From Nitrospiraceae bacterium (lineage in GTDB: Bacteria; Nitrospirota; Thermodesulfovibrionia; Thermodesulfovibrionales; UBA6898): a stretch of 64,000 nucleotides of DNA. Each line of letters opens with the position of its first letter. Within the stretch, counting starts at the first letter, position 1. A model generated the notes under the pieces. That model saw only the letters and a program-made list of their open reading frames with translations. It had not been told where the DNA came from and did not search any database. A program made the translations under genes and the position numbers. Positions 1-64,000 of the stretch are shown one piece after another. The stretch spans positions 2,082,223-2,146,222 of the forward strand of contig CP070737.1 of the NCBI GenBank assembly GCA_020347665.1. Reading direction: 5' to 3'.

Positions 1-277
1 ATTCAAGGGCTAATCTCCAGTCGAAATGAATGTCTGCAATAATCGGTATGGCAACTGATTTTTTGATCTTTCCCAGAGATTCCGCAGCCTGTCTATCCGG
101 CACCGCTATCCGCACTATTTCACATCCCTTGGATTCAAGAAAACGAATCTGTTTTACGGTAGAACGGATGTTTCTGGTATCAGTCTTTGTCATAGACTGA
201 ACAGCGATCGGGCTTCCTCCGCCGATTGGGACAGTGCCGATATGTATTTTCCTGGTTTTTCTACGACGTATTCTCAT
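1..277 (-). CDS. ispG: 4-hydroxy-3-methylbut-2-enyl diphosphate synthase, N-terminal part (cut by window edge)
   Basis: The reverse strand reads from an ATG at 277 to the window edge, giving about 92 residues. They include [20 protein letters not shown], an EIVRIAVPD segment and [10 protein letters not shown], which are the conserved N-terminal TIM-barrel motifs of IspG (GcpE). The enzyme converts methylerythritol cyclodiphosphate to HMBPP in the non-mevalonate isoprenoid pathway, in the cytoplasm, using a 4Fe-4S cluster whose ligands lie in the missing C-terminal part. The start overlaps the 3' end of mltG by 17 nt, so the two genes are probably co-transcribed. Confidence 0.93.
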
Positions 278-1298
278 CTGGTTCAGAAACAGCCGTCTCA
301 TCCTCCAGCTCTTTTCTTTTTTCGCGGTAGAATCGGACGGCATTGAGATGCTCTTCACCGGTTGTCGAAAAATGATGCCTGATATCATCTTTCGACACAA
401 AATACAGATAGGAGACATTTGCGGGGTAGAGGGCTGCCACGATAGATTTAACAGTTGGTGACGCGATAGGTCCGGGAGGAAGTCCTTCAAAGGCATATGT
501 ATTATAAGGGGTTTTGCGGAGAAGATCAGCCCGTGTTATTTTTCTTCTGGAACTTTTGACCCCATAGATGGCAGTAGGGTCAGCCTGGAGTTTCATTTTC
601 ATATTAAGCCTGTTATGATATACAGCTGATATGAGCGCTCTTTCAGAGTCCAGCACTGCTTCTTTTTCGATGATTGACGCAAGCGTTAAAATTTCATTAA
701 CGGTCATGCCAAGCTCTTCAGTACGTGCCAGGAGCTGACCAGAATATTGTTCGCGCATCCGGTTAATCATCATTCCTATGGTATCGCTCGCGCTGATGCC
801 CTTTGGTACTTTATAAGTATCAGGATATAGATATCCCTCGATACTTTCCGATGCTATATTATAGCGAGACAGGAAATGAGGATCCTTTGACATTTCAATA
901 AAATCGCCTTTTGATAGCAGACCTATTTCTGCAAACGTATCCGCTATATCAAATATTGAATCTCCTTCCTTTACTCTTATTTTATATTCTATTATCTGTC
1001 CATCACGGAGAGCCTTAAATATAGCGAATGGGCTCATCGAACCCCATATCGAATAGAAGCCCGGGCTTAATTTCTTGTCTATTCCGGATATTCTGCCTAA
1101 CGCAAGAAGAATATTCTTATCTCTTATGAGCTTAGCATCTCCAAGGATATCAACTGCCTCTCTGAAGGTCGTTTTCTTGGGAATTTCTATTTCATGGTAG
1201 GTGTCTCTACCCTGTGCCGGCAAAAAAAGCTCTACAGTAATATGAAGTAAAAAGATAGCAACGATACAGATAGCGATTATCAGCAGATTTTTCTTCAT
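261..1298 (-). CDS. mltG: Endolytic murein transglycosylase MltG (YceG family)
   Basis: This is a 345-residue protein with one N-terminal membrane anchor (about residues 4-22) followed by a periplasmic LysM-like segment and the YceG catalytic domain. The motif LASIIEKEA carries the family's catalytic glutamate, and the C-terminal half has the characteristic [17 protein letters not shown] signature. MltG cleaves nascent glycan strands and terminates peptidoglycan polymerisation. The ATG at 1298 puts the membrane segment right at the N-terminus. A TTG at 1328 with GGGG seven bases upstream would add ten residues and cannot be excluded. The gene lies just upstream of ispG and overlaps it. Confidence 0.92.
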
Positions 1299-1328
1299 AT
1301 TTTTTAGGATGCCAGAAGCCGCATTCAA

Positions 1329-1580
1329 ATGTAAACCCCATACCAGACACGTATATATGCAGCTTCAGGGCCCTTCTTAGCAGGACTTCATGGAATAAAC
1401 GTCTATGAATTTCTGTGCCTGCCTGCCGCCTGCCTGTCGGTAGATAGAGCAGACGGGACTCGTGTTATATTGTACCGGATAGACACCTATGAAGAGATCA
1501 TTGATCTTCTTCATTCGATACCATAGTCCGGTTAAAACGAAAAAGTGATTTCAAGATCGTAAATGTAGAAGACGTGAAAA
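1329..1580. other. Non-coding gap between groEL and mltG
   Basis: About 250 bases hold no convincing ORF. The only visible structure is a CCTG-rich stretch at 1416-1440 (GCCTGCCTGCCGCCTGCCTG) followed by GTCGGTAG, a short low-complexity repeat. Any promoter for mltG must lie here, but no clear -35/-10 pair was found. Confidence 0.5.
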
Positions 1581-1615
1581 AAAGAGAGCGGAGTCTATCT
1601 CCGCTCTCTTTTTTT
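1581..1615. terminator. Rho-independent terminator after groEL
   Basis: A perfect stem GAGAGCGGA (1584-1592) / TCCGCTCTC (1600-1608) with a 7-nt loop is flanked by an A-run on the left and a T-run on the right. The stem can extend through A-T pairs, and the element is symmetric enough to act in both directions. It lies just downstream of the groEL stop codon on the minus strand. Confidence 0.9.
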
Positions 1616-1635
1616 ATTTGTTACTGCTGGGTTAA

Positions 1636-3291
<1,656 letters not shown>

Positions 3292-3302
3292 TTAATGTTC
3301 TG

Positions 3303-3563
3303 TTATGCAATAATACCGAGGATATCTTCCTCTTTAATGATCAAATATTCAACATTGTCGATGTTCACTTTCGAGCCTGAATATTTATCAAAAAGAATTG
3401 CGTTCCCAACCTTAATCTCCTTCACTTCTGAGCCCACTGCTTCGACAATACCCTTCTGAGGTTTTTCCTTTGCGGATTCCGGGATATAGATCCCGCCTGC
3501 AGTCTTTTCCCCTTCATCAGAATATTTGACGAATACCCTGTCTTTAAGCGGTTTGAATTTCAT
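3303..3563 (-). CDS. groES: 10-kDa co-chaperonin GroES
   Basis: This 86-residue protein starts MKFKPLKDRVFVKY and contains the mobile-loop region (EGEKTAGGIYIPE) that docks onto GroEL. The ATG at 3563 is preceded by AAGAAAGGAGATG, an excellent ribosome-binding site. An in-frame start 54 nt further upstream would begin close to the operator and is rejected. It is the first gene of the groES-groEL operon and lies directly downstream of a perfect CIRCE operator. Confidence 0.98.
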   Translation of the reverse strand: MKFKPLKDRVFVKYSDEGEKTAGGIYIPESAKEKPQKGIVEAVGSEVKEIKVGNAILFDKYSGSKVNIDNVEYLIIKEEDILGIIA

Positions 3564-3610
3564 TCGCACATCTCCTTTCTTATCTGTATACTCCACATTT
3601 TTTGGGATTA

Positions 3611-3637
3611 TTAGCACTCACTGCGAGTGAGTGCTAA
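3611..3637. promoter_or_regulatory. CIRCE operator (HrcA binding site)
   Basis: TTAGCACTC-N9-GAGTGCTAA is an exact match to the CIRCE inverted repeat. It lies between the groES start codon and the proposed promoter, so HrcA bound here should block transcription of groESL until heat stress. hrcA itself is not in this window. Confidence 0.98.
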
Positions 3638-3638
3638 T

Positions 3639-3667
3639 ATACTAAGAAAAAAGTCGGAATAAAGCAA
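3639..3667 (-). promoter_or_regulatory. Probable sigma-70 promoter of groESL
   Basis: On the minus strand TTGCTT (3667-3662) is followed after 17 nt by TAGTAT (3644-3639), and transcription would start inside or next to the CIRCE element. This placement is usual for HrcA-controlled groE promoters. The -10 match is moderate; TATATT two bases further on is an alternative. Confidence 0.6.
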
Positions 3668-3746
3668 GTTTTTTAAATCGCTGGAAAAAGCAGAAAAAGT
3701 CTAAATATTTATTATTTTCTCAAAAAAACGCAGTTTTTCAGATAAA

Positions 3747-4649
3747 TCAACCTATTTGCTTTTTCTTTGTGCTGAGGAAGGTATCTATAGCCGCATTAAA
3801 GAAATCGCCTTGACTCCTCACCTCATCAGGTATCCTGGTCTCATAGAGCCTGAGACCTTCTCTCAGTTCTGATGCGAATTCTGTATGAAATGAGTCTGTT
3901 TTTATAGCATTATTTACCCGTTCCGTGTTATAGAGATATATATCATTAAGTATAGTCCGCGCGAGCCGCAATGCCTTTTCAGACGCCTCGTCAACAGGCT
4001 GCTCGTCGGAAAAAACGGGTTTTTCAGCAGAAGGGGGAACCGGTGAAGAAACGGGCTCGTCTGTTGCCGTCGTCTGACGGTTACCAACACTGTCTGAAAC
4101 AGAACCTGCGGGCTTGTCTCCTGCTTCTTTTGGTGGTGAAGAGATCCTGTTAACAGTGCCGACCAGATCTTCAGTTATCGAATGTTCTTCTATGTATGCA
4201 TCAGCGTCATGGAGCGAGGATGGTTCACGCCTGTATTTTGTCTTGTCGTAAACGGATGTCAACAGTATGCATTTTATATCTTCCAGTTCAGTCCGCGTTT
4301 TGAACCGCTTACAGAGTTCAAACCCAAAGATTTTCGGTAATGCAACATCAATAATTGCTAAATACGGACAATCTCTTAATGCCTTTGCCATTGCATCAAT
4401 CCCGTCATGAGATAAAACTACTCTGTACCCCTCTGACGTAAGTATGGACTGAATACTTTCTGCAGTTGCAGGATCTGCATGAGCGACAAGAATGGTTGTT
4501 TTATCGAGGTCTTTTTTTGCGGCGGGCACCGGCTTTTTTACCAGGAGGGTAATACTGCACTTCGGACATTTAAACCGTGTGCCCTGAGGGGCAATTTTTG
4601 CATCATCAACTTTCAGTTTTATCTTACATTTTGGGCATATTACGATCAC
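3747..4649 (-). CDS. Zinc-ribbon / receiver-domain protein
   Basis: This 300-residue protein has an N-terminal zinc-ribbon of the MJ0042 type (C5-x2-C8 and C28-x2-C31) joined to a response-regulator receiver domain at about residues 52-170, with the likely phosphoacceptor D101 in AIIDVALP. A Pro/Ser-rich linker of roughly 50 residues leads to a helical C-terminal domain (about 225-300) that I do not recognise. There is no DNA-binding output domain. The start is a GTG whose first base overlaps the stop codon of the rhomboid gene (TAGTG), so the two genes are translationally linked. Zinc-ribbon/receiver proteins of this type are common in deltaproteobacteria, but their role is unknown. Confidence 0.8.
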   Translation of the reverse strand: MIVICPKCKIKLKVDDAKIAPQGTRFKCPKCSITLLVKKPVPAAKKDLDKTTILVAHADPATAESIQSILTSEGYRVVLSHDGIDAMAKALRDCPYLAIIDVALPKIFGFELCKRFKTRTELEDIKCILLTSVYDKTKYRREPSSLHDADAYIEEHSITEDLVGTVNRISSPPKEAGDKPAGSVSDSVGNRQTTATDEPVSSPVPPSAEKPVFSDEQPVDEASEKALRLARTILNDIYLYNTERVNNAIKTDSFHTEFASELREGLRLYETRIPDEVRSQGDFFNAAIDTFLSTKKKQIG

Positions 4650-5314
4650 TACTTATGTTTCCTCCATACCCATACTTTTATGACAGCGAGCCCGGCCACG
4701 AATCCACCCACATGAGCAAACCAGGCGACTCCACCTTTATTGAGCATACCAGTGCTCATCAGTCCATTCACAATCTGTATAATAGCCCAAAATCCAATAA
4801 CTATCAAGGCAGGTATCCTGATAACCTGTACAAAAAACCCCAGAAAGATGAGGGTGTGTACTTTAGCCAAGGGAAACAGAAGGATATATGCTCCAAGAAT
4901 TCCCGATACAGCGCCGCTTGCACCTATCATGGGGATATCGGAATGCGGTGCAGTTATGGTGTGAGAGAGTGCTGCGATGATTCCGCACACAACATAAAAA
5001 ATGAGAAATTTTGTATGACCCAGTTTATCCTCTATATTGTTACCAAAGATCCAGAGATACAGCATATTTCCACCAAGGTGAAACAACCCGCCGTGCATGA
5101 ACATCGACGAGAATATTGTAAGTATCGGATGAATGGGCTGTTGAGATTTGAAGGTAACGATATTGCTCGGAATCGCGCCGAATGCATATACAATCGCTCT
5201 GCCGTCAGATCCTGACATTATCTGGACGATAAAGACGAATATATTGGCTGCTACTATACTAATTGTAACGAATGGAACGATTGCTGTTGGATTATCGTCT
5301 TTATAGGGGATCAC
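4649..5314 (-). CDS. Rhomboid-family intramembrane serine protease
   Basis: This 221-residue polytopic membrane protein has about six hydrophobic segments. It has the rhomboid hallmarks: H74 and H79 in MFMHGGLFHLGGNMLYLWIFGN-type context with N83, the catalytic serine S133 in GASGAVSG, and the catalytic histidine H201 in FAHVGGFVAG. Such proteases cleave transmembrane substrates inside the lipid bilayer. The start is GTG (GTG ATC CCC), giving MIPYKDDNPT, a typical N-terminus of this subfamily. It is co-transcribed with the downstream zinc-ribbon/receiver gene. No substrate can be inferred. Confidence 0.93.
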   Translation of the reverse strand: MIPYKDDNPTAIVPFVTISIVAANIFVFIVQIMSGSDGRAIVYAFGAIPSNIVTFKSQQPIHPILTIFSSMFMHGGLFHLGGNMLYLWIFGNNIEDKLGHTKFLIFYVVCGIIAALSHTITAPHSDIPMIGASGAVSGILGAYILLFPLAKVHTLIFLGFFVQVIRIPALIVIGFWAIIQIVNGLMSTGMLNKGGVAWFAHVGGFVAGLAVIKVWVWRKHK

Positions 5315-5623
5315 TGTTCATTACCTTGTTTCAGCTTCACTATTCTTGATGATTACGTTCTTTGTAACGGCTTATAGAACATAGCTTTTATTGTACACGA
5401 ATCAATCCCTTATATTACACAATCCATTTGTCAGAGCTTTTTGTGATCCCGAACCGGATGAAATGAACCTTTGAAAATGCGCATGCTCAGGGCACAAGAG
5501 TCGTTCGTTCCGTGACAGAGTTCTTATTTCTTACGCATAGGGCTATCATAGTACAGATCTTCGCAATGAGGTGACGGTTCATCTTCTTGCAGGTGATGCC
5601 TGTGCCGGGTATGTTCCCAGAGA
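5315..5623. other. Non-coding gap, nothing recognised
   Basis: About 310 bases lie between the NuoG-like gene and the rhomboid gene, both on the minus strand. No ORF with family similarity, no strong hairpin terminator and no near-consensus promoter was found. Confidence 0.5.
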
Positions 5624-8107
5624 CTATATCTTCACGGCTTCAATCTTCACTGCATTCATACGTGATACGCCATTTTCTGATGGAGACATAAGCGCGTTCA
5701 CCCGGCCGTGAGGAAAATGAAGTGACGTAAAGATCGTCCCCTGAGGAAGAGCATCGGAAATCCTGGCCTTGAGATACACTGATCCCTGTCTCGAAGAGAT
5801 TTTGACATGGCTGTTATCGTTAATGCCATATTTTTTTGCATCAACCTCGCTTATCTCTAGAATTGCCTCTGAAACAACCAGATCAAGGGCTTTTGAACGA
5901 GTTGACATGGTGCCGGAATGCTGCAGTACATCCCGTGTAACAAGTGCCAGAGGATAATCATTATCCGGTGATTCAGTCGGTGAATACGAAACAGCATGAA
6001 ATACCCGTTTGGTGTATACCGTATCTTCCTCACGAATCTTTTTATCGATTTCAGCTGTTATGTCTTTAACATCTCTACCAGCGATATCCATTCCCATGGT
6101 CAGTGAAAGGTTTCTCAGGATTTTCCAGTCAGGCACAGCCTGGCCAGGGGCGTTAACAGCCTTGTGAACCTGCTGGATGATACCTTCGGTGTTTATGAAT
6201 GTGCCATCTTTTTCAGCCCAGCTTGAAGCAGGCAGTATAACATGTGCATATTTAGCAGTCGCGGTCATAGCTATATCCAGTACAACGAACAGGTCAAGAG
6301 ATTTGAGTGTCTTGATAATCTTTGCATTATGCGGAAGAGCTGAGACAGCGTCCTCCCCCATCATGATAAGGGCCTTTATGGCTCCCGGCTCATACAGCAT
6401 GCTATATATATTCTTCACATGGAGGTAATCATGGTCAGAGCGAATTCCCATTTTGTACATCCCGTACGTGTTTGCATATTCAGCAGGTATCTGAAGGGCA
6501 TCTCTGTCATCTCCCAGGAGGGTGATCAGGTTCGCTGCCGCAAGGACAGTATCCATGCCTTTTGTATTTTCTGTCGGCGCAAGAGTACATGATATCATTC
6601 TACTTCCTGCACGGGCGATTTCTTGAGCAGCAGACAAGAGATCTTCAGGAGAAATATCAGTAATTGTGGCAACCGTATCCGGGGTGACGTGCTTCAGGCT
6701 GTCTGTAAACTCTGAAAAGCCAGGAGTCTTTGCGATAATCTCCCGGTTGAACAGTTCTCTGTCGATGATCGTTTTCATAATGCCGTTCAGAAATGCAACG
6801 GATGTTCCCTCCCTCATCCTGATATGACGTGAACTGTTTCTGGTCAGTTTCGTTTCGCGGGCATCAGCTACAATGAGATGGGAACCTGTGGTTTTTGCTT
6901 TCAGGATATTCAGTCCGAAGACAGGATGGGAAATACTGAGGTCCGATTCCACAATGAGAATGACGTCTTTTCCCAGCGGGGACTTCAGGTCTATCTTGTG
7001 CATATGCAGACCAAAGGCCTTATTAAGGGCCTCCTGAACTTTCGCATATCCAAAGGCAGCGGAAGAATCGATATTCCGTGACCTGACAACATCCACCATG
7101 AATTTTTTCAGCATGTAATTATCTTCATTCGTGCATCTGGAGGACCCGATCGCGCCTATAAATTCACTGCCGGAGGAATGTATTACCTGTTTAAGCCGAT
7201 CGCTTATATAGGTGAGGGCTTCATCCCATGTTACTGGAATGAATTCCTGGTTTTTCCTCATAAGCGGCGTTTTCAGGCGGTTCTCACTATATACATAATC
7301 AAATCCGAATCGTCCCCTGCCGCAGAGATTCCCTTCGCTTCTTCCATTATCTTCTTTCCCGCGTGAGCGCAGGATTTCTCCTTCTCTCATTCCAAGGGTA
7401 AGCGTGCACCCACATCCGCAGAATGGACAGATCGTATCTTTTTCTTCAAGAAACCACGCGCGTGCCTTGAATTTATACGGCTTGTTCAGGAGTGCCCCCG
7501 TCGGGCAGGCGTCAACACACTGTCCGCAATAATCACACTCAAGAATTTCACCAAAGGCAGGTTGCACGACTGTCGGAAATCCTCTGCCGATAAGTCCCAG
7601 AGCGCCGCGTCTCTGATGCTCATGACAGAGGCGGACGCATTTCCCGCACAGAATGCATCTGTTCGATGTCAGCTCTATGAGTGGTCCTCTCACATCAGGA
7701 GGAGCGGTCTTTCTGTGCCGCAGAAAACGTCCTTCAGGTTTGCCGTACTCGTACGCGAGGTCTTGGAGATCACATTCACCTGCCTTATCGCATACGGGAC
7801 AGTCTAGCGGGTGGTGTACCAGAAGCAGTTCAAGAACCGTCTGACGGGCCTTTCTCAGCTTCGGAGTATCGGTTTTTATGACCATTCCGGGGGCTGCCGG
7901 AGTCGAGCAGGAGGCAAACAGTCTCGGCTGACCTTCCACTTCTACCACACACAATCTGCACCCTCCATAGGGTCGCAGCCTTTTGTCAAAGCAGAGATTG
8001 GGTATCTTGATCCCGTTCCTTTTGGCGGCCTGCAAGATCGTAGAGCCATCTTCCGCAGATACCTGCTTTTCATTTATGGTAAGTGTGATCATGATGTTTT
8101 CCCCCAT
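5624..8107 (-). CDS. NuoG-like iron-sulfur / molybdopterin-fold subunit
   Basis: This 827-residue subunit resembles complex I NuoG and formate dehydrogenase alpha chains. In order it carries a 2Fe-2S domain (C39, C50, C53, C67), a His-Cys3 cluster (H99, C103, C106, C112), two 4Fe-4S ferredoxin clusters (C151-x2-C-x2-C-x3-C and C191-x2-C-x2-C-x3-C), a further CPFCGCGC cluster near 227-234, and a molybdopterin oxidoreductase fold with a dinucleotide-binding C-terminus. Where formate dehydrogenases have the catalytic Cys/SeCys-His, this protein reads SAAFGYAKVQ, so formate chemistry is unlikely. The ATG at 8107 overlaps the preceding stop (TAATG); an ATG at 8092 with GGGGGA upstream is an alternative. 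It ends the sigma-54-controlled operon and probably passes electrons between the NuoF-like partner and an unknown acceptor. Confidence 0.85.
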   Translation of the reverse strand: MGENIMITLTINEKQVSAEDGSTILQAAKRNGIKIPNLCFDKRLRPYGGCRLCVVEVEGQPRLFASCSTPAAPGMVIKTDTPKLRKARQTVLELLLVHHPLDCPVCDKAGECDLQDLAYEYGKPEGRFLRHRKTAPPDVRGPLIELTSNRCILCGKCVRLCHEHQRRGALGLIGRGFPTVVQPAFGEILECDYCGQCVDACPTGALLNKPYKFKARAWFLEEKDTICPFCGCGCTLTLGMREGEILRSRGKEDNGRSEGNLCGRGRFGFDYVYSENRLKTPLMRKNQEFIPVTWDEALTYISDRLKQVIHSSGSEFIGAIGSSRCTNEDNYMLKKFMVDVVRSRNIDSSAAFGYAKVQEALNKAFGLHMHKIDLKSPLGKDVILIVESDLSISHPVFGLNILKAKTTGSHLIVADARETKLTRNSSRHIRMREGTSVAFLNGIMKTIIDRELFNREIIAKTPGFSEFTDSLKHVTPDTVATITDISPEDLLSAAQEIARAGSRMISCTLAPTENTKGMDTVLAAANLITLLGDDRDALQIPAEYANTYGMYKMGIRSDHDYLHVKNIYSMLYEPGAIKALIMMGEDAVSALPHNAKIIKTLKSLDLFVVLDIAMTATAKYAHVILPASSWAEKDGTFINTEGIIQQVHKAVNAPGQAVPDWKILRNLSLTMGMDIAGRDVKDITAEIDKKIREEDTVYTKRVFHAVSYSPTESPDNDYPLALVTRDVLQHSGTMSTRSKALDLVVSEAILEISEVDAKKYGINDNSHVKISSRQGSVYLKARISDALPQGTIFTSLHFPHGRVNALMSPSENGVSRMNAVKIEAVKI

Positions 8108-10011
8108 TATTTTTGCCTTTCAGCCACGGATGATCCGACCAATTCATACGGATCGCCATTATAATGTGCTGGCAGTATCTTTATCGATTCAAATTTGCAT
8201 GCCTCAAAACATGACCTGCACTGAACACAGACTTCCTGAATGATCTTGTGTGGTTGTTTCTTCTCGCCGATTATTGCCTTGGACGGGCAGCCCCGCAAAC
8301 AGGCACCACATCCCTTGCAGAGGTTCTCATCTATCCAGAACGAGCAGAGATTACGGCAGATACCGGCCTTACACCATTGTTCCTTTATATGTGATTCGTA
8401 TTCGTCTCTGAAATATCGAACGGTTGAAAGAACCGGGTTCGGAGCGGTCTGACCCAGGCCGCACAGAGATGTTGCTATAATGTCTGCACTCAGGTCTTCT
8501 AATGTGGCTACATCGCCTTCTTTCCCGCGCCCCTCCGTGATGTCGGTTAACAGATCGAGCATTATCCGTGTCCCGATTCTGCAGGGCGGGCACTTACCGC
8601 AGGATTCATCAGATGTGAACCCCAGAAAGAATTTTGCCACACTGACCATACAGTTATTATCGTCCATGAATACCATGCCTCCGGAACCCATGATTGCTCC
8701 TGTTTTGACGATATCTTCGTAGGTTACCGGTGTGTCAAGTATGGATTCCGGGATGCATCCCCCAGAGGGCCCTCCCATCTGAACAGCCTTGAATTTTCTT
8801 TTCTTCTCCATTCCGCCGCCAATGTCGTAGACTATTGTCCTGAGTGGAATGCCCATCGGGACTTCTATGAGGCCGACATTCTTTATCGCACCGGCAAGAC
8901 AAAAGACTTTCGTCCCCGGACTTTTTTCTGTTCCCACGCTTCTGTACCATTGGACACCCTTCAGGAGTATCGGCGCTATCTGTGCCAGGGTCTCGACATT
9001 GTTGAGTACCGAGGGCTTATCCCATAATCCTTTGTGCGCCGGAAACGGGGGCCGAGGCCGAGGCATACCTCGTTTCCCCTCTATAGAACGCATGAGCGCT
9101 GTTTCTTCACCGCATACAAATGCGCCCGCACCTAAATAGATTTCCAGGTCAAAGTCAAAACCGCTTCCCAGGATATTGTTTCCCAGAAGACCTGCTTCAT
9201 AGCAGGCATCAATGGCCAATTGCAGCCGCTTTACAGCAAGAGGGTATTCAGCCCGAACATAGATAACGCCCTTACTCGAGCCTATTGCTTTTGCACCAAT
9301 GATCATTCCTTCAATGACTGAATGCGGATCTGCCTCCATAACAGACCTGTCCATAAAAGCCCCGGGATCACCTTCATCTCCGTTGCAGAGCATATATTTC
9401 TGGCCAGCCTGTGATTTTGATGCAAATTCCCATTTTAAACCTGTAGGAAATCCTGCGCCTCCTCTACCTCTGATTCCGGAATCTTTCACCACGGTTATGA
9501 TCTCTTCGGCCGTCATATCATGAAGCGCCTTTGCAGCTGCACTGTAGCCGTCTCTGGCGATATATTCATTAATCTTTTCCGGATCAATATATCCGATATT
9601 CCTGAGGACACGAGATTCCTGAAGACGATAAAAAGGCATTTCATCTTTCATGGGCAGAGCAAAGTCAAGTGCCGGCACTCCTTCGAGAATATGCTCCACC
9701 ACAATCTTCCGGATTTTTTCATCATTCAGATCGCAGTACTTGATGGGTTCGCACCCCTGCATCTCAATCGTCGCTATTGGTTCCCTACCGCAGAGCCCTG
9801 CACAGCCGGAAGCAGAGATTGCGACATCTCTAATGTTGTGTTTCTGTATTTCATCAGTGAGAGCCTCCATAACGCTCTCGGCCCCTGCGGTTATGCCACA
9901 GGTCCCCATATGCATGATGACCTTTCCCCTGATGCCACCATCCCCTAGAGCGGAGTTCTCAACATGCTGTTGTTGTATCTTTTTCAGATCTTCTTTTGAC
10001 AGCCGTGGCAT
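8107..10011 (-). CDS. NuoF-like NAD(P)H/FMN-binding subunit with C-terminal ferredoxin domain
   Basis: This 634-residue protein has the HydB/HndC/HoxF layout. It begins with a thioredoxin-like 2Fe-2S domain (C38, C70, C74; the family often lacks one of the four cysteines). The FMN/NADH domain follows, with RGRGGAGFPTGLKW, CNGDEGDPGAF and GAGAFVCGEETALM, then an SLBB segment and the N3-type 4Fe-4S motif SCGKCPPCRIGT. Two C-terminal 4Fe-4S ferredoxin motifs (CKGCGACLRGC and CVQCRSCFEAC) complete the chain. The C-terminal ferredoxin distinguishes it from the complex I NuoF at 19.1 kb. It lies between the receiver/NuoE fusion and the NuoG-like gene, so the three form a diaphorase-like NAD(P)H:acceptor module. 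The physiological partner (hydrogenase, ferredoxin or other) is not in view. Confidence 0.9.
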   Translation of the reverse strand: MPRLSKEDLKKIQQQHVENSALGDGGIRGKVIMHMGTCGITAGAESVMEALTDEIQKHNIRDVAISASGCAGLCGREPIATIEMQGCEPIKYCDLNDEKIRKIVVEHILEGVPALDFALPMKDEMPFYRLQESRVLRNIGYIDPEKINEYIARDGYSAAAKALHDMTAEEIITVVKDSGIRGRGGAGFPTGLKWEFASKSQAGQKYMLCNGDEGDPGAFMDRSVMEADPHSVIEGMIIGAKAIGSSKGVIYVRAEYPLAVKRLQLAIDACYEAGLLGNNILGSGFDFDLEIYLGAGAFVCGEETALMRSIEGKRGMPRPRPPFPAHKGLWDKPSVLNNVETLAQIAPILLKGVQWYRSVGTEKSPGTKVFCLAGAIKNVGLIEVPMGIPLRTIVYDIGGGMEKKRKFKAVQMGGPSGGCIPESILDTPVTYEDIVKTGAIMGSGGMVFMDDNNCMVSVAKFFLGFTSDESCGKCPPCRIGTRIMLDLLTDITEGRGKEGDVATLEDLSADIIATSLCGLGQTAPNPVLSTVRYFRDEYESHIKEQWCKAGICRNLCSFWIDENLCKGCGACLRGCPSKAIIGEKKQPHKIIQEVCVQCRSCFEACKFESIKILPAHYNGDPYELVGSSVAERQK

Positions 10012-10012
10012 G

Positions 10013-10975
10013 TTACCCCTCCTTTCCCTCTACACTGATTATTTCCTCGACGCCTCCCATGGTCACTGTCTCTTCTGCCGGCAAGGATTCGGTCTCCAGG
10101 GGGAAAGGGGAATATTTGTTTAGTGCGCCTATTACATTCTTCGGGGTGAGTGAACTGTGGGTATCATGATCTATTATCATGACGGGTGCAAGCGCGCAGC
10201 AGCCGAGGCACCGAACAGCTTCAAGTGAAAACACCCTGTCTTCGGTTGTCTCTCCAACATCTATTTTAAGTACATTCTTGATCTTGTTTAAAACTGAATC
10301 AATACCTTTTACGTAACAGGCGGTACCGAGGCAGACATTAATAGTATGGTCACCGCGGGGCTTCATCGTAAAGAAGGAATAGAAAGATACAATACTGTGG
10401 ATCTCTGCCGGGGGAATATGCAGTCCTCGTGCAATACGTTTCTGCACGAACGGAGGCAGATACCCCACGATCTCCTGACAGCGTTGCAGCACGGGAATTG
10501 AACTGCCGGGCTTATCTTTATAGGAATAAATTATCCGATCAATCTCGGCGAGCATGGATGGGGGGAATGCTTCAGCGACAGTATCTTTTTCGGGTTTCTT
10601 GTCGACCACCCACTGCTCAGCCCTTTTGGTTACGTCAAGCAGTACCGCCGGTGTGAACGGCTTTGGTACATAGTCGATTATCCCTATTTCAAGTGCATCT
10701 TTCATCGTTTCCTGTGACGGATACCCGGTTATGATGACGATTCCCAGTGAAGGTTTTGAATTCTTGATCCATCTGATCAGGGTAATACCATCCACTTCCG
10801 GCATCTTAAGATCGGTAAAGACGAGGTCATAGTCATTATGCTCAATCTTCATTATTGCTTCTCTTCCCCCGAGCGCACCGTCAATGGAATACCCCACACC
10901 CTTCAAGATTCTTTCAGCACTTTTTATTACGACTGCTTCGTCATCAACAATGAGAATGTTCGGTCCCTCTGCCAT
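10013..10975 (-). CDS. Response-regulator receiver fused to NuoE-like 2Fe-2S subunit
   Basis: This 320-residue fusion begins with a complete receiver domain (about 5-122; acidic pocket D11/D12, phosphoacceptor D55, T83, K105 in VPKPF). A linker leads to a NuoE/HndA-type thioredoxin-like 2Fe-2S domain (about 143-290) with all four cluster cysteines, C215-x4-C220 and C256-x3-C260. NuoE normally relays electrons from FMN in NuoF and has no receiver. The gene is directly followed by the NuoF-like subunit (1-nt gap), so this is the NuoE component of that complex with a phosphorylatable module attached. Phosphorylation by the upstream kinase could change electron transfer or assembly; this is inference. 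Confidence 0.88.
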   Translation of the reverse strand: MAEGPNILIVDDEAVVIKSAERILKGVGYSIDGALGGREAIMKIEHNDYDLVFTDLKMPEVDGITLIRWIKNSKPSLGIVIITGYPSQETMKDALEIGIIDYVPKPFTPAVLLDVTKRAEQWVVDKKPEKDTVAEAFPPSMLAEIDRIIYSYKDKPGSSIPVLQRCQEIVGYLPPFVQKRIARGLHIPPAEIHSIVSFYSFFTMKPRGDHTINVCLGTACYVKGIDSVLNKIKNVLKIDVGETTEDRVFSLEAVRCLGCCALAPVMIIDHDTHSSLTPKNVIGALNKYSPFPLETESLPAEETVTMGGVEEIISVEGKEG

Positions 10976-10996
10976 CGAATCCTCCTCGTGAATTAT

Positions 10997-11764
10997 TTAA
11001 AGGGTTAACGGTTGAATTCGCGCAAGCCAGAGAAGCCACCCTTCACTCAAGTTGTCCTGAACAAGGGCACTGACTGCTGTATTTGCCTGGTGGTTCAGTT
11101 CAACGACCGTGCCGTTCATTGGAGAGACGAGATCTTCTGTCTGACCTTCGCCCGACAGTACTTTTCCAAATGCCTCTCCTGCAGCAACCAGTTCGAGCTC
11201 TTCCGGAAGATCTATGTACATAAGCTGTCCACTCAGGAGCCAGTAACGGATATCACATCCGATTTCCCACAGGCCGTTTCTTGTTGGCCGCGCCCAGGTA
11301 CCTTCTTTATAGAAGATAACGGGATTTTCAGCGTCTCTGAGAGATACGATCTCATTTCTGAATTCATCGATGAATGCCTTTCTCAGTATCCATCCCCGTT
11401 TATCAAAAACCCGTTTTGCGACATTCATCATAAACTCGGGCGTAAAAGGCTTTTCTATATATTCAAAAGCTCCAAGCTTTACCGATTCCTTTGCATCTTC
11501 AAGATTTGGGTAGCCAGTAATGAGCACTACATCCAGTTCAGGCTGTACGCTTTTTGACTCCTGCAAAACCGTGATACCGCTTATATCAGGCAGTCTTATA
11601 TCAGATATCAGCAGGTCGAACGCTTCGCTCGACACCTTCTTAATCGCGTCCTCGCCCTTTTCAGCAGTGATGATCGAATATCCATCTGCACCGAGGATCC
11701 TTTTGCAGCTCAGTGTGACGACAGGGTCATCATCGAGGACTAATATTTTTCCTTTCTTTTCCAT
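10997..11764 (-). CDS. Receiver domain fused to a glycine-cleavage H-protein-like domain lacking the lipoyl lysine
   Basis: This 255-residue protein has a receiver domain at 5-122 (D55 phosphoacceptor in LLISDIRLPD, T83, K105 in IEKPF). Residues about 158-252 resemble GcvH: IRYWLLSGQLMYIDLPEE, AAGEAFGKV, LVSPMNGTVVELN and EGWLLWL match the barrel-sandwich hybrid of the H protein. The loop that should present the lipoylated lysine reads LSGEGQTED, with no lysine, so classical lipoylation is not possible. It is the first gene behind the -24/-12 promoter, with GGAGGTC ahead of its ATG, and lies 21 nt from the receiver/NuoE gene. No glycine cleavage genes are nearby, so a regulatory or scaffold role is more likely than glycine metabolism. 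Confidence 0.82.
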   Translation of the reverse strand: MEKKGKILVLDDDPVVTLSCKRILGADGYSIITAEKGEDAIKKVSSEAFDLLISDIRLPDISGITVLQESKSVQPELDVVLITGYPNLEDAKESVKLGAFEYIEKPFTPEFMMNVAKRVFDKRGWILRKAFIDEFRNEIVSLRDAENPVIFYKEGTWARPTRNGLWEIGCDIRYWLLSGQLMYIDLPEELELVAAGEAFGKVLSGEGQTEDLVSPMNGTVVELNHQANTAVSALVQDNLSEGWLLWLARIQPLTL

Positions 11765-11815
11765 AATTGACCTCCGTAAAATTTATTTCTTGAAACCCTG
11801 TTCACACTCTTGAAA

Positions 11816-11831
11816 TGCAAAAACGATGCCG
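11816..11831 (-). promoter_or_regulatory. Sigma-54 (-24/-12) promoter of the receiver/redox operon
   Basis: The minus strand reads CGGCATCGTTTTTGCA, with GG and GC exactly 12 nt apart as in the TGGCACG-N4-TTGCA consensus. It would start transcription near 11805, about 40 nt before the ATG at 11764, which has a good ribosome-binding site. An NtrC-type activator gene lies immediately upstream. Confidence 0.72.
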
Positions 11832-11902
11832 TACGGGAAAATCATTTAAAAACAAAGTGAAGGGAAATCTTCATGGAAAAGGACTATAAAACCCACGGCA
11901 TT

Positions 11903-11923
11903 GTGTATAGAACTGCTATACAC
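11903..11923. promoter_or_regulatory. Perfect inverted repeat, probable activator (UAS) site
   Basis: GTGTATAG-AACTG-CTATACAC is an 8-bp perfect palindrome with a 5-nt spacer. It is centred about 100 bp upstream of the -24/-12 promoter, the usual distance for an NtrC-family activator enhancer. No other palindrome of this quality was seen in the 367-bp gap (11765-12131). Confidence 0.62.
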
Positions 11924-12131
11924 GTCGAGCGGTTTTCAGATTACGGAATGCTGATACGAGTACGGCAACAAATCGGATCATGAGTGATGTATGAGAACCA
12001 TTACATTTCCAGAACAGGTTGATCACACAAGATTTTTTTGTTCGGAAGGCATAAACACCGCGGGCAGAAGCGGTATCGTGATACAGCCGAAAAGAACTGC
12101 TTTTCCCAGTGTATTGAAAGACTATACAGCC

Positions 12132-13547
12132 TCAGACTGATTTCGGCATGGTTTTGCGGATATTATACTTTTTCAGGAGTGCGTGGAAGTTCGGTCTCTG
12201 CATCTGCACATCTGCGGCTGCCTTTGATATGTTCCAGCGGTTTCTCTTGAGTGCCTCCATAAGAAAGGTCTTCTCAACCTCTTCAACGGATTTATCTCGC
12301 AGAGTCTTCTTCATTTCTTTGAGTGCGTGTATGGTCATCGGGACTTCTCCCAGGGGTTCTTCAATGAGTGCTGCAAAATGTTCAGGCCTCACATTTCTTC
12401 CCTGGCACATGATAACGGCTCGTTGAATCGTGTTTTCCAGCTGTCTGACGTTTCCCGGCCAGTCGAAACTTACGAGTATCCTCATTGCGTCAGCGGTAAT
12501 ATGGGTGACCTTTTTCTCGATTTCACTGCTGTACTTCTGAAGGAAATGATATGCAAGATGCGGGATATCTTCTTTCCGTTCGCGTAACGCAGGTATGTGA
12601 ATAGGGAAAATATTTAGCCGGTAGAAGAAATCTTCCCTGAATTCACCTTTTCTGGTCATCTCCTGCAGATTCTTGTTTGTTGCTGAGATGAATCTGATAT
12701 CAACCCGGCGCGATGTTTTCTCGCCGACAGGCCGAAATTCACGCTCCTGTAGAACTCTAAGCAATTTGGCCTGTGTCGTAACGTCCAGATTTCCTATTTC
12801 ATCGAAAAAGATCGTGCCGTTGTTCGCCATATCGATGAGACCTTTTTTCTTTTCAGCAGCTCCCGTAAAGGCGCCTTTTGCGTGTCCGAATAATTCTGAT
12901 TCAATGAGGGTATTCGGGATGGTAACACAATCAACCGTCACAAACGGCTGGTCTCTCCTGGAACTGTTATAATGTATCGCTTTGGCTATCAATTCTTTGC
13001 CGGTACCGCTTTCTCCTGTCAGCAGAACCGTGCTGCCGGTATTTGCAACCCTGGCAATCAGATAAAAAACTTTCTGTATAGACTGCGATACCCCTATAAT
13101 ATTGTCCAGCTTGTAGTGCTGAGAGAAATGCTCTCTTACGGATACATTTTCATTTAGCAGGTGTTTCCGTTCAAGTGCCCTGGAAACAACGGTCAATAAA
13201 TCGTCTGGTGCTATCGGTTTCTCGATATAATCAAAGGCTTCAAGCTTCATCGAATCCACGGCTGTCCGCGTTGAACCAAATCCCGTCAGAATGATTGCCT
13301 CGGTCTCGACCCATGTCTCTTTAATTCTCCTGAGTAGTTCAATGCCATCCATCCCCGGCATTTTCAGATCAATCACAACAAGGTCAAACACTCGTTGAGA
13401 GAGTATTTTGAGTGCATCCTTGCCATTCTGAGCCGTTTCGACGGTATATCCTTCAGGCTCGAGCACCTTCCTGCAACTGGTCCTTATTATGTCCTCATCA
13501 TCGATTATCAGTATTCTGGCTTTGCTCACGGCATCTTCCTTTGTCAT
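12132..13547 (-). CDS. Sigma-54-dependent NtrC-family response regulator
   Basis: This 471-residue activator has three domains: receiver (D60 in LVVIDLKMPG), AAA+ (Walker A GESGTGKE, the sigma-54 contact loop GAFTGA, Walker B in GTIFFDEIG) and a C-terminal Fis-type helix-turn-helix (NISKAAADVQMQRPNFH). The ATG at 13547 follows the lone receiver gene by one base; an in-frame start further upstream would run into that gene. Its position directly upstream of a -24/-12 promoter makes it the obvious activator of the receiver/NuoEFG-like operon. Phosphorylation by the adjacent histidine kinase is expected from the gene order. Confidence 0.93.
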   Translation of the reverse strand: MTKEDAVSKARILIIDDEDIIRTSCRKVLEPEGYTVETAQNGKDALKILSQRVFDLVVIDLKMPGMDGIELLRRIKETWVETEAIILTGFGSTRTAVDSMKLEAFDYIEKPIAPDDLLTVVSRALERKHLLNENVSVREHFSQHYKLDNIIGVSQSIQKVFYLIARVANTGSTVLLTGESGTGKELIAKAIHYNSSRRDQPFVTVDCVTIPNTLIESELFGHAKGAFTGAAEKKKGLIDMANNGTIFFDEIGNLDVTTQAKLLRVLQEREFRPVGEKTSRRVDIRFISATNKNLQEMTRKGEFREDFFYRLNIFPIHIPALRERKEDIPHLAYHFLQKYSSEIEKKVTHITADAMRILVSFDWPGNVRQLENTIQRAVIMCQGRNVRPEHFAALIEEPLGEVPMTIHALKEMKKTLRDKSVEEVEKTFLMEALKRNRWNISKAAADVQMQRPNFHALLKKYNIRKTMPKSV

Positions 13548-13548
13548 C

Positions 13549-13926
13549 CTACTGATCGCCCTTTCTGTTTCCCAATGCTTTAGAGACTGAGGAAATGAGT
13601 GCATCAGGAGAGAAGGGCTTCTCTATGTAGTCAAAAGCACCCAGCTGTACAGATTTGAGCGCATTTTCAACGGATTGATATCCTGTCATAATGATTACCT
13701 TCGTTTCTGGAAATTTATCCCTGACCTGTTTTAAAACTTCTATACCATCCATATCCGGCATCTTTATATCTGTCAGAACAAGATCGAATTTTTCTTCGTC
13801 TATCATTCTCAAGCCGTCCAGACTGCTCTGAGTCAGCCGCACTTCGTATCCGAGAGGAGAGAGGGTACGACTACAACTTCTTCTTACAATATCCTCATCG
13901 TCGATCACAAGTATTTTTCCTGTCAT
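13549..13926 (-). CDS. Single-domain response regulator (CheY-like)
   Basis: This is a 125-residue stand-alone receiver: acidic pair D9/D10, phosphoacceptor aspartate in FDLVLTDIKMPD, conserved Thr in IIMTGY and Lys in YIEKPF. It has no output domain. It lies 12 nt after the histidine kinase and 1 nt before the NtrC-type activator. With the receivers in the activator and the two fusion proteins, the cluster holds four closely similar receivers beside one kinase. It may act as a phosphate shuttle or sink; the sequence does not decide. Confidence 0.9.
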   Translation of the reverse strand: MTGKILVIDDEDIVRRSCSRTLSPLGYEVRLTQSSLDGLRMIDEEKFDLVLTDIKMPDMDGIEVLKQVRDKFPETKVIIMTGYQSVENALKSVQLGAFDYIEKPFSPDALISSVSKALGNRKGDQ

Positions 13927-13938
13927 AATCCTGTTTCC

Positions 13939-15504
13939 TTAATTGACGGGTAGTCTTATGAAAAAACTCGTTCCTTCCCCGAGTTCTGTTTTCAGAAGAA
14001 TTTCTCCGCCGTGCTCCTGGATTATGCCGTGACTGACAGCCAGACCCAGGCCGGTTCCTTTACCAACCGGTTTTGTTGTGAAAAATGGTTCAAAAAGCTT
14101 TGGAATATCTTCATCTCTGATACCTGGACCGGTGTCACTGAATTCTATTTCAACCAGGTGCTCCTTCTGTTCGTGTATCGATCTCGTTACTATTTTCATT
14201 GTTCCCACTTTCTCCATAGCGTCTGTGGCGTTCATGATCATGTTGAGAAATACCTGCTGCAGTTGAGATGCGTCTGCCGAGAGGAGGGGCAGGTGGTCCG
14301 CAAAGTCCGTGATAAATTGAATGTCAAAAAAATCAGCCTTGTTTCGTACAATATTTAATGTGCTTGTCACGACGTCATTAATATTTACAGAGGTTTTTTC
14401 TGAAGAAGATGCACGGGCAAAACCGAGGAGTCCCTTTATGATTGCCGAACAGCGGTTTGCCTGCTCAATAATAACATTGATATCCTCAAGCTCCTGTGAA
14501 CCGGATGGGAATTTTTCCCGTAATAGATGCCCAAAGGTCACAATTCCGGTCAAAGGACTGTTTATTTCATGAGCCACACCCGCAGCCATCCTTCCGAGAG
14601 AAGCCAGCTTTTCAGAATGGATCATCTGTGAATGAGCCTCTTTAATCTGTTCAGCCTCGTCCTGAACCTTTTTCTCAAGATCATGTCCCCAATCGAGCAG
14701 TTCTTTTTTTGCCTTTTTGAGATCGTATGTCATCGCATTGAAGGCCTGTGCGAGCGCACCGATCTCATCCTGCGTTTCAATCTTTAAACGGGAGTCAAGG
14801 TCTCCTCCTGCAACTTTCTCCATGCCCTCAGTCAGGAGGCTGACCGGTCTCGAGACAAGTCGTCGCAGTATTGAGAAAAGACTGATTGATATGACAAAAA
14901 GGAATCCCGCAACATATAATGCCATTGCGATACGCTGATTCCTGATGTCCGCATCAAGTTGAGCGAGAGATAAGTCAGCCTCTATCAGTCCCAGTACGCG
15001 CTGGTCTTCATGATGGATATGACAATCTGCTGTATAGCAGGCCGGTTCGTTATATATCGGCTTAACAATGTTCAACATTCTCGCCTGTCCAATTCTACTG
15101 ATCGAAGAACTCGGCGTGTCTTTCGGATGTTCCGTAACCGAATGACAACTGGTACAGATCGGCGAATTCTGGTCAACCATGGTGCCGATGTCTTCCTGGT
15201 TGGATGAGTATGTAATTTTGCCTTTTGAGTTGAACACGCGGACGTTTTTTACACCTTCTGCCGAACCAATTGATTCTATGGTTTCCTGTATAATGCTCCC
15301 CTGTGCCGTAAGCATACCGTAATGAGTGCTTCGATTTACCAAGTCTGAAAACGAATGTCCAAAATTTATGGAATTATTGACAAATGTTTTCTCCAGGTGA
15401 GTAAAAAGAAAATAACCGAACACAATGCTCCCGAAAACCATAAGTATGCCTATGGCAATAAAAAGCTTTGTGGACAATGAGTTTAAATAGTGCCTGAAAT
15501 GCAT
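13939..15504 (-). CDS. Membrane histidine kinase with periplasmic haem-c motifs
   Basis: This 521-residue sensor kinase has TM1 at about 13-33, a periplasmic domain at about 35-190, TM2 at about 192-211, a HAMP domain, a coiled coil, HisKA with phospho-acceptor H312 in [12 protein letters not shown], and an HATPase domain (N, G1, G2 boxes present). The periplasmic domain contains CTSCH (117-121), a canonical CxxCH haem-binding motif, and CYTADCH (156-162), an atypical Cx4CH with further histidines behind it. It probably senses redox state or a gas ligand through covalently bound haem. The start has GAGAGGG as ribosome-binding site. It heads the minus-strand cluster and is divergent from nuoA. 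Confidence 0.88.
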
Positions 15505-15579
15505 CCCTCTCGTTATTTATATAACAGAAATGAAAAATAAATCAATAAAAAAGCTAAACCTGTAATTTTAATTTTTTTC

Positions 15580-15608
15580 TTGACATAATAGGGTATTTAT
15601 TTTATAAA
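15580..15608 (+). promoter_or_regulatory. Sigma-70 promoter of the nuo operon
   Basis: TTGACA (15580-15585), a 17-nt spacer and TATAAA (15603-15608) form a near-consensus promoter. The nuoA ATG at 15619 follows only 10 nt after the -10 box, so the transcript would have a leader of a few nucleotides at most. The divergent kinase gene shares this 114-bp region. Confidence 0.75.
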
Positions 15609-15618
15609 TTAAGGCGTC

Positions 15619-15990
15619 ATGCCTGGAACTTTTTTGCCGTCAACATACTTGCCGATACTAATTTTCTTAATGATTGCAACGGCTTTTGCGCTCGGAGCCC
15701 TGGTGGTGGGGTCGATTTTCAGACTGAAAAGGCCGTATGCGGAAAAACTTATGCCCTATGAATCAGGAAATCCGCCTGTTGGAGAACCACGGCAGCGGTT
15801 TTCCGTTAAATTCTATATCATTGCAATGCTTTTTGTGGTATTTGATGTGGAAGCTGTTTTTCTCTACCCGTGGGCCATTGTCTTTGACAAAATTGGCCTC
15901 TATGCGTTTATCGAAATGGTTATCTTTATCGTAATCCTATTTGTCGGATACATATATGCATGGAAGAAAGAGGCTTTTGTATGGGATTAA
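15619..15990 (+). CDS. nuoA: NADH-quinone oxidoreductase subunit A
   Basis: This 123-residue membrane subunit of complex I has three hydrophobic helices. Conserved segments [27 protein letters not shown] and [12 protein letters not shown] identify the NuoA/ND3 family, and the mobile loop lies between helices 1 and 2. It is the first gene of a complete nuoA-N operon behind a near-consensus promoter. The start is supported by alignment of the N-terminal helix with the family; a ribosome-binding site is poor (AAGG). Confidence 0.97.
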
Positions 15991-16508
15991 TTACAACGAA
16001 CACTACTCCTTCTGTTGTTGAGACTGAAGAGATACCCAAAATCGTATCTCCCAATATAATCGTTTCCTCGTTTGATCTGCTGATAAATTGGGCACGGCGG
16101 TCATCCCTCTGGCCAATGACCTTTGGACTGGCCTGCTGCGCTATCGAAATGATGGCGGTTTATGCGAGTCATAATGACCTGGACCGTATGGGAATTATAC
16201 CACGGGGGTCACCCCGTCAGTCTGATTTTATGTTTGTAGCGGGTACGGTTACGAAAAAGATGGCCGAAATCGTAAGGCGCGTCTATGATCAGATGCCCGA
16301 ACCGCGTTATGTGATATCGGTTGGGAGCTGTGCCTGCAGCGGTGGCATATTTAATACCTATAGTACGGTTCAGGGGTGTGACCGTTTTTTGCCTGTTGAT
16401 GTGTACATCCCGGGGTGTCCTCCTCGGCCAGAGGCCTTTATTGACGGCATTATAAAGCTTCAGGATAAGATCAAGCATGAACAGTTCAGGTGGAGCCGCT
16501 GGAGATAA
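15981..16508 (+). CDS. nuoB: NADH-quinone oxidoreductase subunit B
   Basis: This 175-residue peripheral-arm subunit carries the terminal 4Fe-4S cluster N2 near the quinone site. Cluster residues are visible as the tandem cysteines in [10 protein letters not shown], the cysteine in GSCACSGG and the cysteine in PGCPPRPEA. The ATG at 15981 has AGAGG upstream and overlaps the nuoA stop by 10 nt; a start at 15960 would lengthen the overlap and is less likely. Confidence 0.97.
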
Positions 16509-16572
16509 GCGTAGAAGGATGAAGTAAGACGTACATCTTTGAGATCAGAACAACAGAAACAATCATAGTAAG

Positions 16573-17106
16573 ATGGAACCGCTGAAAATTGCTGACAGAT
16601 TAAAAGAACGGTTCGCGGATGAAGTCCTTGAAGCAAAGGAATTCAGGGGACAAGTATCCGTTACGATAAAAAAGAACAAGCTCCTTGAGATATGCAATTA
16701 TCTTCACGATGATCAGGATCTCTTGTTCGACTATCTCGTTGATGTATGCGGTGTTGATTATCTTGGAAAGAAAGACAAGAGGTTCCAGGTCGTTTATCAT
16801 CTGTATTCAATGAGACATCGACACGCCTTACGGTTAAAAGCAGAGGTATCTGAGAACGACGCTGTTATCGATTCAGTAATGCCTGTTTGGGTTGGTGCCG
16901 ACTGGCATGAACGGGAGGCCTTTGACATGTTCGGTATTGTCTTCAGGGGACATCATGACCTGAGACGGGTGCTTATGCCTGAGGACTGGGAGGGGTATCC
17001 GTTGAGAAAAGACTATCCGCTCAAGGGTCCGGAAAAAGAGTGGCGGGGGTTCCTTGAGGTTCTCGAGAAGGGGCAGAAATTCAGGGAATTCCAATGGGAA
17101 GAATGA
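16573..17106 (+). CDS. nuoC: NADH-quinone oxidoreductase subunit C
   Basis: This 177-residue subunit of the 30-kDa family has the signature DWHEREAFDMFGIVF near residues 112-126 and the C-terminal DYPLKG. It has no cofactor and helps form the quinone-binding connection with NuoD, which is a separate gene here rather than a NuoCD fusion. It is separated from nuoB by 64 nt. Confidence 0.96.
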   Translation: MEPLKIADRLKERFADEVLEAKEFRGQVSVTIKKNKLLEICNYLHDDQDLLFDYLVDVCGVDYLGKKDKRFQVVYHLYSMRHRHALRLKAEVSENDAVIDSVMPVWVGADWHEREAFDMFGIVFRGHHDLRRVLMPEDWEGYPLRKDYPLKGPEKEWRGFLEVLEKGQKFREFQWEE

Positions 17107-17254
17107 AATAGTAGGCGATAAATCGCATAGCGCAAAGCGTCTGGCGCATAGCGAGAAAGACAGATCCAGACAAAGTAAGGAGTGAGGCGTCAACAGTGAA
17201 GACACGCTTAAGCTGGGCTTAAGGCAAAAACAAAAAACAAACACTAACGGAGTT
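17107..17254 (+). repeat. nuoC-nuoD spacer with CGCATAGCG-type repeats
   Basis: The 148-nt gap contains CGCATAGCG twice (17124-17132 and 17145-17153). A 23-nt block (17141-17163) recurs with 21 of 23 matches at 18627-18649 before nuoE. The gap is unusually long for this otherwise tight operon and has no ORF. Confidence 0.7.
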
Positions 17255-18454
17255 ATGGAAAACATAGAGCATCCAGAAAATACATTTGAGACAAGAGAGC
17301 TGAATGTTAATTTAGGGCCTCAGCATCCTGCAACGCACGGTGTGCTTCGTCTTATGCTGGATCTTGACGGAGAGGTAGTGAAAAGATGCACTCCGTATGT
17401 AGGATATCTCCACCGGGGTATTGAAAAGCTGGGAGAACACAGGACGTACTTCGCAGCCCTGCCACTCAGTGACCGGCTTGATTACATATCTTCCATGAAT
17501 AACAACGTCGGCTATGTTAATGCAGTTGAAAAGCTTTTCGGTATCGAGGCACCGGAACGGGCACAGTTTATCAGGACGATAGTGGCTGAGATGGGAAGGC
17601 TTTCGAGTCATATTGTATGGCTTGGCACGCATGTTCTCGATATCGGGGCAACGACACCTTTTCTCTACGCTATGAGAGAGCGGGAGACGATTCTGGATCT
17701 CTTCGAAATATTATGCGGGGCTCGGCTGACGGTCAGCTACCCGAGAATCGGCGGTGTCCGCAATGATGTAACACAGGAATTCCTTGATAGACTCTATGAA
17801 TTTGTCCTTGATTTCCCGAAGAGAATGGACGAATACGAAACACTGGTTACGCAGAACAGGATCTGGAAGGATAGGACAGTTGGCATCGGCGTCATATCAG
17901 CTGAAGAAGCAGTTAACTGGGGTCTTACCGGCGGTACGCTGAGAGGTTCAGGAGTACCCTATGATGTGAGAAAATTTTTTCCTTATGATGCCTATGACAA
18001 GGTTGATTTTGACGTTCCTATCGGTAAAAACGGAGATTGTTATGATCGTTATATCGTCAGGGTCGGCGAGATGAGACAGTCCAACCGGATCATACAGCAG
18101 TGTATAGAAAAATTGCCAAAGGGCCCGGTAATGGCTGAGGAAGCTAAATTCACGCTCCCGCCAAAGGATATGGTGCTTAAGGATATGGAACACCTCATAC
18201 ACCAGTTTGTTCTCATAACCAAAGGACCGTCGGTGGCTGAGGGAGAAGTGTATGTCAGCTCAGAGGTCCCCAAGGGAGAACTCGGCTTCTATTTTGTAAG
18301 TGATGGAACCGGGAAACCCTACAGGATGAGGGTACGCGCACCGTCTTTTGTGCATGCTTCAGTGCTTCCGAGACTGTGCGAAGACGGGCTGATTGCTGAT
18401 GTCATAGCAAATATCGGGACTATAGATATTGTCCTTGGAGAATGTGACAGATAA
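17255..18454 (+). CDS. nuoD: NADH-quinone oxidoreductase subunit D
   Basis: This 399-residue 49-kDa subunit is homologous to NiFe-hydrogenase large subunits without the metal centre. It starts with the hallmark [11 protein letters not shown] (about residues 19-29) and contains [13 protein letters not shown], a tyrosine/histidine quinone-site region, and a C-terminal DIVLGECDR ending at the family's usual point. It builds the quinone cavity with NuoB and NuoH. Confidence 0.98.
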
Positions 18455-18462
18455 ATAAGATA

Positions 18463-18575
18463 GGTTTAACCACCTATGGCGGGACGAGGTTAAGGCTGAG
18501 GATGAGAAAAAGAAGTAAATAATAAAGACAGGTTCACCCGCCTATGGCGGGTTGGGGTTCAGGTTAAGAAAAAGA
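18463..18575 (+). repeat. Tandem degenerate repeat with CCTATGGCGGG palindrome (nuoD-nuoE spacer)
   Basis: Two related blocks start at about 18463 and 18531. Each contains GGTT, CCTATGGCGGG, an AGGTTAAG element and AAAAAGA. The second holds a clean hairpin ACCCGCC-TAT-GGCGGGT (18536-18552). Downstream (18590-18660) come short TAGGCAGTAG/TAAGCAGTAAGCA units. None of this is coding. The repeats may be mobile-type intergenic repeats or mRNA-processing hairpins. Confidence 0.7.
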
Positions 18576-18626
18576 CAAAAGCAAAAACAGTAGGCAGTAG
18601 AAAGTAAGCAGTAAGCACAAAAGGGC

Positions 18627-18649
18627 CTGGCGCATAGCGAAAAATACAG
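18627..18649 (+). repeat. Second copy of the CTGGCGCATAGCGA repeat
   Basis: This 23-nt block matches 17141-17163 at 21 positions and lies 28 nt before the nuoE start. The two copies thus flank nuoD. Confidence 0.75.
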
Positions 18650-18676
18650 TAAGCAGAAAGAAATAAAGAATATTTT

Positions 18677-19141
18677 ATGTTAAACGAAACAGCGATAAAG
18701 GAACTGCAAGAGATCAGAAGCAAGTACCCGTCTGCCCGTTCTGCCCTGCTGCCAGCCATTTACGTTGCACAACGCGAATTTGGATGGCTTTCTGAAGAAG
18801 CTTATGAAGCTGTGTCTGAAGTACTGGGTGTACCAAAGGCTATAGCACGGGGTGTTGGTGCCTTTTACGCAATGTATAAGCATAGGCCGATGGGAAGAAA
18901 TATTATTCAGCTCTGCACGAATGTTTCGTGCATGATTCTGGGTGCGGAGAGACTAGCCGATTATCTGAAGAGTCACTATGGACTCGTGCCAGGGGGTACG
19001 ACGGAGGACGGTCGTTTTTCTCTTGTGATTATGGAATGTATTGGTGCGTGCGGAACGGCTCCCGCTATGCTCGTGAACGATGAGTTCTATGAAAACCTTT
19101 CTGAACAGTATATTGAAGAGATACTGGCAAAATTCACATGA
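18677..19141 (+). CDS. nuoE: NADH-quinone oxidoreductase subunit E
   Basis: This 154-residue thioredoxin-like subunit carries the 2Fe-2S cluster N1a, with ligands in CTNVSC (Cx4C) and CIGAC (Cx3C) and the usual spacing. It passes electrons at the NADH-oxidising tip together with NuoF. Unlike the paralogue at 10.0 kb it has no receiver domain and has the normal family length. Confidence 0.97.
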   Translation: MLNETAIKELQEIRSKYPSARSALLPAIYVAQREFGWLSEEAYEAVSEVLGVPKAIARGVGAFYAMYKHRPMGRNIIQLCTNVSCMILGAERLADYLKSHYGLVPGGTTEDGRFSLVIMECIGACGTAPAMLVNDEFYENLSEQYIEEILAKFT

Positions 19142-19145
19142 TCCC

Positions 19146-20408
19146 ATGGAAAAAGTTCTTTTAAAGAATATCGAGAACACCAATTCAGCTGATATTACTG
19201 AATATCAGAAAATTGGCGGATATGCCAGTATTGCCAAAGCGCTCGAAAAGGAGCGTAAGGATATCATAGAAGAGGTTAAGAAGGCCGGACTGCGGGGACG
19301 GGGTGGAGCAGGATTTCCGGCTGCAATGAAGTGGACCTTTGCATCTGGTGACCCAAAATTTCCGAAATATCTTGTCTGCAATGCTGATGAGGGAGAGCCC
19401 GGGACATTTAAAGACAGGCCGATACTCGAGAAAAATCCTCATCTTTTAATAGAAGGTATGGTTATATCAGGATATGCGCTTAACGCAGAATACGGCTTTA
19501 TCTATCTAAGGGGAGAATATCCTGACGCAAAACATATTCTTGAGCGTGCTATAGCTCAGGCATATGACCGTAATTTTCTCGGGGACGATATTGCGGGCAA
19601 GGGAATAGTCTTTCACCTTTCAGTGCATCAGGGCGCGGGTGCTTATATCTGCGGTGAAGAGACAGCACTGATAGAATCTCTTGAGGGCGACCGTGGCCAG
19701 CCCCGAATAAAACCCCCATTCCCTGTTAATGTTGGCGTCTGGTCAAAACCAACGATCGTTAACAATGTCGAGACGCTTTCAAATCTTCCGTACATAATCG
19801 AGATTGGGGGAGAAGCGTATTCCAAGATAGGAAGTCCGGAATGTCCCGGACCAAAGCTCTACTGTGTGAGCGGTCATATAGAAAAACCCGGTGTCTATGA
19901 ATTACCTATGGGAACAAGCCTCCGGGAAATTATCTATACGCATTGCGGCGGGATAAAAGGGGGAAAACAGCTGAAAGCAGTGATTCCGGGCGGTATCTCA
20001 ACACCGGTACTTCCTCCCGACAAGATTGACTGCCCCATGGATTTTGTAAACATGCCGAAGCACGGCAGCATGCTCGGTTCCGGTGCTGTGATAGTAATGG
20101 ATGAAACAGTATGCCTCGTGAAGGTCTGTTACCGGGCACTGAAATTCTTTGAACATGAATCATGTGGTAAGTGTACACCCTGCCGCGAAGGGACTGGCTG
20201 GCTGAGAAGCATTCTTGAGAGAATCGAACACGGTGAAGGACAGGAGGGCGACATAGATCTGCTGCTCTCGGTATCCAGCAATATTCTTGGGAAGACATTC
20301 TGCCCGCTGGGGGATGGAGCTGCGTCTGTTGTTCAGAATTTCATTAAACACTTCAGGCCCGAATTTGAGGGCCACATAACAGCTAAAACATGTGCGGTTG
20401 AAGGCTGA
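19146..20408 (+). CDS. nuoF: NADH-quinone oxidoreductase subunit F
   Basis: This 420-residue NADH- and FMN-binding subunit has RGRGGAGFPAAMKW and CNADEGEPGTFKDR (FMN/NADH), GAGAYICGEETALIESLEG, an SLBB region, and the N3 cluster cysteines in SCGKCTPCREGT plus a later FCPLGDGA. The ATG at 19146 lies 4 nt after the nuoE stop; an earlier in-frame start would overlap nuoE by 60 nt. The length is normal for the family and the C-terminal ferredoxin of the paralogue at 8.1 kb is absent. Confidence 0.97.
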   Translation: MEKVLLKNIENTNSADITEYQKIGGYASIAKALEKERKDIIEEVKKAGLRGRGGAGFPAAMKWTFASGDPKFPKYLVCNADEGEPGTFKDRPILEKNPHLLIEGMVISGYALNAEYGFIYLRGEYPDAKHILERAIAQAYDRNFLGDDIAGKGIVFHLSVHQGAGAYICGEETALIESLEGDRGQPRIKPPFPVNVGVWSKPTIVNNVETLSNLPYIIEIGGEAYSKIGSPECPGPKLYCVSGHIEKPGVYELPMGTSLREIIYTHCGGIKGGKQLKAVIPGGISTPVLPPDKIDCPMDFVNMPKHGSMLGSGAVIVMDETVCLVKVCYRALKFFEHESCGKCTPCREGTGWLRSILERIEHGEGQEGDIDLLLSVSSNILGKTFCPLGDGAASVVQNFIKHFRPEFEGHITAKTCAVEG

Positions 20409-20412
20409 TAGA

Positions 20413-23034
20413 ATGATTACAGTTACGATCAACGAGAAAGAGATTACACTTGAAAAGCCGATCACGGTACTCGAAGCAGCTCGCTCTGCCGGTATCTCTA
20501 TACCAACCCTCTGCTACCATCCAGCGCTTGAACGCTATGGTGGGTGCCGACTCTGTCTTGTTGAGGTTGAAAAAATGCCCCGTCTCCAGACCGCATGTAC
20601 CCTGATGACCGCAGACGGTATGATTGTGAGAACGGAAACAGATGCTATAGCAGGAGTGAGAAGGGGCATACTCGAATTTCTGCTGATCAATCATCCCCTT
20701 GATTGTCCGTATTGTGACAAGGCTGGCGAGTGTGAACTGCAGGATCTTGTCGAGAAATACGGTCCAACAACCGGAAGATTTAAAGAGAAAAAGAGAAAGA
20801 TGCCCGAGAGTCTCGAAGATGCGATTATTGTCCGTAATATGGAGCGGTGTATTGTCTGCACACGATGCGTGAGAATGTGTGAAGGTGTCCAGGGAGCATC
20901 AGCCATAGCGGTCATGGAACGGGGCGGACATTCACACATTGAACCGTTTTCCGGTGGAAAATATGATTGTGAATACTGCGGTAACTGCATCTCTGTCTGT
21001 CCTGTAGGAGCAATCATGTCGAGGATGCACAGACATAGCTACCGACCGTGGCAGATGACCGATCAGGTGGAGACCATATGTCCGTACTGCGGTGTCGGTT
21101 GTACAGTCACGGCACAGGTGCGTGATGACGCGATCAAGAGGATAATCCCGAAACTCGGGTCCCCTGTTAACAATGGCCTGCTCTGCTCACGAGGAAGATT
21201 TGGATATGAGTTTGTCGGTAATAGGGATAGACTCACCAGACCGCTTATCAGAAAAAATGGAGTACTCGAGGAATCAACATGGGAAGAAGCGATTCATCGT
21301 GTTACTCAAAAACTGGGGGAGATAAAAGAAAAATATGGCAGTTCGTCCGTTGCGGGAATCGCGTCGCCGAGGTGTACAAACGAGGACAATTATGTTTTCC
21401 AGAAATTCATGAGAGTAACAATAGGAACACACAACATAGACAGCACAGCACGAACCGGATATGCCGGTGCACAGCAGTTTATTGAAAATATTTTCGGACA
21501 GGGTGCGACTGCAAACATAATATCAGGCATCTCCAGGTCGGATGTCGTGTTCGTTGTCGGTGGAGATCCCACAACAGTGAATCCAATCCTTGGCCTGCAG
21601 ATCCGGGCATGTTCACGAAAGGGAGGAGCAGTCCTCACACTCGGGAAGGTCAGTGGTCTCAGATACTTCAGCCCCCATGCTCTGGACCCCGCATCGTTTA
21701 CCGAGACAGTCCTGCTCGAGGGAATCGTTACTGAATTGAAAAACAGGAAGGAATTATCAGGTTCTCATTCCTCTCTGGAATCGAATATAAAAGACATTGC
21801 AGTGTCGGTCGAAGATGTCATAAAGGAATGTAAAATCAGAGAGGATGATTTTCATTCGTTCATAACCCTGCTCTCTGAAGCATCAAATCCTGTGTTGATC
21901 ATCGGGAAAGAAATCATACAGAGCAATGGAGCGAGCTATAAGCTGCTGTTATTGTCAGCCATTAATTATCTGATAAATGGCAGGATTTATCTGCTTTCAG
22001 AACGTGCCAATGAACAAGGCCTTCTCGACATGGGATGTGCGTCTGACCTTTTGCCGGGCAGCCGTCCTGTGGAGGTTGCGGAATTAAGAAGACGGTATGA
22101 GAGGGCATGGCACGTGACGCTCCCTGACAAGCCAGGACTTACACTGTTTGAAATGATTCATGGTGCCAAAGAAGGATCAGTGAGAGCCATGTATGTCATG
22201 GGTGAAAATCCTCTTTTCAATCTTCCCAATTCTGAAAATGTGAAAGAGGCCTTGGGAAATCTCGACTTCCTTGTCGTTCAGGACTTATTCATGACAGAAA
22301 CCGCTGAGAGTGCTGATGTTGTTCTTCCGGCATTGAGCTGGGCTGAGAAAGAAGGCACATTTACGAACATGGAGAGAAGAATCCAGAAGCTGAGAAAGGT
22401 GATCAGCAGGGCAGGGAAAGAAGACTGGAGAATTATCAGTGACGTGTCCGGCAATATGGGCGTCTCGTTTCCATATGATTCTGCAGAAGATGTGTTTGCT
22501 GAGATCAGTAAAGTTTCTCCTCTCCATCGAGACCTGACATATGATGACATTGAAGAAGGTGAAGCACTATGGCCTTTTAAAGGAGAACCCTTGCGAGGTG
22601 GGATGGAAATATCATGTAACAAGGGTGACGGTGCTACAGAAAGCGGCAAATATTTCCTTGCAATCGACAGGCCGCTGTTTCATTCCGGGACATTATCGAG
22701 AAAATCGTCTGCTTTGATGAGGCTTTGCCCCGAGGCAGTTGCCCGGATAAGCTCAACAACTGCAGCAGAACTTTCTGTAACGGACGGCGATAGTATCAGG
22801 ATATCAACGCGGATTGGTTCTCTGTCTTTGCCTGTTTTTATTGATGAAGCCTATGACGGTTCATTGATTAAGGTTTCCAATAACTTTCGAGGAAAAGGTG
22901 TATTCAGCCTTATGGAATATTCGTTAGATCCGGTTTTGAAGTCCCCGTGCATGGACAACGTGATCATAGAAATCGAGAAATCTGATCGGCATGTGCAGCG
23001 CGACCCGAAAAACGATTCAGAGGTAAAGAAATGA
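20413..23034 (+). CDS. nuoG: NADH-quinone oxidoreductase subunit G
   Basis: This 873-residue iron-sulfur subunit has 2Fe-2S ligands C34, C45, C48 and C62, a His-Cys3 cluster (H94, C98, C101, C107), two ferredoxin-type 4Fe-4S motifs (CIVCTRCVRMC, CEYCGNCISVC) and an additional CPYCGVGC cluster. A molybdopterin oxidoreductase fold and dinucleotide-binding domain follow. The position of a formate dehydrogenase Cys-His reads STARTGYAGAQ, so this is a structural relic as in other NuoG proteins. It starts 4 nt after nuoF and overlaps nuoH by 4 nt (ATGA). Confidence 0.96.
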   Translation: MITVTINEKEITLEKPITVLEAARSAGISIPTLCYHPALERYGGCRLCLVEVEKMPRLQTACTLMTADGMIVRTETDAIAGVRRGILEFLLINHPLDCPYCDKAGECELQDLVEKYGPTTGRFKEKKRKMPESLEDAIIVRNMERCIVCTRCVRMCEGVQGASAIAVMERGGHSHIEPFSGGKYDCEYCGNCISVCPVGAIMSRMHRHSYRPWQMTDQVETICPYCGVGCTVTAQVRDDAIKRIIPKLGSPVNNGLLCSRGRFGYEFVGNRDRLTRPLIRKNGVLEESTWEEAIHRVTQKLGEIKEKYGSSSVAGIASPRCTNEDNYVFQKFMRVTIGTHNIDSTARTGYAGAQQFIENIFGQGATANIISGISRSDVVFVVGGDPTTVNPILGLQIRACSRKGGAVLTLGKVSGLRYFSPHALDPASFTETVLLEGIVTELKNRKELSGSHSSLESNIKDIAVSVEDVIKECKIREDDFHSFITLLSEASNPVLIIGKEIIQSNGASYKLLLLSAINYLINGRIYLLSERANEQGLLDMGCASDLLPGSRPVEVAELRRRYERAWHVTLPDKPGLTLFEMIHGAKEGSVRAMYVMGENPLFNLPNSENVKEALGNLDFLVVQDLFMTETAESADVVLPALSWAEKEGTFTNMERRIQKLRKVISRAGKEDWRIISDVSGNMGVSFPYDSAEDVFAEISKVSPLHRDLTYDDIEEGEALWPFKGEPLRGGMEISCNKGDGATESGKYFLAIDRPLFHSGTLSRKSSALMRLCPEAVARISSTTAAELSVTDGDSIRISTRIGSLSLPVFIDEAYDGSLIKVSNNFRGKGVFSLMEYSLDPVLKSPCMDNVIIEIEKSDRHVQRDPKNDSEVKK

Positions 23035-24083
23035 ATACAATTCTTGAAACGATCATTGCTCCCGGCTCAATAGATTTTGCTCTTGCTATCGGGATTATAC
23101 TCGTTAAGATAGCAGTTGTCATCGCTATAGCCCTGCTTCATGTCGCGTACGCCACGTATTTTGAACGGAAAGTGATTGCACATATGCAGGTCAGACTGGG
23201 ACCACGAGAGGTTGGCCCGTATGGTCTGTTTCAGCCTTTTGCGGATGGTATAAAACTCTTTTTCAAGGAGGATATTATTCCGGCAAAAGCTGATAAGCCG
23301 TTATTTTATCTTTCTCCGGTAATATTCTTTATTGCTGCTCTGACATCCCTGGCCGTACTGCCGTTCTTTGACGGGTTTGTGATTGCGGACCTCAATATCG
23401 GCCTGCTGTTCCTCCTTGCCATGTCTTCTCTCGGCGCGTATGGAATCATTTTATCGGGATGGTCGTCAAACTCGAAATTCTCATTTCTGGGAGGTTTGAG
23501 GGCGGCGTCTCAGGTTATCAGCTATGAAATTGCAATGGGACTCAGTCTTGTGGGTGTTATGATTATGGCCGGTTCACTGAATCTTTCGGATATTGTCAGG
23601 GCACAGCATGCATATCCGACCGGGGTCTTTGTTATCCCTCAATTTTTGGGATTTTTCGTATTCGTTGTTGCGGCATTCGCAGAGACAAACAGACTTCCCT
23701 TTGACCTTCCCGAGGCAGAGAGCGAACTGGTCGCGGGATATTTTACTGAATACAGTGGTTTTCGGTTTGCCCTATTCTTTCTGGGCGAATATACCGGAAT
23801 GTTGATCATGTCATCGCTCCTTGCGCTCTGTTTTCTCGGTGGCTGGACAATCCCCCGTTTTATAACTGATTTCATACCATTCCTCAGTGCTGTTCCGGGA
23901 ATCGTGTGGTTTCTTATGAAGGTGTATGCCTTTATGTTCTTCTACTACTGGGTCAGGGCCACACTTCCCCGGTACCGCTACGACCAGTTAATGGCAATCG
24001 GATGGAAACTGTTGATACCGTTAGCCCTGATCAATATCCTGATTACCGGCCTAGTAAAGGCATGGATAAAGGGACTGCTATGA
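23031..24083 (+). CDS. nuoH: NADH-quinone oxidoreductase subunit H
   Basis: This 350-residue membrane subunit has about eight helices. The motif RLGPREVGPYGLFQPFADG after helix 1 and the FDLPEAESELVAGY loop identify NuoH/ND1, which links the quinone chamber to the proton-pumping arm. It overlaps nuoG (ATGA) and nuoI (ATGA) by 4 nt each, so translation of the three is coupled. Confidence 0.98.
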   Translation: MNTILETIIAPGSIDFALAIGIILVKIAVVIAIALLHVAYATYFERKVIAHMQVRLGPREVGPYGLFQPFADGIKLFFKEDIIPAKADKPLFYLSPVIFFIAALTSLAVLPFFDGFVIADLNIGLLFLLAMSSLGAYGIILSGWSSNSKFSFLGGLRAASQVISYEIAMGLSLVGVMIMAGSLNLSDIVRAQHAYPTGVFVIPQFLGFFVFVVAAFAETNRLPFDLPEAESELVAGYFTEYSGFRFALFFLGEYTGMLIMSSLLALCFLGGWTIPRFITDFIPFLSAVPGIVWFLMKVYAFMFFYYWVRATLPRYRYDQLMAIGWKLLIPLALINILITGLVKAWIKGLL

Positions 24084-24628
24084 CAGTTGGAAACCTCATA
24101 AAGTCGATATTTTTCATAGAGATACTGAAGGGTTTATCACTGACGTTGCGAACATTGTTCACGCGGCCGGTCACGAGACGGTACCCCAAAGTGGAAAGAC
24201 CAGCACAACCCGGATTCAGGGGCCTGCATGCCCTTGCAAAAGATGAAACCGGCAGGATGAAGTGCGTTGGGTGCGGGCTTTGCGGTGCTTATTGTCCCTC
24301 ACAGTGTATCTATATATATACGACGGAGGGAGATGATCACACGAAGGAAGTGGATCGTTATGAGATAGAAGTTCTCAGGTGCATCTATTGCGGTTTCTGC
24401 GTTGAGGCGTGTCCCTTCGGGGCAATATCCCTGAGTGAACATTATGAGTATTCCAGTTATTCGAGGGATGATCTGTATATGACCAAACAGAAGCTCCTTG
24501 AGAACTGGGACAACTATTTTGCCGGTCAAAAAGGTATACGATATTACCATGATTTCTGGAGGCCCAAACTGGAGGACTTCAGAGGGTCTGAAGAACAAGC
24601 TTCAATTGGGAGGCGGAATGCTACCTAA
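24080..24628 (+). CDS. nuoI: NADH-quinone oxidoreductase subunit I
   Basis: This 182-residue ferredoxin-type subunit carries clusters N6a and N6b, ligated by CVGCGLCGAYCP and CIYCGFCVEACP. An amphipathic N-terminal segment (about residues 1-30) anchors it to the membrane arm. The ATG at 24080 overlaps the nuoH stop; a longer in-frame reading that starts inside nuoH is rejected because family homology begins here. Confidence 0.97.
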   Translation: MTVGNLIKSIFFIEILKGLSLTLRTLFTRPVTRRYPKVERPAQPGFRGLHALAKDETGRMKCVGCGLCGAYCPSQCIYIYTTEGDDHTKEVDRYEIEVLRCIYCGFCVEACPFGAISLSEHYEYSSYSRDDLYMTKQKLLENWDNYFAGQKGIRYYHDFWRPKLEDFRGSEEQASIGRRNAT

Positions 24629-25136
24629 GCTGTTTTTTGGCTACTATGCAGTTGTGATAATCGTGCTTTCTCTCCTCGTTGTGACGAGAAAGAATCCGGT
24701 GCACAGTGTCATGTGGATGCTGCTCCTGTTCTTTCATATTGCGGGTCTTTATCTTTTTCTGAATGCCGAGTTTATCGCTGCCATACAGATCATTGTCTAC
24801 GCTGGAGCCATCCTCGTGCTGTTCCTCTTTGTTGTTCTCCTTTTAAATTTGAGGGAGGAACTTCTTATTGAAAGGTTTATCGGTACATGGCCGACTGCCC
24901 TTGTCATTTCTGTTTCGCTTCTCATTCTCGTCATTCGTGCCATTCAAGATATGGCATTGGCACCTCCCGGCAATCATTCTGTCGACGCGATCCAGGCAGA
25001 AACACATACAGTGGCGTTGGGGAAGATATTATATACTGACTATCTGTTCCCCTTTGAAATAGCATCAGTCGTACTTCTCATTGCGATTATCGGAGCACTT
25101 GTGCTTGCAAAAAGAAAGATGAGAAGCCCGCAATGA
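24618..25136 (+). CDS. nuoJ: NADH-quinone oxidoreductase subunit J
   Basis: This 172-residue membrane subunit has five predicted helices. NPVHSVMWMLLLFF and the AAIQIIVYAGAILVLFLFVV helix (with the characteristic pi-bulge region) identify NuoJ/ND6. The ATG at 24618 has GGGAGG upstream and overlaps nuoI by 11 nt. Confidence 0.97.
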   Translation: MLPKLFFGYYAVVIIVLSLLVVTRKNPVHSVMWMLLLFFHIAGLYLFLNAEFIAAIQIIVYAGAILVLFLFVVLLLNLREELLIERFIGTWPTALVISVSLLILVIRAIQDMALAPPGNHSVDAIQAETHTVALGKILYTDYLFPFEIASVVLLIAIIGALVLAKRKMRSPQ

Positions 25137-25185
25137 ATGCCGTACGCGGAATGGAGAATGGAACATAAATGAACAGGGAGATGAA

Positions 25186-25488
25186 ATGGTTCCGTTAAAC
25201 TGGTATTTGATGCTCAGCACTGTTGTATTTATGATTGGGGTATTCGGGTTTCTCACGAGAAAGAATATCATTATCATGTTCATATCCGTTGAACTTATGC
25301 TGAATGCCGTTAATATAAGTCTCGTTTCCTTTAGTCATTTCCTGCAGGACCTGAGAGGGCATATACTCGTCTTTTTCATCATAACGGTCGCGGCTGCAGA
25401 GGCTGCCATAGGTCTTGCGCTCATAATAGCGCTCTTCAGGAATAAAACTACAGCTCATGTAGATGAAATGACAGAAATGAAAGGATGA
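25186..25488 (+). CDS. nuoK: NADH-quinone oxidoreductase subunit K
   Basis: This 100-residue, three-helix membrane subunit of the ND4L family has LTRKNIIIMFISVELMLNAV and the ITVAAAEAAIGLAL helix, both containing the conserved membrane glutamates used in proton transfer. It follows nuoJ after 49 nt with AGGGAG as ribosome-binding site. Confidence 0.97.
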   Translation: MVPLNWYLMLSTVVFMIGVFGFLTRKNIIIMFISVELMLNAVNISLVSFSHFLQDLRGHILVFFIITVAAAEAAIGLALIIALFRNKTTAHVDEMTEMKG

Positions 25489-25549
25489 TATTTATTTTCA
25501 GAATGCATAATGGAACAGAAATAACAGTTAAATCCTTATGGAGTGAGAT

Positions 25550-27487
25550 ATGAACTATTATCTCCTGATACCTTTTTTACCACTTACGGCATTTCTTATT
25601 AATATTTTGTTCGGTAAGAAATACGTGCAGGAGCGTGCCCACTGGGTATCGATTCTGGCTGTTGCGGGTTCGTGGATTGTGGCGGTTTTCACGCTTCTCA
25701 AAGTCCTGAAGGGGGAAACGGTAAATGAGGACCTGTATACGTGGGTTCTTTCAGGTACGTTTGAGGTTTCGGTCGGCTTTCTCATAGACCAGCTTACAAC
25801 AGTCATGCTTATTGTTGTGACAACCTGCAGTACGCTTATTCATATCTATTCTGTGGGGTATATGCACGGCGACAAGGGATATTACCGGTTCTTTGCGTAT
25901 TTGAGTCTCTTTACGTTCTGCATGCTGATGCTGGTGATGGCGAATAATTTCCTGCAGCTCTATTTTGGTTGGGAGGGTGTTGGACTCTGTTCTTATTTCC
26001 TCATCGGATATTACTTTAACAAGAAGTCAGCTTCTGATGCCGGCAAAAAGGCCTTTATAGTCAACAGGTTTGGTGACTTCGGTTTTGGCCTTGGTATTAT
26101 CGTCATTTTCCTTACGTTCGGGACCATATATTACGAACCGGTCTTTACTCAGATTGGCGGAGTTGCAGCGCAGACCATATCATTTCTCGGTTATGAGGTC
26201 AACCTCGCAACCTTGATTGCGCTGCTCCTTTTCTGCGGTGCTATCGGAAAATCAGCTCAAATGCCGCTTCATGTCTGGCTTCCGGATGCCATGGAAGGTC
26301 CGACCCCGGTCAGCGCGCTCATCCATGCGGCAACAATGGTTACCGCGGGTGTGTTTCTCTTGGCCCGGTGCAGTCCTATTTTCTCACTCTCTGAACCGGC
26401 TATGGTGGTTGCTGCCCTAATCGGCGCGATAACCTCAATTTTTGCGGCAACAATCGCGCTTGTTCAGAACGACATAAAAAGAATTATCGCCTATTCGACA
26501 TTGAGCCAGCTCGGCTATATGTTCCTTGCCTGCGGGGTTGGTGCTTACACTGCCGGCATCTTTCATCTTTACACGCACGCTTTCTTCAAAGCGCTTCTCT
26601 TCCTCTGCGCCGGAAGCGTTATGCACGCTATGGCAGGAGAACTGGATCTCCAGAAGATGGGCGGGCTGAAGAAATATATGCCAGTTACCTATGCAACCAT
26701 GTTCATTGCTTCTCTGAGTATATCAGGGGTCCCGGGACTGGCGGGATTCTTCAGCAAGGATGAGATACTCTGGCTTGCCTATGCAGGGCCAAGTCCTGTG
26801 GGAAAATTTGTATGGGCAATCGGAACTATTGTTGCATTTCTTACAGCGTTCTATTCATTCAGGTTGATATTCCTGACGTTTCACGGCGAATTCCGCGGAA
26901 CCCAAAAACAGGAACATCACCTGCACGAATCACCGAAATCAATGACAGTTCCTCTTATGCTCCTTACGATCGGTGCTGTTGCGTCGGGGTGGGTTGGAAT
27001 TCCGAACCTGCTGGGAGAGGTGATCGGAATAGAACATTCGAACTGGTTTTCCGGTTTCATGAACCCGGTGTTGGGCCACCCTGAGGCCCACGGCACTCAT
27101 GCCGAAGAGTGGATGCTCATGGGGATTTCGGTTCTGGCCGGACTGGGAGGAATCGGGCTTGCAGCCGTATTTTATCTTGGCAGGAGAAGTATCCCTGTTC
27201 TGCTTGCGCAGAAATTCGGGTTTATCTACAGGATTCTCTGGAACAAATACTATGTTGATGAGCTCTATAGCCATACCATTGTGCGGCCAACTCTTTGGAT
27301 TTCCCAAAATATACTCATGGGAATTACAGACGCAAAGATAATAGAATTGATTGTCAATGGGGTGCCCCGGGCAATAGGAGGTGTCAGCCAGCACCTGAGA
27401 AAGGTGCAGACCGGGCTGTTACAGCATTATGCCGCAATTATGGCAACCGGTGCCCTGATTATCGGTGCATGGATTCTCTTACGATGA
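25550..27487 (+). CDS. nuoL: NADH-quinone oxidoreductase subunit L
   Basis: This 645-residue antiporter-like subunit has about 16 helices. The central GAIGKSAQMPLHVWLPDAM and GPTPVSALIHAATMVTAGV motifs contain the conserved lysine and histidines of the proton channel, and LSQLGYMFLACG follows. A C-terminal lateral helix of NuoL type is present (about residues 530-600). It is one of three antiporter-like pumps of the operon with NuoM and NuoN. Confidence 0.98.
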   Translation: MNYYLLIPFLPLTAFLINILFGKKYVQERAHWVSILAVAGSWIVAVFTLLKVLKGETVNEDLYTWVLSGTFEVSVGFLIDQLTTVMLIVVTTCSTLIHIYSVGYMHGDKGYYRFFAYLSLFTFCMLMLVMANNFLQLYFGWEGVGLCSYFLIGYYFNKKSASDAGKKAFIVNRFGDFGFGLGIIVIFLTFGTIYYEPVFTQIGGVAAQTISFLGYEVNLATLIALLLFCGAIGKSAQMPLHVWLPDAMEGPTPVSALIHAATMVTAGVFLLARCSPIFSLSEPAMVVAALIGAITSIFAATIALVQNDIKRIIAYSTLSQLGYMFLACGVGAYTAGIFHLYTHAFFKALLFLCAGSVMHAMAGELDLQKMGGLKKYMPVTYATMFIASLSISGVPGLAGFFSKDEILWLAYAGPSPVGKFVWAIGTIVAFLTAFYSFRLIFLTFHGEFRGTQKQEHHLHESPKSMTVPLMLLTIGAVASGWVGIPNLLGEVIGIEHSNWFSGFMNPVLGHPEAHGTHAEEWMLMGISVLAGLGGIGLAAVFYLGRRSIPVLLAQKFGFIYRILWNKYYVDELYSHTIVRPTLWISQNILMGITDAKIIELIVNGVPRAIGGVSQHLRKVQTGLLQHYAAIMATGALIIGAWILLR

Positions 27488-27493
27488 AAAAAC

Positions 27494-29029
27494 ATGGAAC
27501 ACATAACGAATAATCTAGGATATCCGATACTGAGCACGCTTATATTCCTGCCGATTGCAGGTGCGGTCCTCTTATTATTCATAAGAAGGTCAAACGGAAC
27601 CCTGATAAAATGGATCAGTTTTATTGTAAGCGTTATTACGTTCATTCTTTCGATGCCGTTATTTACGCATTTCGATAAATCGACCTATACTATGCAGTTC
27701 GTTGAAAAACATGCATGGATTCCTTCATGGAACGTTATGTATTATGTGGGTCTTGACGGCATTAGTGTCCTCTTTGTGCTTCTTTCGACGCTCGTCACAA
27801 TTCTGTGTGTTTTAATATCCTGGGAAGCGATACGGGAAAAGACAAAGGAATTTTATATCTCGATTCTCATAATGGAAGGTGCTATGATCGGCGTCTTCTG
27901 CGCTCTTGATTTTATGCTCTTCTATCTGTTCTGGGAGGCAATGCTCATACCAATGTATCTCCTGATCGGTGTCTGGGGAGGCCCAAAGAGAATTTACGCT
28001 GCAGTTAAGTTCTTCCTGTTCACACTGGTTGGCAGTGTTCTTATGCTCGTCGGTATTGTCGTGCTATATTTCTACGCAGGGAAGACATTCAACATACTTG
28101 AACTCATGTCGATGACATATCCCTACACAATGCAGGTCTGGCTGTTCTGGGCATTTTTCGCTGCGTTTGCAGTAAAAGTGCCCATGTTCCCTGTGCATAC
28201 CTGGCTTCCCGACGCCCATACAGAGGCGCCGACTGCCGGAAGTGTAATACTTGCCGCTGTTCTCATTAAGATGGGGGCATACGGATTTCTCAGGTTCTCG
28301 TTGCCCCTTTTTCCTGAAGCATCGAAAGCTATGACACCCGCAATGCTTGTTCTTTCAGTGGTAGCAATTGTATACGGTGCGGTTATCTGTCTTATGCAGA
28401 CGGATCTGAAACGGCTGATAGCCTACAGTTCGGTAAGTCACATGGGCTTTGTTACGCTCGGAATTTTTACTCTGAATACCCAGGGAGTTGAGGGCGGTAT
28501 CCTACAGATGATAAACCACGGAATTGTAACCGGTGCGCTTTTTTTGAGCATCGGCATTATTTACGAAAGAACACATACCCGGAAGATCGCGGATTATGGC
28601 GGGGTGGCGACCGTGATGCCTGTATATGCGGCGGCATTTATGGTTTTTACTCTTGCGTCCATTGGCCTTCCGGCTACGAACGGGTTTATCGGAGAGTTTC
28701 TGATAATACTGGGCGGTTTTGCAGCCCGTCAATGGGCTGGCGTGCTCGCTGCAACCGGAATCATAATCGGCGCCGGTTATATGCTCTGGCTGTACCAGCG
28801 AGTATTCTTTATGGAGGTTAATCCCAAGGTGGCCGAACTGTCCGATATAAATGGGAGGGAATTTTTGGCGCTTATTCCGATGATCATTCTGATTTTCTGG
28901 ATCGGTGTATATCCGACGCCGTTTCTGGGATTCATGCATGAGACGGTCAGCCACCTGCTTGAGCGCGTCAATACCGGGAGTGGAATGGAAATAGAAATGG
29001 CCAAACAGATCATAGAGTCGATAAAGTGA
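27494..29029 (+). CDS. nuoM: NADH-quinone oxidoreductase subunit M
   Basis: This 511-residue antiporter-like subunit has about 14 helices. Identifying motifs are FYLFWEAMLIPMYLLIGVWG with the essential glutamate, KVPMFPVHTWLPDAHTEAPT and YSSVSHMGFVTLG. It begins 6 nt after nuoL. A long reading frame on the opposite strand here (28.5-29.4 kb) is a shadow. Confidence 0.98.
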   Translation: MEHITNNLGYPILSTLIFLPIAGAVLLLFIRRSNGTLIKWISFIVSVITFILSMPLFTHFDKSTYTMQFVEKHAWIPSWNVMYYVGLDGISVLFVLLSTLVTILCVLISWEAIREKTKEFYISILIMEGAMIGVFCALDFMLFYLFWEAMLIPMYLLIGVWGGPKRIYAAVKFFLFTLVGSVLMLVGIVVLYFYAGKTFNILELMSMTYPYTMQVWLFWAFFAAFAVKVPMFPVHTWLPDAHTEAPTAGSVILAAVLIKMGAYGFLRFSLPLFPEASKAMTPAMLVLSVVAIVYGAVICLMQTDLKRLIAYSSVSHMGFVTLGIFTLNTQGVEGGILQMINHGIVTGALFLSIGIIYERTHTRKIADYGGVATVMPVYAAAFMVFTLASIGLPATNGFIGEFLIILGGFAARQWAGVLAATGIIIGAGYMLWLYQRVFFMEVNPKVAELSDINGREFLALIPMIILIFWIGVYPTPFLGFMHETVSHLLERVNTGSGMEIEMAKQIIESIK

Positions 29030-29135
29030 GATCATATACAATGCACATGAGAAAAAGAAGTATAGTGCATAATTGCAGAAGGAATTCTTCGTCCTTTGCT
29101 GTCTCCCGCGCACGGTCTGCAGAAGGAGGTCTGGA

Positions 29136-30569
29136 ATGCCCGAGTTTGTAATGCCTGATCTTGCTCCGGTTATGCCTGAAATCGTGATGACGATTCTTGC
29201 CCTTGTCACTTTGATAGCGGACATTATTTTTAAAAGAAAAGAAACACTGGCGATCTTGAGTATCGCGAGCGTTGTGCTTGTGTTTTTTGTTCTGTTCGGT
29301 ACGCCCTTCAAAACTACGTTCAATGGCATGTTCATAGCAGACGGATACAGTTTATTTTTCAAGCTCATTTTTCTGCTTAATGTAGTTCTGACGGTATTAA
29401 TTTCGATGAGATATCTTGTTATCGAGCGGGTAAATTTTGGAGAGTATTACAGTCTGATACTGTTTGCGACACTCGGGATGATGCTCATGGCATCAGCAGG
29501 CGACCTTATTGTACTGTACCTTGGTCTTGAACTTATGGCATTGAGTACGTATATCCTGGCTGGATTTATCACCTATGATATGAAGTCAAACGAAGCTGCT
29601 ATGAAGTATTTTCTCCTGGGGGCGTTTGCATCCGCATTTCTGCTGTATGGCATTTCCATGATCTATGGACTTACCGGCACAACGGACCTGAATGCAATAT
29701 CCGAATATATAATCCTCAATGGTCTTACAGCTAACCCGGTTGTGATGCTTTCGATGATACTCTTCGCAGTGGCCTTTTCTTTTAAAATAGCCGCAGTGCC
29801 CTTTCATATGTGGGCTCCTGATGCATATGAAGGAGCTCCGACATCGGTTACGGCTTTCATGTCTGTTGGTCCGAAAGCTGCTGGGTTCGCAGTCCTCGGA
29901 AGGGTTTTCCTTATCGCGTTTGGTTCGGTCAGAATGGACTGGTCTGCAGTGCTTATTCCGATAGCAATACTCACAATGGGTGTCGGCAATATCGTTGCAC
30001 TTTCACAGACCAATATCAAGAGGATGCTGGCATATTCTTCAATTGCCCATGCCGGGTATGCACTCCTCGGCATTATAGCAGGAACCGGAGAAGGACTGGC
30101 AAGTGTCATGAATTATCTGCTTATTTATGCATTCATGAATATCGGGGCTTTTGCTGTCATCATAATGCTCAGAACAGAAGGCTTTAAGGGTGATACCATA
30201 ACGGATTACGAGGGGCTTGCAAAGTCTCACCCATTGGCAGCTGCGCTTATGCTTGTCTTTATGTTTTCCCTTACCGGGATACCCCCTACTGCAGGGTTCA
30301 TGGGGAAATTGTATATATTCATGAGCGCTGTTTATGCCGGATATACGTGGCTCGTTGTTGTCGCTGTCATATTTAGTGCCATCTCGGCTTACTTTTATCT
30401 CAGAATTGTGATGTACATGTACATGCGAGAGCCAAAAGAGTCAGTGAGTCTCGCTGCAACGCCTGCCCTCGGCATTGCACTTGCCATAACAGCAGCAGCG
30501 GTCATCATCATAGGAGTTCTGCCCTCAGCAGTTGTTAGTTTTGCTCGTGCTGCTGTCGCCGGATTCTGA
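29136..30569 (+). CDS. nuoN: NADH-quinone oxidoreductase subunit N
   Basis: This 477-residue antiporter-like subunit has about 14 helices. YLGLELMALSTYILAGF, VPFHMWAPDAYEGAPTSVTAF and AYSSIAHAGYALLG are NuoN/ND2 motifs. The ATG at 29136 is preceded by AGAAGGAGGT at ideal spacing; an in-frame start 63 nt upstream has no such site. It closes the 14-gene complex I operon. No obvious terminator lies between it and the tRNA gene. Confidence 0.97.
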   Translation: MPEFVMPDLAPVMPEIVMTILALVTLIADIIFKRKETLAILSIASVVLVFFVLFGTPFKTTFNGMFIADGYSLFFKLIFLLNVVLTVLISMRYLVIERVNFGEYYSLILFATLGMMLMASAGDLIVLYLGLELMALSTYILAGFITYDMKSNEAAMKYFLLGAFASAFLLYGISMIYGLTGTTDLNAISEYIILNGLTANPVVMLSMILFAVAFSFKIAAVPFHMWAPDAYEGAPTSVTAFMSVGPKAAGFAVLGRVFLIAFGSVRMDWSAVLIPIAILTMGVGNIVALSQTNIKRMLAYSSIAHAGYALLGIIAGTGEGLASVMNYLLIYAFMNIGAFAVIIMLRTEGFKGDTITDYEGLAKSHPLAAALMLVFMFSLTGIPPTAGFMGKLYIFMSAVYAGYTWLVVVAVIFSAISAYFYLRIVMYMYMREPKESVSLAATPALGIALAITAAAVIIIGVLPSAVVSFARAAVAGF

Positions 30570-30616
30570 GCTGACAGGTTGTTTGATGTTTATGGTCTGA
30601 TCGTCTTGCGAATTTC

Positions 30617-30646
30617 TTGAAAACACCGTTATTGTTATAGTATAGT
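30617..30646 (+). promoter_or_regulatory. Promoter of tRNA-Leu
   Basis: TTGAAA (30617-30622), an 18-nt spacer and TATAGT (30641-30646) end 8 nt before the mature tRNA 5' end. The spacing fits an independent tRNA promoter. Confidence 0.6.
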
Positions 30647-30654
30647 TTTTGCGT

Positions 30655-30740
30655 GCCGAAGTGGTGGAACCTGGTAGACACGCACGGTTGAGGGCCGTGT
30701 GGGGAAACCCATGCGGGTTCGAATCCCGCCTTCGGCACCA
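30655..30740 (+). tRNA. tRNA-Leu (anticodon GAG)
   Basis: The acceptor stem GCCGAAG (30655-30661) pairs with CTTCGGC (30730-30736), and ACCA follows, so the CCA end is genome-encoded. The anticodon stem CACGG/CCGTG encloses loop TTGAGGG, giving anticodon GAG (leucine, CUC/CUU). A long variable arm (GTGGGGAAACCCATGC region) makes it class II, as expected for Leu, and GGTTCGAATCC is the T arm. Total length is 86 nt. Confidence 0.97.
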
Positions 30741-30780
30741 TACTCTGGTTTAGTGAACGATCAGCGGTTGAGGAAACGTT

Positions 30781-31128
30781 CTATCCGGGAGGCCAGAGCA
30801 TGGCTCTGCCGCCGAGCAGATGAAGATGTATATGATAGACGCTTTGACCTGCCTCGGGATTCGTATTCATGATGAGCCGGAACCCACGTTCTGCGATATT
30901 CTTTTCAACAGCTATTCTGTTTGCCACCTGAAAAAGATGTCCGATAAGGACATTATCCTCTTGTGACAGATCAAGTGTCGTCGATATGTGTTTTTTGGGA
31001 ATAACGAGTACATGCACAGGGGCCTGCGGATTTATGTCGTCAAAGGCAATAGCACGATCATCGTCAAAAATGATCCGTGCCGGTAATTTTCTCGAAAGAA
31101 TTTTACAGAAAATGCATTCTGAACTCAT
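30781..31128 (-). CDS. HIT-family nucleotide-binding protein
   Basis: This 115-residue histidine-triad protein has the active-site motif YHIHLHLLGG near the C-terminus, and an N-terminal CIFCKI that in HIT/HINT proteins can bind zinc. HINT-type enzymes hydrolyse AMP-N-linked or adenylyl substrates. Its ATG overlaps the hisE stop by 4 nt. HIT genes often sit beside hisE or hisI in bacteria, but the functional link is not established. Confidence 0.93.
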   Translation of the reverse strand: MSSECIFCKILSRKLPARIIFDDDRAIAFDDINPQAPVHVLVIPKKHISTTLDLSQEDNVLIGHLFQVANRIAVEKNIAERGFRLIMNTNPEAGQSVYHIHLHLLGGRAMLWPPG

Positions 31129-31427
31129 GTGCTGCTCCCTTGTTCGTATCGATGCTCAAGCTCCGCAAAGATATCCTGATAGGTGATTTCCTGTTCTTTC
31201 ATCAATACCATACAGTGAAACCAGAGATCTGCTATTTCGTGAATCAGTCTCACGCGATCTCCGTCCTTTGAAGCCATAATGACTTCAGTCGATTCTTCAC
31301 CGATCTTTTTCAGTATCTCATCCCTCCCTTTGGCGAACAGATGAGACACATATGAATGATCTGACGGACTACGCCTTCTTTCGGCAATAATGTTCTGAAT
31401 ATCGTCAAGAATCATCTTGTTTTCCAT
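31125..31427 (-). CDS. hisE: Phosphoribosyl-ATP pyrophosphatase
   Basis: This protein of about 100 residues has the MazG-like all-alpha fold: [25 protein letters not shown] carries the metal-binding glutamates (ExxE), followed by [14 protein letters not shown]. It hydrolyses PR-ATP to PR-AMP, the second step of histidine synthesis. The start is not certain: the ATG at 31427 has AGAAG six nt upstream, 31433 is possible, and the longer reading back to 31568 runs deep into hisI and is rejected. It overlaps hisI by about 23 nt. Confidence 0.9.
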
Positions 31428-31788
31428 AAACATCTTCTGCGGAGAAGACTTCATCCGAAATAGTGTGTCCCTGAATATCTGTGAAAAAGCATGACCGATG
31501 ACCGGTATGACACGCGCCGGGGCCTTTCTGTTTAACCCGAATAAGAATCGTATCTTTATCACAGTCATACAAAATCGTTTTTACCTCCTGAACGTGACCT
31601 GATGTCTCGCCTTTTTTCCACATTTTTTTGCGGGATCGTGACCAGAAGTGCGTATAACCGGACGAACGAGTCTTTTCCAGAGACTCCCTGTTCATATATG
31701 CCATCATGAGTACCTCATTCGTGTCGGCATCCTGTATGATGGCGGGTATAAGGCCGTTGCTATTGAATGTAAGATCGGATTTGTTCAT
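31405..31788 (-). CDS. hisI: Phosphoribosyl-AMP cyclohydrolase
   Basis: This 127-residue enzyme opens the adenine ring of PR-AMP, the third histidine step. Signature segments are [34 protein letters not shown] with zinc/magnesium ligands, DCDKDT, and the C-terminal CHTGHRSCF with metal-binding cysteines. It lies between the adenosine-specific kinase-like gene (15 nt) and hisE (overlap), so histidine steps 2 and 3 are encoded as separate overlapping genes rather than a fusion. Confidence 0.96.
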
Positions 31789-31803
31789 TTCTGTACAACA
31801 CCT

Positions 31804-32286
31804 TTACAATTTATAGCCGATTTTTCTCAGAAAATCTTTCCGGTGCGCTTTATCCTCGGGCGTTTCAATACCTCTGGGAGCAAAACCGTCGATAACTCCC
31901 ATTATACCCTTACCCTGGTCTGTTTCTGCAACAATAACATCGACAGGATTTGCCGTGGCACAGAAGACCCTGCAGACTTCCGGACAGTTCTTTATCTGAT
32001 TAAGGATGTTGATTGGAAAGGCGTTTTGTAGCAAAATGCAAAATACGTGTCCAGCGCCAATATTCTGAAGGTTGCAGACGCACTGTGACACAAGTCCACT
32101 ATCATTGCCTTCGGTACGTATGAGACACGGGCCTGAAGCCTCGGTGAACGCCAGGCCGAACTGGGCCTGTGGTATCGTTGTTGCTATAATTTCATACAGA
32201 TCTTCAGCGGTCTTGATGAAATGTGTCTGTCCAAGAATGATATTGCATTCCTCGGGTATTTCGATTTTAACCGTTCTGAACTCCAT
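31804..32286 (-). CDS. Adenosine-specific kinase family protein (DUF355 type)
   Basis: This 160-residue protein resembles the small adenosine-specific kinase family (PF04008) first described from archaea: CATANPVDVIVAETDQGKGIMGVIDG followed by PRGIETPED is the family signature. It would transfer phosphate to adenosine or bind a nucleotide; activity in bacteria is poorly characterised. GGGAGG precedes the ATG. It is the first gene of the minus-strand run towards hisI, hisE and the HIT gene, all of which handle adenine nucleotides. Confidence 0.82.
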   Translation of the reverse strand: MEFRTVKIEIPEECNIILGQTHFIKTAEDLYEIIATTIPQAQFGLAFTEASGPCLIRTEGNDSGLVSQCVCNLQNIGAGHVFCILLQNAFPINILNQIKNCPEVCRVFCATANPVDVIVAETDQGKGIMGVIDGFAPRGIETPEDKAHRKDFLRKIGYKL

Positions 32287-32397
32287 CAGTTTCCTCCCTT
32301 ATGAATAAGTAGTAACTTTTTATGTTTTAGAGTACATTATTCTTAGCTCATTCAGGTAATTGTTATATGCTATAATGAAAATATTTTTTTTCTAAAG

Positions 32398-32961
32398 ATG
32401 TCAAGCTTTAAATTTCATAGAGCGTTCGTGAGCATAATTGTTGTTATGTTTTGTGTGTTCCCGGCACGGGCGCAAGGACAGTCTGTTGAAGACTTTAGTG
32501 TGAAAACCGATAACAACAGTATTGTTGTCTCTTTTTCACTTGCTCTGAACCATAAAAACGCTCAAGAAATTAAACAGGGACTGGACAAGGATATACGATT
32601 TTATGTAGATCTGTTTCGGGTATGGAAAGTGTGGCCTGATGAATTCGTTCTTGGGAAAAAATATTTGAGAACACTAAAATCAGATCCGATCAAGAAGGAA
32701 CATGTTGCATCGTCGAATGATGGCAGCATCATAATAGAAAAACGATTCAGATCCCTGGAATCAATGCTTGACTGGTCTTTGTCTGTCAATGACCTCCAAC
32801 TTACCAATACCGAGGATCTGGAGCCCGGATCGTACTTTGTCAAGGTTACAATAGAGTCAAGAGTGAGAAATCTCCCCCCGGTGATCGGCTATCTGTTTAT
32901 TTTTCTCCCCGAAAATGAATTTAAGATTGAAAAGAAATCTTCTCGGTTCTTGTTGGAATGA
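32398..32961 (+). CDS. DUF4390 domain protein
   Basis: This 187-residue exported protein has a signal peptide at about 1-25 (cleavage after PARA) and a predicted beta-rich domain with LYVD/FRVW-type segments typical of DUF4390. The family is usually found just upstream of NtrY-like kinases, as here, where its stop overlaps the kinase start (4 nt). Its function is unknown; it may modulate the kinase in the periplasm. A TATAAT at 32371-32376 and AAAG before the ATG support the start. Confidence 0.8.
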   Translation: MSSFKFHRAFVSIIVVMFCVFPARAQGQSVEDFSVKTDNNSIVVSFSLALNHKNAQEIKQGLDKDIRFYVDLFRVWKVWPDEFVLGKKYLRTLKSDPIKKEHVASSNDGSIIIEKRFRSLESMLDWSLSVNDLQLTNTEDLEPGSYFVKVTIESRVRNLPPVIGYLFIFLPENEFKIEKKSSRFLLE

Positions 32962-34970
32962 TGAAAATGAAAAATCTTCGCTTTATAATGCTGCTCCTGG
33001 CAATAACGGTCTTTGTCGTTCTGTTGTTTGGAATAGAAATATACTTCATGCGGATCGAAAACATTCCCTTTATGACAAAGCTTATTCTGTTTGTGCTGCT
33101 CAACTTGAACATTGTCGCTCTCCTCACACTGGTTTTCTTTATAGGCAAGAGTCTGATGAAAATCTACCTGGAGAGAAAACATAGGATTCTCGGGTATAAG
33201 TTCAAAACAAAATTTGTTGTCGTTCTGGTTATTCTTACCCTTATTCCGTCGATCTTTCTCTTCGTTGTTTCCAGTGGTATCGTTACAAAATTTTTCGACA
33301 GATGGTTTGATCCCCAGATAAAACAACCGCTCAATCAGTCGATTGAGATTGCGATGTCTGCCTATGAAATGCAGAGACAGCAGACATTGCTCTACGCAGA
33401 GGCTATTGTGGCAGGGAAAGCTGTTCCGGATAACTTAACGGTTACCGTTATGAAAGACATGCCCGCAGATGCATCCGAAACGGTTAAGGCGGGTTTTGAA
33501 GGAAAGGCTGATACCGAAGTCATAACAGGAGAGGAAGGCGATATCATACGAGCGGTCGTTCCCAAGTACAGGAGAGGAAGACAGAGAGGTATTGTTATTG
33601 TCGAGTCCTTTGTCAGTAAGAGTATCAGTGAGAATGCTGAGGCAATACGGGAAGCCTATCAGAATTATATGGCTCTCGAGTCATGGAAGACCCCGATTAA
33701 AATAAATTATCTCCTTGTATTAAGTTTTTTTACTCTCTTGATTGTATTTACTGCTTTCTGGGCAGCGCTTCGGATATCACGGGGCATTATAGATCCGGTT
33801 CAGATGCTGGTTCAGTCGACTGAAGAAGTGGCGAATGGCAACCTGGATGTAGCTATTAATATTGATAGAGATGATGAAATAGGACAGCTGGTGAATTCAT
33901 TTAATAATATGGTTAAAGGGTTAAAGGAAGGGTACAGAAGTCAATATGTGATTGAGAAGATAATTGAGAACATCAACTCCGGCGTAATATCCCTTGATCC
34001 TTCAAGTCATATACTCATAATTAATTCAGCTGCATGTAAAATTCTTGATGTAGCTCCGGAGGATATTGTGAACAAACACTATTCCGAACTGGTTGCCAGG
34101 CTGGGCTCTGAAGAACTGGCAGGAGCTATCAAAACCATCAATATACGGGATTTCAAAAGACTTGAAAAAGAATTCAGAGTTACTATCGGTGATCGTCAGG
34201 TACTCCTGAAGATTTTCATTACCAGTCTGAGAGACAGGAAGAACTTTCTTGGTACCCTGGTTGTTTTTGATGACCTGACGGAAGTGGTGAGGGCCCAAAA
34301 GGCAATGGTGTGGCAAGAGGTTGCGCGACGAATTGCCCATGAAATAAAGAATCCTCTGACACCCATAAAACTGTCGACCGAGCATATGATAAAAAAGTGG
34401 CAAAATAGGGATAATGATTTTGATCAGGGATTTGAAAGATCGACAAAAACCATTATCAAGGAAGTCGAGAGCCTGAAAAGACTGGTTGATGAATTTTCCC
34501 GTTTCGGCAAAATGCCTGCGATCAATAAATCTCCCGCTTTGCTGTCTTCCATAGTGGATATAGTGGTTAATCTGTATAAGGATTATAAAGATCTGGATAT
34601 ACAGGTATCGGTCCAGGGGGATGAACCGACTGTTGAAATTGATTCCGAACAGTTTAAAAGGGTTATCATAAACATCGTGGAGAACGCCATACAGGCTATG
34701 CAGAGTAAGGGGAAGATTGATATAGCTATACGACATGATATATCATTTAACCGGCTTTATATTGATATTGCAGATAATGGTCCCGGAATCAAGAAAGACG
34801 ACAAAGATAAATTATTCGTCCCGTACTTCTCTACAAGAAAAGATGGTACGGGTTTGGGGCTTGCCATCGCCAGTAGAGTTGTAACGGAGCACGCAGGCAC
34901 CATAAAAATAAGGGATAACAAGCCGACAGGGACGCTTTTTACGATTGAACTCCCTCTGAAGGAAGGGTAA
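32958..34970 (+). CDS. NtrY-like membrane sensor histidine kinase
   Basis: This 670-residue kinase has two N-terminal helices (about 9-28 and 36-58), a third at about 85-108, an extracytoplasmic region of about 145 residues, a TM at about 255-275, then HAMP, PAS (about 335-440), HisKA with phospho-His in RRIAHEIKNPLTPIKLS, and HATPase (N box [22 protein letters not shown]). The order matches NtrY. NtrY/NtrX pairs respond to nitrogen, redox or envelope signals in different bacteria. It is directly followed by ntrX with no gap. Confidence 0.92.
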   Translation: MMKMKNLRFIMLLLAITVFVVLLFGIEIYFMRIENIPFMTKLILFVLLNLNIVALLTLVFFIGKSLMKIYLERKHRILGYKFKTKFVVVLVILTLIPSIFLFVVSSGIVTKFFDRWFDPQIKQPLNQSIEIAMSAYEMQRQQTLLYAEAIVAGKAVPDNLTVTVMKDMPADASETVKAGFEGKADTEVITGEEGDIIRAVVPKYRRGRQRGIVIVESFVSKSISENAEAIREAYQNYMALESWKTPIKINYLLVLSFFTLLIVFTAFWAALRISRGIIDPVQMLVQSTEEVANGNLDVAINIDRDDEIGQLVNSFNNMVKGLKEGYRSQYVIEKIIENINSGVISLDPSSHILIINSAACKILDVAPEDIVNKHYSELVARLGSEELAGAIKTINIRDFKRLEKEFRVTIGDRQVLLKIFITSLRDRKNFLGTLVVFDDLTEVVRAQKAMVWQEVARRIAHEIKNPLTPIKLSTEHMIKKWQNRDNDFDQGFERSTKTIIKEVESLKRLVDEFSRFGKMPAINKSPALLSSIVDIVVNLYKDYKDLDIQVSVQGDEPTVEIDSEQFKRVIINIVENAIQAMQSKGKIDIAIRHDISFNRLYIDIADNGPGIKKDDKDKLFVPYFSTRKDGTGLGLAIASRVVTEHAGTIKIRDNKPTGTLFTIELPLKEG

Positions 34971-36314
34971 ATGTCAAAAGATGTCGTATTGATCGTTGAT
35001 GACGAGGAAGGCATAAGAGGAACACTGTCCGGCATTTTTGCTGATGAAGGATTTGAACCTTTTACTGTTGCTTCAGGTGAGGACGCCATACGGGTTGTCA
35101 GGGAAGCATCGCCTGATATCGTACTTCTCGATGTTTGGCTATCAGGGATGGATGGCATTCAGACCATGGAAGAATTGAGAGAAATTGATCGGGAACTTCC
35201 CATAATTATGATATCCGGACATGCCAACGTTGAGCTCGCTGTGAAAGCTACGAAAATAGGCGCATACGATTTCCTTGAAAAACCGTTATCTATGGAGAAG
35301 GTATTACTGACGGTCAATAGGGCTCTGGAAAAAAGGAATCTGGAAATTGAAAATAAAGCACTTCGACAAAACCTTATAAAACAATGGAAGCTGGTAGGTG
35401 ATTCTCCGAAGATATGGCAATTGAAGAAGGAGATTGATATGGCCGCTGCAAGCAACGGTAGGGTGCTGATCCTTGGGGAAAGCGGTTCCGGGAAAGAACT
35501 TGTCGGCCACCTTCTCCATGAGGGGAGTTCCCGGGCCGACAAATCGTTTATTGAAGTAAACTGTGCGGCCATACCCCAGGAATTGATCGAAAGTGAATTG
35601 TTTGGACATGAAAAAGGTTCATTTACCGGAGCTTTTGAAAAGAAAAAGGGCAAATTTGAACTTGCTGATGGCGGAACGCTTTTTCTGGATGAAATTGGCG
35701 ACATGTCTCTCCAGACACAGTCAAAAGTATTACGGGTCATCGAAACTCAGGAATTCCAGCGTGTAGGCGGCAGTAAGAACATTAAAGTTGATGTGCGAAT
35801 AATATCTGCAACAAACAAGGATCTCAAAGAAGAGGTTTCGAAAGGACAATTCAGGGAAGATCTTTTTTTCAGATTGAATGTTATACCAATCAAAATTCCC
35901 GCGTTAAGGGAAAGAACAGAAGATATCCCTTCCCTCGTAAAACATTTTCTTGATATGTTTGCTGTTGAATACAAGCAGCAATCAAAAGAAGTGTCATCTG
36001 AAACCATGAATGCTCTTATGAGCCATTCATGGCCCGGCAATATCCGTGAACTAAAAAATGTTCTTGAACGGCTTGTTATCATGACACCATCAAAGACTAT
36101 TACCCATGGCGATTTTTTTGCCTTTGATTCATCAGGAGCTGATTATTTTTCCTGCAGTAAGCTTAAGGAAGCACGTGAGGCATTCGAAAAGGACTTTATT
36201 ATAGCGAAGCTAAAAGAAAATGCGTGGAATATCTCAAAGACGGCCGAACTGCTTGACATGGAAAGAAGTAATCTTCATCGTAAAATCAAAGTATATAATA
36301 TCAAAATACCGTAA
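34971..36314 (+). CDS. NtrX-like sigma-54 response regulator
   Basis: This 447-residue regulator has a receiver (D54 in VLLDVWLSG), an AAA+ domain (Walker A GESGSGKE, Walker B GTLFLDEIGD) and a Fis-type HTH (NISKTAELLDMERSNLH). The sigma-54 contact loop reads GSFTGA, with Ser in place of the usual Ala; this substitution occurs in NtrX-type proteins and may alter sigma-54 engagement. Its ATG immediately follows the kinase stop, so the two form a cognate pair. Confidence 0.93.
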   Translation: MSKDVVLIVDDEEGIRGTLSGIFADEGFEPFTVASGEDAIRVVREASPDIVLLDVWLSGMDGIQTMEELREIDRELPIIMISGHANVELAVKATKIGAYDFLEKPLSMEKVLLTVNRALEKRNLEIENKALRQNLIKQWKLVGDSPKIWQLKKEIDMAAASNGRVLILGESGSGKELVGHLLHEGSSRADKSFIEVNCAAIPQELIESELFGHEKGSFTGAFEKKKGKFELADGGTLFLDEIGDMSLQTQSKVLRVIETQEFQRVGGSKNIKVDVRIISATNKDLKEEVSKGQFREDLFFRLNVIPIKIPALRERTEDIPSLVKHFLDMFAVEYKQQSKEVSSETMNALMSHSWPGNIRELKNVLERLVIMTPSKTITHGDFFAFDSSGADYFSCSKLKEAREAFEKDFIIAKLKENAWNISKTAELLDMERSNLHRKIKVYNIKIP

Positions 36315-36380
36315 AGAGACGTTCTCTTCTTTTCTGTAAAATATATATACTTCCCAGAGCAATGTGTTACAATTTACCTC

Positions 36381-37325
36381 ATGAAGAAATATAAACCGGT
36401 TTCTTTTAAATCAGTGCGATCATATTCTTTGCATGACAGGAACAGCAAGATATCCATAACGTCGTTTGCCGGGATACCGCAAAAGGGTGATAGCGTTCAG
36501 ACTTTTTTTGATAAGCTCCCGGATGTGCTCGCGGCAGGTGATTTCAGGGCAGTTGTAAAGTCAATTATTTCTGCCCGAAAGAAACAGCGTCCGGTTGTTC
36601 TTGGTATGGGTGCTCATCCGATAAAACTTGGTCTCTCTCCGATTATTATCGAATTAATGAGAAAAAAGTTGGTAACAGCACTTGCTACCAACGGTGCCTG
36701 TGCTGTCCATGATTTTGAAATATCAGCAGCCGGTCATACGTCAGAGGATGTTGCGTCAGGGCTTTCTGACGGGTCTTTTGGCATGGCCAGGGACACGGGC
36801 AGGGGGCTGAACCAGGCAATCAATAGAGGAGTAAAGAAGGGAAATGGTATTGGCAGGGCTATTGGAGAATATATCTGTAAAAGCAGATTGCCGTTTAAGG
36901 ACAGGAGTCTCTATGCACATGCCTTTTCCCTTGATATTCCCGTGACAGTGCATGTTGCAATAGGAACCGATATTATTCATATGCATCCGGAGGCTGACGG
37001 TTCGGCGACAGGGAAAGGAAGCTTGCAGGATTTCAAATTACTCGTATCAGTTATTTCCGACCTTGAAAATGGCGTTTATGTCAATCTTGGCTCAGCGGTC
37101 ATACTTCCTGAAGTATTTATCAAGGCCTTGAATGTTGCCAGAAACCTTGGACATGTGATTGAACGTATTACTACGGTGAACATGGATTTTATGCAACAGT
37201 ACAGACCACATGAGAATGTCCTGAAAAGACCAACGATGCACAAAGGAAAGAGCTATGCCCTCACCGGTCATCACGAAATTATGTTCCCCCTTGTTGCGGC
37301 TGCAGTTATCGAGGGATTGCAGTGA
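36381..37325 (+). CDS. Conserved protein of unknown function (possibly deoxyhypusine-synthase-like fold)
   Basis: I do not recognise this 314-residue protein with certainty. It has VVLGMGAHPIKLGLSPIIIE, ALATNGACAVHDFEISAAG and IGTDIIHMHPEADG, which suggest a nucleotide-binding Rossmann-type enzyme; the ATNGA..HD segment is reminiscent of deoxyhypusine-synthase-like proteins. No transmembrane segment is apparent. TGTTACAAT (36365-36373) lies 7 nt before the ATG and there is no ribosome-binding site, so it may have its own leaderless transcript. Its stop overlaps the start of the ferredoxin gene, implying a shared function. Confidence 0.6.
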   Translation: MKKYKPVSFKSVRSYSLHDRNSKISITSFAGIPQKGDSVQTFFDKLPDVLAAGDFRAVVKSIISARKKQRPVVLGMGAHPIKLGLSPIIIELMRKKLVTALATNGACAVHDFEISAAGHTSEDVASGLSDGSFGMARDTGRGLNQAINRGVKKGNGIGRAIGEYICKSRLPFKDRSLYAHAFSLDIPVTVHVAIGTDIIHMHPEADGSATGKGSLQDFKLLVSVISDLENGVYVNLGSAVILPEVFIKALNVARNLGHVIERITTVNMDFMQQYRPHENVLKRPTMHKGKSYALTGHHEIMFPLVAAAVIEGLQ

Positions 37326-37513
37326 ATGTTGTTGTAGACCAGGAGATATGCATCGGCTGTGGAGCATGTGAAGAGATTTGTCCGGCTGTATTTCATCTGA
37401 ACGAAACTGTGGGAAAATCAGAGGTAATCGATCCTGAAGCCTGTGAGTTTGTTGGATGTTGTGAAGCAGCAGAAGAAAACTGTCCTGTAGAAGCGATCAC
37501 TATCGAGGAATAA
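37322..37513 (+). CDS. 4Fe-4S ferredoxin
   Basis: This 63-residue single-cluster ferredoxin of the Fer4_15 / P. furiosus type has the cluster motif CIGCGACEEICP and a later cysteine in ENCPVEAI, with an additional GCC near residue 48. The start is GTG overlapping the TGA of the upstream gene (GTGA). It probably supplies or accepts electrons for a low-potential enzyme; the gene overlap suggests the 36.4-kb protein as partner. Confidence 0.92.
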   Translation: MNVVVDQEICIGCGACEEICPAVFHLNETVGKSEVIDPEACEFVGCCEAAEENCPVEAITIEE

Positions 37514-37563
37514 CCTTTCTTTTCTTATCCAGACGATAATCAAGCGTCTCTGTATCCGCTGGT

Positions 37564-37668
37564 AAAATAAAAGGCCCTCTTGAGAGGGCCTTTATCCAGA
37601 GGGCGGGGGATCGGGGAAACGCCCTCGGAAAACCTATGCGTGATGGAGGGTTAAATATCCGCATAGGC
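37564..37668 (-). ncRNA. Candidate three-hairpin small RNA with C-rich loops
   Basis: Read on the minus strand, this segment starts about 7 nt after a TATAAT box and folds into three hairpins. H1 is CCTATGCG/CGCATAGG (37667-37660 with 37640-37633) with a 19-nt loop containing ACCCTCC. H2 is GAGGGCG/CGCCCTC (37626-37620 with 37605-37599) with loop TTTCCCCGATCCCC. H3 is the terminator GGCCCTC-TCAA-GAGGGCC followed by TTTTATTTT. No ORF is present. CCCTCC and CCCC in exposed loops resemble anti-Shine-Dalgarno sRNAs, which would make it a post-transcriptional repressor; this is inference. The terminator may also stop the ferredoxin transcript from the other side. Confidence 0.6.
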
Positions 37669-37674
37669 GATTTT

Positions 37675-37704
37675 ATTATACAAAAATAACCTGTGAATAA
37701 ACAA
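37675..37704 (-). promoter_or_regulatory. Promoter of the candidate small RNA
   Basis: On the minus strand TTGTTT (37704-37699), an 18-nt spacer and a consensus TATAAT (37680-37675, preceded by TG) point to a start near 37668, exactly where hairpin 1 begins. Confidence 0.6.
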
Positions 37705-37936
37705 GATACGCAAAGACATAAAAAATAAAAACAGCACACTATCATCGAATGTCCGGAGCGAGGGAAACGCTATTAAAGACTCATCACATTTATGTGCGTG
37801 CGGAGCCATGCGCAGTTTGTCATCTGGATTTCGGGAAATACTTTGAGGTACTATACCTTGTGATTCTGAATTTTTTCTGTAATCTTTGTATAATCAGGAT
37901 AAAGAGGGATAAAGGTCTTGCGATATTTACCGTGAA
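37705..37936 (+). other. Non-coding leader before the GGDEF gene
   Basis: About 230 bases hold no accepted gene. A TATAAT at 37889-37894 (with TTG just upstream) is the likely -10 of the diguanylate cyclase gene, about 42 nt before its ATG; no good -35 was found. A 63-codon frame here contains a chance CAVCH and is not considered real. Confidence 0.45.
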
Positions 37937-39349
37937 ATGAATTCTTTGAAAATGCATAAGCGGGTCATAGCAGTGCTTGCGAAGGAAAAGTCGGCAATAA
38001 AATTTCTGGAAGGCTTTTCCGGGAGAGAAGAACTGTATAAATTTCATTTTTATAAAACTCCTCACGCATTTATTCGTAATCTTGACAAAACATCTCCGGC
38101 AGTGCTCATCATAGAGCAAACATTTTTATCAAAGGTCGTAGGGAAAAACACCGAATTGCCGATCCTTGCAATCATAACAGGTGCCGCTAAAAAGGGCATT
38201 GAAACGGCCATTCATTATCAGGTGGACGGATATATTGTTAAGCCGTATATGGATGTTGACCTGGAATATAAACTTAAAACCATTATTCTGAAAAATTATG
38301 CAATTGAAAAGATGCTGAGCGAGATAAGAGAACTCGAAGTGGTCGTGGAGCTTACCAATATGATTTCAAGCACACTCGATCCCAATGAGGTGCTTTTCAG
38401 CATTGTGCAAAAAATCGCGGAAGTTATGCCTGTCTCGAGGTGTTCTATAATCAGGGTTGATTGGATCCACCGGTATGCATATGTCATTGCCACGGTTGAG
38501 GATCCCCAGGCAAAAGGACTCAAACTGAATCTCAAGAAATATCCCGAGATAATCGCTGCCCTGAAATCAAAGAAACCTGTTCTTATTGAAGATACCGATA
38601 AAGATCCTCGCATGCAGGAAGTGAGAGACCTGATAATCCCTCTTGGAATTCGCTCCATTCTGGTTGTACCGATACTCTTAAGAGATAAAGTGATAGGCAC
38701 TCTTTTCCTGAGAACATCAAGAACTGATCACGTGTTCAGTGATAACGAAGTGAAGCTTTTAAATGCGATCGGTACTGCCTCGGCCAATGCGCTGTATAAT
38801 GCTTTTCTTTTTGAGCAGATCGAAGATGAGAAAACCAGACTCGAAAAACTGTCAATTACCGACTATCTTACCGGCGTATATAACGTTCGATATTTTTATC
38901 ACCGTAGCATAGAAGAATTCAGCCGGAGCGAACGATACAACTTGCCGGCCAGCTGCCTGATGCTGGATATCGACCATTTTAAAAAAATAAATGATACATG
39001 CGGTCATAAAGTTGGTGATAAGGTTCTTAAAGAATTTGCACAGGTGCTAAAGAAAGGTATTCGTAAGAGCGATGTCCTTGCCCGTTATGGAGGTGAGGAG
39101 TTCATTTTGCTGCTGCCGCAAACTCCGCCGGACGGTGCTTTCAAGGAGGCTGAACGATTACGGAACATGATTAGCAGGCATAACTTTAGATACTTGAAAG
39201 GCCGGAAGAAAATAACCGTGAGCATAGGCCTCGCGAGCTACCCTCATGACAACGTAAAAGAACATGAGGACCTTATAACGTTTGCAGACGACGCGTTATT
39301 TAAAGCAAAAAACAGCGGGAGAAATAAAGTTGTAATATACGACAGGTGA
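37937..39349 (+). CDS. GAF-GGDEF diguanylate cyclase with degenerate receiver domain
   Basis: This 470-residue cytoplasmic protein has an N-terminal receiver-like domain (about 6-120) with Glu (E60, in AVLIIEQTF) where the phosphoacceptor Asp should be, though the conserved Lys in IVKPY remains. A GAF domain (about 135-290) follows, then a GGDEF domain (about 305-468) with the active-site motif ARYGGEEF and an RKSD inhibitory I-site five residues before it. It should make cyclic di-GMP and be product-inhibited. The Glu may mimic the phosphorylated state, so control probably passes through the GAF ligand. Confidence 0.9.
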   Translation: MNSLKMHKRVIAVLAKEKSAIKFLEGFSGREELYKFHFYKTPHAFIRNLDKTSPAVLIIEQTFLSKVVGKNTELPILAIITGAAKKGIETAIHYQVDGYIVKPYMDVDLEYKLKTIILKNYAIEKMLSEIRELEVVVELTNMISSTLDPNEVLFSIVQKIAEVMPVSRCSIIRVDWIHRYAYVIATVEDPQAKGLKLNLKKYPEIIAALKSKKPVLIEDTDKDPRMQEVRDLIIPLGIRSILVVPILLRDKVIGTLFLRTSRTDHVFSDNEVKLLNAIGTASANALYNAFLFEQIEDEKTRLEKLSITDYLTGVYNVRYFYHRSIEEFSRSERYNLPASCLMLDIDHFKKINDTCGHKVGDKVLKEFAQVLKKGIRKSDVLARYGGEEFILLLPQTPPDGAFKEAERLRNMISRHNFRYLKGRKKITVSIGLASYPHDNVKEHEDLITFADDALFKAKNSGRNKVVIYDR

Positions 39350-39490
39350 ATACACTGTCATTTATTGTGAATACGTAAGCTGCACTCCTTCTCTTTGAGC
39401 GTTACGGGGGATCATGAAGATATGATGAAAAACAGTTAAGGACTCAAAAATTCTTTTGTTTTTCTGCCAGATTCCTGCTACAACTATATC

Positions 39491-42097
39491 ATGGATATTA
39501 TTACATCCCATATTAATGCGGACTTCGATTCATTGGCCTCAATGGTGGCAGCAAAAAAACTATATCCCAAAGCCGTCATAGTATTTCCCGGTTCTCAGGA
39601 GCGAAAACTAAGAGACTTTATTGAGGTTTTTCATCCTGTTGAGATTAAACGCGTTAAAGATATCGAACTGTCAAAAGTCAGGAAGTTGATTATTGTTGAT
39701 ACGAAACAACCGGGCAGAATAGGACGGTTTTCAGAGGTGCTCTTGAACAAGAATCTCAAGATTCACATCTATGACCATCATCCATTCGTAACGGATGATA
39801 TCAGAGGTGAACTAGAAAAGATCGAGGATGTCGGGGCTACGGCAACGATATTCACAGAACTGCTGAAAAACAAAAAACTTCATCCAACACCCATGGAATC
39901 CACGATTCTCGCTCTTGGTATTTATGAAGAGACCGGATGTCTTCTCTTCCCGACCACAACTGAGAGGGATTTGCTGGCTGTTTCATACCTGTTAAAAAAA
40001 GGTGCTAACCTGAACATTGTTTCAAACTTCCTGAAAATAGGTTTAAATATCGAGGAACTGGATCTGCTCAATGAGTTGGTAAAATCATTGAAGGAGAGTG
40101 TTATCAGGGGAGTGAGAATAGCAATGGCAAAAGCGTCCCGGGAGCATTATATCGGAGATGCAGCACATCTGGCCCACAGAATCATGGATATGGAAGATAT
40201 TGACGCGGTAATCCTTCTTTTGCATATGGAAGGCAAGATTTTAATGGTTGCCCGAAGCCGTGTACCTGAATGCGATGTCGCGGGATTACTGAGAGAGTTT
40301 GGCGGTGGTGGGCATCCGACTGCAGCTTCTGCTACGATTAAGGAGGCATCGATCGAAGTTGTCTCTGATAAGGTTTTACACCTTCTTCCGGAGTACGTTA
40401 AACCGGGAAAAGTGGCAGCTGATATCATGACAAGTCCGGTCATCACAATACCCTGGGACAGCTCCATAAAGGAAGCAGAAGATACTATGACACGATACGG
40501 AGTTAACGTGCTTCCAGTGGTACAGGACGAAAAATACCTCGGGTTAATTTCGCGGGAAATAGTTGAAAAGGCACTCTTCCACGGGTTCAAGAAAAACAGG
40601 TGCAAGGATTTTTCTACCACAGAGGCGTTAATTGTTGATACTCATGCGCCTATCAGAGATGTTGAAGCCATGATGGTCGAACAGAATCAGCGGTTTATGC
40701 CGGTGGTACAGGACGAGATTATTGTGGGAGCTATAACAAGAACTGATTTGCTCCGGGTTCTTTATGAAGAATTTTTGAGAAGGAGACAGCTCGACAAAGA
40801 GGATATGCCTGCAAAGCCTGCAGCAGGAAGAAACTTATCAACATGGCTCCGGGATAGATATCCTCAGGAAGTTTTTGACATTTTAAGAGAGTCTGCTGAG
40901 ACAGCGGATGAAATGGGATACAGTGCTTACCTCGTTGGAGGCTCTGTACGAGACCTGTTGTTAGGGCAGAAGAATCTTGATATAGATATTGTTATTGAGG
41001 GGGATGGAATACTTTTTGCGAAAGGTTTGAGCAAGAAATTAAAGAAGAAAGTAAGATCTCATCAACGATTTGGGACTGCCAAAATAATAACAGATGGGCT
41101 GAGAGTTGATATTGCGACAGCGCGGACTGAATATTATGAATCGCCCGGTGCATTACCAACGGTTGAAACATCATCCATCAAAAAAGACCTTTATCGGCGG
41201 GATTTTACCATAAACACGCTTGCCATAAAACTGAATCAGAAGGACTTTGGTCTGCTCTTAGACTTTTTTGGAGGACAGCGGGACATACGGGAGAAGACAA
41301 TACGGGTGTTACATAACCTCAGCTTCATAGAGGACCCGACACGTGCTTTCCGTGCTATAAGATTTTCCGAACGTTTCGGTTTCAAACCGAGTAAACACAC
41401 TGAAAATCTCATAAAATCAACCATAAAAATGGATTTGTTCGAAAAACTTTCCGGATCGCGATTATATGAAGAATTCTTTCTGGCTTTCAGCGAAACACAC
41501 CCGGTCAGAACATTAAAAAGGTTGTCAGATTACGGCCTCCTGAAGGTAATTCATCAGCATCTGGTATTTGATGACAAGCTCGAAGCAACACTCTCGTCGA
41601 TGTATGAGACAATTGCGTGGTATAACCTGCTGTATCTTGGAGAAAAGGCCGACTTAGGGATTCTCTACCTCATGGCACTTTTTTCAAGCCTTGCCGAAAC
41701 GGAAAAAAGTGATGCCCTCGATAGGCTTTCAACGCCGCCGCAGATTAAAGAAATAATTCTGAAAAACTATATCGATGCAACAGACATAAGCAAAACCCTC
41801 CCCTTGCATGATCCCGCAGATATCTATCATCTGCTTATGCATAGGAAAATTGAAAGCATACTATTTGCAATGGCAATAACAAACGATACACGTATAAAAA
41901 AGGAAATTTCTCACTTTCTTATAGCATTGAAAAACATCACGCCATTACTGAAAGGAGCTGATTTAAAAAAGCTTGATATTCAACCGGGCCCTGTCTACTC
42001 AAGAATTCTTGGACAATTGCTTGATGAAAAACTGAGAGGACGATTAAAGACCCGGAATGATGAAATCGAATTTGTCAAAGAACAGTATCGGGATTAA
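39491..42097 (+). CDS. DHH / CBS / tRNA nucleotidyltransferase fusion protein
   Basis: This 868-residue protein has an N-terminal DHH/DHHA1 phosphoesterase (HINADFDSLAS at 7-17, IYDHHPF, FGGGGHPTAAS), two CBS domains (about 315-440) with MTSPVITIPWDSSIKEAE, and a C-terminal class II tRNA nucleotidyltransferase/poly(A) polymerase (LVGGSVRDLLLGQKNLDIDIVIEGD with the catalytic Asp pair; RRDFTINTLA; RAIRFSERFGF). This fusion is known in Nitrospirota, Aquificales and deltaproteobacteria, where it adds A or CCA to tRNA 3' ends; the DHH part may process nucleotides and the CBS pair sense adenylates. TACAAC (39479-39484) lies 6 nt before the ATG with no ribosome-binding site. Confidence 0.92.
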   Translation: MDIITSHINADFDSLASMVAAKKLYPKAVIVFPGSQERKLRDFIEVFHPVEIKRVKDIELSKVRKLIIVDTKQPGRIGRFSEVLLNKNLKIHIYDHHPFVTDDIRGELEKIEDVGATATIFTELLKNKKLHPTPMESTILALGIYEETGCLLFPTTTERDLLAVSYLLKKGANLNIVSNFLKIGLNIEELDLLNELVKSLKESVIRGVRIAMAKASREHYIGDAAHLAHRIMDMEDIDAVILLLHMEGKILMVARSRVPECDVAGLLREFGGGGHPTAASATIKEASIEVVSDKVLHLLPEYVKPGKVAADIMTSPVITIPWDSSIKEAEDTMTRYGVNVLPVVQDEKYLGLISREIVEKALFHGFKKNRCKDFSTTEALIVDTHAPIRDVEAMMVEQNQRFMPVVQDEIIVGAITRTDLLRVLYEEFLRRRQLDKEDMPAKPAAGRNLSTWLRDRYPQEVFDILRESAETADEMGYSAYLVGGSVRDLLLGQKNLDIDIVIEGDGILFAKGLSKKLKKKVRSHQRFGTAKIITDGLRVDIATARTEYYESPGALPTVETSSIKKDLYRRDFTINTLAIKLNQKDFGLLLDFFGGQRDIREKTIRVLHNLSFIEDPTRAFRAIRFSERFGFKPSKHTENLIKSTIKMDLFEKLSGSRLYEEFFLAFSETHPVRTLKRLSDYGLLKVIHQHLVFDDKLEATLSSMYETIAWYNLLYLGEKADLGILYLMALFSSLAETEKSDALDRLSTPPQIKEIILKNYIDATDISKTLPLHDPADIYHLLMHRKIESILFAMAITNDTRIKKEISHFLIALKNITPLLKGADLKKLDIQPGPVYSRILGQLLDEKLRGRLKTRNDEIEFVKEQYRD

Positions 42098-42176
42098 TGC
42101 ACAGATGTTAATTTCTGTTTGACGATGGCAGAAAAATCTGATACAGTAACACGCATACATTCTATGTCACTAACCT

Positions 42177-42422
42177 ATGGACAAAGAGCTTAATGAGATA
42201 GTAAAAAAAGCCGTTAAGAGAGGAAACCGCTATGTCAAGGGCGATACGACCCTTCATGAACTGCCTCAGAAAATAGCAGAACTCGGCGTATTATTCCTTG
42301 AAAAATCTCACAAGCTGGACTCTTTAACTGATGAAAGATTAAGGGAAGAGCTCATTGAGATACAAAACAAAATTGACGACCTGAGAAAGTCAATTTTTAA
42401 CGGTAAAGCACACTTATCCTAA
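42177..42422 (+). CDS. Small predicted coiled-coil protein, unknown
   Basis: This 81-residue, charged, mainly helical protein has no signal peptide or cysteine. The C-terminal half (LREELIEIQNKIDDLRKSI) has heptad-like spacing typical of a short coiled coil. It is not recognised. It stands alone between the nucleotidyltransferase fusion and the T2SS operon, 80 nt after the former. The coding quality (regular codon use, defined start and stop) supports a real gene. Confidence 0.6.
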   Translation: MDKELNEIVKKAVKRGNRYVKGDTTLHELPQKIAELGVLFLEKSHKLDSLTDERLREELIEIQNKIDDLRKSIFNGKAHLS

Positions 42423-42508
42423 CGAATACGTTGCTCGTTGTATTCACCGCTTATTCCCGTGAATCTTTCCACATCAATAATTCAGTATGCATGTTCTTGT
42501 CGCTTATT

Positions 42509-42537
42509 TTGACATCCTTAACTTCTTTTGGTATTCT
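42509..42537 (+). promoter_or_regulatory. Sigma-70 promoter of the gsp operon
   Basis: TTGACA (42509-42514), 17 nt, TATTCT (42532-42537). The gspC ATG lies 9 nt beyond the -10 box, predicting a transcript that begins at or just before the start codon. Confidence 0.65.
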
Positions 42538-42546
42538 TTGTAAGCG

Positions 42547-43413
42547 ATGGAAAGAGTAAGTTTAAAGAAAAATCAAGGACTTATCCTGATGATCAATATC
42601 GGTTTGGGATTTCTTCTCATTATCGCTATTCTGTTCTTCATAAGGAATCTTATTGCAATATCGGTTCAAAACAAACATAAGAAAATAAGCGGCAGTGGGG
42701 ATGTCCGGAAGGGCATACAGTTGGGTTTTCAAGATTACGCGGTTATCGTAGAAAATAATCCCTTCGGATTTCCTGGCGGCGAACTTTTTCGTCTTTCCGC
42801 TGTATCAGCTCCTCAGGACAGTGGCAACCTGACCCTCATCGGTGTTGTCTCCGGGCATGAAAGTGTTAGTTTCGCAATCTTTATGGATCATACAGGGCAG
42901 CAGGAGGTATTTCGTGCAGGTGATGCCGTCTATGGAATCGGAACACTCGAGACCATTGAAAAAGACCGGGTTTTTTTGGGAGGTGGGGAAGGCCTGCATG
43001 AGATGGTGATCGCCGATATATCTCGAAGAAAAACACCAGAGAGGGGACAGAGAAGTGGCACGGCTTCCGCTCAATTTTCAAAAAAGATTTCTGATGATAC
43101 CTTTTACCTTGATCAACGAAAGGTACAGCGTGCCATTGCTAACCCAAAAGAACTTATGACTGATGCACGTCTGTTGCCAAATTATATGGGCGGCAAGCAG
43201 GAAGGATTTGCCTTGAGCGAAGTAAGACCTCACGGTATCTATCAGAGCCTTGGCCTGCAGAATGGAGATGTCTTGCTGAGGATCAACGAGTTTGATATCT
43301 CCCATCCGGAATATGCCCTGCAGGCATTCACTGCCCTTCAGGGAATGGACCGGGTGCAGCTGGATATTATTAGAAATGGATCGAAGATGACCATGACATA
43401 CCAAATAAGATAA
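42547..43413 (+). CDS. gspC: Type II secretion inner-membrane protein GspC
   Basis: This 288-residue bitopic protein has a cytoplasmic N-terminus, one TM at about 11-32, a periplasmic HR domain (about 55-150; NLTLIGVVSG) and a C-terminal PDZ domain (about 205-285; GIYQSLGLQNGDVLLRIN). GspC links the inner-membrane platform to the secretin and recruits substrates. It is the first gene of gspCDEFGHIJKLMN. No ribosome-binding site precedes the ATG, in line with the promoter position. Confidence 0.9.
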   Translation: MERVSLKKNQGLILMINIGLGFLLIIAILFFIRNLIAISVQNKHKKISGSGDVRKGIQLGFQDYAVIVENNPFGFPGGELFRLSAVSAPQDSGNLTLIGVVSGHESVSFAIFMDHTGQQEVFRAGDAVYGIGTLETIEKDRVFLGGGEGLHEMVIADISRRKTPERGQRSGTASAQFSKKISDDTFYLDQRKVQRAIANPKELMTDARLLPNYMGGKQEGFALSEVRPHGIYQSLGLQNGDVLLRINEFDISHPEYALQAFTALQGMDRVQLDIIRNGSKMTMTYQIR

Positions 43414-43493
43414 AGATAGGGTATGATAACATCCACGATGAATATTAATACTAAATGGAATAAACATGTTACTGCCAGCAGGAGTATACAGAT

Positions 43494-45698
43494 ATGATGA
43501 AGAATCGTTCACTCCGGCTTTCCTGTATCATCATGGTGTGCTCTTTTATTGTTTTCTTCTCCCTTATTAATTACCCCTTGGCTGAGACAGGAAATAAGCA
43601 GGATGTTACTTTCAATTTTGTAGATGTTGATCTTGCAACGGTTACGAAGTTCATCAGTGAGATTACCGGGAAGAATTTTATCTTTGACAACAGGGTTAAA
43701 GGAAAGATAACAATTATAGCTCCGACTAAACTGAACATTCATGATGCATTTAAACTGTATACATCCATTCTGGAACTCAAGGGCTACACGGTTGTGCATT
43801 CAGGAGACCTGAACGTATATAAAATCATTCCTGCTGCCGAAGCAAAACAGAAAGGTATTAATATAGTCACTGAAAGACAAACGCTCGACGAAAGTTTTAT
43901 AGCAAGGATTATTTCGCTCAATGATATATCGTCGGAACATGCCTTTAATCTTATCCAACCGATGGTATCAAGAAACGGACATATATCTGAATTCGGTCCG
44001 GGCAACATGATTCTGGTGGTCGATTCGGGAGTTAATATTCAGAAGATTTTGGATATTATCGAGGCTGTTGACAAACCAGGAGCTAAAGCCCAGCAGGATA
44101 TTGTTTTTCTCCAACACTCAAGTGCAGAAACAGTCGCGAAAATCCTGAATCAGGGCATGACAAGCCGGACGGTCTCGCCAGTGCGAGGAAAAGCTATCAG
44201 AACAGAGGAGGGCAGGGCTGTTGCAGACCAACGCTTAAATGCCGTTATTCTTTTTGGTGATAAAGGGGTAAGAGAATCAATGAAGTCTCTGATAGCTGCT
44301 CTCGATGTCCCATCACCCGGTGCCCAGGGAAGAATTAATGTCTATTTTCTTGAGAATGCTGATGCGGGCGAACTTGCAGAGGTCCTTGAAGGGATCATCC
44401 GGGGCGCACAACCCAAGACCAGAGATACGGACAAAACGGGTGCGCCGATGACGCCCTTCGAAGCCGCAGGAGGGATATCCGTCACCGCAGATGAAGGTAC
44501 CAATGCGCTTATCATAGTTGCTTCGCCCTCAGATTATCAGAACCTCATATATGTCATAAAACAGTTAGACAGGAAAAGGAGACAAGTATATGTTGAGGTG
44601 ATGATCGTAGAGGCCTCGATTGATGAACTGCGGGATCTTGGAACGCAATGGAGAGTAATAGCGACGCATAATGATGAACCAGTCGCGATCGGAGGTTTTA
44701 GATCAGTTGACCCGACAGATATTCAGAATTTAATATTCGGACTTACGGGTCTTACGGGGGGAGGGTTCGGTAATTTCCTTGATATTGACGTTAATACAAT
44801 TGATCCTGAAACTGGTGAGATTACTACAGCGACGTTAACAATCCCAGGATTTGCTGCTCTGTTCAATCTGGATGAATTTGAAGGTGCCATAAATGTTCTC
44901 TCAACTCCACAGATACTGACATCCGACAATCAGGAGGCAACTATTCATGTCGGTGAGAACGTCCCGTTTGTTTCTTCGAGAGAGCGCGACATTACCACAA
45001 CGAATACTGTCCTGACGTCCATCGAACGGACGGATGTTGGAATAATCCTGAAAATAACCCCTCAGATTACTGAAGGAGATTTTGTAAAGCTTATTTTGTT
45101 CCAGGAGATATCCGCGGTGAAACCAGAACCCGATGAAGATATTCTTATCAATGTCGGACCGACGACGACCGTCCGATCGACCAATACATCAGTTGTGGTA
45201 AAAGATAACCAGACGGTTGTTATTAGCGGATTAATTCAGGAAAGAGAGGAAGACAATTCAACGAAGATTCCTTTACTTGGTGATATCCCTCTTCTGGGAT
45301 GGCTTTTTAAAACTGAAAGAACGTCAAAGTTAAAAACAAATCTATTAGTCTTTATTACTCCTCATATCGTGAAGAATGAACAAGATCTTCATCACATTAC
45401 CCGGGAGAAGAGCAGGGCGTTCGCTCAGACAGAAAAGCAGTATGTGGCGGGAGAGCTGATGGTGAAATTTAGAGATGATATTACCGAAGAAACAGCCGAA
45501 CAGATCATTTCTGCGCAAGGTGCGTCAATAATAAAATTTTTTGATATGATCGGCGTCTATCACATACGCCTCAGGGAAGGGCAGCCTATAGAAGACGCAG
45601 TTGAGGAGTTTTCATCGATGCCTGAAGTTAAATATGCGGAACCTAACTACAGGATGCAGATTGATCAAAACCTTGAATCACGGGGAATGAGACAATAG
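43494..45698 (+). CDS. gspD: Type II secretin GspD with a C-terminal subtilase-prodomain-like extension
   Basis: This 734-residue protein has a signal peptide (about 1-30), N0 domain (NFVDVDLATVTKFISEITGKNFIFD), repeated N1-N3 KH-like domains, and the secretin barrel (about 370-620; VYVEVMIVEASIDELRDLG, STPQILTSDNQEATIHVGENVPF, PLLGDIPLLGWLFK). It forms the outer-membrane channel. Residues about 650-734 go beyond the usual end: YVAGELMVKFRDD, a GASIIKFF stretch and PEVKYAEPNY closely resemble the inhibitory N-terminal prodomain of fervidolysin-type subtilases, with no protease attached. GGAG precedes the ATG. Confidence 0.92.
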   Translation: MMKNRSLRLSCIIMVCSFIVFFSLINYPLAETGNKQDVTFNFVDVDLATVTKFISEITGKNFIFDNRVKGKITIIAPTKLNIHDAFKLYTSILELKGYTVVHSGDLNVYKIIPAAEAKQKGINIVTERQTLDESFIARIISLNDISSEHAFNLIQPMVSRNGHISEFGPGNMILVVDSGVNIQKILDIIEAVDKPGAKAQQDIVFLQHSSAETVAKILNQGMTSRTVSPVRGKAIRTEEGRAVADQRLNAVILFGDKGVRESMKSLIAALDVPSPGAQGRINVYFLENADAGELAEVLEGIIRGAQPKTRDTDKTGAPMTPFEAAGGISVTADEGTNALIIVASPSDYQNLIYVIKQLDRKRRQVYVEVMIVEASIDELRDLGTQWRVIATHNDEPVAIGGFRSVDPTDIQNLIFGLTGLTGGGFGNFLDIDVNTIDPETGEITTATLTIPGFAALFNLDEFEGAINVLSTPQILTSDNQEATIHVGENVPFVSSRERDITTTNTVLTSIERTDVGIILKITPQITEGDFVKLILFQEISAVKPEPDEDILINVGPTTTVRSTNTSVVVKDNQTVVISGLIQEREEDNSTKIPLLGDIPLLGWLFKTERTSKLKTNLLVFITPHIVKNEQDLHHITREKSRAFAQTEKQYVAGELMVKFRDDITEETAEQIISAQGASIIKFFDMIGVYHIRLREGQPIEDAVEEFSSMPEVKYAEPNYRMQIDQNLESRGMRQ

Positions 45699-45793
45699 CT
45701 GGATGGAATGCATATGAACCGGTGTTATTGTGTATGACAAACAGTAAAGGGTTATCCTGATTGTATCTGAAATCTGCTTATACTGCTTAAGAT

Positions 45794-47323
45794 ATGGAAC
45801 CCGACAATGCTATAAAAGACGAAGATATTGATATATCCCTTATTCAGGAAGTTCCGCTTTCCTTTGCACGAAGTAATCTCATCATGCCAATGAAAAGAGA
45901 AGGCGGAAGACTTGTTGCGGCTGTTGCTAACAAACGAGGGCTGCTGGCCTTAAGAGATCTTTCAAGACAGTTCGGTCTCCACCCCCTTCCCCTTGAAGTT
46001 TCCGAGCAATCAGTCATTGATGCAATTAATCGGGTTTATGGTCAATTGGGCTCTGCTGAGGAAGTTATGCAGGATATCTCAGGTGAAGACCTCTCATCAA
46101 TTGCAACAGAATTTGAACGTCCAAGAGATCTCCTTGAGCTTACAGAAGAGGCTCCTATCATTCGTTTGCTCAATGCGCTTTTGCAGCAGGCTGTCAAAGA
46201 GAAAGCGAGTGATATCCATATCGAACCATATGAAAAAGAACTGGATGTACGAATGCGCATGGATGGAATACTGCATAAGATACTGTCTCCGCCCAAAATT
46301 GTTCAGGATGCGCTTATCAGCAGAATCAAGATCATGGCAAATCTGGATATAGCAGAAAAAAGGCTTCCTCAGGATGGACGAATCCGCCTGCTTGTCGGAG
46401 GACGTGATATAGATATAAGAGTTTCAATCGTGCCGACCTCATTCGGTGAACGGGCGGTGTTACGATTGCTCGACAGAAAACAGGGGCTTATTGGATTGAA
46501 CGAGATAGGTCTCGACGGCGAAGAAAGAGGACGATTTGAAGAATTCCTGAATAGAACAAATGGAATTCTCCTCGTTACTGGTCCTACCGGAAGCGGTAAG
46601 ACAACAACGCTCTATGCTTCGTTGAATAGAATTCATACGGAAGAAAAGAATATTATTACGGTAGAAGACCCTGTTGAGTACCAGCTAAAAGGGGTCGGGC
46701 AGATACAGGTTAATCCAAGGATAGGTCTTACCTTTGCGTCTGGTCTGCGATCAATAGTTCGGCAGGATCCCGATGTCATTATGATTGGTGAGATCAGAGA
46801 TTTTGAAACTGCTGAAATTGCAATTCAGGCATCTCTTACAGGCCATCTCGTTTTGAGTACGTTACATACCAATGATGCGGCATCCGCCATAACGCGGCTT
46901 GTTGATATGGGTGTAGAGCCATTTCTCATTGCATCCTCTCTTTCAGCCGTTCTTGCACAGAGACTCGTGCGAATGATTTGTCCCCAGTGCAAGCAGTCGT
47001 TCGAAATAAGTGAGGAGGAAGCCCGCTATTTTGAGCCAGTGCAATCGATATCATTGCCGCGTATGCTCTTTAGAGGTAGCGGATGTAACGGATGTAAGGG
47101 TACCGGCTATATGGGAAGAACAGGAATTTTTGAAATTATTTCCATAAACAATGACGTGCGAAAAATGATAACGGGCAGAGCAGATGCCCGGGCGATCAAG
47201 GACAGTGTTGTTGCGAAGGGAATGAAAACCCTTTATATCGATGGATTGCAGAAAGTTTTAAAAGGGCTGACGACACTTGAGGAGGTAATGCGGGTTACCC
47301 AGAAAGATTATGCCGATTTTTAA
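45794..47323 (+). CDS. gspE: Type II secretion ATPase GspE
   Basis: This 509-residue cytoplasmic hexameric ATPase powers pseudopilus assembly. The N-terminal MshEN-type region is followed by the Asp box (EKASDIHIEPYEKE), Walker A GPTGSGKTTT, His boxes (STLHTNDAASAITRLVDMG) and a zinc-binding tetracysteine domain (CPQCKQSF and GCNGCKGTGYMGR). TATACT (45779-45784) lies 9 nt before the ATG. It overlaps gspF by 14 nt. Confidence 0.97.
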   Translation: MEPDNAIKDEDIDISLIQEVPLSFARSNLIMPMKREGGRLVAAVANKRGLLALRDLSRQFGLHPLPLEVSEQSVIDAINRVYGQLGSAEEVMQDISGEDLSSIATEFERPRDLLELTEEAPIIRLLNALLQQAVKEKASDIHIEPYEKELDVRMRMDGILHKILSPPKIVQDALISRIKIMANLDIAEKRLPQDGRIRLLVGGRDIDIRVSIVPTSFGERAVLRLLDRKQGLIGLNEIGLDGEERGRFEEFLNRTNGILLVTGPTGSGKTTTLYASLNRIHTEEKNIITVEDPVEYQLKGVGQIQVNPRIGLTFASGLRSIVRQDPDVIMIGEIRDFETAEIAIQASLTGHLVLSTLHTNDAASAITRLVDMGVEPFLIASSLSAVLAQRLVRMICPQCKQSFEISEEEARYFEPVQSISLPRMLFRGSGCNGCKGTGYMGRTGIFEIISINNDVRKMITGRADARAIKDSVVAKGMKTLYIDGLQKVLKGLTTLEEVMRVTQKDYADF

Positions 47324-48485
47324 GTTTAGAGGATATAAAAATGATGGTTCCGGGGTATCAGGAACGATAGAGGCATCTGGCCCTGCCGATGCGGTTACGA
47401 GGATAAAAGCAGAAGGCATATTTCCCAGCGACATCGTTGAACCGCATCGTATCTACCGAAAACGTTTTTTCAGGAAAAAAGATGAAACATTCATCCCTCA
47501 GATAACACGACAGCTTTCCATGCTCCTTTCATCTGGAGTACCACTGCTTGATGCCCTTCAATCACTTGCTGCAGAGCAGAGCGTTTTTTACAGGGAGATG
47601 CTTGTGGCAGTCAAGGAACAGGTTGCTGGTGGATCGACCCTGTGCCGGGCACTTGAGGAGTTTCCCGATGATTTCCCGGAATTCTACCGGAGCATGGTTC
47701 GAGCAGGGGAGCAGAGCGGTACACTCGATAAAGTGCTTGAAAGACTTGCAGATTTTCTTGAGAAAAAAAATGCCGTTCGTTCAAAAGTGCGTTCATCAAT
47801 GATATATCCGGTCATTATGCTGGGGGTTAGTTTTGTAGTTCTTTCATTCCTGTTTGCATTTGTAATACCGAAAATCGTAACAATTTTTGAAAATACGAAA
47901 AATATATTGCCGCTGAGTACACGAATTCTCATAAGTGTGAGTAATCTTTTTATTCACTACTGGTGGGTTATGCTTGGTTTGGCAGCTGTCTGTTATGCGG
48001 TAGTACGATGGTTTATGAGATCATACCGTTCTTTTGTTGATACGATGAAGCTCAGGATGTTCGGAAGAATCGTGCAAAGCCTGTATTATGCCAGGTTTTC
48101 AAGAACCTTAGGCTTCCTTATTGAAGGCGGAATGCCTATGTTGAGTGCATTGAAGCTTTCTGCGGGATCAATTAATAACAGAGTGCTCGAAGACGCTGTG
48201 CTCCAGGCTGAAGAAAAAGTCGCTCAGGGCCAAAGACTTTCTGCGTCACTCGAGACATTTTCACCGGTTTTTATCCAGCTGATTGCAACCGGTGAACGAA
48301 GCGGAAGACTTGCTGAGACATTGAAAAAAGCTGCTGATGCATATGAAAATGAATTCGACAGGAGCGTAACGAATGCTGTATCAGTTTTTGAGCCGCTCAT
48401 GATAATAGGTATGGCTCTCATTGTTGCATTTATTGTGCTGGCGGTATTACTGCCAATATTCCAGTTGAATCAGATCATAACGTAA
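47310..48485 (+). CDS. gspF: Type II secretion platform protein GspF
   Basis: This 391-residue inner-membrane protein has two repeated GspF/PilC cytoplasmic domains and three TM segments (about 165-190, 215-235, 362-388). Motifs are [34 protein letters not shown] and [18 protein letters not shown]. It forms the platform on which the pseudopilus is assembled. It starts inside gspE. Confidence 0.96.
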
Positions 48486-48516
48486 ATACGTATGTATTAA
48501 TGGAGAGGGTGCGATT

Positions 48517-48975
48517 ATGAAAAAAAGATTATTACCCCCATACATATTCAGGCGTTCGGGTTTTACGCTTCTTGAAATTCTGGTGGTTGTAGCTATCCTC
48601 GGTATTCTCGTTGCCTTTGTCGCTCCGAAGATAATCGGAAGGGCCGATGATGCCCGTGTGGAAGGTGCAAAAGTCCAGATAAAGAACTTTGAGACTGCGC
48701 TTAAGCTTTTTAAACTGGATAATGGATTTTATCCTGATACACAGCAGGGACTTGAAGCCCTTGTCCAGAAGCCAGCGGCCGGAAGGATTCCCAAGAAATA
48801 CAGGGAGGGAGGATACCTTGAAAAGAAAGATGTTCCTGCGGACCCGTGGGGCAATCCATATATTTATATCTCCCCGGGAATACAGAATGATTTTGACATT
48901 ATAAGCTATGGTGCTGACGGAGCTGAAGGTGGTAATAAATACGACGCCGATATTAATAACTGGACAATAGAATAG
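48517..48975 (+). CDS. gspG: Major pseudopilin GspG
   Basis: This 152-residue protein has a short basic leader and the prepilin peptidase site [21 protein letters not shown], with Glu at position +5, then the GspG-type domain with Ca-loop-like features ([23 protein letters not shown]). It is the main pseudopilus subunit. A GGAGAGGGTG ribosome-binding site precedes the ATG. The prepilin peptidase gene (gspO/pilD) is not in the window. Confidence 0.97.
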
Positions 48976-48976
48976 A

Positions 48977-49501
48977 ATGGACAGCACACATGTGAGAATG
49001 CATAATGCAAGGTTAAAAACAGGTAAAATAAGCAATCAGCGATCTGGAGACGTTACTGTCTGTTCCAGTGGTTTTACGCTGTTTGAACTCTTGTTGATTC
49101 TGTTTATCATATCCCTTTTTATATCACTTGCCATGCCGTCTTTATCAGTCCTCGGCGAAAGGAGAATAAAGTCAGATGCCAAGAGGCTGGCTTCCATCGT
49201 GAGATATCTTCATGACAGTTCATTAACGGGAAAAGAGATATATTCGTTAACGATGGATTTTGAGGAAAAGGTATTGAGATATACCGGCCCTGAAGGGGAA
49301 AAACGAGAGACTTTCAAAACGGTTGTCAGTGCTGAACTGATGACAAAAGGATTTGTGTCAGAGGGTGAACTGACTATTTATTTCAGACCAACAGGGGGAT
49401 CAGAGGTTTTCCGGATACTGCTTGATGATGACAAAACATCCTATATGATTTCGTTCAATCCTTTCAGTGGGAGAGCAAAAATAACTCAAAACGAAACATG
49501 A
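48977..49501 (+). CDS. gspH: Minor pseudopilin GspH
   Basis: This 174-residue prepilin-like protein has the cleavage motif SSG|FTLFELLLILFIISL, with Glu at +5, and a GspH/FimT-type C-terminal domain. The leader is about 32 residues, long for a pseudopilin; a start at the internal Met (residue 8) would shorten it. It lies directly after gspG and overlaps gspI by 4 nt. Confidence 0.85.
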   Translation: MDSTHVRMHNARLKTGKISNQRSGDVTVCSSGFTLFELLLILFIISLFISLAMPSLSVLGERRIKSDAKRLASIVRYLHDSSLTGKEIYSLTMDFEEKVLRYTGPEGEKRETFKTVVSAELMTKGFVSEGELTIYFRPTGGSEVFRILLDDDKTSYMISFNPFSGRAKITQNET

Positions 49502-49899
49502 GAGGTTCAGAAATAAAGGGATATTTGTTATACATGCAGCAACCGGAATTTTGCGTACACAAAAAAGAGGGATTTACTCTCCTCGAGGTGCTGTTAAGTA
49601 TCGCCATTATTGGCGGTCTCCTGGTGACTCTTCTGTATTCCATTAATTATCATCTGGGGATTGCTGATCGGCATACAGTAATAACTGTTGCTACAAGTCT
49701 GGCCAAGGCGAAAATATATGAAGCTGAAAAGAAACTATCATCTGGAAGAGGATATTTTGAAGAACCATTCAAGGACTTTACCTTTGAAACAAGAATCATG
49801 GATTCTCTATACCCCGGGATGAAAGCAATTGAGGTTGTAGTGAGCAATGGTGATGAAACGATACAGTTAAACAAATTGATCGAGAACAAAAATGAATAA
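49498..49899 (+). CDS. gspI: Minor pseudopilin GspI
   Basis: This 133-residue prepilin-like protein has cleavage motif KEG|FTLLEVLLSIAIIGG (Glu at +5) and a short C-terminal domain of GspI type. It is part of the tip complex with GspJ and GspK. The start overlaps gspH and the end overlaps gspJ by 8 nt. Confidence 0.87.
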   Translation: MRGSEIKGYLLYMQQPEFCVHKKEGFTLLEVLLSIAIIGGLLVTLLYSINYHLGIADRHTVITVATSLAKAKIYEAEKKLSSGRGYFEEPFKDFTFETRIMDSLYPGMKAIEVVVSNGDETIQLNKLIENKNE

Positions 49900-50521
49900 C
49901 AGAACATATTCAAACGGTATTTTATTCAGACATACAGGGTTTACCCTTATAGAGGTGCTTATTGCTGTTGCAATTTTTTCCCTCGTTATGGTTTCCCTGT
50001 ACAGTTCTTTTTCACTTTCCTATAGGGCTGTAACAGAAGTGGATGATTCACTTCTGAAACTCCAGGAATCACGAGGCATCCTGGATATTATAAAACGTGA
50101 AATCGAATCAGCTTTTTATGAACAAAACAAAGATTATGTGTTTTTTAAGCTGGATGACAGGGATTTTTACGGAAGACAAGCCTCAGAAATATCTTTCACC
50201 TCATTTTCCCCTTTGATGCCTGGGATAGCAATAATAAGCTATGCCTTTGATGAGCTCGATGAAAAAATGGCATTGCGGAAGCAGCTTTCATCGTTATATA
50301 CATCGCCTAAGGATAGTGCTGGGGTAATCTTATTAGAGGATATTGAATTATTCGTCATCGAAGCGAAATATAAGGATCAGTGGGTAAAGACGTGGGATAG
50401 TAATGCCACCGGTAGGCTGCCCGATGAACTAAGAATATCGATTGCCATGAAGATCGGAGACCGGAAGGACATTGTTACTGTTTCAGATATTGCACGGCCA
50501 AAGATTGGAAAAACCCTATGA
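49892..50521 (+). CDS. gspJ: Minor pseudopilin GspJ
   Basis: This 209-residue prepilin-like protein has cleavage motif HTG|FTLIEVLIAVAIFSL and a C-terminal domain with LDIIKREIESAF and ISFTSFSP segments typical of GspJ. It forms the pseudopilus tip with GspI and GspK and overlaps gspK by 4 nt. Confidence 0.9.
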   Translation: MNNRTYSNGILFRHTGFTLIEVLIAVAIFSLVMVSLYSSFSLSYRAVTEVDDSLLKLQESRGILDIIKREIESAFYEQNKDYVFFKLDDRDFYGRQASEISFTSFSPLMPGIAIISYAFDELDEKMALRKQLSSLYTSPKDSAGVILLEDIELFVIEAKYKDQWVKTWDSNATGRLPDELRISIAMKIGDRKDIVTVSDIARPKIGKTL

Positions 50522-51453
50522 AACAAAGAAAAGCCTGCATGATTGGTACTGTGTACGCAACTTCGGAAAGCGGAATGGCACTGGTGGTGACACTCATGAT
50601 ATTGGCATTGATTACCGCCTTGGTCGTTGAATTTGCCTATGGTGTATATACGACCACGGCAGCACTCCAGAACTGGAAAGATTCCCAGCGCCTGTCACTC
50701 ATTGCAGTGTCAGGTCAGCATCTTGCAGTGAAAACATTGCAGGAGGCAGATCGACTGTATACCTATACATATCCGGGAAAAACAGAGATGCCGCTCCCCG
50801 GAATTGTTGAAGACTTCGAGGGCATGGTATTTGTCAAGGTTGAAGATGAAAATGCTAAGCTGAATATTAATTCAATCATCTTGGCTAATGGATTGCTCAA
50901 CGAGCATTCGTATAAATCATTTAGATTTCTTTTAAGGCATCTTGGTATTGATGAAGACATTGCTGATATCGTTGCCGATTGGATTGACAAAGACAGCAAG
51001 CCGCGCCTCTCAATATCCGAGGAGAATGCAAAGAACGATTATATGGACAGTATCGATGAATTGCTCCTGCTGCAAAGAATTAATCCTGACATATATGAAA
51101 AGGTATTGCCGTACATTACGGTCTATAGCATGACAAAATCAAAACTTGACATGGTTAATATTAATACAGTTTCAATTCCTGTTATAATGTCTCTCGACGA
51201 CAGAATAACTGAGGAGCTTGCCGAGAGAATTATCGACTACAGGGAGATTTCGCCCTTCGAACACGCATATGATATTTTAAAAGTTGCAGGATTCGATGAC
51301 ATTGGAAAACCTCTGCAGGCAAAGATTGCGGTAAAAGCCACGAATTTCAGAATTATCTGTATAGCCGAAGAGCGGAATATAAAGAGAGTTATTGAATCAG
51401 TTATTCAACTGAAGAACGGCGGTTATAGAATTACATACTGGATGGAGACGTGA
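50518..51453 (+). CDS. gspK: Minor pseudopilin GspK
   Basis: This 311-residue protein has a membrane segment after ESG|MALVVTLMILALITALV. As in other GspK proteins the +5 position lacks Glu. A large globular domain with a helix-hairpin-helix-like region (VNINTVSIPVIMSLDDRITEELAERI) follows. It caps the pseudopilus tip. It ends 6 nt before gspL. Confidence 0.9.
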   Translation: MKQRKACMIGTVYATSESGMALVVTLMILALITALVVEFAYGVYTTTAALQNWKDSQRLSLIAVSGQHLAVKTLQEADRLYTYTYPGKTEMPLPGIVEDFEGMVFVKVEDENAKLNINSIILANGLLNEHSYKSFRFLLRHLGIDEDIADIVADWIDKDSKPRLSISEENAKNDYMDSIDELLLLQRINPDIYEKVLPYITVYSMTKSKLDMVNINTVSIPVIMSLDDRITEELAERIIDYREISPFEHAYDILKVAGFDDIGKPLQAKIAVKATNFRIICIAEERNIKRVIESVIQLKNGGYRITYWMET

Positions 51454-51459
51454 CGCAGA

Positions 51460-52575
51460 ATGAAAAGAGCAGGATTTATCGACATACAAGCTTCTGATGC
51501 AAACGGGCCGGTCTCTGTGTCTAAAATGCCTGCCTCTGTGTACATATATAAAAAGGACAGCTCTTCAGGTTATGAATATGAAGGGAGAGTACATCAGATA
51601 GAGGGCAGTTCAAAAGAACAGGCTGTTGCATTAGAAGGAATTGATGAATTTTATCTGAGCATTCCCTTAACTGCACTGGACTTTAGGGTGCTTACTCTTC
51701 CTTTTTCAGATAAGGAAAAGCTTGAAAAGGTTGTGCCGTTTGAGCTGGATAACCTCATCATCGGCAGCCCTGACAGCATTGTGTTTGACACCACCGTTAT
51801 CAGAACGTCAGACAATACACACGATATCCTTGTCGCATATATCAAAAGAGAATTCTTGAGCAGTCTTCTTGAGCGTTTTGCAGAATTGGATATGGATCCG
51901 CGTGTGATAACATCCATCGAATTGGAAAAGATTATTAGGAGCGGTTCACAGGATATACCCGGGTCTCTCACAGGGAATGACATGCCGGGTCCGGATGAAA
52001 GAATAAACATTGCAGGACATGCGCTTACGGCATCGGCAATAAACCTGCGAAAAGGGAGTTTTCTGTACAGGAAAGATGAAGAGAAATTCTGGAGCAGGCT
52101 CAAGCTGACGGCTATTATTTTTTTACTGCTTACTGTTGTTCTGAACGGGCTCTTCCTGTTCAACATCTTTGCTGCCCGCAAACAGGCGTCAGAAACGGAG
52201 AGAGCAATGCAGGTGTTTTATCAGGGTCTCTTCCCAAACGAAAGAAAAATAGCTGACGAGCTGTACCAGATGAAATCACATATGCGGGAGGTGCATGATG
52301 CAGGTGAGAAGCTTCTGGGAGTTAATCCGCTGGAATTCCTTCGAGAGCTTTCCCTGAATATATCACGGGTTACATTTGATGAGATTAGTCTTGATCAGGA
52401 CCTGATAACGATGAACGGAACAGCAGGTTCAATGGACGATATAAGCAGGATGAAAGAAAATCTCTCACGGTTTTTAGCAGATGTTTCTGTATCGGATATT
52501 ACCATGACTGAAAATCGTGAGACAATATTTACCGTTGTTGCAAAACCGCCTGATTTCAGGAAAGACTCGTTATGA
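51460..52575 (+). CDS. gspL: Type II secretion protein GspL
   Basis: This 371-residue bitopic inner-membrane protein has an actin-like cytoplasmic domain (about 1-215), one TM at about 218-238, and a periplasmic ferredoxin-like domain. GspL recruits the ATPase GspE to the membrane. Similarity is mainly structural and positional: it sits between gspK and gspM and overlaps gspM by 4 nt. Confidence 0.8.
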   Translation: MKRAGFIDIQASDANGPVSVSKMPASVYIYKKDSSSGYEYEGRVHQIEGSSKEQAVALEGIDEFYLSIPLTALDFRVLTLPFSDKEKLEKVVPFELDNLIIGSPDSIVFDTTVIRTSDNTHDILVAYIKREFLSSLLERFAELDMDPRVITSIELEKIIRSGSQDIPGSLTGNDMPGPDERINIAGHALTASAINLRKGSFLYRKDEEKFWSRLKLTAIIFLLLTVVLNGLFLFNIFAARKQASETERAMQVFYQGLFPNERKIADELYQMKSHMREVHDAGEKLLGVNPLEFLRELSLNISRVTFDEISLDQDLITMNGTAGSMDDISRMKENLSRFLADVSVSDITMTENRETIFTVVAKPPDFRKDSL

Positions 52576-53147
52576 AGACCAACAGAGTTGTCAAAATCAT
52601 GTGGGATGGCATAGAACGGTATTTCCCCACAGCGATTGCACGGCGAACCGGACTGCTTCTCCTTATAGGGAGCATCTTAGCACTTCTTATTATTCCTGAA
52701 ATGTTCTTTGCGCGCGCTGTTCAAGACCAAGCTGTCAAATTGGAAGAAAGATTGACCGAACTGACTGCTCTGGGAAAAGAATATGCGTCAATCAAGGAGC
52801 GAGTTGATGCAATCGAAAAGAAATCATCACTGACCCGGGTAAGCGGCATAACCGCATCTCTCGATTCTATCATAACTGCGCTTGGCATGAAATCGAAGAT
52901 GAAAACGGTAAAGTCAATTGGTTCGAGAGACCTGAAAGAAACGCTTACAGAGGAAAAGGCAGAGATTCTTCTTGAAGGGATTACCATGAATGAAATGATC
53001 AATCTGTTTGCTGAAATCGAAACCGCACCGGTTATGCTTTCCGTGAAAAAGGCCCATATGAGAAAGACATTCGAAAGTCCCGAACTTCTGAATGTTTCTA
53101 TAACGATGGCATTATATACTCCAGTGAGGAAAAAGCCTGACGCATGA
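52572..53147 (+). CDS. gspM: Type II secretion protein GspM
   Basis: This 191-residue protein has one TM at about 30-52, a coiled-coil segment (about 55-80) and a small periplasmic domain with the LLEGITMNEMINLFAEIE-type motif of GspM/PilO-like proteins. It pairs with GspL. The assignment depends on position and topology. Confidence 0.78.
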   Translation: MKTNRVVKIMWDGIERYFPTAIARRTGLLLLIGSILALLIIPEMFFARAVQDQAVKLEERLTELTALGKEYASIKERVDAIEKKSSLTRVSGITASLDSIITALGMKSKMKTVKSIGSRDLKETLTEEKAEILLEGITMNEMINLFAEIETAPVMLSVKKAHMRKTFESPELLNVSITMALYTPVRKKPDA

Positions 53148-53215
53148 GCAGAAGAAACTCGAACAAGAGATAATCGATTATCGTGCCTCCGGCTAGCCGA
53201 GCGGTCATCTATGGG

Positions 53216-54016
53216 ATGAAAAAAATCGGAATTATTTTGGCAGCTGTTTTGATCGTTGTTATCGGTTTCTGGCTTATCGCTGTGCCCAAAAGTCTTATCA
53301 CGAACCGCATTGAAACTTCTCTTGTGGAATATAATATGGCGATTGAAACAGATGACCTGCGAAAAGGGCTTTTTTACAATCTGCGCGCTAAAAGGGTTGT
53401 TTTGAATAATGTCGGTTCGGACGATTCCCTCCGTGCCTTGTTAGTATTGGATAATATATACGCAAAGCTGGATATTCTGTCTCTGTTAACGGCACGTCCG
53501 GAAATGGATTTTGAATGCATGGTAAATAACGGTAGTGTTTCCGGATCCACACGATTGCCGGAACAGAGAACCCTTATGCTTCATGGCAGGGGGATCAATA
53601 TCAGGCAGCTGCCTTTAATGGACATGCTAAATGTACAGGGAGACGGGACCCTCTCGTTTCGTATGTCACTGATCAGGGGAGAAGGAGAGGTGCGATTTTC
53701 AGTCGATAATCTTAATATAAAAAAAGCAGGTTTTCTTAACACTATTCTCCCTACGGATCTGTTTTATGCAATAAAGGGGGCAGCACGGGTTCATGAAAAC
53801 AGAATTGACATACAGTCAGTCGCGATCAAAGGAGACGGGTTATATGCACGTGCAAAGGGAATAGTGCGGGGGCGTTCGCTGAATATGGATATGGAAATAA
53901 TGCTGGATACGTCTTTCCAGCCTGATTCGCTCATTCGAACCATGCTTGCCCGGTACAGGGTATCGCCGGGGTACTACCGGGTCCCTATTCGGCATCAATT
54001 ACCGCAGATTTTTTAG
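53216..54016 (+). CDS. gspN: Type II secretion protein GspN (AsmA-like)
   Basis: This 266-residue protein has an N-terminal TM (about 5-24) followed by a periplasmic beta-rich domain with LRAKRVVLNN- and LDNIYAKLDILSLL-like repeats, as in GspN and the AsmA/DUF748 superfamily. The start at 53216 gives the hydrophobic segment a normal signal-anchor place; an in-frame GTG at 53183 adds eleven residues. It is the last gene of the gsp operon. Confidence 0.75.
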   Translation: MKKIGIILAAVLIVVIGFWLIAVPKSLITNRIETSLVEYNMAIETDDLRKGLFYNLRAKRVVLNNVGSDDSLRALLVLDNIYAKLDILSLLTARPEMDFECMVNNGSVSGSTRLPEQRTLMLHGRGINIRQLPLMDMLNVQGDGTLSFRMSLIRGEGEVRFSVDNLNIKKAGFLNTILPTDLFYAIKGAARVHENRIDIQSVAIKGDGLYARAKGIVRGRSLNMDMEIMLDTSFQPDSLIRTMLARYRVSPGYYRVPIRHQLPQIF

Positions 54017-54084
54017 AATACAGCAGTTCTCGCAGTGACGTTATATCGATGTATGCCTTGGCTGAAGCTATGGCAGGATAAATC

Positions 54085-54106
54085 TTTTGTCCCGCGGGAG
54101 ACAAAA
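54085..54106 (+). terminator. Hairpin at the end of the gsp operon
   Basis: TTTTGTC (54085-54091) pairs with GACAAAA (54100-54106) around a GC-rich loop (CCGCGGGA). No long T-run follows, so termination efficiency is uncertain. Confidence 0.4.
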
Positions 54107-54146
54107 ATATGAAACATGATACAATGAATAACAAAGGAAGGACTCC

Positions 54147-55190
54147 TTGAAATCTGTTTGTGTCATAGGTGTTGGCGGAACTTCGAATACGGGAAAGACC
54201 ACTCTTATAGAAAAGGTATTGCTTGAACTGAAACGTCAAGGAATAGTTGTTGGGGTTCTGAAACATACTCATCATACTATTGATATTGACAGTGAGAACA
54301 AAGATACCGCGCGCTTCTACCGCGCCGGGGCAGATTTTGTGTGTGCAAACGATGACCGGCAGGGATTTGCTCGATATCCTCAAGAGCAGGCAAACATTTT
54401 TGCTGCCCTGGACCGGTTTCCCCGCAGTCTTGATCTCATACTGGTTGAAGGATATAAAGATGCACCTATTCCAAAAATACATATTGTTACAGAAATGTCC
54501 CGGGGAACAAAACATGCGGGTGATATAATGCTGTTGCATAAGGGAGATCACAGAAATTATGAAACTTTTCTCAAATATATTTATACGCAGATGAGCTCAG
54601 TGTACTCAAAGCGGTTAATACAGGGAGGGCTCCTTGTTGGCGGGAAAAGTACGCGGATGGGAAGAACAAAGGCCCTGCTCGAAATGAACGGCGTAACGCT
54701 TATCGAACGGTCTTCTGCGACCCTTTCAAAGGTGGCAAAAAAAACAGTCCTGTTAGGAAAGACAGATCTCCCGGAATCATTGCAGAACGTTGATATGCTT
54801 CCTGACATCGACGGATCAGCCGGTCCCCTTTCAGGTCTGCTGAGTGCGTTCAGATGGGCTCCGGACAGCACATGGATTATTTCTGCGGTTGATATGCCCT
54901 TTATGCATGAAGATGCGTGGCACTGGCTTTTAGGCCAGAGGAGGCCGGGTGTATGGGCGATCTTGCCGCGACTAAAGGGAAAACAGCATGTCGAAACAAC
55001 CGGCGCGTGTTATGAACCCATGATTTTCGATTTTGTTGAATCAATCAATCAGACAGGTAAATCCCGGCTGCAGAAAATTGCGGAGCACCCCAAGGTGATC
55101 ACGCCCGAAATACCCGGACCAATTTCATCAGCATGGGTAAATATTAACACTCTTGATGAATGGAAACAGGCACTGTCGTCCTCGGATTAA
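54147..55190 (+). CDS. MobB-MobA fusion, molybdopterin-guanine dinucleotide synthesis
   Basis: This is a 347-residue bifunctional protein. The N-terminal MobB part (about 1-165) has the P-loop GTSNTGKTTLIEK, KHTHHTIDID and LVEGYKDAPIPKI. The C-terminal MobA part (about 180-345) has LLVGGKSTRMGRTKALL, PDIDGSAGPLSGLLSA and the conserved SAVDMPFM. MobA attaches GMP to Mo-molybdopterin for DMSO-reductase-family enzymes. The start is TTG with GGAAGGA about 8 nt upstream. No molybdoenzyme with an intact active site is seen in the window, so the substrate enzymes lie elsewhere. Confidence 0.92.
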   Translation: MKSVCVIGVGGTSNTGKTTLIEKVLLELKRQGIVVGVLKHTHHTIDIDSENKDTARFYRAGADFVCANDDRQGFARYPQEQANIFAALDRFPRSLDLILVEGYKDAPIPKIHIVTEMSRGTKHAGDIMLLHKGDHRNYETFLKYIYTQMSSVYSKRLIQGGLLVGGKSTRMGRTKALLEMNGVTLIERSSATLSKVAKKTVLLGKTDLPESLQNVDMLPDIDGSAGPLSGLLSAFRWAPDSTWIISAVDMPFMHEDAWHWLLGQRRPGVWAILPRLKGKQHVETTGACYEPMIFDFVESINQTGKSRLQKIAEHPKVITPEIPGPISSAWVNINTLDEWKQALSSSD

Positions 55191-55351
55191 GAACATAAGG
55201 AATTCAGCCGCAGCCGTATTTCTGTCTGATTTTATACCATAGTACAGCCATCTTTTTATCATAAAAAAGCCTCTCCTTCATATAAACAGATGGCCGTAAG
55301 ACCGCGTTTCATTCCACTGTGACAAAAAGCATATTAATTATTGTCAATTTG

Positions 55352-55380
55352 TTGACGTTCCCTTGCCCATGGGTTACAAT
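55352..55380 (+). promoter_or_regulatory. Sigma-70 promoter ending 5 nt before the start codon
   Basis: TTGACG (55352-55357), 17 nt, TACAAT (55375-55380). The ATG at 55386 falls at the expected transcription start, giving a leaderless mRNA. The rest of the 55191-55351 gap has no recognisable feature. Confidence 0.7.
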
Positions 55381-55385
55381 TGCGT

Positions 55386-56804
55386 ATGCATCGAATCCTG
55401 ATAATTGATGATGACGCAACGATAAGAAATGTTCTGACAACATTTCTTGAGGAGAATAGTCTACATGTGGAGGCTGCCAAGGACGGTGAAAGCGGATTAG
55501 CGCTCTTAAGAGACAGCCATTTCGATGTTATACTGTGCGACCTGATTATGCCCGGCACTAACGGGATGGATATATTAAAGCAATTATCCGCAGCAAACAA
55601 TACCATACCCTTCATTTTAATTACTGCCTATGGATCCATACAGACTGCCGTAGAGGCAATGAAAATAGGGGCGTTTGATTATGTAACAAAACCGTTTGTA
55701 TTGGATGAATTAATGATTATTATCAACAGAGCAATTGAGATTTCAAATGTTCATAAAGAAAATATCATGCTCAAGAAACAGTTAAAAAGAAAATATGCCT
55801 TCAAGGGACTGATAGGGGATTCTCCCGGGATGAAAAAGGTATACGAATTAATCGAAAAGATATCTCAAACAGACAGTACGATATTAATTACCGGTGAAAG
55901 CGGAACCGGAAAGGAACTTGTTGCAAAAACGCTTCATTTTAACAGCGCACGTGCTCAAGGACCATTTGTGGCGGTCAACTGCGCAGCGATACCAAAAGAC
56001 CTTTTGGAGTCAGAGCTCTTTGGTCATGAGAAGGGTGCATTTACCGGTGCGTCACAGACGCGGGTTGGCCGGTTTGAGCTTGCCAACCGAGGAACCTTAT
56101 TTTTTGATGAAATAGCGGAACTGGATCTGTCGCTGCAGGTCAAATTGCTGAGGGTACTCCAGGAAAGAGAATTCGAGAGAGTAGGAGGGAGTAAGACAAT
56201 CAAGTCAGATGCGCGCATTCTTGCCGCGACCAACACAGATCTTGAGAAGCTTACAAAGGAAGGAAAATTTCGGGAAGATCTGTTTTATAGGCTGAATGTT
56301 ATTCCGCTTCATATCCCGCCTCTGAGAGAGAGAACCGGCGATATCCCACTGCTGCTTGATCACTTTGTTAGTGAGTATGCGGCGAAGCGAAAAAGGAAAC
56401 CATTGCGGTTTGCCAAGAATGTAATAGAGCGGCTTATGCACTGTGAATGGACCGGGAATGTCAGGGAATTGGAGAATGTGATAGAGCGGCTGACGGTCCT
56501 GGCGAGTGGTGATTCCATAGAGCTATCAGATTTGCCTGAAGAGTTCCGTGATACAGGAGGAAGCAGCGATGAAGCACTGTCGTACAAATCTGATAAAGCC
56601 TCTGATACGACAGGTAAAACATTCGATATACCTTTGGTAGGTGTTAATTTGAATGAAATGGTTTACGATATGGAGAAGAATATGATTCTTTCAGCTCTTG
56701 ATAAGACGGGGGGAATCAGGAGTAAAGCTGCAGTTATGCTGGGATTGAACCGGACAACCCTTATAGAAAAAATGAAAAAAATGAGTATTCAGGGAAAGAA
56801 ATAG
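55386..56804 (+). CDS. Sigma-54-dependent NtrC-family response regulator
   Basis: This 472-residue activator has a receiver (D52 in VILCDLIMPG), an AAA+ domain (GESGTGKE, GAFTGA in GHEKGAFTGASQ, GTLFFDEIAE) and a Fis-type HTH (RSKAAVMLGLNRTTLIEKMK). A TTG six nt upstream is possible, but the ATG fits the promoter. Its neighbour is a PAS histidine kinase preceded by a -24/-12 element, which suggests that this regulator activates expression of its own kinase. Confidence 0.93.
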   Translation: MHRILIIDDDATIRNVLTTFLEENSLHVEAAKDGESGLALLRDSHFDVILCDLIMPGTNGMDILKQLSAANNTIPFILITAYGSIQTAVEAMKIGAFDYVTKPFVLDELMIIINRAIEISNVHKENIMLKKQLKRKYAFKGLIGDSPGMKKVYELIEKISQTDSTILITGESGTGKELVAKTLHFNSARAQGPFVAVNCAAIPKDLLESELFGHEKGAFTGASQTRVGRFELANRGTLFFDEIAELDLSLQVKLLRVLQEREFERVGGSKTIKSDARILAATNTDLEKLTKEGKFREDLFYRLNVIPLHIPPLRERTGDIPLLLDHFVSEYAAKRKRKPLRFAKNVIERLMHCEWTGNVRELENVIERLTVLASGDSIELSDLPEEFRDTGGSSDEALSYKSDKASDTTGKTFDIPLVGVNLNEMVYDMEKNMILSALDKTGGIRSKAAVMLGLNRTTLIEKMKKMSIQGKK

Positions 56805-56827
56805 ATAGCCACCACGTTTTCCTCGTA

Positions 56828-56847
56828 TCTGTCATATTTGTGACAGA
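56828..56847. promoter_or_regulatory. Inverted repeat, probable enhancer (UAS)
   Basis: TCTGTCA-N6-TGACAGA is a 7-bp perfect palindrome centred about 50 nt upstream of the -24 element. It is a plausible binding site for the activator encoded just upstream. Confidence 0.55.
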
Positions 56848-56888
56848 GGCAATACTTTAAAATCCTTTAATTCTAACAGGTTAACTAT

Positions 56889-56904
56889 TGGCATAGATGT
56901 TGCT
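56889..56904 (+). promoter_or_regulatory. Sigma-54 (-24/-12) promoter before the PAS kinase
   Basis: TGGCATAGATGTTGCT matches TGGCACG-N4-TTGCW with correct GG-to-GC spacing. Transcription would start near 56915, about 90 nt before the kinase ATG. Confidence 0.75.
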
Positions 56905-56909
56905 CATTC

Positions 56910-57008
56910 ATGAGTGCGATGCACGATACGTGCAATACATTTATTCTGGAGCACAACATGAGCGAACTATCCATGATGCTTGTCCGCTGTACCAGTGAGA
57001 TTCCATGA
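56910..57008 (+). CDS. Possible small leader ORF overlapping the kinase start
   Basis: A 32-codon frame from the ATG at 56910 ends with a TGA that overlaps the kinase ATG (ATGA). An internal ATG at 56958 has GGAG six nt upstream and would give a 16-residue peptide. The overlap suggests translational coupling; the kinase ATG itself has no ribosome-binding site. If the sigma-54 start is near 56915, only the shorter form (56958-57008) would be translated. No homology is claimed. Confidence 0.4.
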   Translation: MSAMHDTCNTFILEHNMSELSMMLVRCTSEIP

Positions 57009-58090
57009 ACGAAGCTAATGAACTGAAACTCGTACGGAAGAGCAGGGATGAATGGCTATCAGTTATTGATGCCATAACCGATTTTATGTTTGTGATTGAT
57101 AATACCGGTACCATTATAAAAGTCAATCGCGCTCTTGCTTCATTCTTTGGCAGTCACCCTGAAGACTTTATCGGGAAGAAATGCTACCAAATATTTGATT
57201 TTGACGTGAAATGTGATGACTGTATTCGTGATAGGGCTATATCAAAAGGGCTCACACTCTCTCATGAAAAAATAATTCACAATAAAACATACCGAATCAG
57301 CGTGTTCCCTTTATATCAACAAGATAAAAAACCGCTTACCGTACATCTTATGAAAGATGTAACTGAAATAAAGAACTTAAGGATGCAGCTCTATGACTCT
57401 GAGCGGCTTGCATCCGTCGGCCGTTTAGCCGCTGGCGTGGCACATGAAATAAATAATCCGCTTTCAGGCATCATCGCTTATACCGATATGCTCGCAAAGA
57501 AGAATGATGACGGGAGGATAACAAAAGATATCGAGAATATACGTAGCAGTGCCGAGCGATGCAAAAACATTATTGATACGCTGCTCAAATTCTCCGGGCA
57601 GACCGTTCCCTCGAAGAGTATTGAGCTGGTGCATGATGCCATTGACAGGGTTTTGGAACTCAGGGCGTACTGGCATAGAACGCATGAAATCCGGATCATC
57701 AGAGAATACAAAGATGTGCCAGCGGTGTTTATCGATTCGCGGCAAATTCAGGAAGCGATCATGAATGTCATTGTAAACGCAGAAGAGGCAATTCTGAGTG
57801 CAGGGAGAGGTGATGGAATAATTGCAGTAAAAACATTTTTTGATAAAAAAAGCAATCTGGTAACAATTGAGATTTTAGACAACGGCACTGGTATGCCGGA
57901 AGATGTTGCCGCAAGGGTGTTTGAACCGTTTTTTTCCACAAAACCGCCCGGTACTGGTATAGGTATTGGTCTTTCGCTTTCGCGTGGATTTATCATTGAT
58001 CATGGCGGAACTATTAAGATCAGCAGCACGGTAGGGGAAGGGAGCGTGTGTACGATCAGTTTCCCGAATGTTAATAAATCTGCCGGATGA
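57005..58090 (+). CDS. Cytoplasmic PAS-domain histidine kinase
   Basis: This 361-residue soluble kinase has a PAS domain (about 14-125) with a cysteine cluster (KKCYQIF and KCDDC), HisKA with phospho-His in GVAHEINNPLSGI, and HATPase (NAEEAI, DNGTGMPED, GIGIGLSLS). It has no TM. Such Cys-rich PAS domains occur in kinases that may sense redox or bind metal. It probably phosphorylates the regulator just upstream. Confidence 0.92.
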   Translation: MNEANELKLVRKSRDEWLSVIDAITDFMFVIDNTGTIIKVNRALASFFGSHPEDFIGKKCYQIFDFDVKCDDCIRDRAISKGLTLSHEKIIHNKTYRISVFPLYQQDKKPLTVHLMKDVTEIKNLRMQLYDSERLASVGRLAAGVAHEINNPLSGIIAYTDMLAKKNDDGRITKDIENIRSSAERCKNIIDTLLKFSGQTVPSKSIELVHDAIDRVLELRAYWHRTHEIRIIREYKDVPAVFIDSRQIQEAIMNVIVNAEEAILSAGRGDGIIAVKTFFDKKSNLVTIEILDNGTGMPEDVAARVFEPFFSTKPPGTGIGIGLSLSRGFIIDHGGTIKISSTVGEGSVCTISFPNVNKSAG

Positions 58091-58293
58091 ACTACGCTAA
58101 AAAGATATATACCTCATATGACACAACGCATCGACATGAATCCGCATAGATGAAATAGGATAACACGCTGAAAGGGTATCGTCGGGGGCAGTCACCAGGT
58201 CCTTGTCTCTATCGGCTGTAACATGTTATTCTGCCTACGAAGCTTTTTCTTTAGCTGTAATACAAAAGATGATCTTTTTTCGTTTTTTTATGG

Positions 58294-58299
58294 TATGAT
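58294..58299 (+). promoter_or_regulatory. Extended -10 element before the small basic protein gene
   Basis: TGGTATGAT (58291-58299) fits an extended -10 promoter, about 38 nt before the TTG start. The preceding stretch 58091-58290 shows no other feature. Confidence 0.45.
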
Positions 58300-58336
58300 T
58301 TCCTTCTGCTTCAAATAACTGAAAAAGGAGATTGGA

Positions 58337-58522
58337 TTGTCAAGAAGAGCCAGTGTTTATAAGAGCGCTAAGAGAAAGAAAGAATTGTTGCGTCAGAAGA
58401 AAAAGGAAGAAAAGAGGCAGAAACGCCTGAAAAAGAATGCAGAACAGGAACAGCCAGCAACGGAGCTGGAGCAGGAAGTTGCCGAGCATGCGGAAGGCGA
58501 AGATACGAGCCAGGAATCATAA
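58337..58522 (+). CDS. Small highly charged protein
   Basis: The protein has 61 residues. The first 35 are very basic and helical (KRKKELLRQKKKEEKRQKR) and the last 25 acidic. The start is TTG with AGGAG six nt upstream (58326-58330), a strong ribosome-binding site. The basic half may bind nucleic acid or ribosomes. Its function is unknown. Confidence 0.7.
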   Translation: MSRRASVYKSAKRKKELLRQKKKEEKRQKRLKKNAEQEQPATELEQEVAEHAEGEDTSQES

Positions 58523-58591
58523 CTTAAAAGGTATGATATTAGGCTAAACCAACGACTTAAGATGAAAAAATATACTTTTTATAAAGTAACA

Positions 58592-58615
58592 AGAGGCAGG
58601 ATACACCCTGCCTCT
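58592..58615. terminator. Hairpin between converging small genes
   Basis: AGAGGCAGG (58592-58600) and CCTGCCTCT (58607-58615) form a 9-bp perfect stem with a 6-nt loop. It lies between the end of the small basic protein gene and the end of the opposite 55-residue gene, so it may terminate both; T-runs are weak on either side. Confidence 0.6.
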
Positions 58616-58636
58616 CTCCCTGCAGAAACCATCGCC

Positions 58637-58804
58637 TTAAATACGCTCGGTTCCCACAATTTCTCCCGTATTAAGGCATTTCTCTTTTTCTTTCTCTGTC
58701 AGCTTTTCAGTTGATATTACCTGCCCTTTCAAAGAGCCAAGCGGGCATGCATATTCATTTCCTTCTTTATCATATATGGATACATAATCTGAATAATCAG
58801 GCAT
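58637..58804 (-). CDS. 55-residue conserved small protein (copy 1)
   Basis: It begins MPDYSDYVSIYDKEGNEYAC and ends EIVGTERI, with two cysteines (C20, C43). GGAG lies 8 nt before the ATG and a TATAAT at 58891-58886 may serve as -10. It matches the protein at 61072-61239 at 43 of 55 positions with no gap, with start, stop and cysteines aligned, so both are real genes. The family is unknown to me; two conserved cysteines and a tyrosine/aspartate-rich N-terminus are the main features. Confidence 0.82.
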   Translation of the reverse strand: MPDYSDYVSIYDKEGNEYACPLGSLKGQVISTEKLTEKEKEKCLNTGEIVGTERI

Positions 58805-58908
58805 AATTACACTCCATTTTTCGCTGTAAATTTCTCGTCTTTATTCACACATACCTTCCTCTCAATTAAACCTTATCACAAATCCATTATAAGTTAAATT
58901 AAATATAA

Positions 58909-58937
58909 TTGACTTATTAATTAATAAACTTTATAAC
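58909..58937 (+). promoter_or_regulatory. Sigma-70 promoter upstream of the SDR gene
   Basis: TTGACT (58909-58914), 17 nt, TATAAC (58932-58937), about 85 nt before the ATG at 59023. A second, extended -10 box TGATACAAT (59007-59015) ends 7 nt before the same ATG. Confidence 0.5.
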
Positions 58938-59022
58938 TATTTTGAGCTGTAGTGCGTGGATCGGAGCAAGAGAATTGACCTGTTACTATTTCTTAATTTT
59001 TGAGTGTGATACAATTGGATTC

Positions 59023-59991
59023 ATGAGCGACAGCGATGTATCTCATGAAAAAAACGTGATAATCCTTGGCGCAACAGGATTTGTCGGTCAGAGGCTTGTA
59101 ATGGAATTGTTAGAGAAAAGGATCACCATGCGGCTGTTTGTCCGGAACCCGGAAAAGATTCCTGAGCATATCGTTTCAAACGAATATATACATGTTTTTA
59201 AGGGTGATCTTCTTACCGGCGAAGGGCTTGAAGACGCGCTTCGCGGAATGCATTCAGCTTATTATCTGGTACATTCAATGGGTGGGAAAAGCATCGGTGT
59301 CAATACTGAATATGCTGAAAAGGATAAGCAGGCGGCAAAGAATTTTATATCAGCGGCGAACAAACAAGGGCTGAAACGGATCCTTTATCTCGGAGCACTT
59401 GGTGAAAAGGGTGAAGGACTTTCAGACCATCTCAAGAGCCGTGCCGAGGTCGCAGGGATACTATCTTCCGGTGAGCCTACAGCCACAATCCTGCGTGCGG
59501 CCATCATAATAGGAGCGGGCGGAGCCTCTTTCGAAATGCTGAGATATCTTGTTGAACGGCTGCCGGTAATGGGTTGTCCAAAATGGATTGACGTCAGAAT
59601 TCAGCCTATTGCATTACAAGATGTCATTGCTTATCTTATTGGCTGTCTCTTGAAGGATGAAACCGCAGGCCAGACCTTTGATATCGGAGGCCCGGAAATA
59701 CTCACATACAGAGAGATGATGCAGCAGTATGCTGAAGCGCGCGGACTGGCGCCGCGGATTATCTTCAGGGTTCCCTTTCTGACGCCGCTTCTTTCAGCCT
59801 ACTGGGTTGATCTGGTTACGCCCGTGCCATCGGGAGTTGCACACCCTCTGATAGAAGGTTTGAGAAATGAGGTGATCTGCAGGGGCAACCGCATCGATAA
59901 TTTTGTTCAGATTGAAAAGACTTCTTTTAAAAATGCGGTGAAGACAGCCTTTTCTGAAGAGACAACGGGGCCGGGCATTAATGGGTTCTAA
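59023..59991 (+). CDS. NAD(P)-binding SDR-family protein (YbjT/atypical SDR)
   Basis: This 322-residue protein has the Rossmann nucleotide-binding motif VIILGATGFVGQRLV near the N-terminus, YYLVHSMGG, and RILYLGALGE, as in NmrA/YbjT-type atypical SDRs. The catalytic Tyr-x3-Lys of classical SDRs is not evident. The start at ATG 59023 is chosen because the longer frame adds residues with no homology. It probably forms an operon with the lipocalin (9-nt gap) and the PNPOx-like gene. Confidence 0.82.
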   Translation: MSDSDVSHEKNVIILGATGFVGQRLVMELLEKRITMRLFVRNPEKIPEHIVSNEYIHVFKGDLLTGEGLEDALRGMHSAYYLVHSMGGKSIGVNTEYAEKDKQAAKNFISAANKQGLKRILYLGALGEKGEGLSDHLKSRAEVAGILSSGEPTATILRAAIIIGAGGASFEMLRYLVERLPVMGCPKWIDVRIQPIALQDVIAYLIGCLLKDETAGQTFDIGGPEILTYREMMQQYAEARGLAPRIIFRVPFLTPLLSAYWVDLVTPVPSGVAHPLIEGLRNEVICRGNRIDNFVQIEKTSFKNAVKTAFSEETTGPGINGF

Positions 59992-60000
59992 GACGAGGGC

Positions 60001-60543
60001 ATGCAACATATGCAGCTGTCAAAAGGTATCATAATCATTAGCACTCTACTATCCTTTGTGGCCTGTGCCATTGAGACCACGGCTCCTATGTCGCCCCTGA
60101 GAGTTGTTTCCTCCGTAGATCTTCAGAAGTACACAGGGGTGTGGTATGAGATTGCGCGATATCCCCATCGGTTCCAGAAGGGATGTTACGGGAGTACGGC
60201 AACCTATACCTTGCGTGAAGACGGAAGGATTCAGGTCCTGAATGAATGTCGAAAAGGCGGTCCGGATGGCGAGCGAATTACGGCAGAAGGCACAGCATGG
60301 GTTGTGGACAGTAAAACGAACGCAAAACTGAAGGTTTCCTTCTTCTGGCCTTTTTCGGGAGATTACTGGATAATCGATCTGGGTGAGCAGTATGATTATG
60401 CGGTTGTGGGGCACCCAAAGAGAAAATATCTCTGGATTCTGAGCCGCACAAAAGAGATGGAAGATGATGCATATAATGAAATTCTAAAACACTTAGAGGA
60501 ACAAGAGTACAATACAACAAAATTAATACGTACTTCGCAATGA
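60001..60543 (+). CDS. Outer-membrane lipoprotein of the lipocalin (Blc) family
   Basis: This 180-residue protein has a lipoprotein signal peptide (about 1-22, lipobox FVAC). The mature part has the Blc signature YTGVWYEIARYPHRFQKGC, GDYWIIDLGEQYDYAVVG and KYLWILSRT. Bacterial lipocalins bind lipids or lysophospholipids in the envelope. An internal Met at residue 4 is an alternative start. Confidence 0.92.
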   Translation: MQHMQLSKGIIIISTLLSFVACAIETTAPMSPLRVVSSVDLQKYTGVWYEIARYPHRFQKGCYGSTATYTLREDGRIQVLNECRKGGPDGERITAEGTAWVVDSKTNAKLKVSFFWPFSGDYWIIDLGEQYDYAVVGHPKRKYLWILSRTKEMEDDAYNEILKHLEEQEYNTTKLIRTSQ

Positions 60544-60561
60544 AAGGAGATAGCACATATT

Positions 60562-60975
60562 ATGAAAATGACGTTACAGGAATACTTTTCAACCAGAGAT
60601 GGGATCGGGGTGCTGGCAACAGCGGATAGAGAGGGCAGGACTGATGCCGCGATATATTCTACACCGCATGTTTTCGACAATGGAACCGTGGCGTTTATCA
60701 TGCGAGAGCGATTAACGCATCTTAACCTTCAGTCGAATGACTTTGCCACGTATCTGTTTATTGATGCATCGACGCATTATCAGGGCATACGGTTGTTTCT
60801 GAAGAAGACAAAAGAGGAGACGGACTCAGCACTTATTGCGCAGATGACCAGGCGTCATCTCACCCCTGAGGAAGACCGTGCAAAAGGACCAAAATTCCTG
60901 GTTCACTTCGAGATCGAAAAAGTCCTTCCCCTGATCGGCAGTGGTGAGCCTCCGGTTGAAGTGATGCAATCATAG
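60562..60975 (+). CDS. Pyridoxamine-phosphate-oxidase-like flavoprotein
   Basis: This 137-residue split-barrel protein (GIGVLATADREGRTDAA, STPHVFDNGTVAFIM, FIDASTHYQGIRLFL) resembles FMN-binding PNPOx-like proteins. The substrate is unknown. GGAG precedes the ATG at good distance (60544-60549 region). It is the last gene of the SDR-lipocalin group. Confidence 0.85.
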   Translation: MKMTLQEYFSTRDGIGVLATADREGRTDAAIYSTPHVFDNGTVAFIMRERLTHLNLQSNDFATYLFIDASTHYQGIRLFLKKTKEETDSALIAQMTRRHLTPEEDRAKGPKFLVHFEIEKVLPLIGSGEPPVEVMQS

Positions 60976-60992
60976 GTGAAAAGATCAGTCTG

Positions 60993-61020
60993 TTGACACT
61001 TGGTATGGATCTGCTATAAT
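60993..61020 (+). promoter_or_regulatory. Near-consensus sigma-70 promoter
   Basis: TTGACA (60993-60998), 16 nt, TATAAT (61015-61020), placed 51 nt before the start of the second 55-residue gene. Both hexamers are exact consensus. Confidence 0.85.
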
Positions 61021-61071
61021 TTTTTTAGGGGACATACTATCCAGAAACAGAAAGAGAAAGGGGGTATGATT

Positions 61072-61239
61072 ATGCCTGATTATTCAGAATACGTATTTAT
61101 CTATGACAAGGAGGGAAACGAATATGCCTGTCCTATGAATTCCCTTAAGGGCCAGGTAGTTAAGACTGATAAGCTCACAGATGAAGAGAAACAGAAATGC
61201 CAAAATATGGGTGAGATTGTCGGCACAGAACGGATATAA
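61072..61239 (+). CDS. 55-residue conserved small protein (copy 2)
   Basis: It begins MPDYSEYVFIYDKEGNEYAC and ends EIVGTERI, with C20 and C43. It differs from copy 1 (58637-58804, opposite strand) at 12 positions, mostly conservatively. GGGGG lies a few bases upstream, and an ATG two codons earlier is possible. It has its own near-consensus promoter and a strong terminator, so it is a monocistronic, probably highly expressed gene. Its function is unknown. Confidence 0.85.
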   Translation: MPDYSEYVFIYDKEGNEYACPMNSLKGQVVKTDKLTDEEKQKCQNMGEIVGTERI

Positions 61240-61259
61240 CACCAGAAAATCAAAAAAGT

Positions 61260-61303
61260 ACACATCAAAAGAGCTGGCGACAGGGCCCGCTCTTTTGATG
61301 TGT
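61260..61303 (+). terminator. Terminator of the 55-residue gene (copy 2)
   Basis: ACACATCAAAAGAGC (61260-61274) pairs perfectly with GCTCTTTTGATGTGT (61289-61303), a 15-bp stem with a 14-nt loop. Only a short T-stretch follows. Confidence 0.75.
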
Positions 61304-61559
61304 TTATCAATATCTTTAACCTATGTATCAGACCTACTTGCCGGCAGGTTTGTCTCCGGATGTTCAACATCCCGGCTCACCCGGATGCCCACAGCACCTT
61401 TTTCGGTTGAGTATCTTAAGCGCATTATTTCGCAGAAACAAGGAAATCTTTTTGCCGAAGGGAATCGGTTGAGAAAGATTTGTGATAAAATCTTTCGGGT
61501 TTGGCTTTTCCTGTTCGTTCATCCCCACGCACCGGAAAAAGAATTCTCATAATATTTTT
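61304..61559. other. Non-coding gap before the P-type ATPase end
   Basis: There is no supported gene. A small palindrome ACTTGCCGGCAGGT lies near 61335-61348, and a hairpin GAAAGATTT (61473-61481) / AAATCTTTC (61488-61496) may end transcripts. A 123-codon plus-strand frame crossing this stretch has no family resemblance. Confidence 0.45.
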
Positions 61560-64000
61560 CTAGTGCCTTCGTCTTATCAACTTATCTATCTCAACAGCCA
61601 AAATGATTGTAGCTGATACAGTAATTATTTTGATCCATTCCGGGATTGATAATGGTGCTGTTCTGAATATCCACTGAAAAGCCGGCACATAGAGTACAGC
61701 CAGATGGGCAAAAAAGGCGGTTATCATACTTATGAAGAGAAACATGTTGCTTGCCGGGCTTATCTTGAATATGGATTGCATCTCAGATCGCGAGTTCCAG
61801 GCCTGGAAAAACTGAAAAAATACCATTGTCGTCACTGCTACAGTCCTTGCCTGCTCGATTGTATCCCCTGACTTAATGGCCATTACATAATTGAAAATTA
61901 CCCCGAGAGATATTATCGAACCAACAAGTACCGTCCTCTGGATCAAAAGCTTTGACATTATCCCCTCCTGGGGAGCTCTCAGAGGCCTCTCGATGATCCC
62001 TTTCTCTCCCGGCTCAAACGCAAGGGCAACGTCCTGAAGCCCGTTCGTTACAAGGTTTATCCACAGAAGTTGTGCTGGAACATAAGGTATTGGCAGCCCA
62101 AGCAACAGGGCACCGATAATGGAAAGGACAGCCGCAATTCCGGTCGGAATCAGGAAAAAAACGACCTTTTTTATATTATCAAATACTACTCTTCCTTCTT
62201 CGACTGCATTAACGATACTCGCGAAATTGTCATCGGCAATAACCATATCAGATGCTTCTTTTGCAACATCTGTTCCGGTCCTTCCCATGGTAATTCCGAT
62301 ATGAGCAGCTTTTAAAGCAGGTGCATCATTCACTCCGTCGCCAGTTACTGCCACTATATCACCATGTTCTTTAAAGTGCTGGACAATTCTTAATTTGTGT
62401 TGTGGTGAAACTCTCGCATATACTGACACATCTTTCACCTTGCGGTAGAGCTCTGTATCGCTCATAGGCTCAAGCTCTTTACCAGTCAGCACCGGTGCAA
62501 CATCATCGATTATTCCAAGTTTTCTTGCTATTGCCTGAGCAGTGACGGCATGGTCGCCAGTAATCATTACCGTCCTTATCCCTGCTTTTTTGCATTTATC
62601 AATTGCAATTATCGCCTCTTCCCTTGGCGGGTCTATCATGCCCTGTAAGCCCGCAAAGATAAGGTCTGTCTCCACAACCCGGTGCGTTATCTCTTCGACA
62701 CTATCAGGGACTTCCTTGTATGCCATGGCAAGGACTCTCAGGCCTTCCCGGCCGAAGGCATCTGCTGCACGTAAGAAATTGCTTTTCTCTACTTCCTCAC
62801 CGATCATGCACTCAGTGCATATATCGAGAAGTCTGTCCAGAGAGCCTTTGACGAAGATAAATTTTTTATCTCCATATTTATGGAGGTTAGCCATATAACC
62901 CCGTTCAGACTCAAACGGGATGGTTGCCAGCTGCGAATATTTTTTTCTTTCTTCTTCAGGGTTGAGACCGGACTTAACGGCCGCAACTATCAGGGCGCCC
63001 TCGGTAGGGTCACCGTCCACCTTAAATTGTCCATCTTCCTCATAAAGGTCAGACTCATTACATAGAAGACCAATCCTGAAACACTGTTGAAGCATTGTCA
63101 ATTTATCTCTATTAAGAGACATCTTTTCATGCAGTATTTCTCCTGCTGGCTCATATCCTGTTCCGGTAACTTCATAAGTATGCTCGCCGTCGTAAACAAG
63201 CCTGACCGTCATCTCGTTTTTGGTCAGGGTTCCTGTTTTGTCCGAGCCTATTACTGTTGTGCTTCCAAGTGTCTCAACTGCATGGAGTTTGCGAATAATA
63301 GCGTTCCGCCTGGACATCCTCGCCACGCCTATTGCCAGAGTGATAGTAACCACAATGGGCAGACCTTCAGGAATGGTTGCAACAGCTGCAGCAACTGCTG
63401 TGAGGAACATATCCTTTGCACTCTCGCCAAGCAGTATACCGACGACAAAGACAACGAAAGACGTTGCTAAAACGAGAATGCCGATATTCCTTGCAAAGGT
63501 CTGTATTTTTTGCTGGATAGGGGCCTTAACTGAACCGACATCTTTTACTTCAAGGGCAATCTTCCCCAATGCAGTATATGAACCTGTTGCAACAACAACA
63601 CCCTTTGCTCTACCGTGTACGACAATCGTACCCATAAAGGCCATATTCTTCTGGTCACCGTAGGTCAGATTTTCCTCTTTAATAATCGATGTGATTTTCT
63701 CGGAGGGGACTGATTCTCCAGTGAGCATAGCCTCTTCAACCCGCAACTCAAGCACATGAAACAGCCTCAGGTCAGCAGGAACTTTTGCGCCGGAAGATAG
63801 TAAAACCACATCACCAGGAACGAGTTCTTCGCTGTTTATTTCTCTCTCTTTGCCGTCCCTTATGACTCGTGCCTTTGGAACAACCATTTTCTTCAGGGCC
63901 CGCACACTCTCTTCTGCCTTAAACTCCTGTATGAAACCGATAACAGCATTAAGTATTACCACAGCAAAGATTACACCTGAATCTACATACTCCTGCAGGA
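61560..64000 (-). CDS. P-type cation-transporting ATPase, Ca2+-ATPase type (N-terminus beyond the window)
   Basis: About 813 residues are visible and the reading frame stays open to the window edge (codons before 63962 read QEYVDSGVIFAV), so the true start and about the first 80 residues are missing. Present are the actuator TGES (LTGESVPSEK), PEGLP in the ion-binding helix, the phosphorylation motif SDKTGTLT, the hinge TGDGVNDAPAL, and four C-terminal helices. The pattern fits PacL/SERCA-type (P2A) pumps for Ca2+ or related cations. The nearest gene on this side is the 55-residue protein gene on the opposite strand. Confidence 0.93.
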   Translation of the reverse strand, partial: LQEYVDSGVIFAVVILNAVIGFIQEFKAEESVRALKKMVVPKARVIRDGKEREINSEELVPGDVVLLSSGAKVPADLRLFHVLELRVEEAMLTGESVPSEKITSIIKEENLTYGDQKNMAFMGTIVVHGRAKGVVVATGSYTALGKIALEVKDVGSVKAPIQQKIQTFARNIGILVLATSFVVFVVGILLGESAKDMFLTAVAAAVATIPEGLPIVVTITLAIGVARMSRRNAIIRKLHAVETLGSTTVIGSDKTGTLTKNEMTVRLVYDGEHTYEVTGTGYEPAGEILHEKMSLNRDKLTMLQQCFRIGLLCNESDLYEEDGQFKVDGDPTEGALIVAAVKSGLNPEEERKKYSQLATIPFESERGYMANLHKYGDKKFIFVKGSLDRLLDICTECMIGEEVEKSNFLRAADAFGREGLRVLAMAYKEVPDSVEEITHRVVETDLIFAGLQGMIDPPREEAIIAIDKCKKAGIRTVMITGDHAVTAQAIARKLGIIDDVAPVLTGKELEPMSDTELYRKVKDVSVYARVSPQHKLRIVQHFKEHGDIVAVTGDGVNDAPALKAAHIGITMGRTGTDVAKEASDMVIADDNFASIVNAVEEGRVVFDNIKKVVFFLIPTGIAAVLSIIGALLLGLPIPYVPAQLLWINLVTNGLQDVALAFEPGEKGIIERPLRAPQEGIMSKLLIQRTVLVGSIISLGVIFNYVMAIKSGDTIEQARTVAVTTMVFFQFFQAWNSRSEMQSIFKISPASNMFLFISMITAFFAHLAVLYVPAFQWIFRTAPLSIPEWIKIITVSATIILAVEIDKLIRRRH

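Follow-up and report, generated by a model that had tools for sequence, protein, structure and literature searches.

The locus described here raises the question of what a response-regulator receiver could accomplish when it is joined to a domain that resembles the H protein of the glycine-cleavage system (GcvH) without its lipoylated lysine, and when the gene for this fusion stands beside genes for NADH-linked redox enzymes. The window that we analyzed is a stretch of 64,000 nucleotides (nt) of the Nitrospiraceae contig CP070737.1. We refer to the fusion as RR-GcvH; its gene and the parts of its product are as follows.

10997..11764, minus strand: RR-GcvH-like fusion protein of 255 amino acids (an open reading frame of the window)
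11423..11746, minus strand: receiver, residues 7-114, with phospho-acceptor Asp55 (Pfam Response_reg; conserved residues)
11024..11314, minus strand: H-protein-like barrel-sandwich domain, residues 151-247 (Pfam GCV_H, PDB profile and fold match)
11129..11158, minus strand: loop that carries the lipoyl lysine in GcvH, residues 203-212, with Glu206 at the lysine column (alignments)

The first-pass annotation had placed this gene first in a redox operon, and the gene arrangement bears this out. There are 367 nt of non-coding DNA 5' of RR-GcvH, while only 21 nt separate it from a gene for a receiver-fused NuoE (receiver-NuoE), which is followed after 1 nt by a NuoF gene that itself overlaps a NuoG-like gene by 1 nt.

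10013..10975, minus strand: receiver fused to a NuoE-like [2Fe-2S] subunit, 320 amino acids (Pfam)
8107..10011, minus strand: NuoF-like subunit of HydB-type architecture, 634 amino acids (best PDB match HydB, 7q4v_B)
5624..8107, minus strand: NuoG/FdhA-like molybdopterin subunit, 827 amino acids, catalytic Cys lost (best PDB match FdsA, 6tg9_A)
7046..7051, minus strand: codons of Gly353-Tyr354, where formate dehydrogenase has its catalytic Cys-His (alignment)

In PDB searches, the NuoF-like subunit scores 724 bits with HydB of a bifurcating hydrogenase (7q4v_B) vs 383 bits with its counterpart in complex I (2fug_1). Judging by its sequence, the NuoG-like subunit is catalytically dead: Gly353 occupies the catalytic Cys position in 72 of 72 rows, followed by Tyr354 in 68 of them. 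We also considered an active formate dehydrogenase operon; this is ruled out by the Cys-to-Gly change, as the Cys/Sec-His signature is absent. The combination of a HydB-type NuoF with extra iron-sulfur domains, a NuoE and a NuoG-like subunit with an inactive FdhF domain is the one found in the Stn transhydrogenase StnABC (PMC10482914, PMC7483475) and in HydBC of electron-bifurcating hydrogenases. In StnC, the catalytically inactive FdhF domain is described as structurally needed, for assembly (PMC10482914). Unlike StnC (PMC10482914, PMC7483475), the host's NuoG-like subunit has no fused GltD/NfnB part, and a Pfam search found no Pyr_redox match in its 827 residues. A further difference from StnABC and HydBC is that receivers are fused to subunits here. 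Given the HydB-like NuoF, the inactive NuoG/FdhA and the presence of Nfn-like genes in relatives, the complex resembles a Stn/HydBC-type module, and electron bifurcation would be a possible activity.

RR-GcvH accompanies this module regularly. The receiver-NuoE gene lies within 500 bp downstream of it in at least 82 of the 100 loci with enough flanking sequence, a count that is a floor, since 9 of the 18 misses have receiver-NuoE 2.0-2.5 kb downstream, and receiver-NuoE is also present in L084, L085, L136 and L137. Where the flank suffices, NuoF is linked in 81 of 85 loci and the NuoG-like gene in 72 of 76. At the level of genomes, receiver-NuoE occurs in 60 of 62 that have RR-GcvH (counted by hand) vs 15 of 55 that do not (Fisher p 2.8e-16, with kinship among genomes ignored). 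One of the two exceptions, G004, is 100% complete and has the kinase, the regulator and RR-GcvH, with no receiver-NuoE at E 1e-30; in the other, G243, the contig ends 1.6 kb away from RR-GcvH. In G174 and G227, RR-GcvH is encoded apart from the receiver-NuoE operon. Because 15 of 55 genomes have receiver-NuoE without RR-GcvH, the latter is not an obligate subunit, and the linkage counts together with the exceptions G004, G174 and G227 make it a frequent, but not obligate, partner of the operon. By gene order, RR-GcvH usually stands at the head of an NADH redox operon.

Our leading hypothesis, to which we would give an even chance, is that RR-GcvH serves the soluble Stn/HydBC-like NADH flavin/iron-sulfur complex that its operon encodes as a docking or assembly subunit, switched by phosphorylation. 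A docking or switch role for the H-like domain, as the first-pass annotation had suggested, would fit the gene linkage and the intact receiver. There is a possible precedent in Mycobacterium tuberculosis: Rv3143, an orphan response regulator, binds NuoD, and a modulating effect on complex I has been proposed for it (PMC9274095). Like RR-GcvH, Rv3143 is a response regulator encoded beside nuo genes for which action on an NADH dehydrogenase by contact is proposed. However, Rv3143 has no output domain (PMC9274095), whereas RR-GcvH has its H-like domain, and in our locus the neighboring NuoE is itself fused to a receiver.

The same precedent (PMC9274095) could be taken further, in that RR-GcvH, encoded divergently next door, might dock on respiratory complex I as Rv3143 docks on its NuoD, and not on the operon's own complex. 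Of 70 loci with sufficient flanking sequence, 28 have complex I genes in the same stretch, and in L057 RR-GcvH directly follows the nuoEFG genes of complex I. However, the other 42 of these 70 loci have no complex I genes nearby, while a separate NuoE/F/G set adjoins RR-GcvH in most loci. We consider docking on complex I unlikely.

If RR-GcvH is switched by phosphorylation, its receiver should be intact, and the genes upstream might supply the phosphate. Pfam detects Response_reg at residues 7-114 (E 5.6e-25), which agrees with the receiver fusion proposed at first pass, and the receiver has the signature of response regulators, namely the Asp acceptor, an acidic pair, Thr/Ser and Lys. D11, D12, D13, D55 and K105 are present in 109 of 109 RR-GcvH rows, and T83 in 108. 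The receiver of receiver-NuoE is conserved as well (all of its 100 rows have D55 and K105). In this set of 109 RR-GcvH rows, the host stretch is counted twice (also as L003), two collections are mixed and some genomes are duplicated; when the last 150 residues are compared, 104 others are distinct. Rows with less than 80% query coverage were removed from residue counts. Our row sets were A1, with 38 of 62 sequences, A2, with 71 rows (the host stretch and 70 of 73, with L096, L118 and L085 left out), and A3, with all 76 and the host stretch. Upstream of RR-GcvH lie the following features.

13939..15504, minus strand: membrane histidine kinase whose sensor part has a CxxCH (heme-c-type) motif (Pfam HAMP/HisKA/HATPase)
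13549..13926, minus strand: single-domain response regulator (Pfam)
12132..13604, minus strand: sigma-54-activating NtrC-type response regulator (Pfam)
11816..11831, minus strand: sigma-54-type -24/-12 promoter-like site, 51 nt ahead of the start codon of RR-GcvH (family-wide match)

The kinase is likely a heme-c redox sensor; one CxxCH occurs in 42 of 45 homologue rows. Of 70 RR-GcvH loci, 36 have a homologous kinase gene upstream in the same orientation, and the remaining 34 show none there. We also observed a CxxxxCH motif in the sensor part of the kinase at 13939-15504. The open reading frames of the single-domain and NtrC-type regulators overlap by 56 nt (13549-13604), and the start codon of the latter is probably further downstream.

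A sigma-54-type site lies at most 100 bp upstream of RR-GcvH in 33 of 108 loci vs 0.25% of shuffles, where it is important to consider that the family-wide pattern was fixed after the matches of the first scan were known and that the shuffles preserve base composition only. Where a sigma-54 activator is encoded upstream, 11 of 13 loci have such a site, vs 17 of 80 where there is no such activator (Fisher p 1.8e-5, kinship ignored). Because a scan over the whole 64,000-nt window gave counts at chance (32 vs 29.3), the weight of the site comes from its position and its recurrence across the family only. A scan for generic sigma-70 promoters and terminators gave counts no higher than in shuffles.

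Under our leading hypothesis, RR-GcvH would be a response regulator with an apo H-protein fold as its output domain. The heme-c-bearing kinase would sense a periplasmic redox cue and phosphorylate the NtrC-type regulator, which would start the operon from the sigma-54 promoter. The same kinase would phosphorylate the receivers on the H-like domain and on NuoE, and phosphorylation would shift the seating of RR-GcvH and receiver-NuoE on the complex, so that electron flow is gated. Our computations establish the domains, the fold of the model, the lost lysine, the intact receivers, the gene order, the promoter pattern and, for about half of the loci, an upstream kinase, whereas the identity of the acting kinase, docking of the H-like domain on the complex and an effect of phosphorylation on its activity are inferred. 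The broader proposal, that a two-component system works directly on an electron-bifurcating-type NADH complex whose two receiver-fused subunits, one of them apo-H, gate electron flow by phosphorylation, with sigma-54 control alongside, is more tentative, and we consider it somewhat less likely than not.

The first-pass annotation had matched residues 158-252 to the H protein, and Pfam confirms the match with slightly different boundaries (GCV_H, PF01597, residues 151-247, E 6.1e-9, 36.3 bits vs a cut-off of 22.2). When the PDB was searched with a profile of 38 RR-GcvH family rows, all 14 matches up to E 10 were glycine-cleavage H proteins, the best at E 2.8e-8. A structure model of full-length RR-GcvH has pTM 0.48 with linker pLDDT below 50, so it does not fix the domain arrangement, and the receiver took up both lists of fold matches; we therefore predicted the H-like domain alone (AlphaFold2, pLDDT 84.4, pTM 0.80). 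Foldseek ranks 1-22 are then GcvH or GcvH-like throughout, and VIA ranks 1-19 are all GcvH, with Z 8.7-10.7 over about 100 aligned residues at rmsd 2.5-3.3; the next VIA row falls to Z 6.0. The suggestion that the H-protein fold is kept thus holds for the model, and the failure to superpose on GcvH that had been named as grounds for rejecting it did not occur. A generic lipoyl or biotinyl domain was also considered, and is ruled out by VIA, where those folds reach at most Z 6.0 vs Z 8.7-10.7 for the H proteins.

The RR-GcvH domain shares the fold and overall sequence pattern of GcvH (PF01597). It differs in its position C-terminal to a receiver and in having its own invariant set of residues: 16 columns are invariant across 38 RR-GcvH sequences with identity down to 41%, and the invariant Trp, Glu, Asp and Arg of the H-like domain are absent from two canonical GcvH. 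In NqrA and RnfC, a lipoyl-like barrel-sandwich fold without the lysine is found beside a NuoF-type protein or fold. A single very weak fold match points this way (NqrA, 8acy_A, E 0.94, Foldseek rank 50), which we regard as a lead only.

RR-GcvH could instead be a signaling hub or phosphate sink, in which the domain merely stabilizes or dimerizes a receiver that competes with the NtrC-type regulator and receiver-NuoE for phosphate. Pairwise identity among the locus's receivers is 33-49%, G174 has a stand-alone copy of RR-GcvH, and the absence of receiver-NuoE from G004 leaves kinase, regulator and RR-GcvH together there. However, a phosphate sink does not need such a domain, and its strong conservation, including the residues missing from the two canonical GcvH, suggests a specific surface. 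We judge the sink to be improbable, to the same degree as docking on complex I.

With regard to the cofactor, loops of the type ES(V/T)KA surround the lipoylated lysine of GcvH. The host genome's canonical GcvH (L001) and another canonical GcvH (L066) both keep this lysine, in a motif that reads ESTKAT. The corresponding loop of RR-GcvH reads LSGEGQTED, as originally reported, with Glu206 aligned to the lysine of the host's canonical GcvH. Among 62 sampled genomes with one RR-GcvH each, lysine occurs at column 206 in none, at 207 in none and at 208 in 10; in the 109-row set, the counts are 1 at column 206, 0 at 207, 18 at 208 and 1 at 210. The PDB profile alignment sets the lipoyl lysine against Gly207 instead, and in that register lysine is absent from 109 of 109 rows. 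Gly207 is kept in 106 of 109 rows. The first-pass annotation had held that homologues with a lysine in this loop would count against it. Taken literally, such homologues exist (20 of 109 have a lysine within residues 203-212), but in 19 of them it is elsewhere than at the lipoyl column, and the claimed loss of the cofactor site stands. On these alignments, the lysine variants are side-chain variation in a loop with a near-constant Gly207. Because lysine is missing at the lipoyl column across the family and Gly207 is kept, we conclude that the host's RR-GcvH family has swapped the carrier loop for a Gly-rich one.

An apo H protein might also serve as a decoy or regulator of lipoate metabolism, binding lipoate ligase, GcvT, GcvP or the L protein in a phosphorylation-dependent manner. 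The fold matches do include H proteins solved with lipoate ligase A and with T protein, and the host genome has a canonical GcvH with its lysine. However, the Gly-rich loop replaces the motif that surrounds the lysine, and in most loci the neighbors of RR-GcvH are NADH redox genes, so we consider this slightly less probable again than either of the preceding alternatives. That RR-GcvH is still a modified carrier by way of another loop lysine is highly improbable: Lys208, two columns past the lipoyl column, is present in 18 of 109 rows, but the host protein is among the 89 with no lysine in residues 203-212, and shifting the lysine of lipoyl domains by one residue reportedly abolishes lipoylation.

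Response regulators act mostly on transcription or second messengers. The locus suggests that bacterial signaling may also act directly on an electron-transfer enzyme, and a receiver with an apo-H fold that heads a redox operon beside receiver-NuoE is a concrete case in which to test whether phosphorylation controls a soluble NADH complex that transfers electrons. Searches of CC-licensed PMC papers turned up no description of a receiver-GcvH or receiver-NuoE fusion.

The H-protein fold without its carrier lysine is strongly conserved across one class of the little-studied Nitrospirota. We sampled 295 genomes, drawn evenly from the phylum, and counted matches with E 7e-29 or better as close relatives. 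Of 117 genomes from the host's class, 62 carry RR-GcvH, vs 0 of 178 Nitrospirota genomes outside the class (counted by hand); most other matches in the 295 genomes are canonical GcvH-like by E-value and open-frame length. Among the 80 of 114 relatives listed from a contig scan, two carry the label Deferribacteres; the other sources are Nitrospirota-type or, in the case of BMS3 bacteria, unplaced. In genome G126 (C4:19839-20012), RR-GcvH is reduced to a fragment with an internal stop, next to an intact receiver-NuoE. This apparent gene loss indicates that RR-GcvH can be lost.

The operon itself varies among relatives. The N-terminal ferredoxin-like part of the NuoF-like subunit (8107-10011) is a separate gene of 127 amino acids in several of them, e.g., L103 13844-14227. 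NfnA/NfnB-like genes sit between RR-GcvH and receiver-NuoE in L103 (10468-12751), L102, L116, L133, L135 and L136; the host genome encodes an NfnB-like protein elsewhere that is 60% identical to that of L103. Genes for a stand-alone HATPase_c domain and a PHP domain adjoin the operon in some relatives (L103 8832-9509, L060 5838-6401 and L157 2937-3695), and in L064 two receiver-NuoE-like genes follow RR-GcvH in tandem.

What the first reader, a model, noticed from the sequence alone, without database searches (positions are those of the whole stretch)
45441..45698. Secretin GspD ends in a subtilase-prodomain-like domain
After the usual secretin end, residues about 650-734 read YVAGELMVKFRDD ... 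PEVKYAEPNY. This is the pattern of fervidolysin-type subtilase prodomains that inhibit and fold the protease. No protease follows. At the outer-membrane exit, such a domain could bind or hold a secreted subtilase, or block it until release.
Basis: partly seen in the sequence, partly recalled or inferred. Interest (0 to 1): 0.65.

Follow-up and report, generated by a model that had tools for sequence, protein, structure and literature searches.

The report
Secretin tailed with subtilase-prodomain-like domain
In one class of Nitrospirota, the outer-membrane gate of the type II secretion machine carries an extra domain built like the inhibitor piece of subtilisin-type proteases, and in some relatives such proteases are encoded inside the same secretion operon, which suggests the gate can hold or quench its own protease cargo.

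Summary
The 734-aa GspD (43494-45698) ends in a domain, residues 638-718, that matches Pfam Fervidolysin_NPro-like at 61.5 bits (cut-off 21). AlphaFold2 gives the prodomain fold, and Foldseek's top 11 PDB hits are all subtilase propeptides. It is not an assembly artefact: 97 of 167 genomes of the same class carry it on orthologous GspDs, and none of the sampled secretins outside the class does. The tails form one lineage distinct from subtilase prodomains.

The tail keeps the helix-capping Glu (84/90 tails; 38/38 subtilase prodomains). Its commonest C-terminus is exactly Glu+8, the distance to P1 in the subtilisin and PfSUB1 propeptides. In about a dozen relatives a subtilase gene lies in or beside the T2SS operon with the tailed gspD; in two genera its reading frame runs into gspG. 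Best reading: a secretin-anchored, prodomain-like docking or inhibitor domain for T2SS-secreted subtilases, probably periplasmic (some tails continue into a peptidoglycan-binding SPOR domain), not at the outer exit.

Against: the own genome's two subtilases already have prodomains and lie about 94 kb away; 19 tailed genomes show no subtilase; my motif/subtilase co-loss idea rests on one clade and has counterexamples. No binding is shown.

The parts
43494..45698 (+). gspD, T2SS secretin with C-terminal prodomain-like tail, 734 aa
   Evidence: TIGR02517 518.6 bits; Pfam N0, N1-3, Secretin, PF22148
45405..45647 (+). Fervidolysin_NPro-like (PF22148) domain, residues 638-718
   Evidence: 61.5 bits against cut-off 21; [quoted passage not shown] Foldseek top 11 all subtilase propeptides
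45639..45641 (+). codon of Glu716, equivalent of the helix-capping Glu69 of the BPN' propeptide; Asn718 is the Asp71 equivalent
   Evidence: alignment with 1r6v and the BPN' propeptide; role of Glu69/Asp71 from PMC6993865; Glu in 84/90 tails and 38/38 subtilase prodomains
45651..45695 (+). 15-residue C-terminal extension after AEPNY (residues 720-734); Glu+8 is Asp724, and this protein runs 10 residues past it
42547..43413 (+). gspC
   Evidence: NF041515 GspC_delta 161 bits
45794..47323 (+). gspE
   Evidence: ORF list and operon order; homologues in the same order in relatives
47310..48485 (+). gspF
48517..48975 (+). gspG major pseudopilin
48977..52575 (+). gspH, gspI, gspJ, gspK, gspL
52572..54016 (+). 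gspM-like (52572-53147) and gspN-like (53183-54016) genes
   Evidence: position and length after gspL, as in relatives; no family search was made

Best explanation
The tail is a secretin-anchored, prodomain-like binding module for subtilases that use this T2SS. Shown: it is a homologue of subtilase prodomains with the canonical predicted fold, apparently fixed once on GspD in one Nitrospirota class and kept since, with the protease-contact residues conserved; in some relatives prodomain-bearing subtilases are encoded in the same operon. Inferred: up to 15 copies sit on the periplasmic side of the secretin, next to the S-domain. They bind the folded, self-processed catalytic domain of a subtilase as its released prodomain does, with Glu716/Asn718 capping the two catalytic-domain helices and the following strand in the non-prime side of the active-site cleft. 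This would dock the protease at the secretin, or hold it inactive until it passes out, and would protect the machine from its own cargo.
For: Homology and fold. Conservation across the class and absence in the sampled secretins elsewhere. Contact residues: Glu in 84/90 tails, Pro 85/90, Asn or Asp 79/90, Tyr 81/90; role of the equivalent Glu69/Asp71 in BPN' and Glu209/Asp211 in PfSUB1 (PMC6993865). The commonest end of the protein is Glu+8 (29 of 86 tails), the same spacing as BPN' Glu69 to Tyr77 (own knowledge) and PfSUB1 Glu209 to Asp217. Operon linkage: S8 between gspF and gspG (L163, L242), S8 in frame with gspG (L162, L255), S8 after gspL-M-N or directly before gspC (L160, L161, L164-L168). 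Co-occurrence within the class: S8 in 78/97 tailed against 29/70 untailed genomes. These S8s carry C-terminal surface-sorting tags (CFI-box-CTERM, or Cys-TM-Arg), some beside myxosortase-like genes, of the kind that use the T2SS. In G005, whose GspD lacks the tail, a stand-alone signal-peptide prodomain ending AEPDYNVKIQK* lies just before a large S8 gene.
Against: No interaction, inhibition or localisation is shown. In the window's own genome the only two subtilases have their own prodomain and are about 94 kb from gspD. 19 of 97 tailed genomes show no subtilase at all, several of them at least 95% complete, and 14 of those 19 keep the Glu. Five genomes of one clade without S8 changed Glu to Lys/Arg, but G029 (operonic S8-GspG ORF) and G256 (S8 present) also lost it, and three S8-bearing genomes (G258, G264, G349) read AESER instead of AEPNY. 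The Fisher tests ignore phylogeny. Many tails, this one included, extend past Glu+8.
Confidence: 0.5

Rival explanations
1. The tail is an exapted prodomain used only inside the secretin: an add-on to the S-domain that helps secretin folding, multimer packing or outer-membrane targeting. Its link to proteases is history, not present function.
For: Position directly after the S-domain region; the tail persists in 19 genomes without any detected subtilase; tail-specific conserved residues absent from S8 prodomains (Tyr at alignment column 47, Glu five residues before the capping Glu); a SPOR domain added in one family suggests envelope anchoring.
Against: A purely structural role does not explain why Glu-Pro-Asn-Tyr, the protease-contact stretch, is among the most conserved positions, why so many tails stop at Glu+8, or why subtilases sit in the same operon. 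GspDs of genus g6 members G005 and G011 lack the tail altogether.
Confidence: 0.28
2. The tail is a trans-acting folding chaperone: it helps newly exported subtilases fold at the secretin, as an intermolecular prodomain.
For: Prodomains of this fold are folding chaperones, and an external chaperone of a subtilase is among the structural hits (3wqb, Aeromonas ASP-ORF2).
Against: The subtilases examined in detail here have their own N-terminal prodomain, so a second chaperone is not needed for folding.
Confidence: 0.1
3. The tail is a protease target or sensor: the passing subtilase binds and clips it, so that its state gates or reports secretion.
For: The tail presents a substrate-like strand after the capping residues, followed in many members by a flexible extension.
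Against: Many tails end at the P1-equivalent position with nothing left to clip (29 of 86).
Confidence: 0.07
4. The tail is an assembly or recent fusion artefact, or decaying baggage.
For: None beyond divergence in a few lineages such as f3.
Against: 97 genomes of more than ten families carry it; all 90 tails examined are hit by an HMM of S8 prodomains.
Confidence: 0.03

Closest known systems
Fervidolysin-type N-terminal prodomain of subtilases (Pfam PF22148; structure 1r6v; MEROPS I9-like fold)
   Different: Sits at the C-terminus of a secretin, not at the N-terminus of a protease; forms its own group in a tree
Stand-alone propeptide-like inhibitors: POIA1, yeast protease B inhibitor, SPI-1, TgMIC5, Plasmodium SUB1-ProM (PMC6993865)
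   Same: A prodomain module used apart from its protease, with capping Glu and Asn and a C-terminus at about P1
   Different: Those are free small proteins with shown inhibition; this one is anchored on a transport channel and inhibition is untested
T2SS secretin GspD with S-domain (pilotin-dependent and -independent types, PMC6532946)
   Same: N0-N3 and secretin domains, full gsp operon
   Different: Known S-domains end in short helices for pilotin; no described T2SS secretin with a prodomain-like tail was found in the library
MYXO-CTERM / myxosortase and CFI-box-CTERM surface sorting with T2SS (PMC11980579)
   Same: The linked subtilases end in Cys-TM-Arg or CFI-box tags, some next to myxosortase-like CPBP genes
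   Different: No secretin-borne recognition domain is described for those systems in the paper read; the CPBP proteins here score below the curated cut-offs

Membership tests
Fervidolysin_NPro-like prodomain (PF22148) | profile score above the gathering cut-off | tested here: met
   61.5 bits against 21
[quoted passage not shown]
   AF2 pLDDT above 95 in the core; Foldseek top 11 all propeptides, best E 1.7e-3, prob 1.00
Fervidolysin_NPro-like prodomain (PF22148) | helix-capping Glu and Asp/Asn | tested here: met
   Glu716 and Asn718; Glu in 84/90 tails; the capping itself is not shown
Fervidolysin_NPro-like prodomain (PF22148) | located N-terminal to a subtilase catalytic domain in one polypeptide | tested here: not met
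   fused C-terminally to GspD; gspE follows
Propeptide-like subtilase inhibitor (MEROPS I9 type) | C-terminus at the P1-equivalent position | tested here: inconclusive
   29 of 86 tails end at Glu+8; the window's protein runs 10 residues further
Propeptide-like subtilase inhibitor (MEROPS I9 type) | binds and inhibits a subtilase | not testable with these tools
   no complex prediction or assay available here
T2SS secretin GspD | equivalog score and gsp operon | tested here: met
   TIGR02517 518.6 against 351; gspC-gspL in order
Pilotin-dependent secretin | S-domain alpha-12 Ala-Phe motif and a pilotin gene | not tested
   no pilotin search was run; an AF dipeptide occurs in the ...SRAFAQ... 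stretch before the tail, but its structural equivalence was not tested
MYXO-CTERM / myxosortase system (linked subtilases) | Cys motif, TM helix and Arg-rich end on the cargo | tested here: met
   own subtilases end GGCSIRGH...TM...RRK and GGGCSVSR...TM...RRR; read by eye, not by profile
MYXO-CTERM / myxosortase system (linked subtilases) | myxosortase core above the curated cut-off | tested here: not met
   Mrt_core 61.4 bits against 100

The most novel reading that the evidence does not exclude
A T2SS whose secretin carries up to 15 built-in protease-inhibitor modules that receive a dedicated, operon-encoded subtilase (in some species made as one polyprotein with the pseudopilin GspG), so that the channel itself recognises its cargo through the cargo's active site and keeps it silent until release at the surface.
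Probability: 0.3. Interest if true: 0.82.

Novelty: new variant of a known kind. Interest (0 to 1): 0.62.

Why it matters
How a T2SS recognises its folded substrates is a long-standing open question. A secretin domain homologous to the natural high-affinity partner of one substrate class gives a defined, testable recognition or safety element: one domain, one predicted Glu, one enzyme family. It would also be a case of a propeptide inhibitor wired into a transport channel, and it points to a class of Nitrospirota as a place to study surface-sorted proteases.

Tried and rejected
Assembly or sequencing fusion: rejected by orthologues in 97 genomes. Orphan subtilase without prodomain in this genome: looked for, none; both subtilases have PF22148. 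'Two independent co-losses of the capping Glu and the operonic subtilase in family f4': first seemed true, then refuted, because G029 keeps an operonic S8 in frame with GspG on another contig; only one S8-less clade with Lys/Arg remains. Tail HMM score against S8 presence: weak (P=0.054 for S8; 0.004 for further prodomains; phylogeny not corrected). Single-sequence genome-contig scan for tailed secretins: returned only secretins without the tail, mostly of other taxa, useful as a negative set.

Full report
OBSERVATION. The ORF at 43494-45698 (+) encodes a 734-aa GspD. Pfam finds N0, three Secretin_N, Secretin (463-627) and then Fervidolysin_NPro-like PF22148 at 638-718 with 61.5 bits (cut-off 21). 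TIGR02517 GspD scores 518.6 (cut-off 351). The downstream gene is gspE, so no protease follows. To test for chance without using Pfam or the tails, I built an HMM from 38 subtilase prodomains of related genomes: it gives the window's tail 80.7 bits against at most 14.3 bits for 2000 shuffles, and it hits all 90 GspD tails.

FOLD. AlphaFold2 with 47 aligned tails gives strand-helix-strand-strand-helix-strand with block pLDDT 95-98 in the core. Foldseek against the PDB returns, as its first 11 hits, only subtilase propeptides or pro-subtilases (pro-subtilisin E, the BPN' prosegment 1spb, 1scj, fervidolysin 1r6v, Tk-subtilisin, PC1/3), prob 1.00, best E 1.7e-3. RRM domains follow, as expected for a ferredoxin-like fold.

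DISTRIBUTION. Among 396 genomes of the phylum (Nitrospirota, inferred from record titles and the genome set; the class is probably Thermodesulfovibrionia, also an inference), 97 have a GspD whose match runs through the tail, or into it where a contig ends (G003), and all 97 are in the window's own class. The 78 secretin loci fetched by the named-genome scan, mostly from other taxa, have no tail-HMM hit. In a FastTree of tails and subtilase prodomains the tails form one side of a split (support 0.81) with two exceptions, which fits a single fusion followed by vertical descent. The GspDs of genus g6 members G005 and G011 stop at residue 645 without the tail.

CONTACT RESIDUES. The stretch A-E-P-N-Y is strongly conserved: Glu 84/90, Pro 85/90, Asn 72/90 plus Asp 7, Tyr 81/90 in tails, and 38/38, 38/38, 38/38, 37/38 in subtilase prodomains. 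Alignment to fervidolysin and the BPN' propeptide puts this Glu (Glu716 in the window) at the propeptide Glu that, with Asp71 (Asn718 here), caps two helices of the catalytic domain (Glu69/Asp71 in BPN'; Glu209/Asp211 in PfSUB1; PMC6993865). In those propeptides the C-terminal residue is eight residues after the Glu (PfSUB1 from the paper; BPN' from own knowledge). In GspD tails the position of the stop codon relative to the Glu has a sharp mode at exactly +8 (29 of 86), with 37 of 86 within +7 to +9. The window's protein runs to +18.

TOPOLOGY. Published secretin structures have only the top rim in the membrane and the rest, with the C-terminal S-domain, in the periplasm (PMC6532946). In several f15 members the tail is followed by a linker and a SPOR domain (PF05036 26.2 bits, cut-off 21, in L059), a peptidoglycan-binding domain. 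A periplasmic position is therefore the better inference.

LINK TO SUBTILASES. The own genome has two subtilases with intact D/H/S motifs and own prodomains, about 94 kb upstream of gspD, with a myxosortase-like CPBP gene between them and C-terminal Cys-TM-Arg tags. In relatives the link is tighter: S8 between gspF and gspG (L163, L242), S8 after gspL-M-N beside a CPBP gene (L164, L165, L167, L168; L160 without a CPBP gene in the fetched stretch), S8 directly before gspC (L160, L161, L164-L166). In two genera (L162, L255) one ORF runs in frame from prodomain-S8-CFI-box through a TM segment into the GspG prepilin signal KG/FTLLE, with the catalytic motifs present; prepilin peptidase would be expected to separate the two (inference). 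Within the class, S8 is present in 78/97 tailed and 29/70 untailed genomes, and further PF22148 domains in 67/97 against 17/70 (Fisher 3e-7 and 1e-8, not corrected for phylogeny or for T2SS presence). In G005, where GspD has no tail, a 119-aa stand-alone prodomain with a signal-peptide-like start and ending AEPDYNVKIQK* sits 65 bp before a large S8 ORF.

WHAT DOES NOT FIT. 19 tailed genomes have no detectable S8, several of them nearly complete, and 14 of these keep the Glu. The five S8-less genomes of one f4 clade have Lys or Arg in place of Glu, which looked like loss of function with loss of partner, but G029, which keeps an S8-GspG ORF, and G256, which has S8 hits, have Thr and Ser there, and three f3 genomes with S8 read AESER. 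This line of evidence is therefore weak. The subtilases examined have own prodomains, so the tail is not needed to fold them.

MECHANISM. I favour a docking or holding role (0.5): a ring of prodomain-like modules on the periplasmic side of the secretin binds processed subtilase through the canonical interface. The main rival (0.28) is a purely structural, exapted S-domain add-on. A direct binding and inhibition test separates them.

NOVELTY. No paper in the library couples a secretin with a subtilase prodomain (most subscription papers not covered). The components are known kinds; the combination is a new variant.

Noticed in passing
L162:6678-9323 (+); L255:6079-8862 (+): Subtilase and major pseudopilin GspG share one in-frame ORF (prodomain, S8 with catalytic motifs, CFI-box, TM, then KG/FTLLE prepilin signal and GspG) in two genera; looks like a natural polyprotein that prepilin peptidase could cut.
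   Followed up: partly
L175:404-760 (+), next to 826-7800: Stand-alone 119-aa prodomain with a signal-peptide-like start, ending at the same point as the GspD tails, directly before a very large subtilase ORF; similar short PF22148 ORFs precede longer PF22148 ORFs in G073 and G383.
   Followed up: partly
L059, L062, L067, L076 (after the tail): A SPOR domain follows the prodomain-like tail of GspD in family f15 (profile-confirmed in L059, by eye in the others), an unusual possible peptidoglycan anchor on a T2SS secretin.
   Followed up: partly
L001:381-980 (-), and L164:283-819, L165:109-654, L167, L168: CPBP intramembrane proteases related to myxosortase/MrtS but below all curated cut-offs sit beside subtilases, several of them with Cys-TM-Arg tails; possibly an undescribed sorting pair in this class.
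   Followed up: partly
L164-L166, L169, L174 upstream of gspC: Putative lipoproteins with CGGGG-type N-termini (about 200-600 aa) are clustered upstream of gspC; possible T2SS surface cargo.
   Followed up: no
window 39491-42097: DHH/CBS/poly(A)-polymerase-like fusion (by eye) next to the T2SS operon.
   Followed up: no
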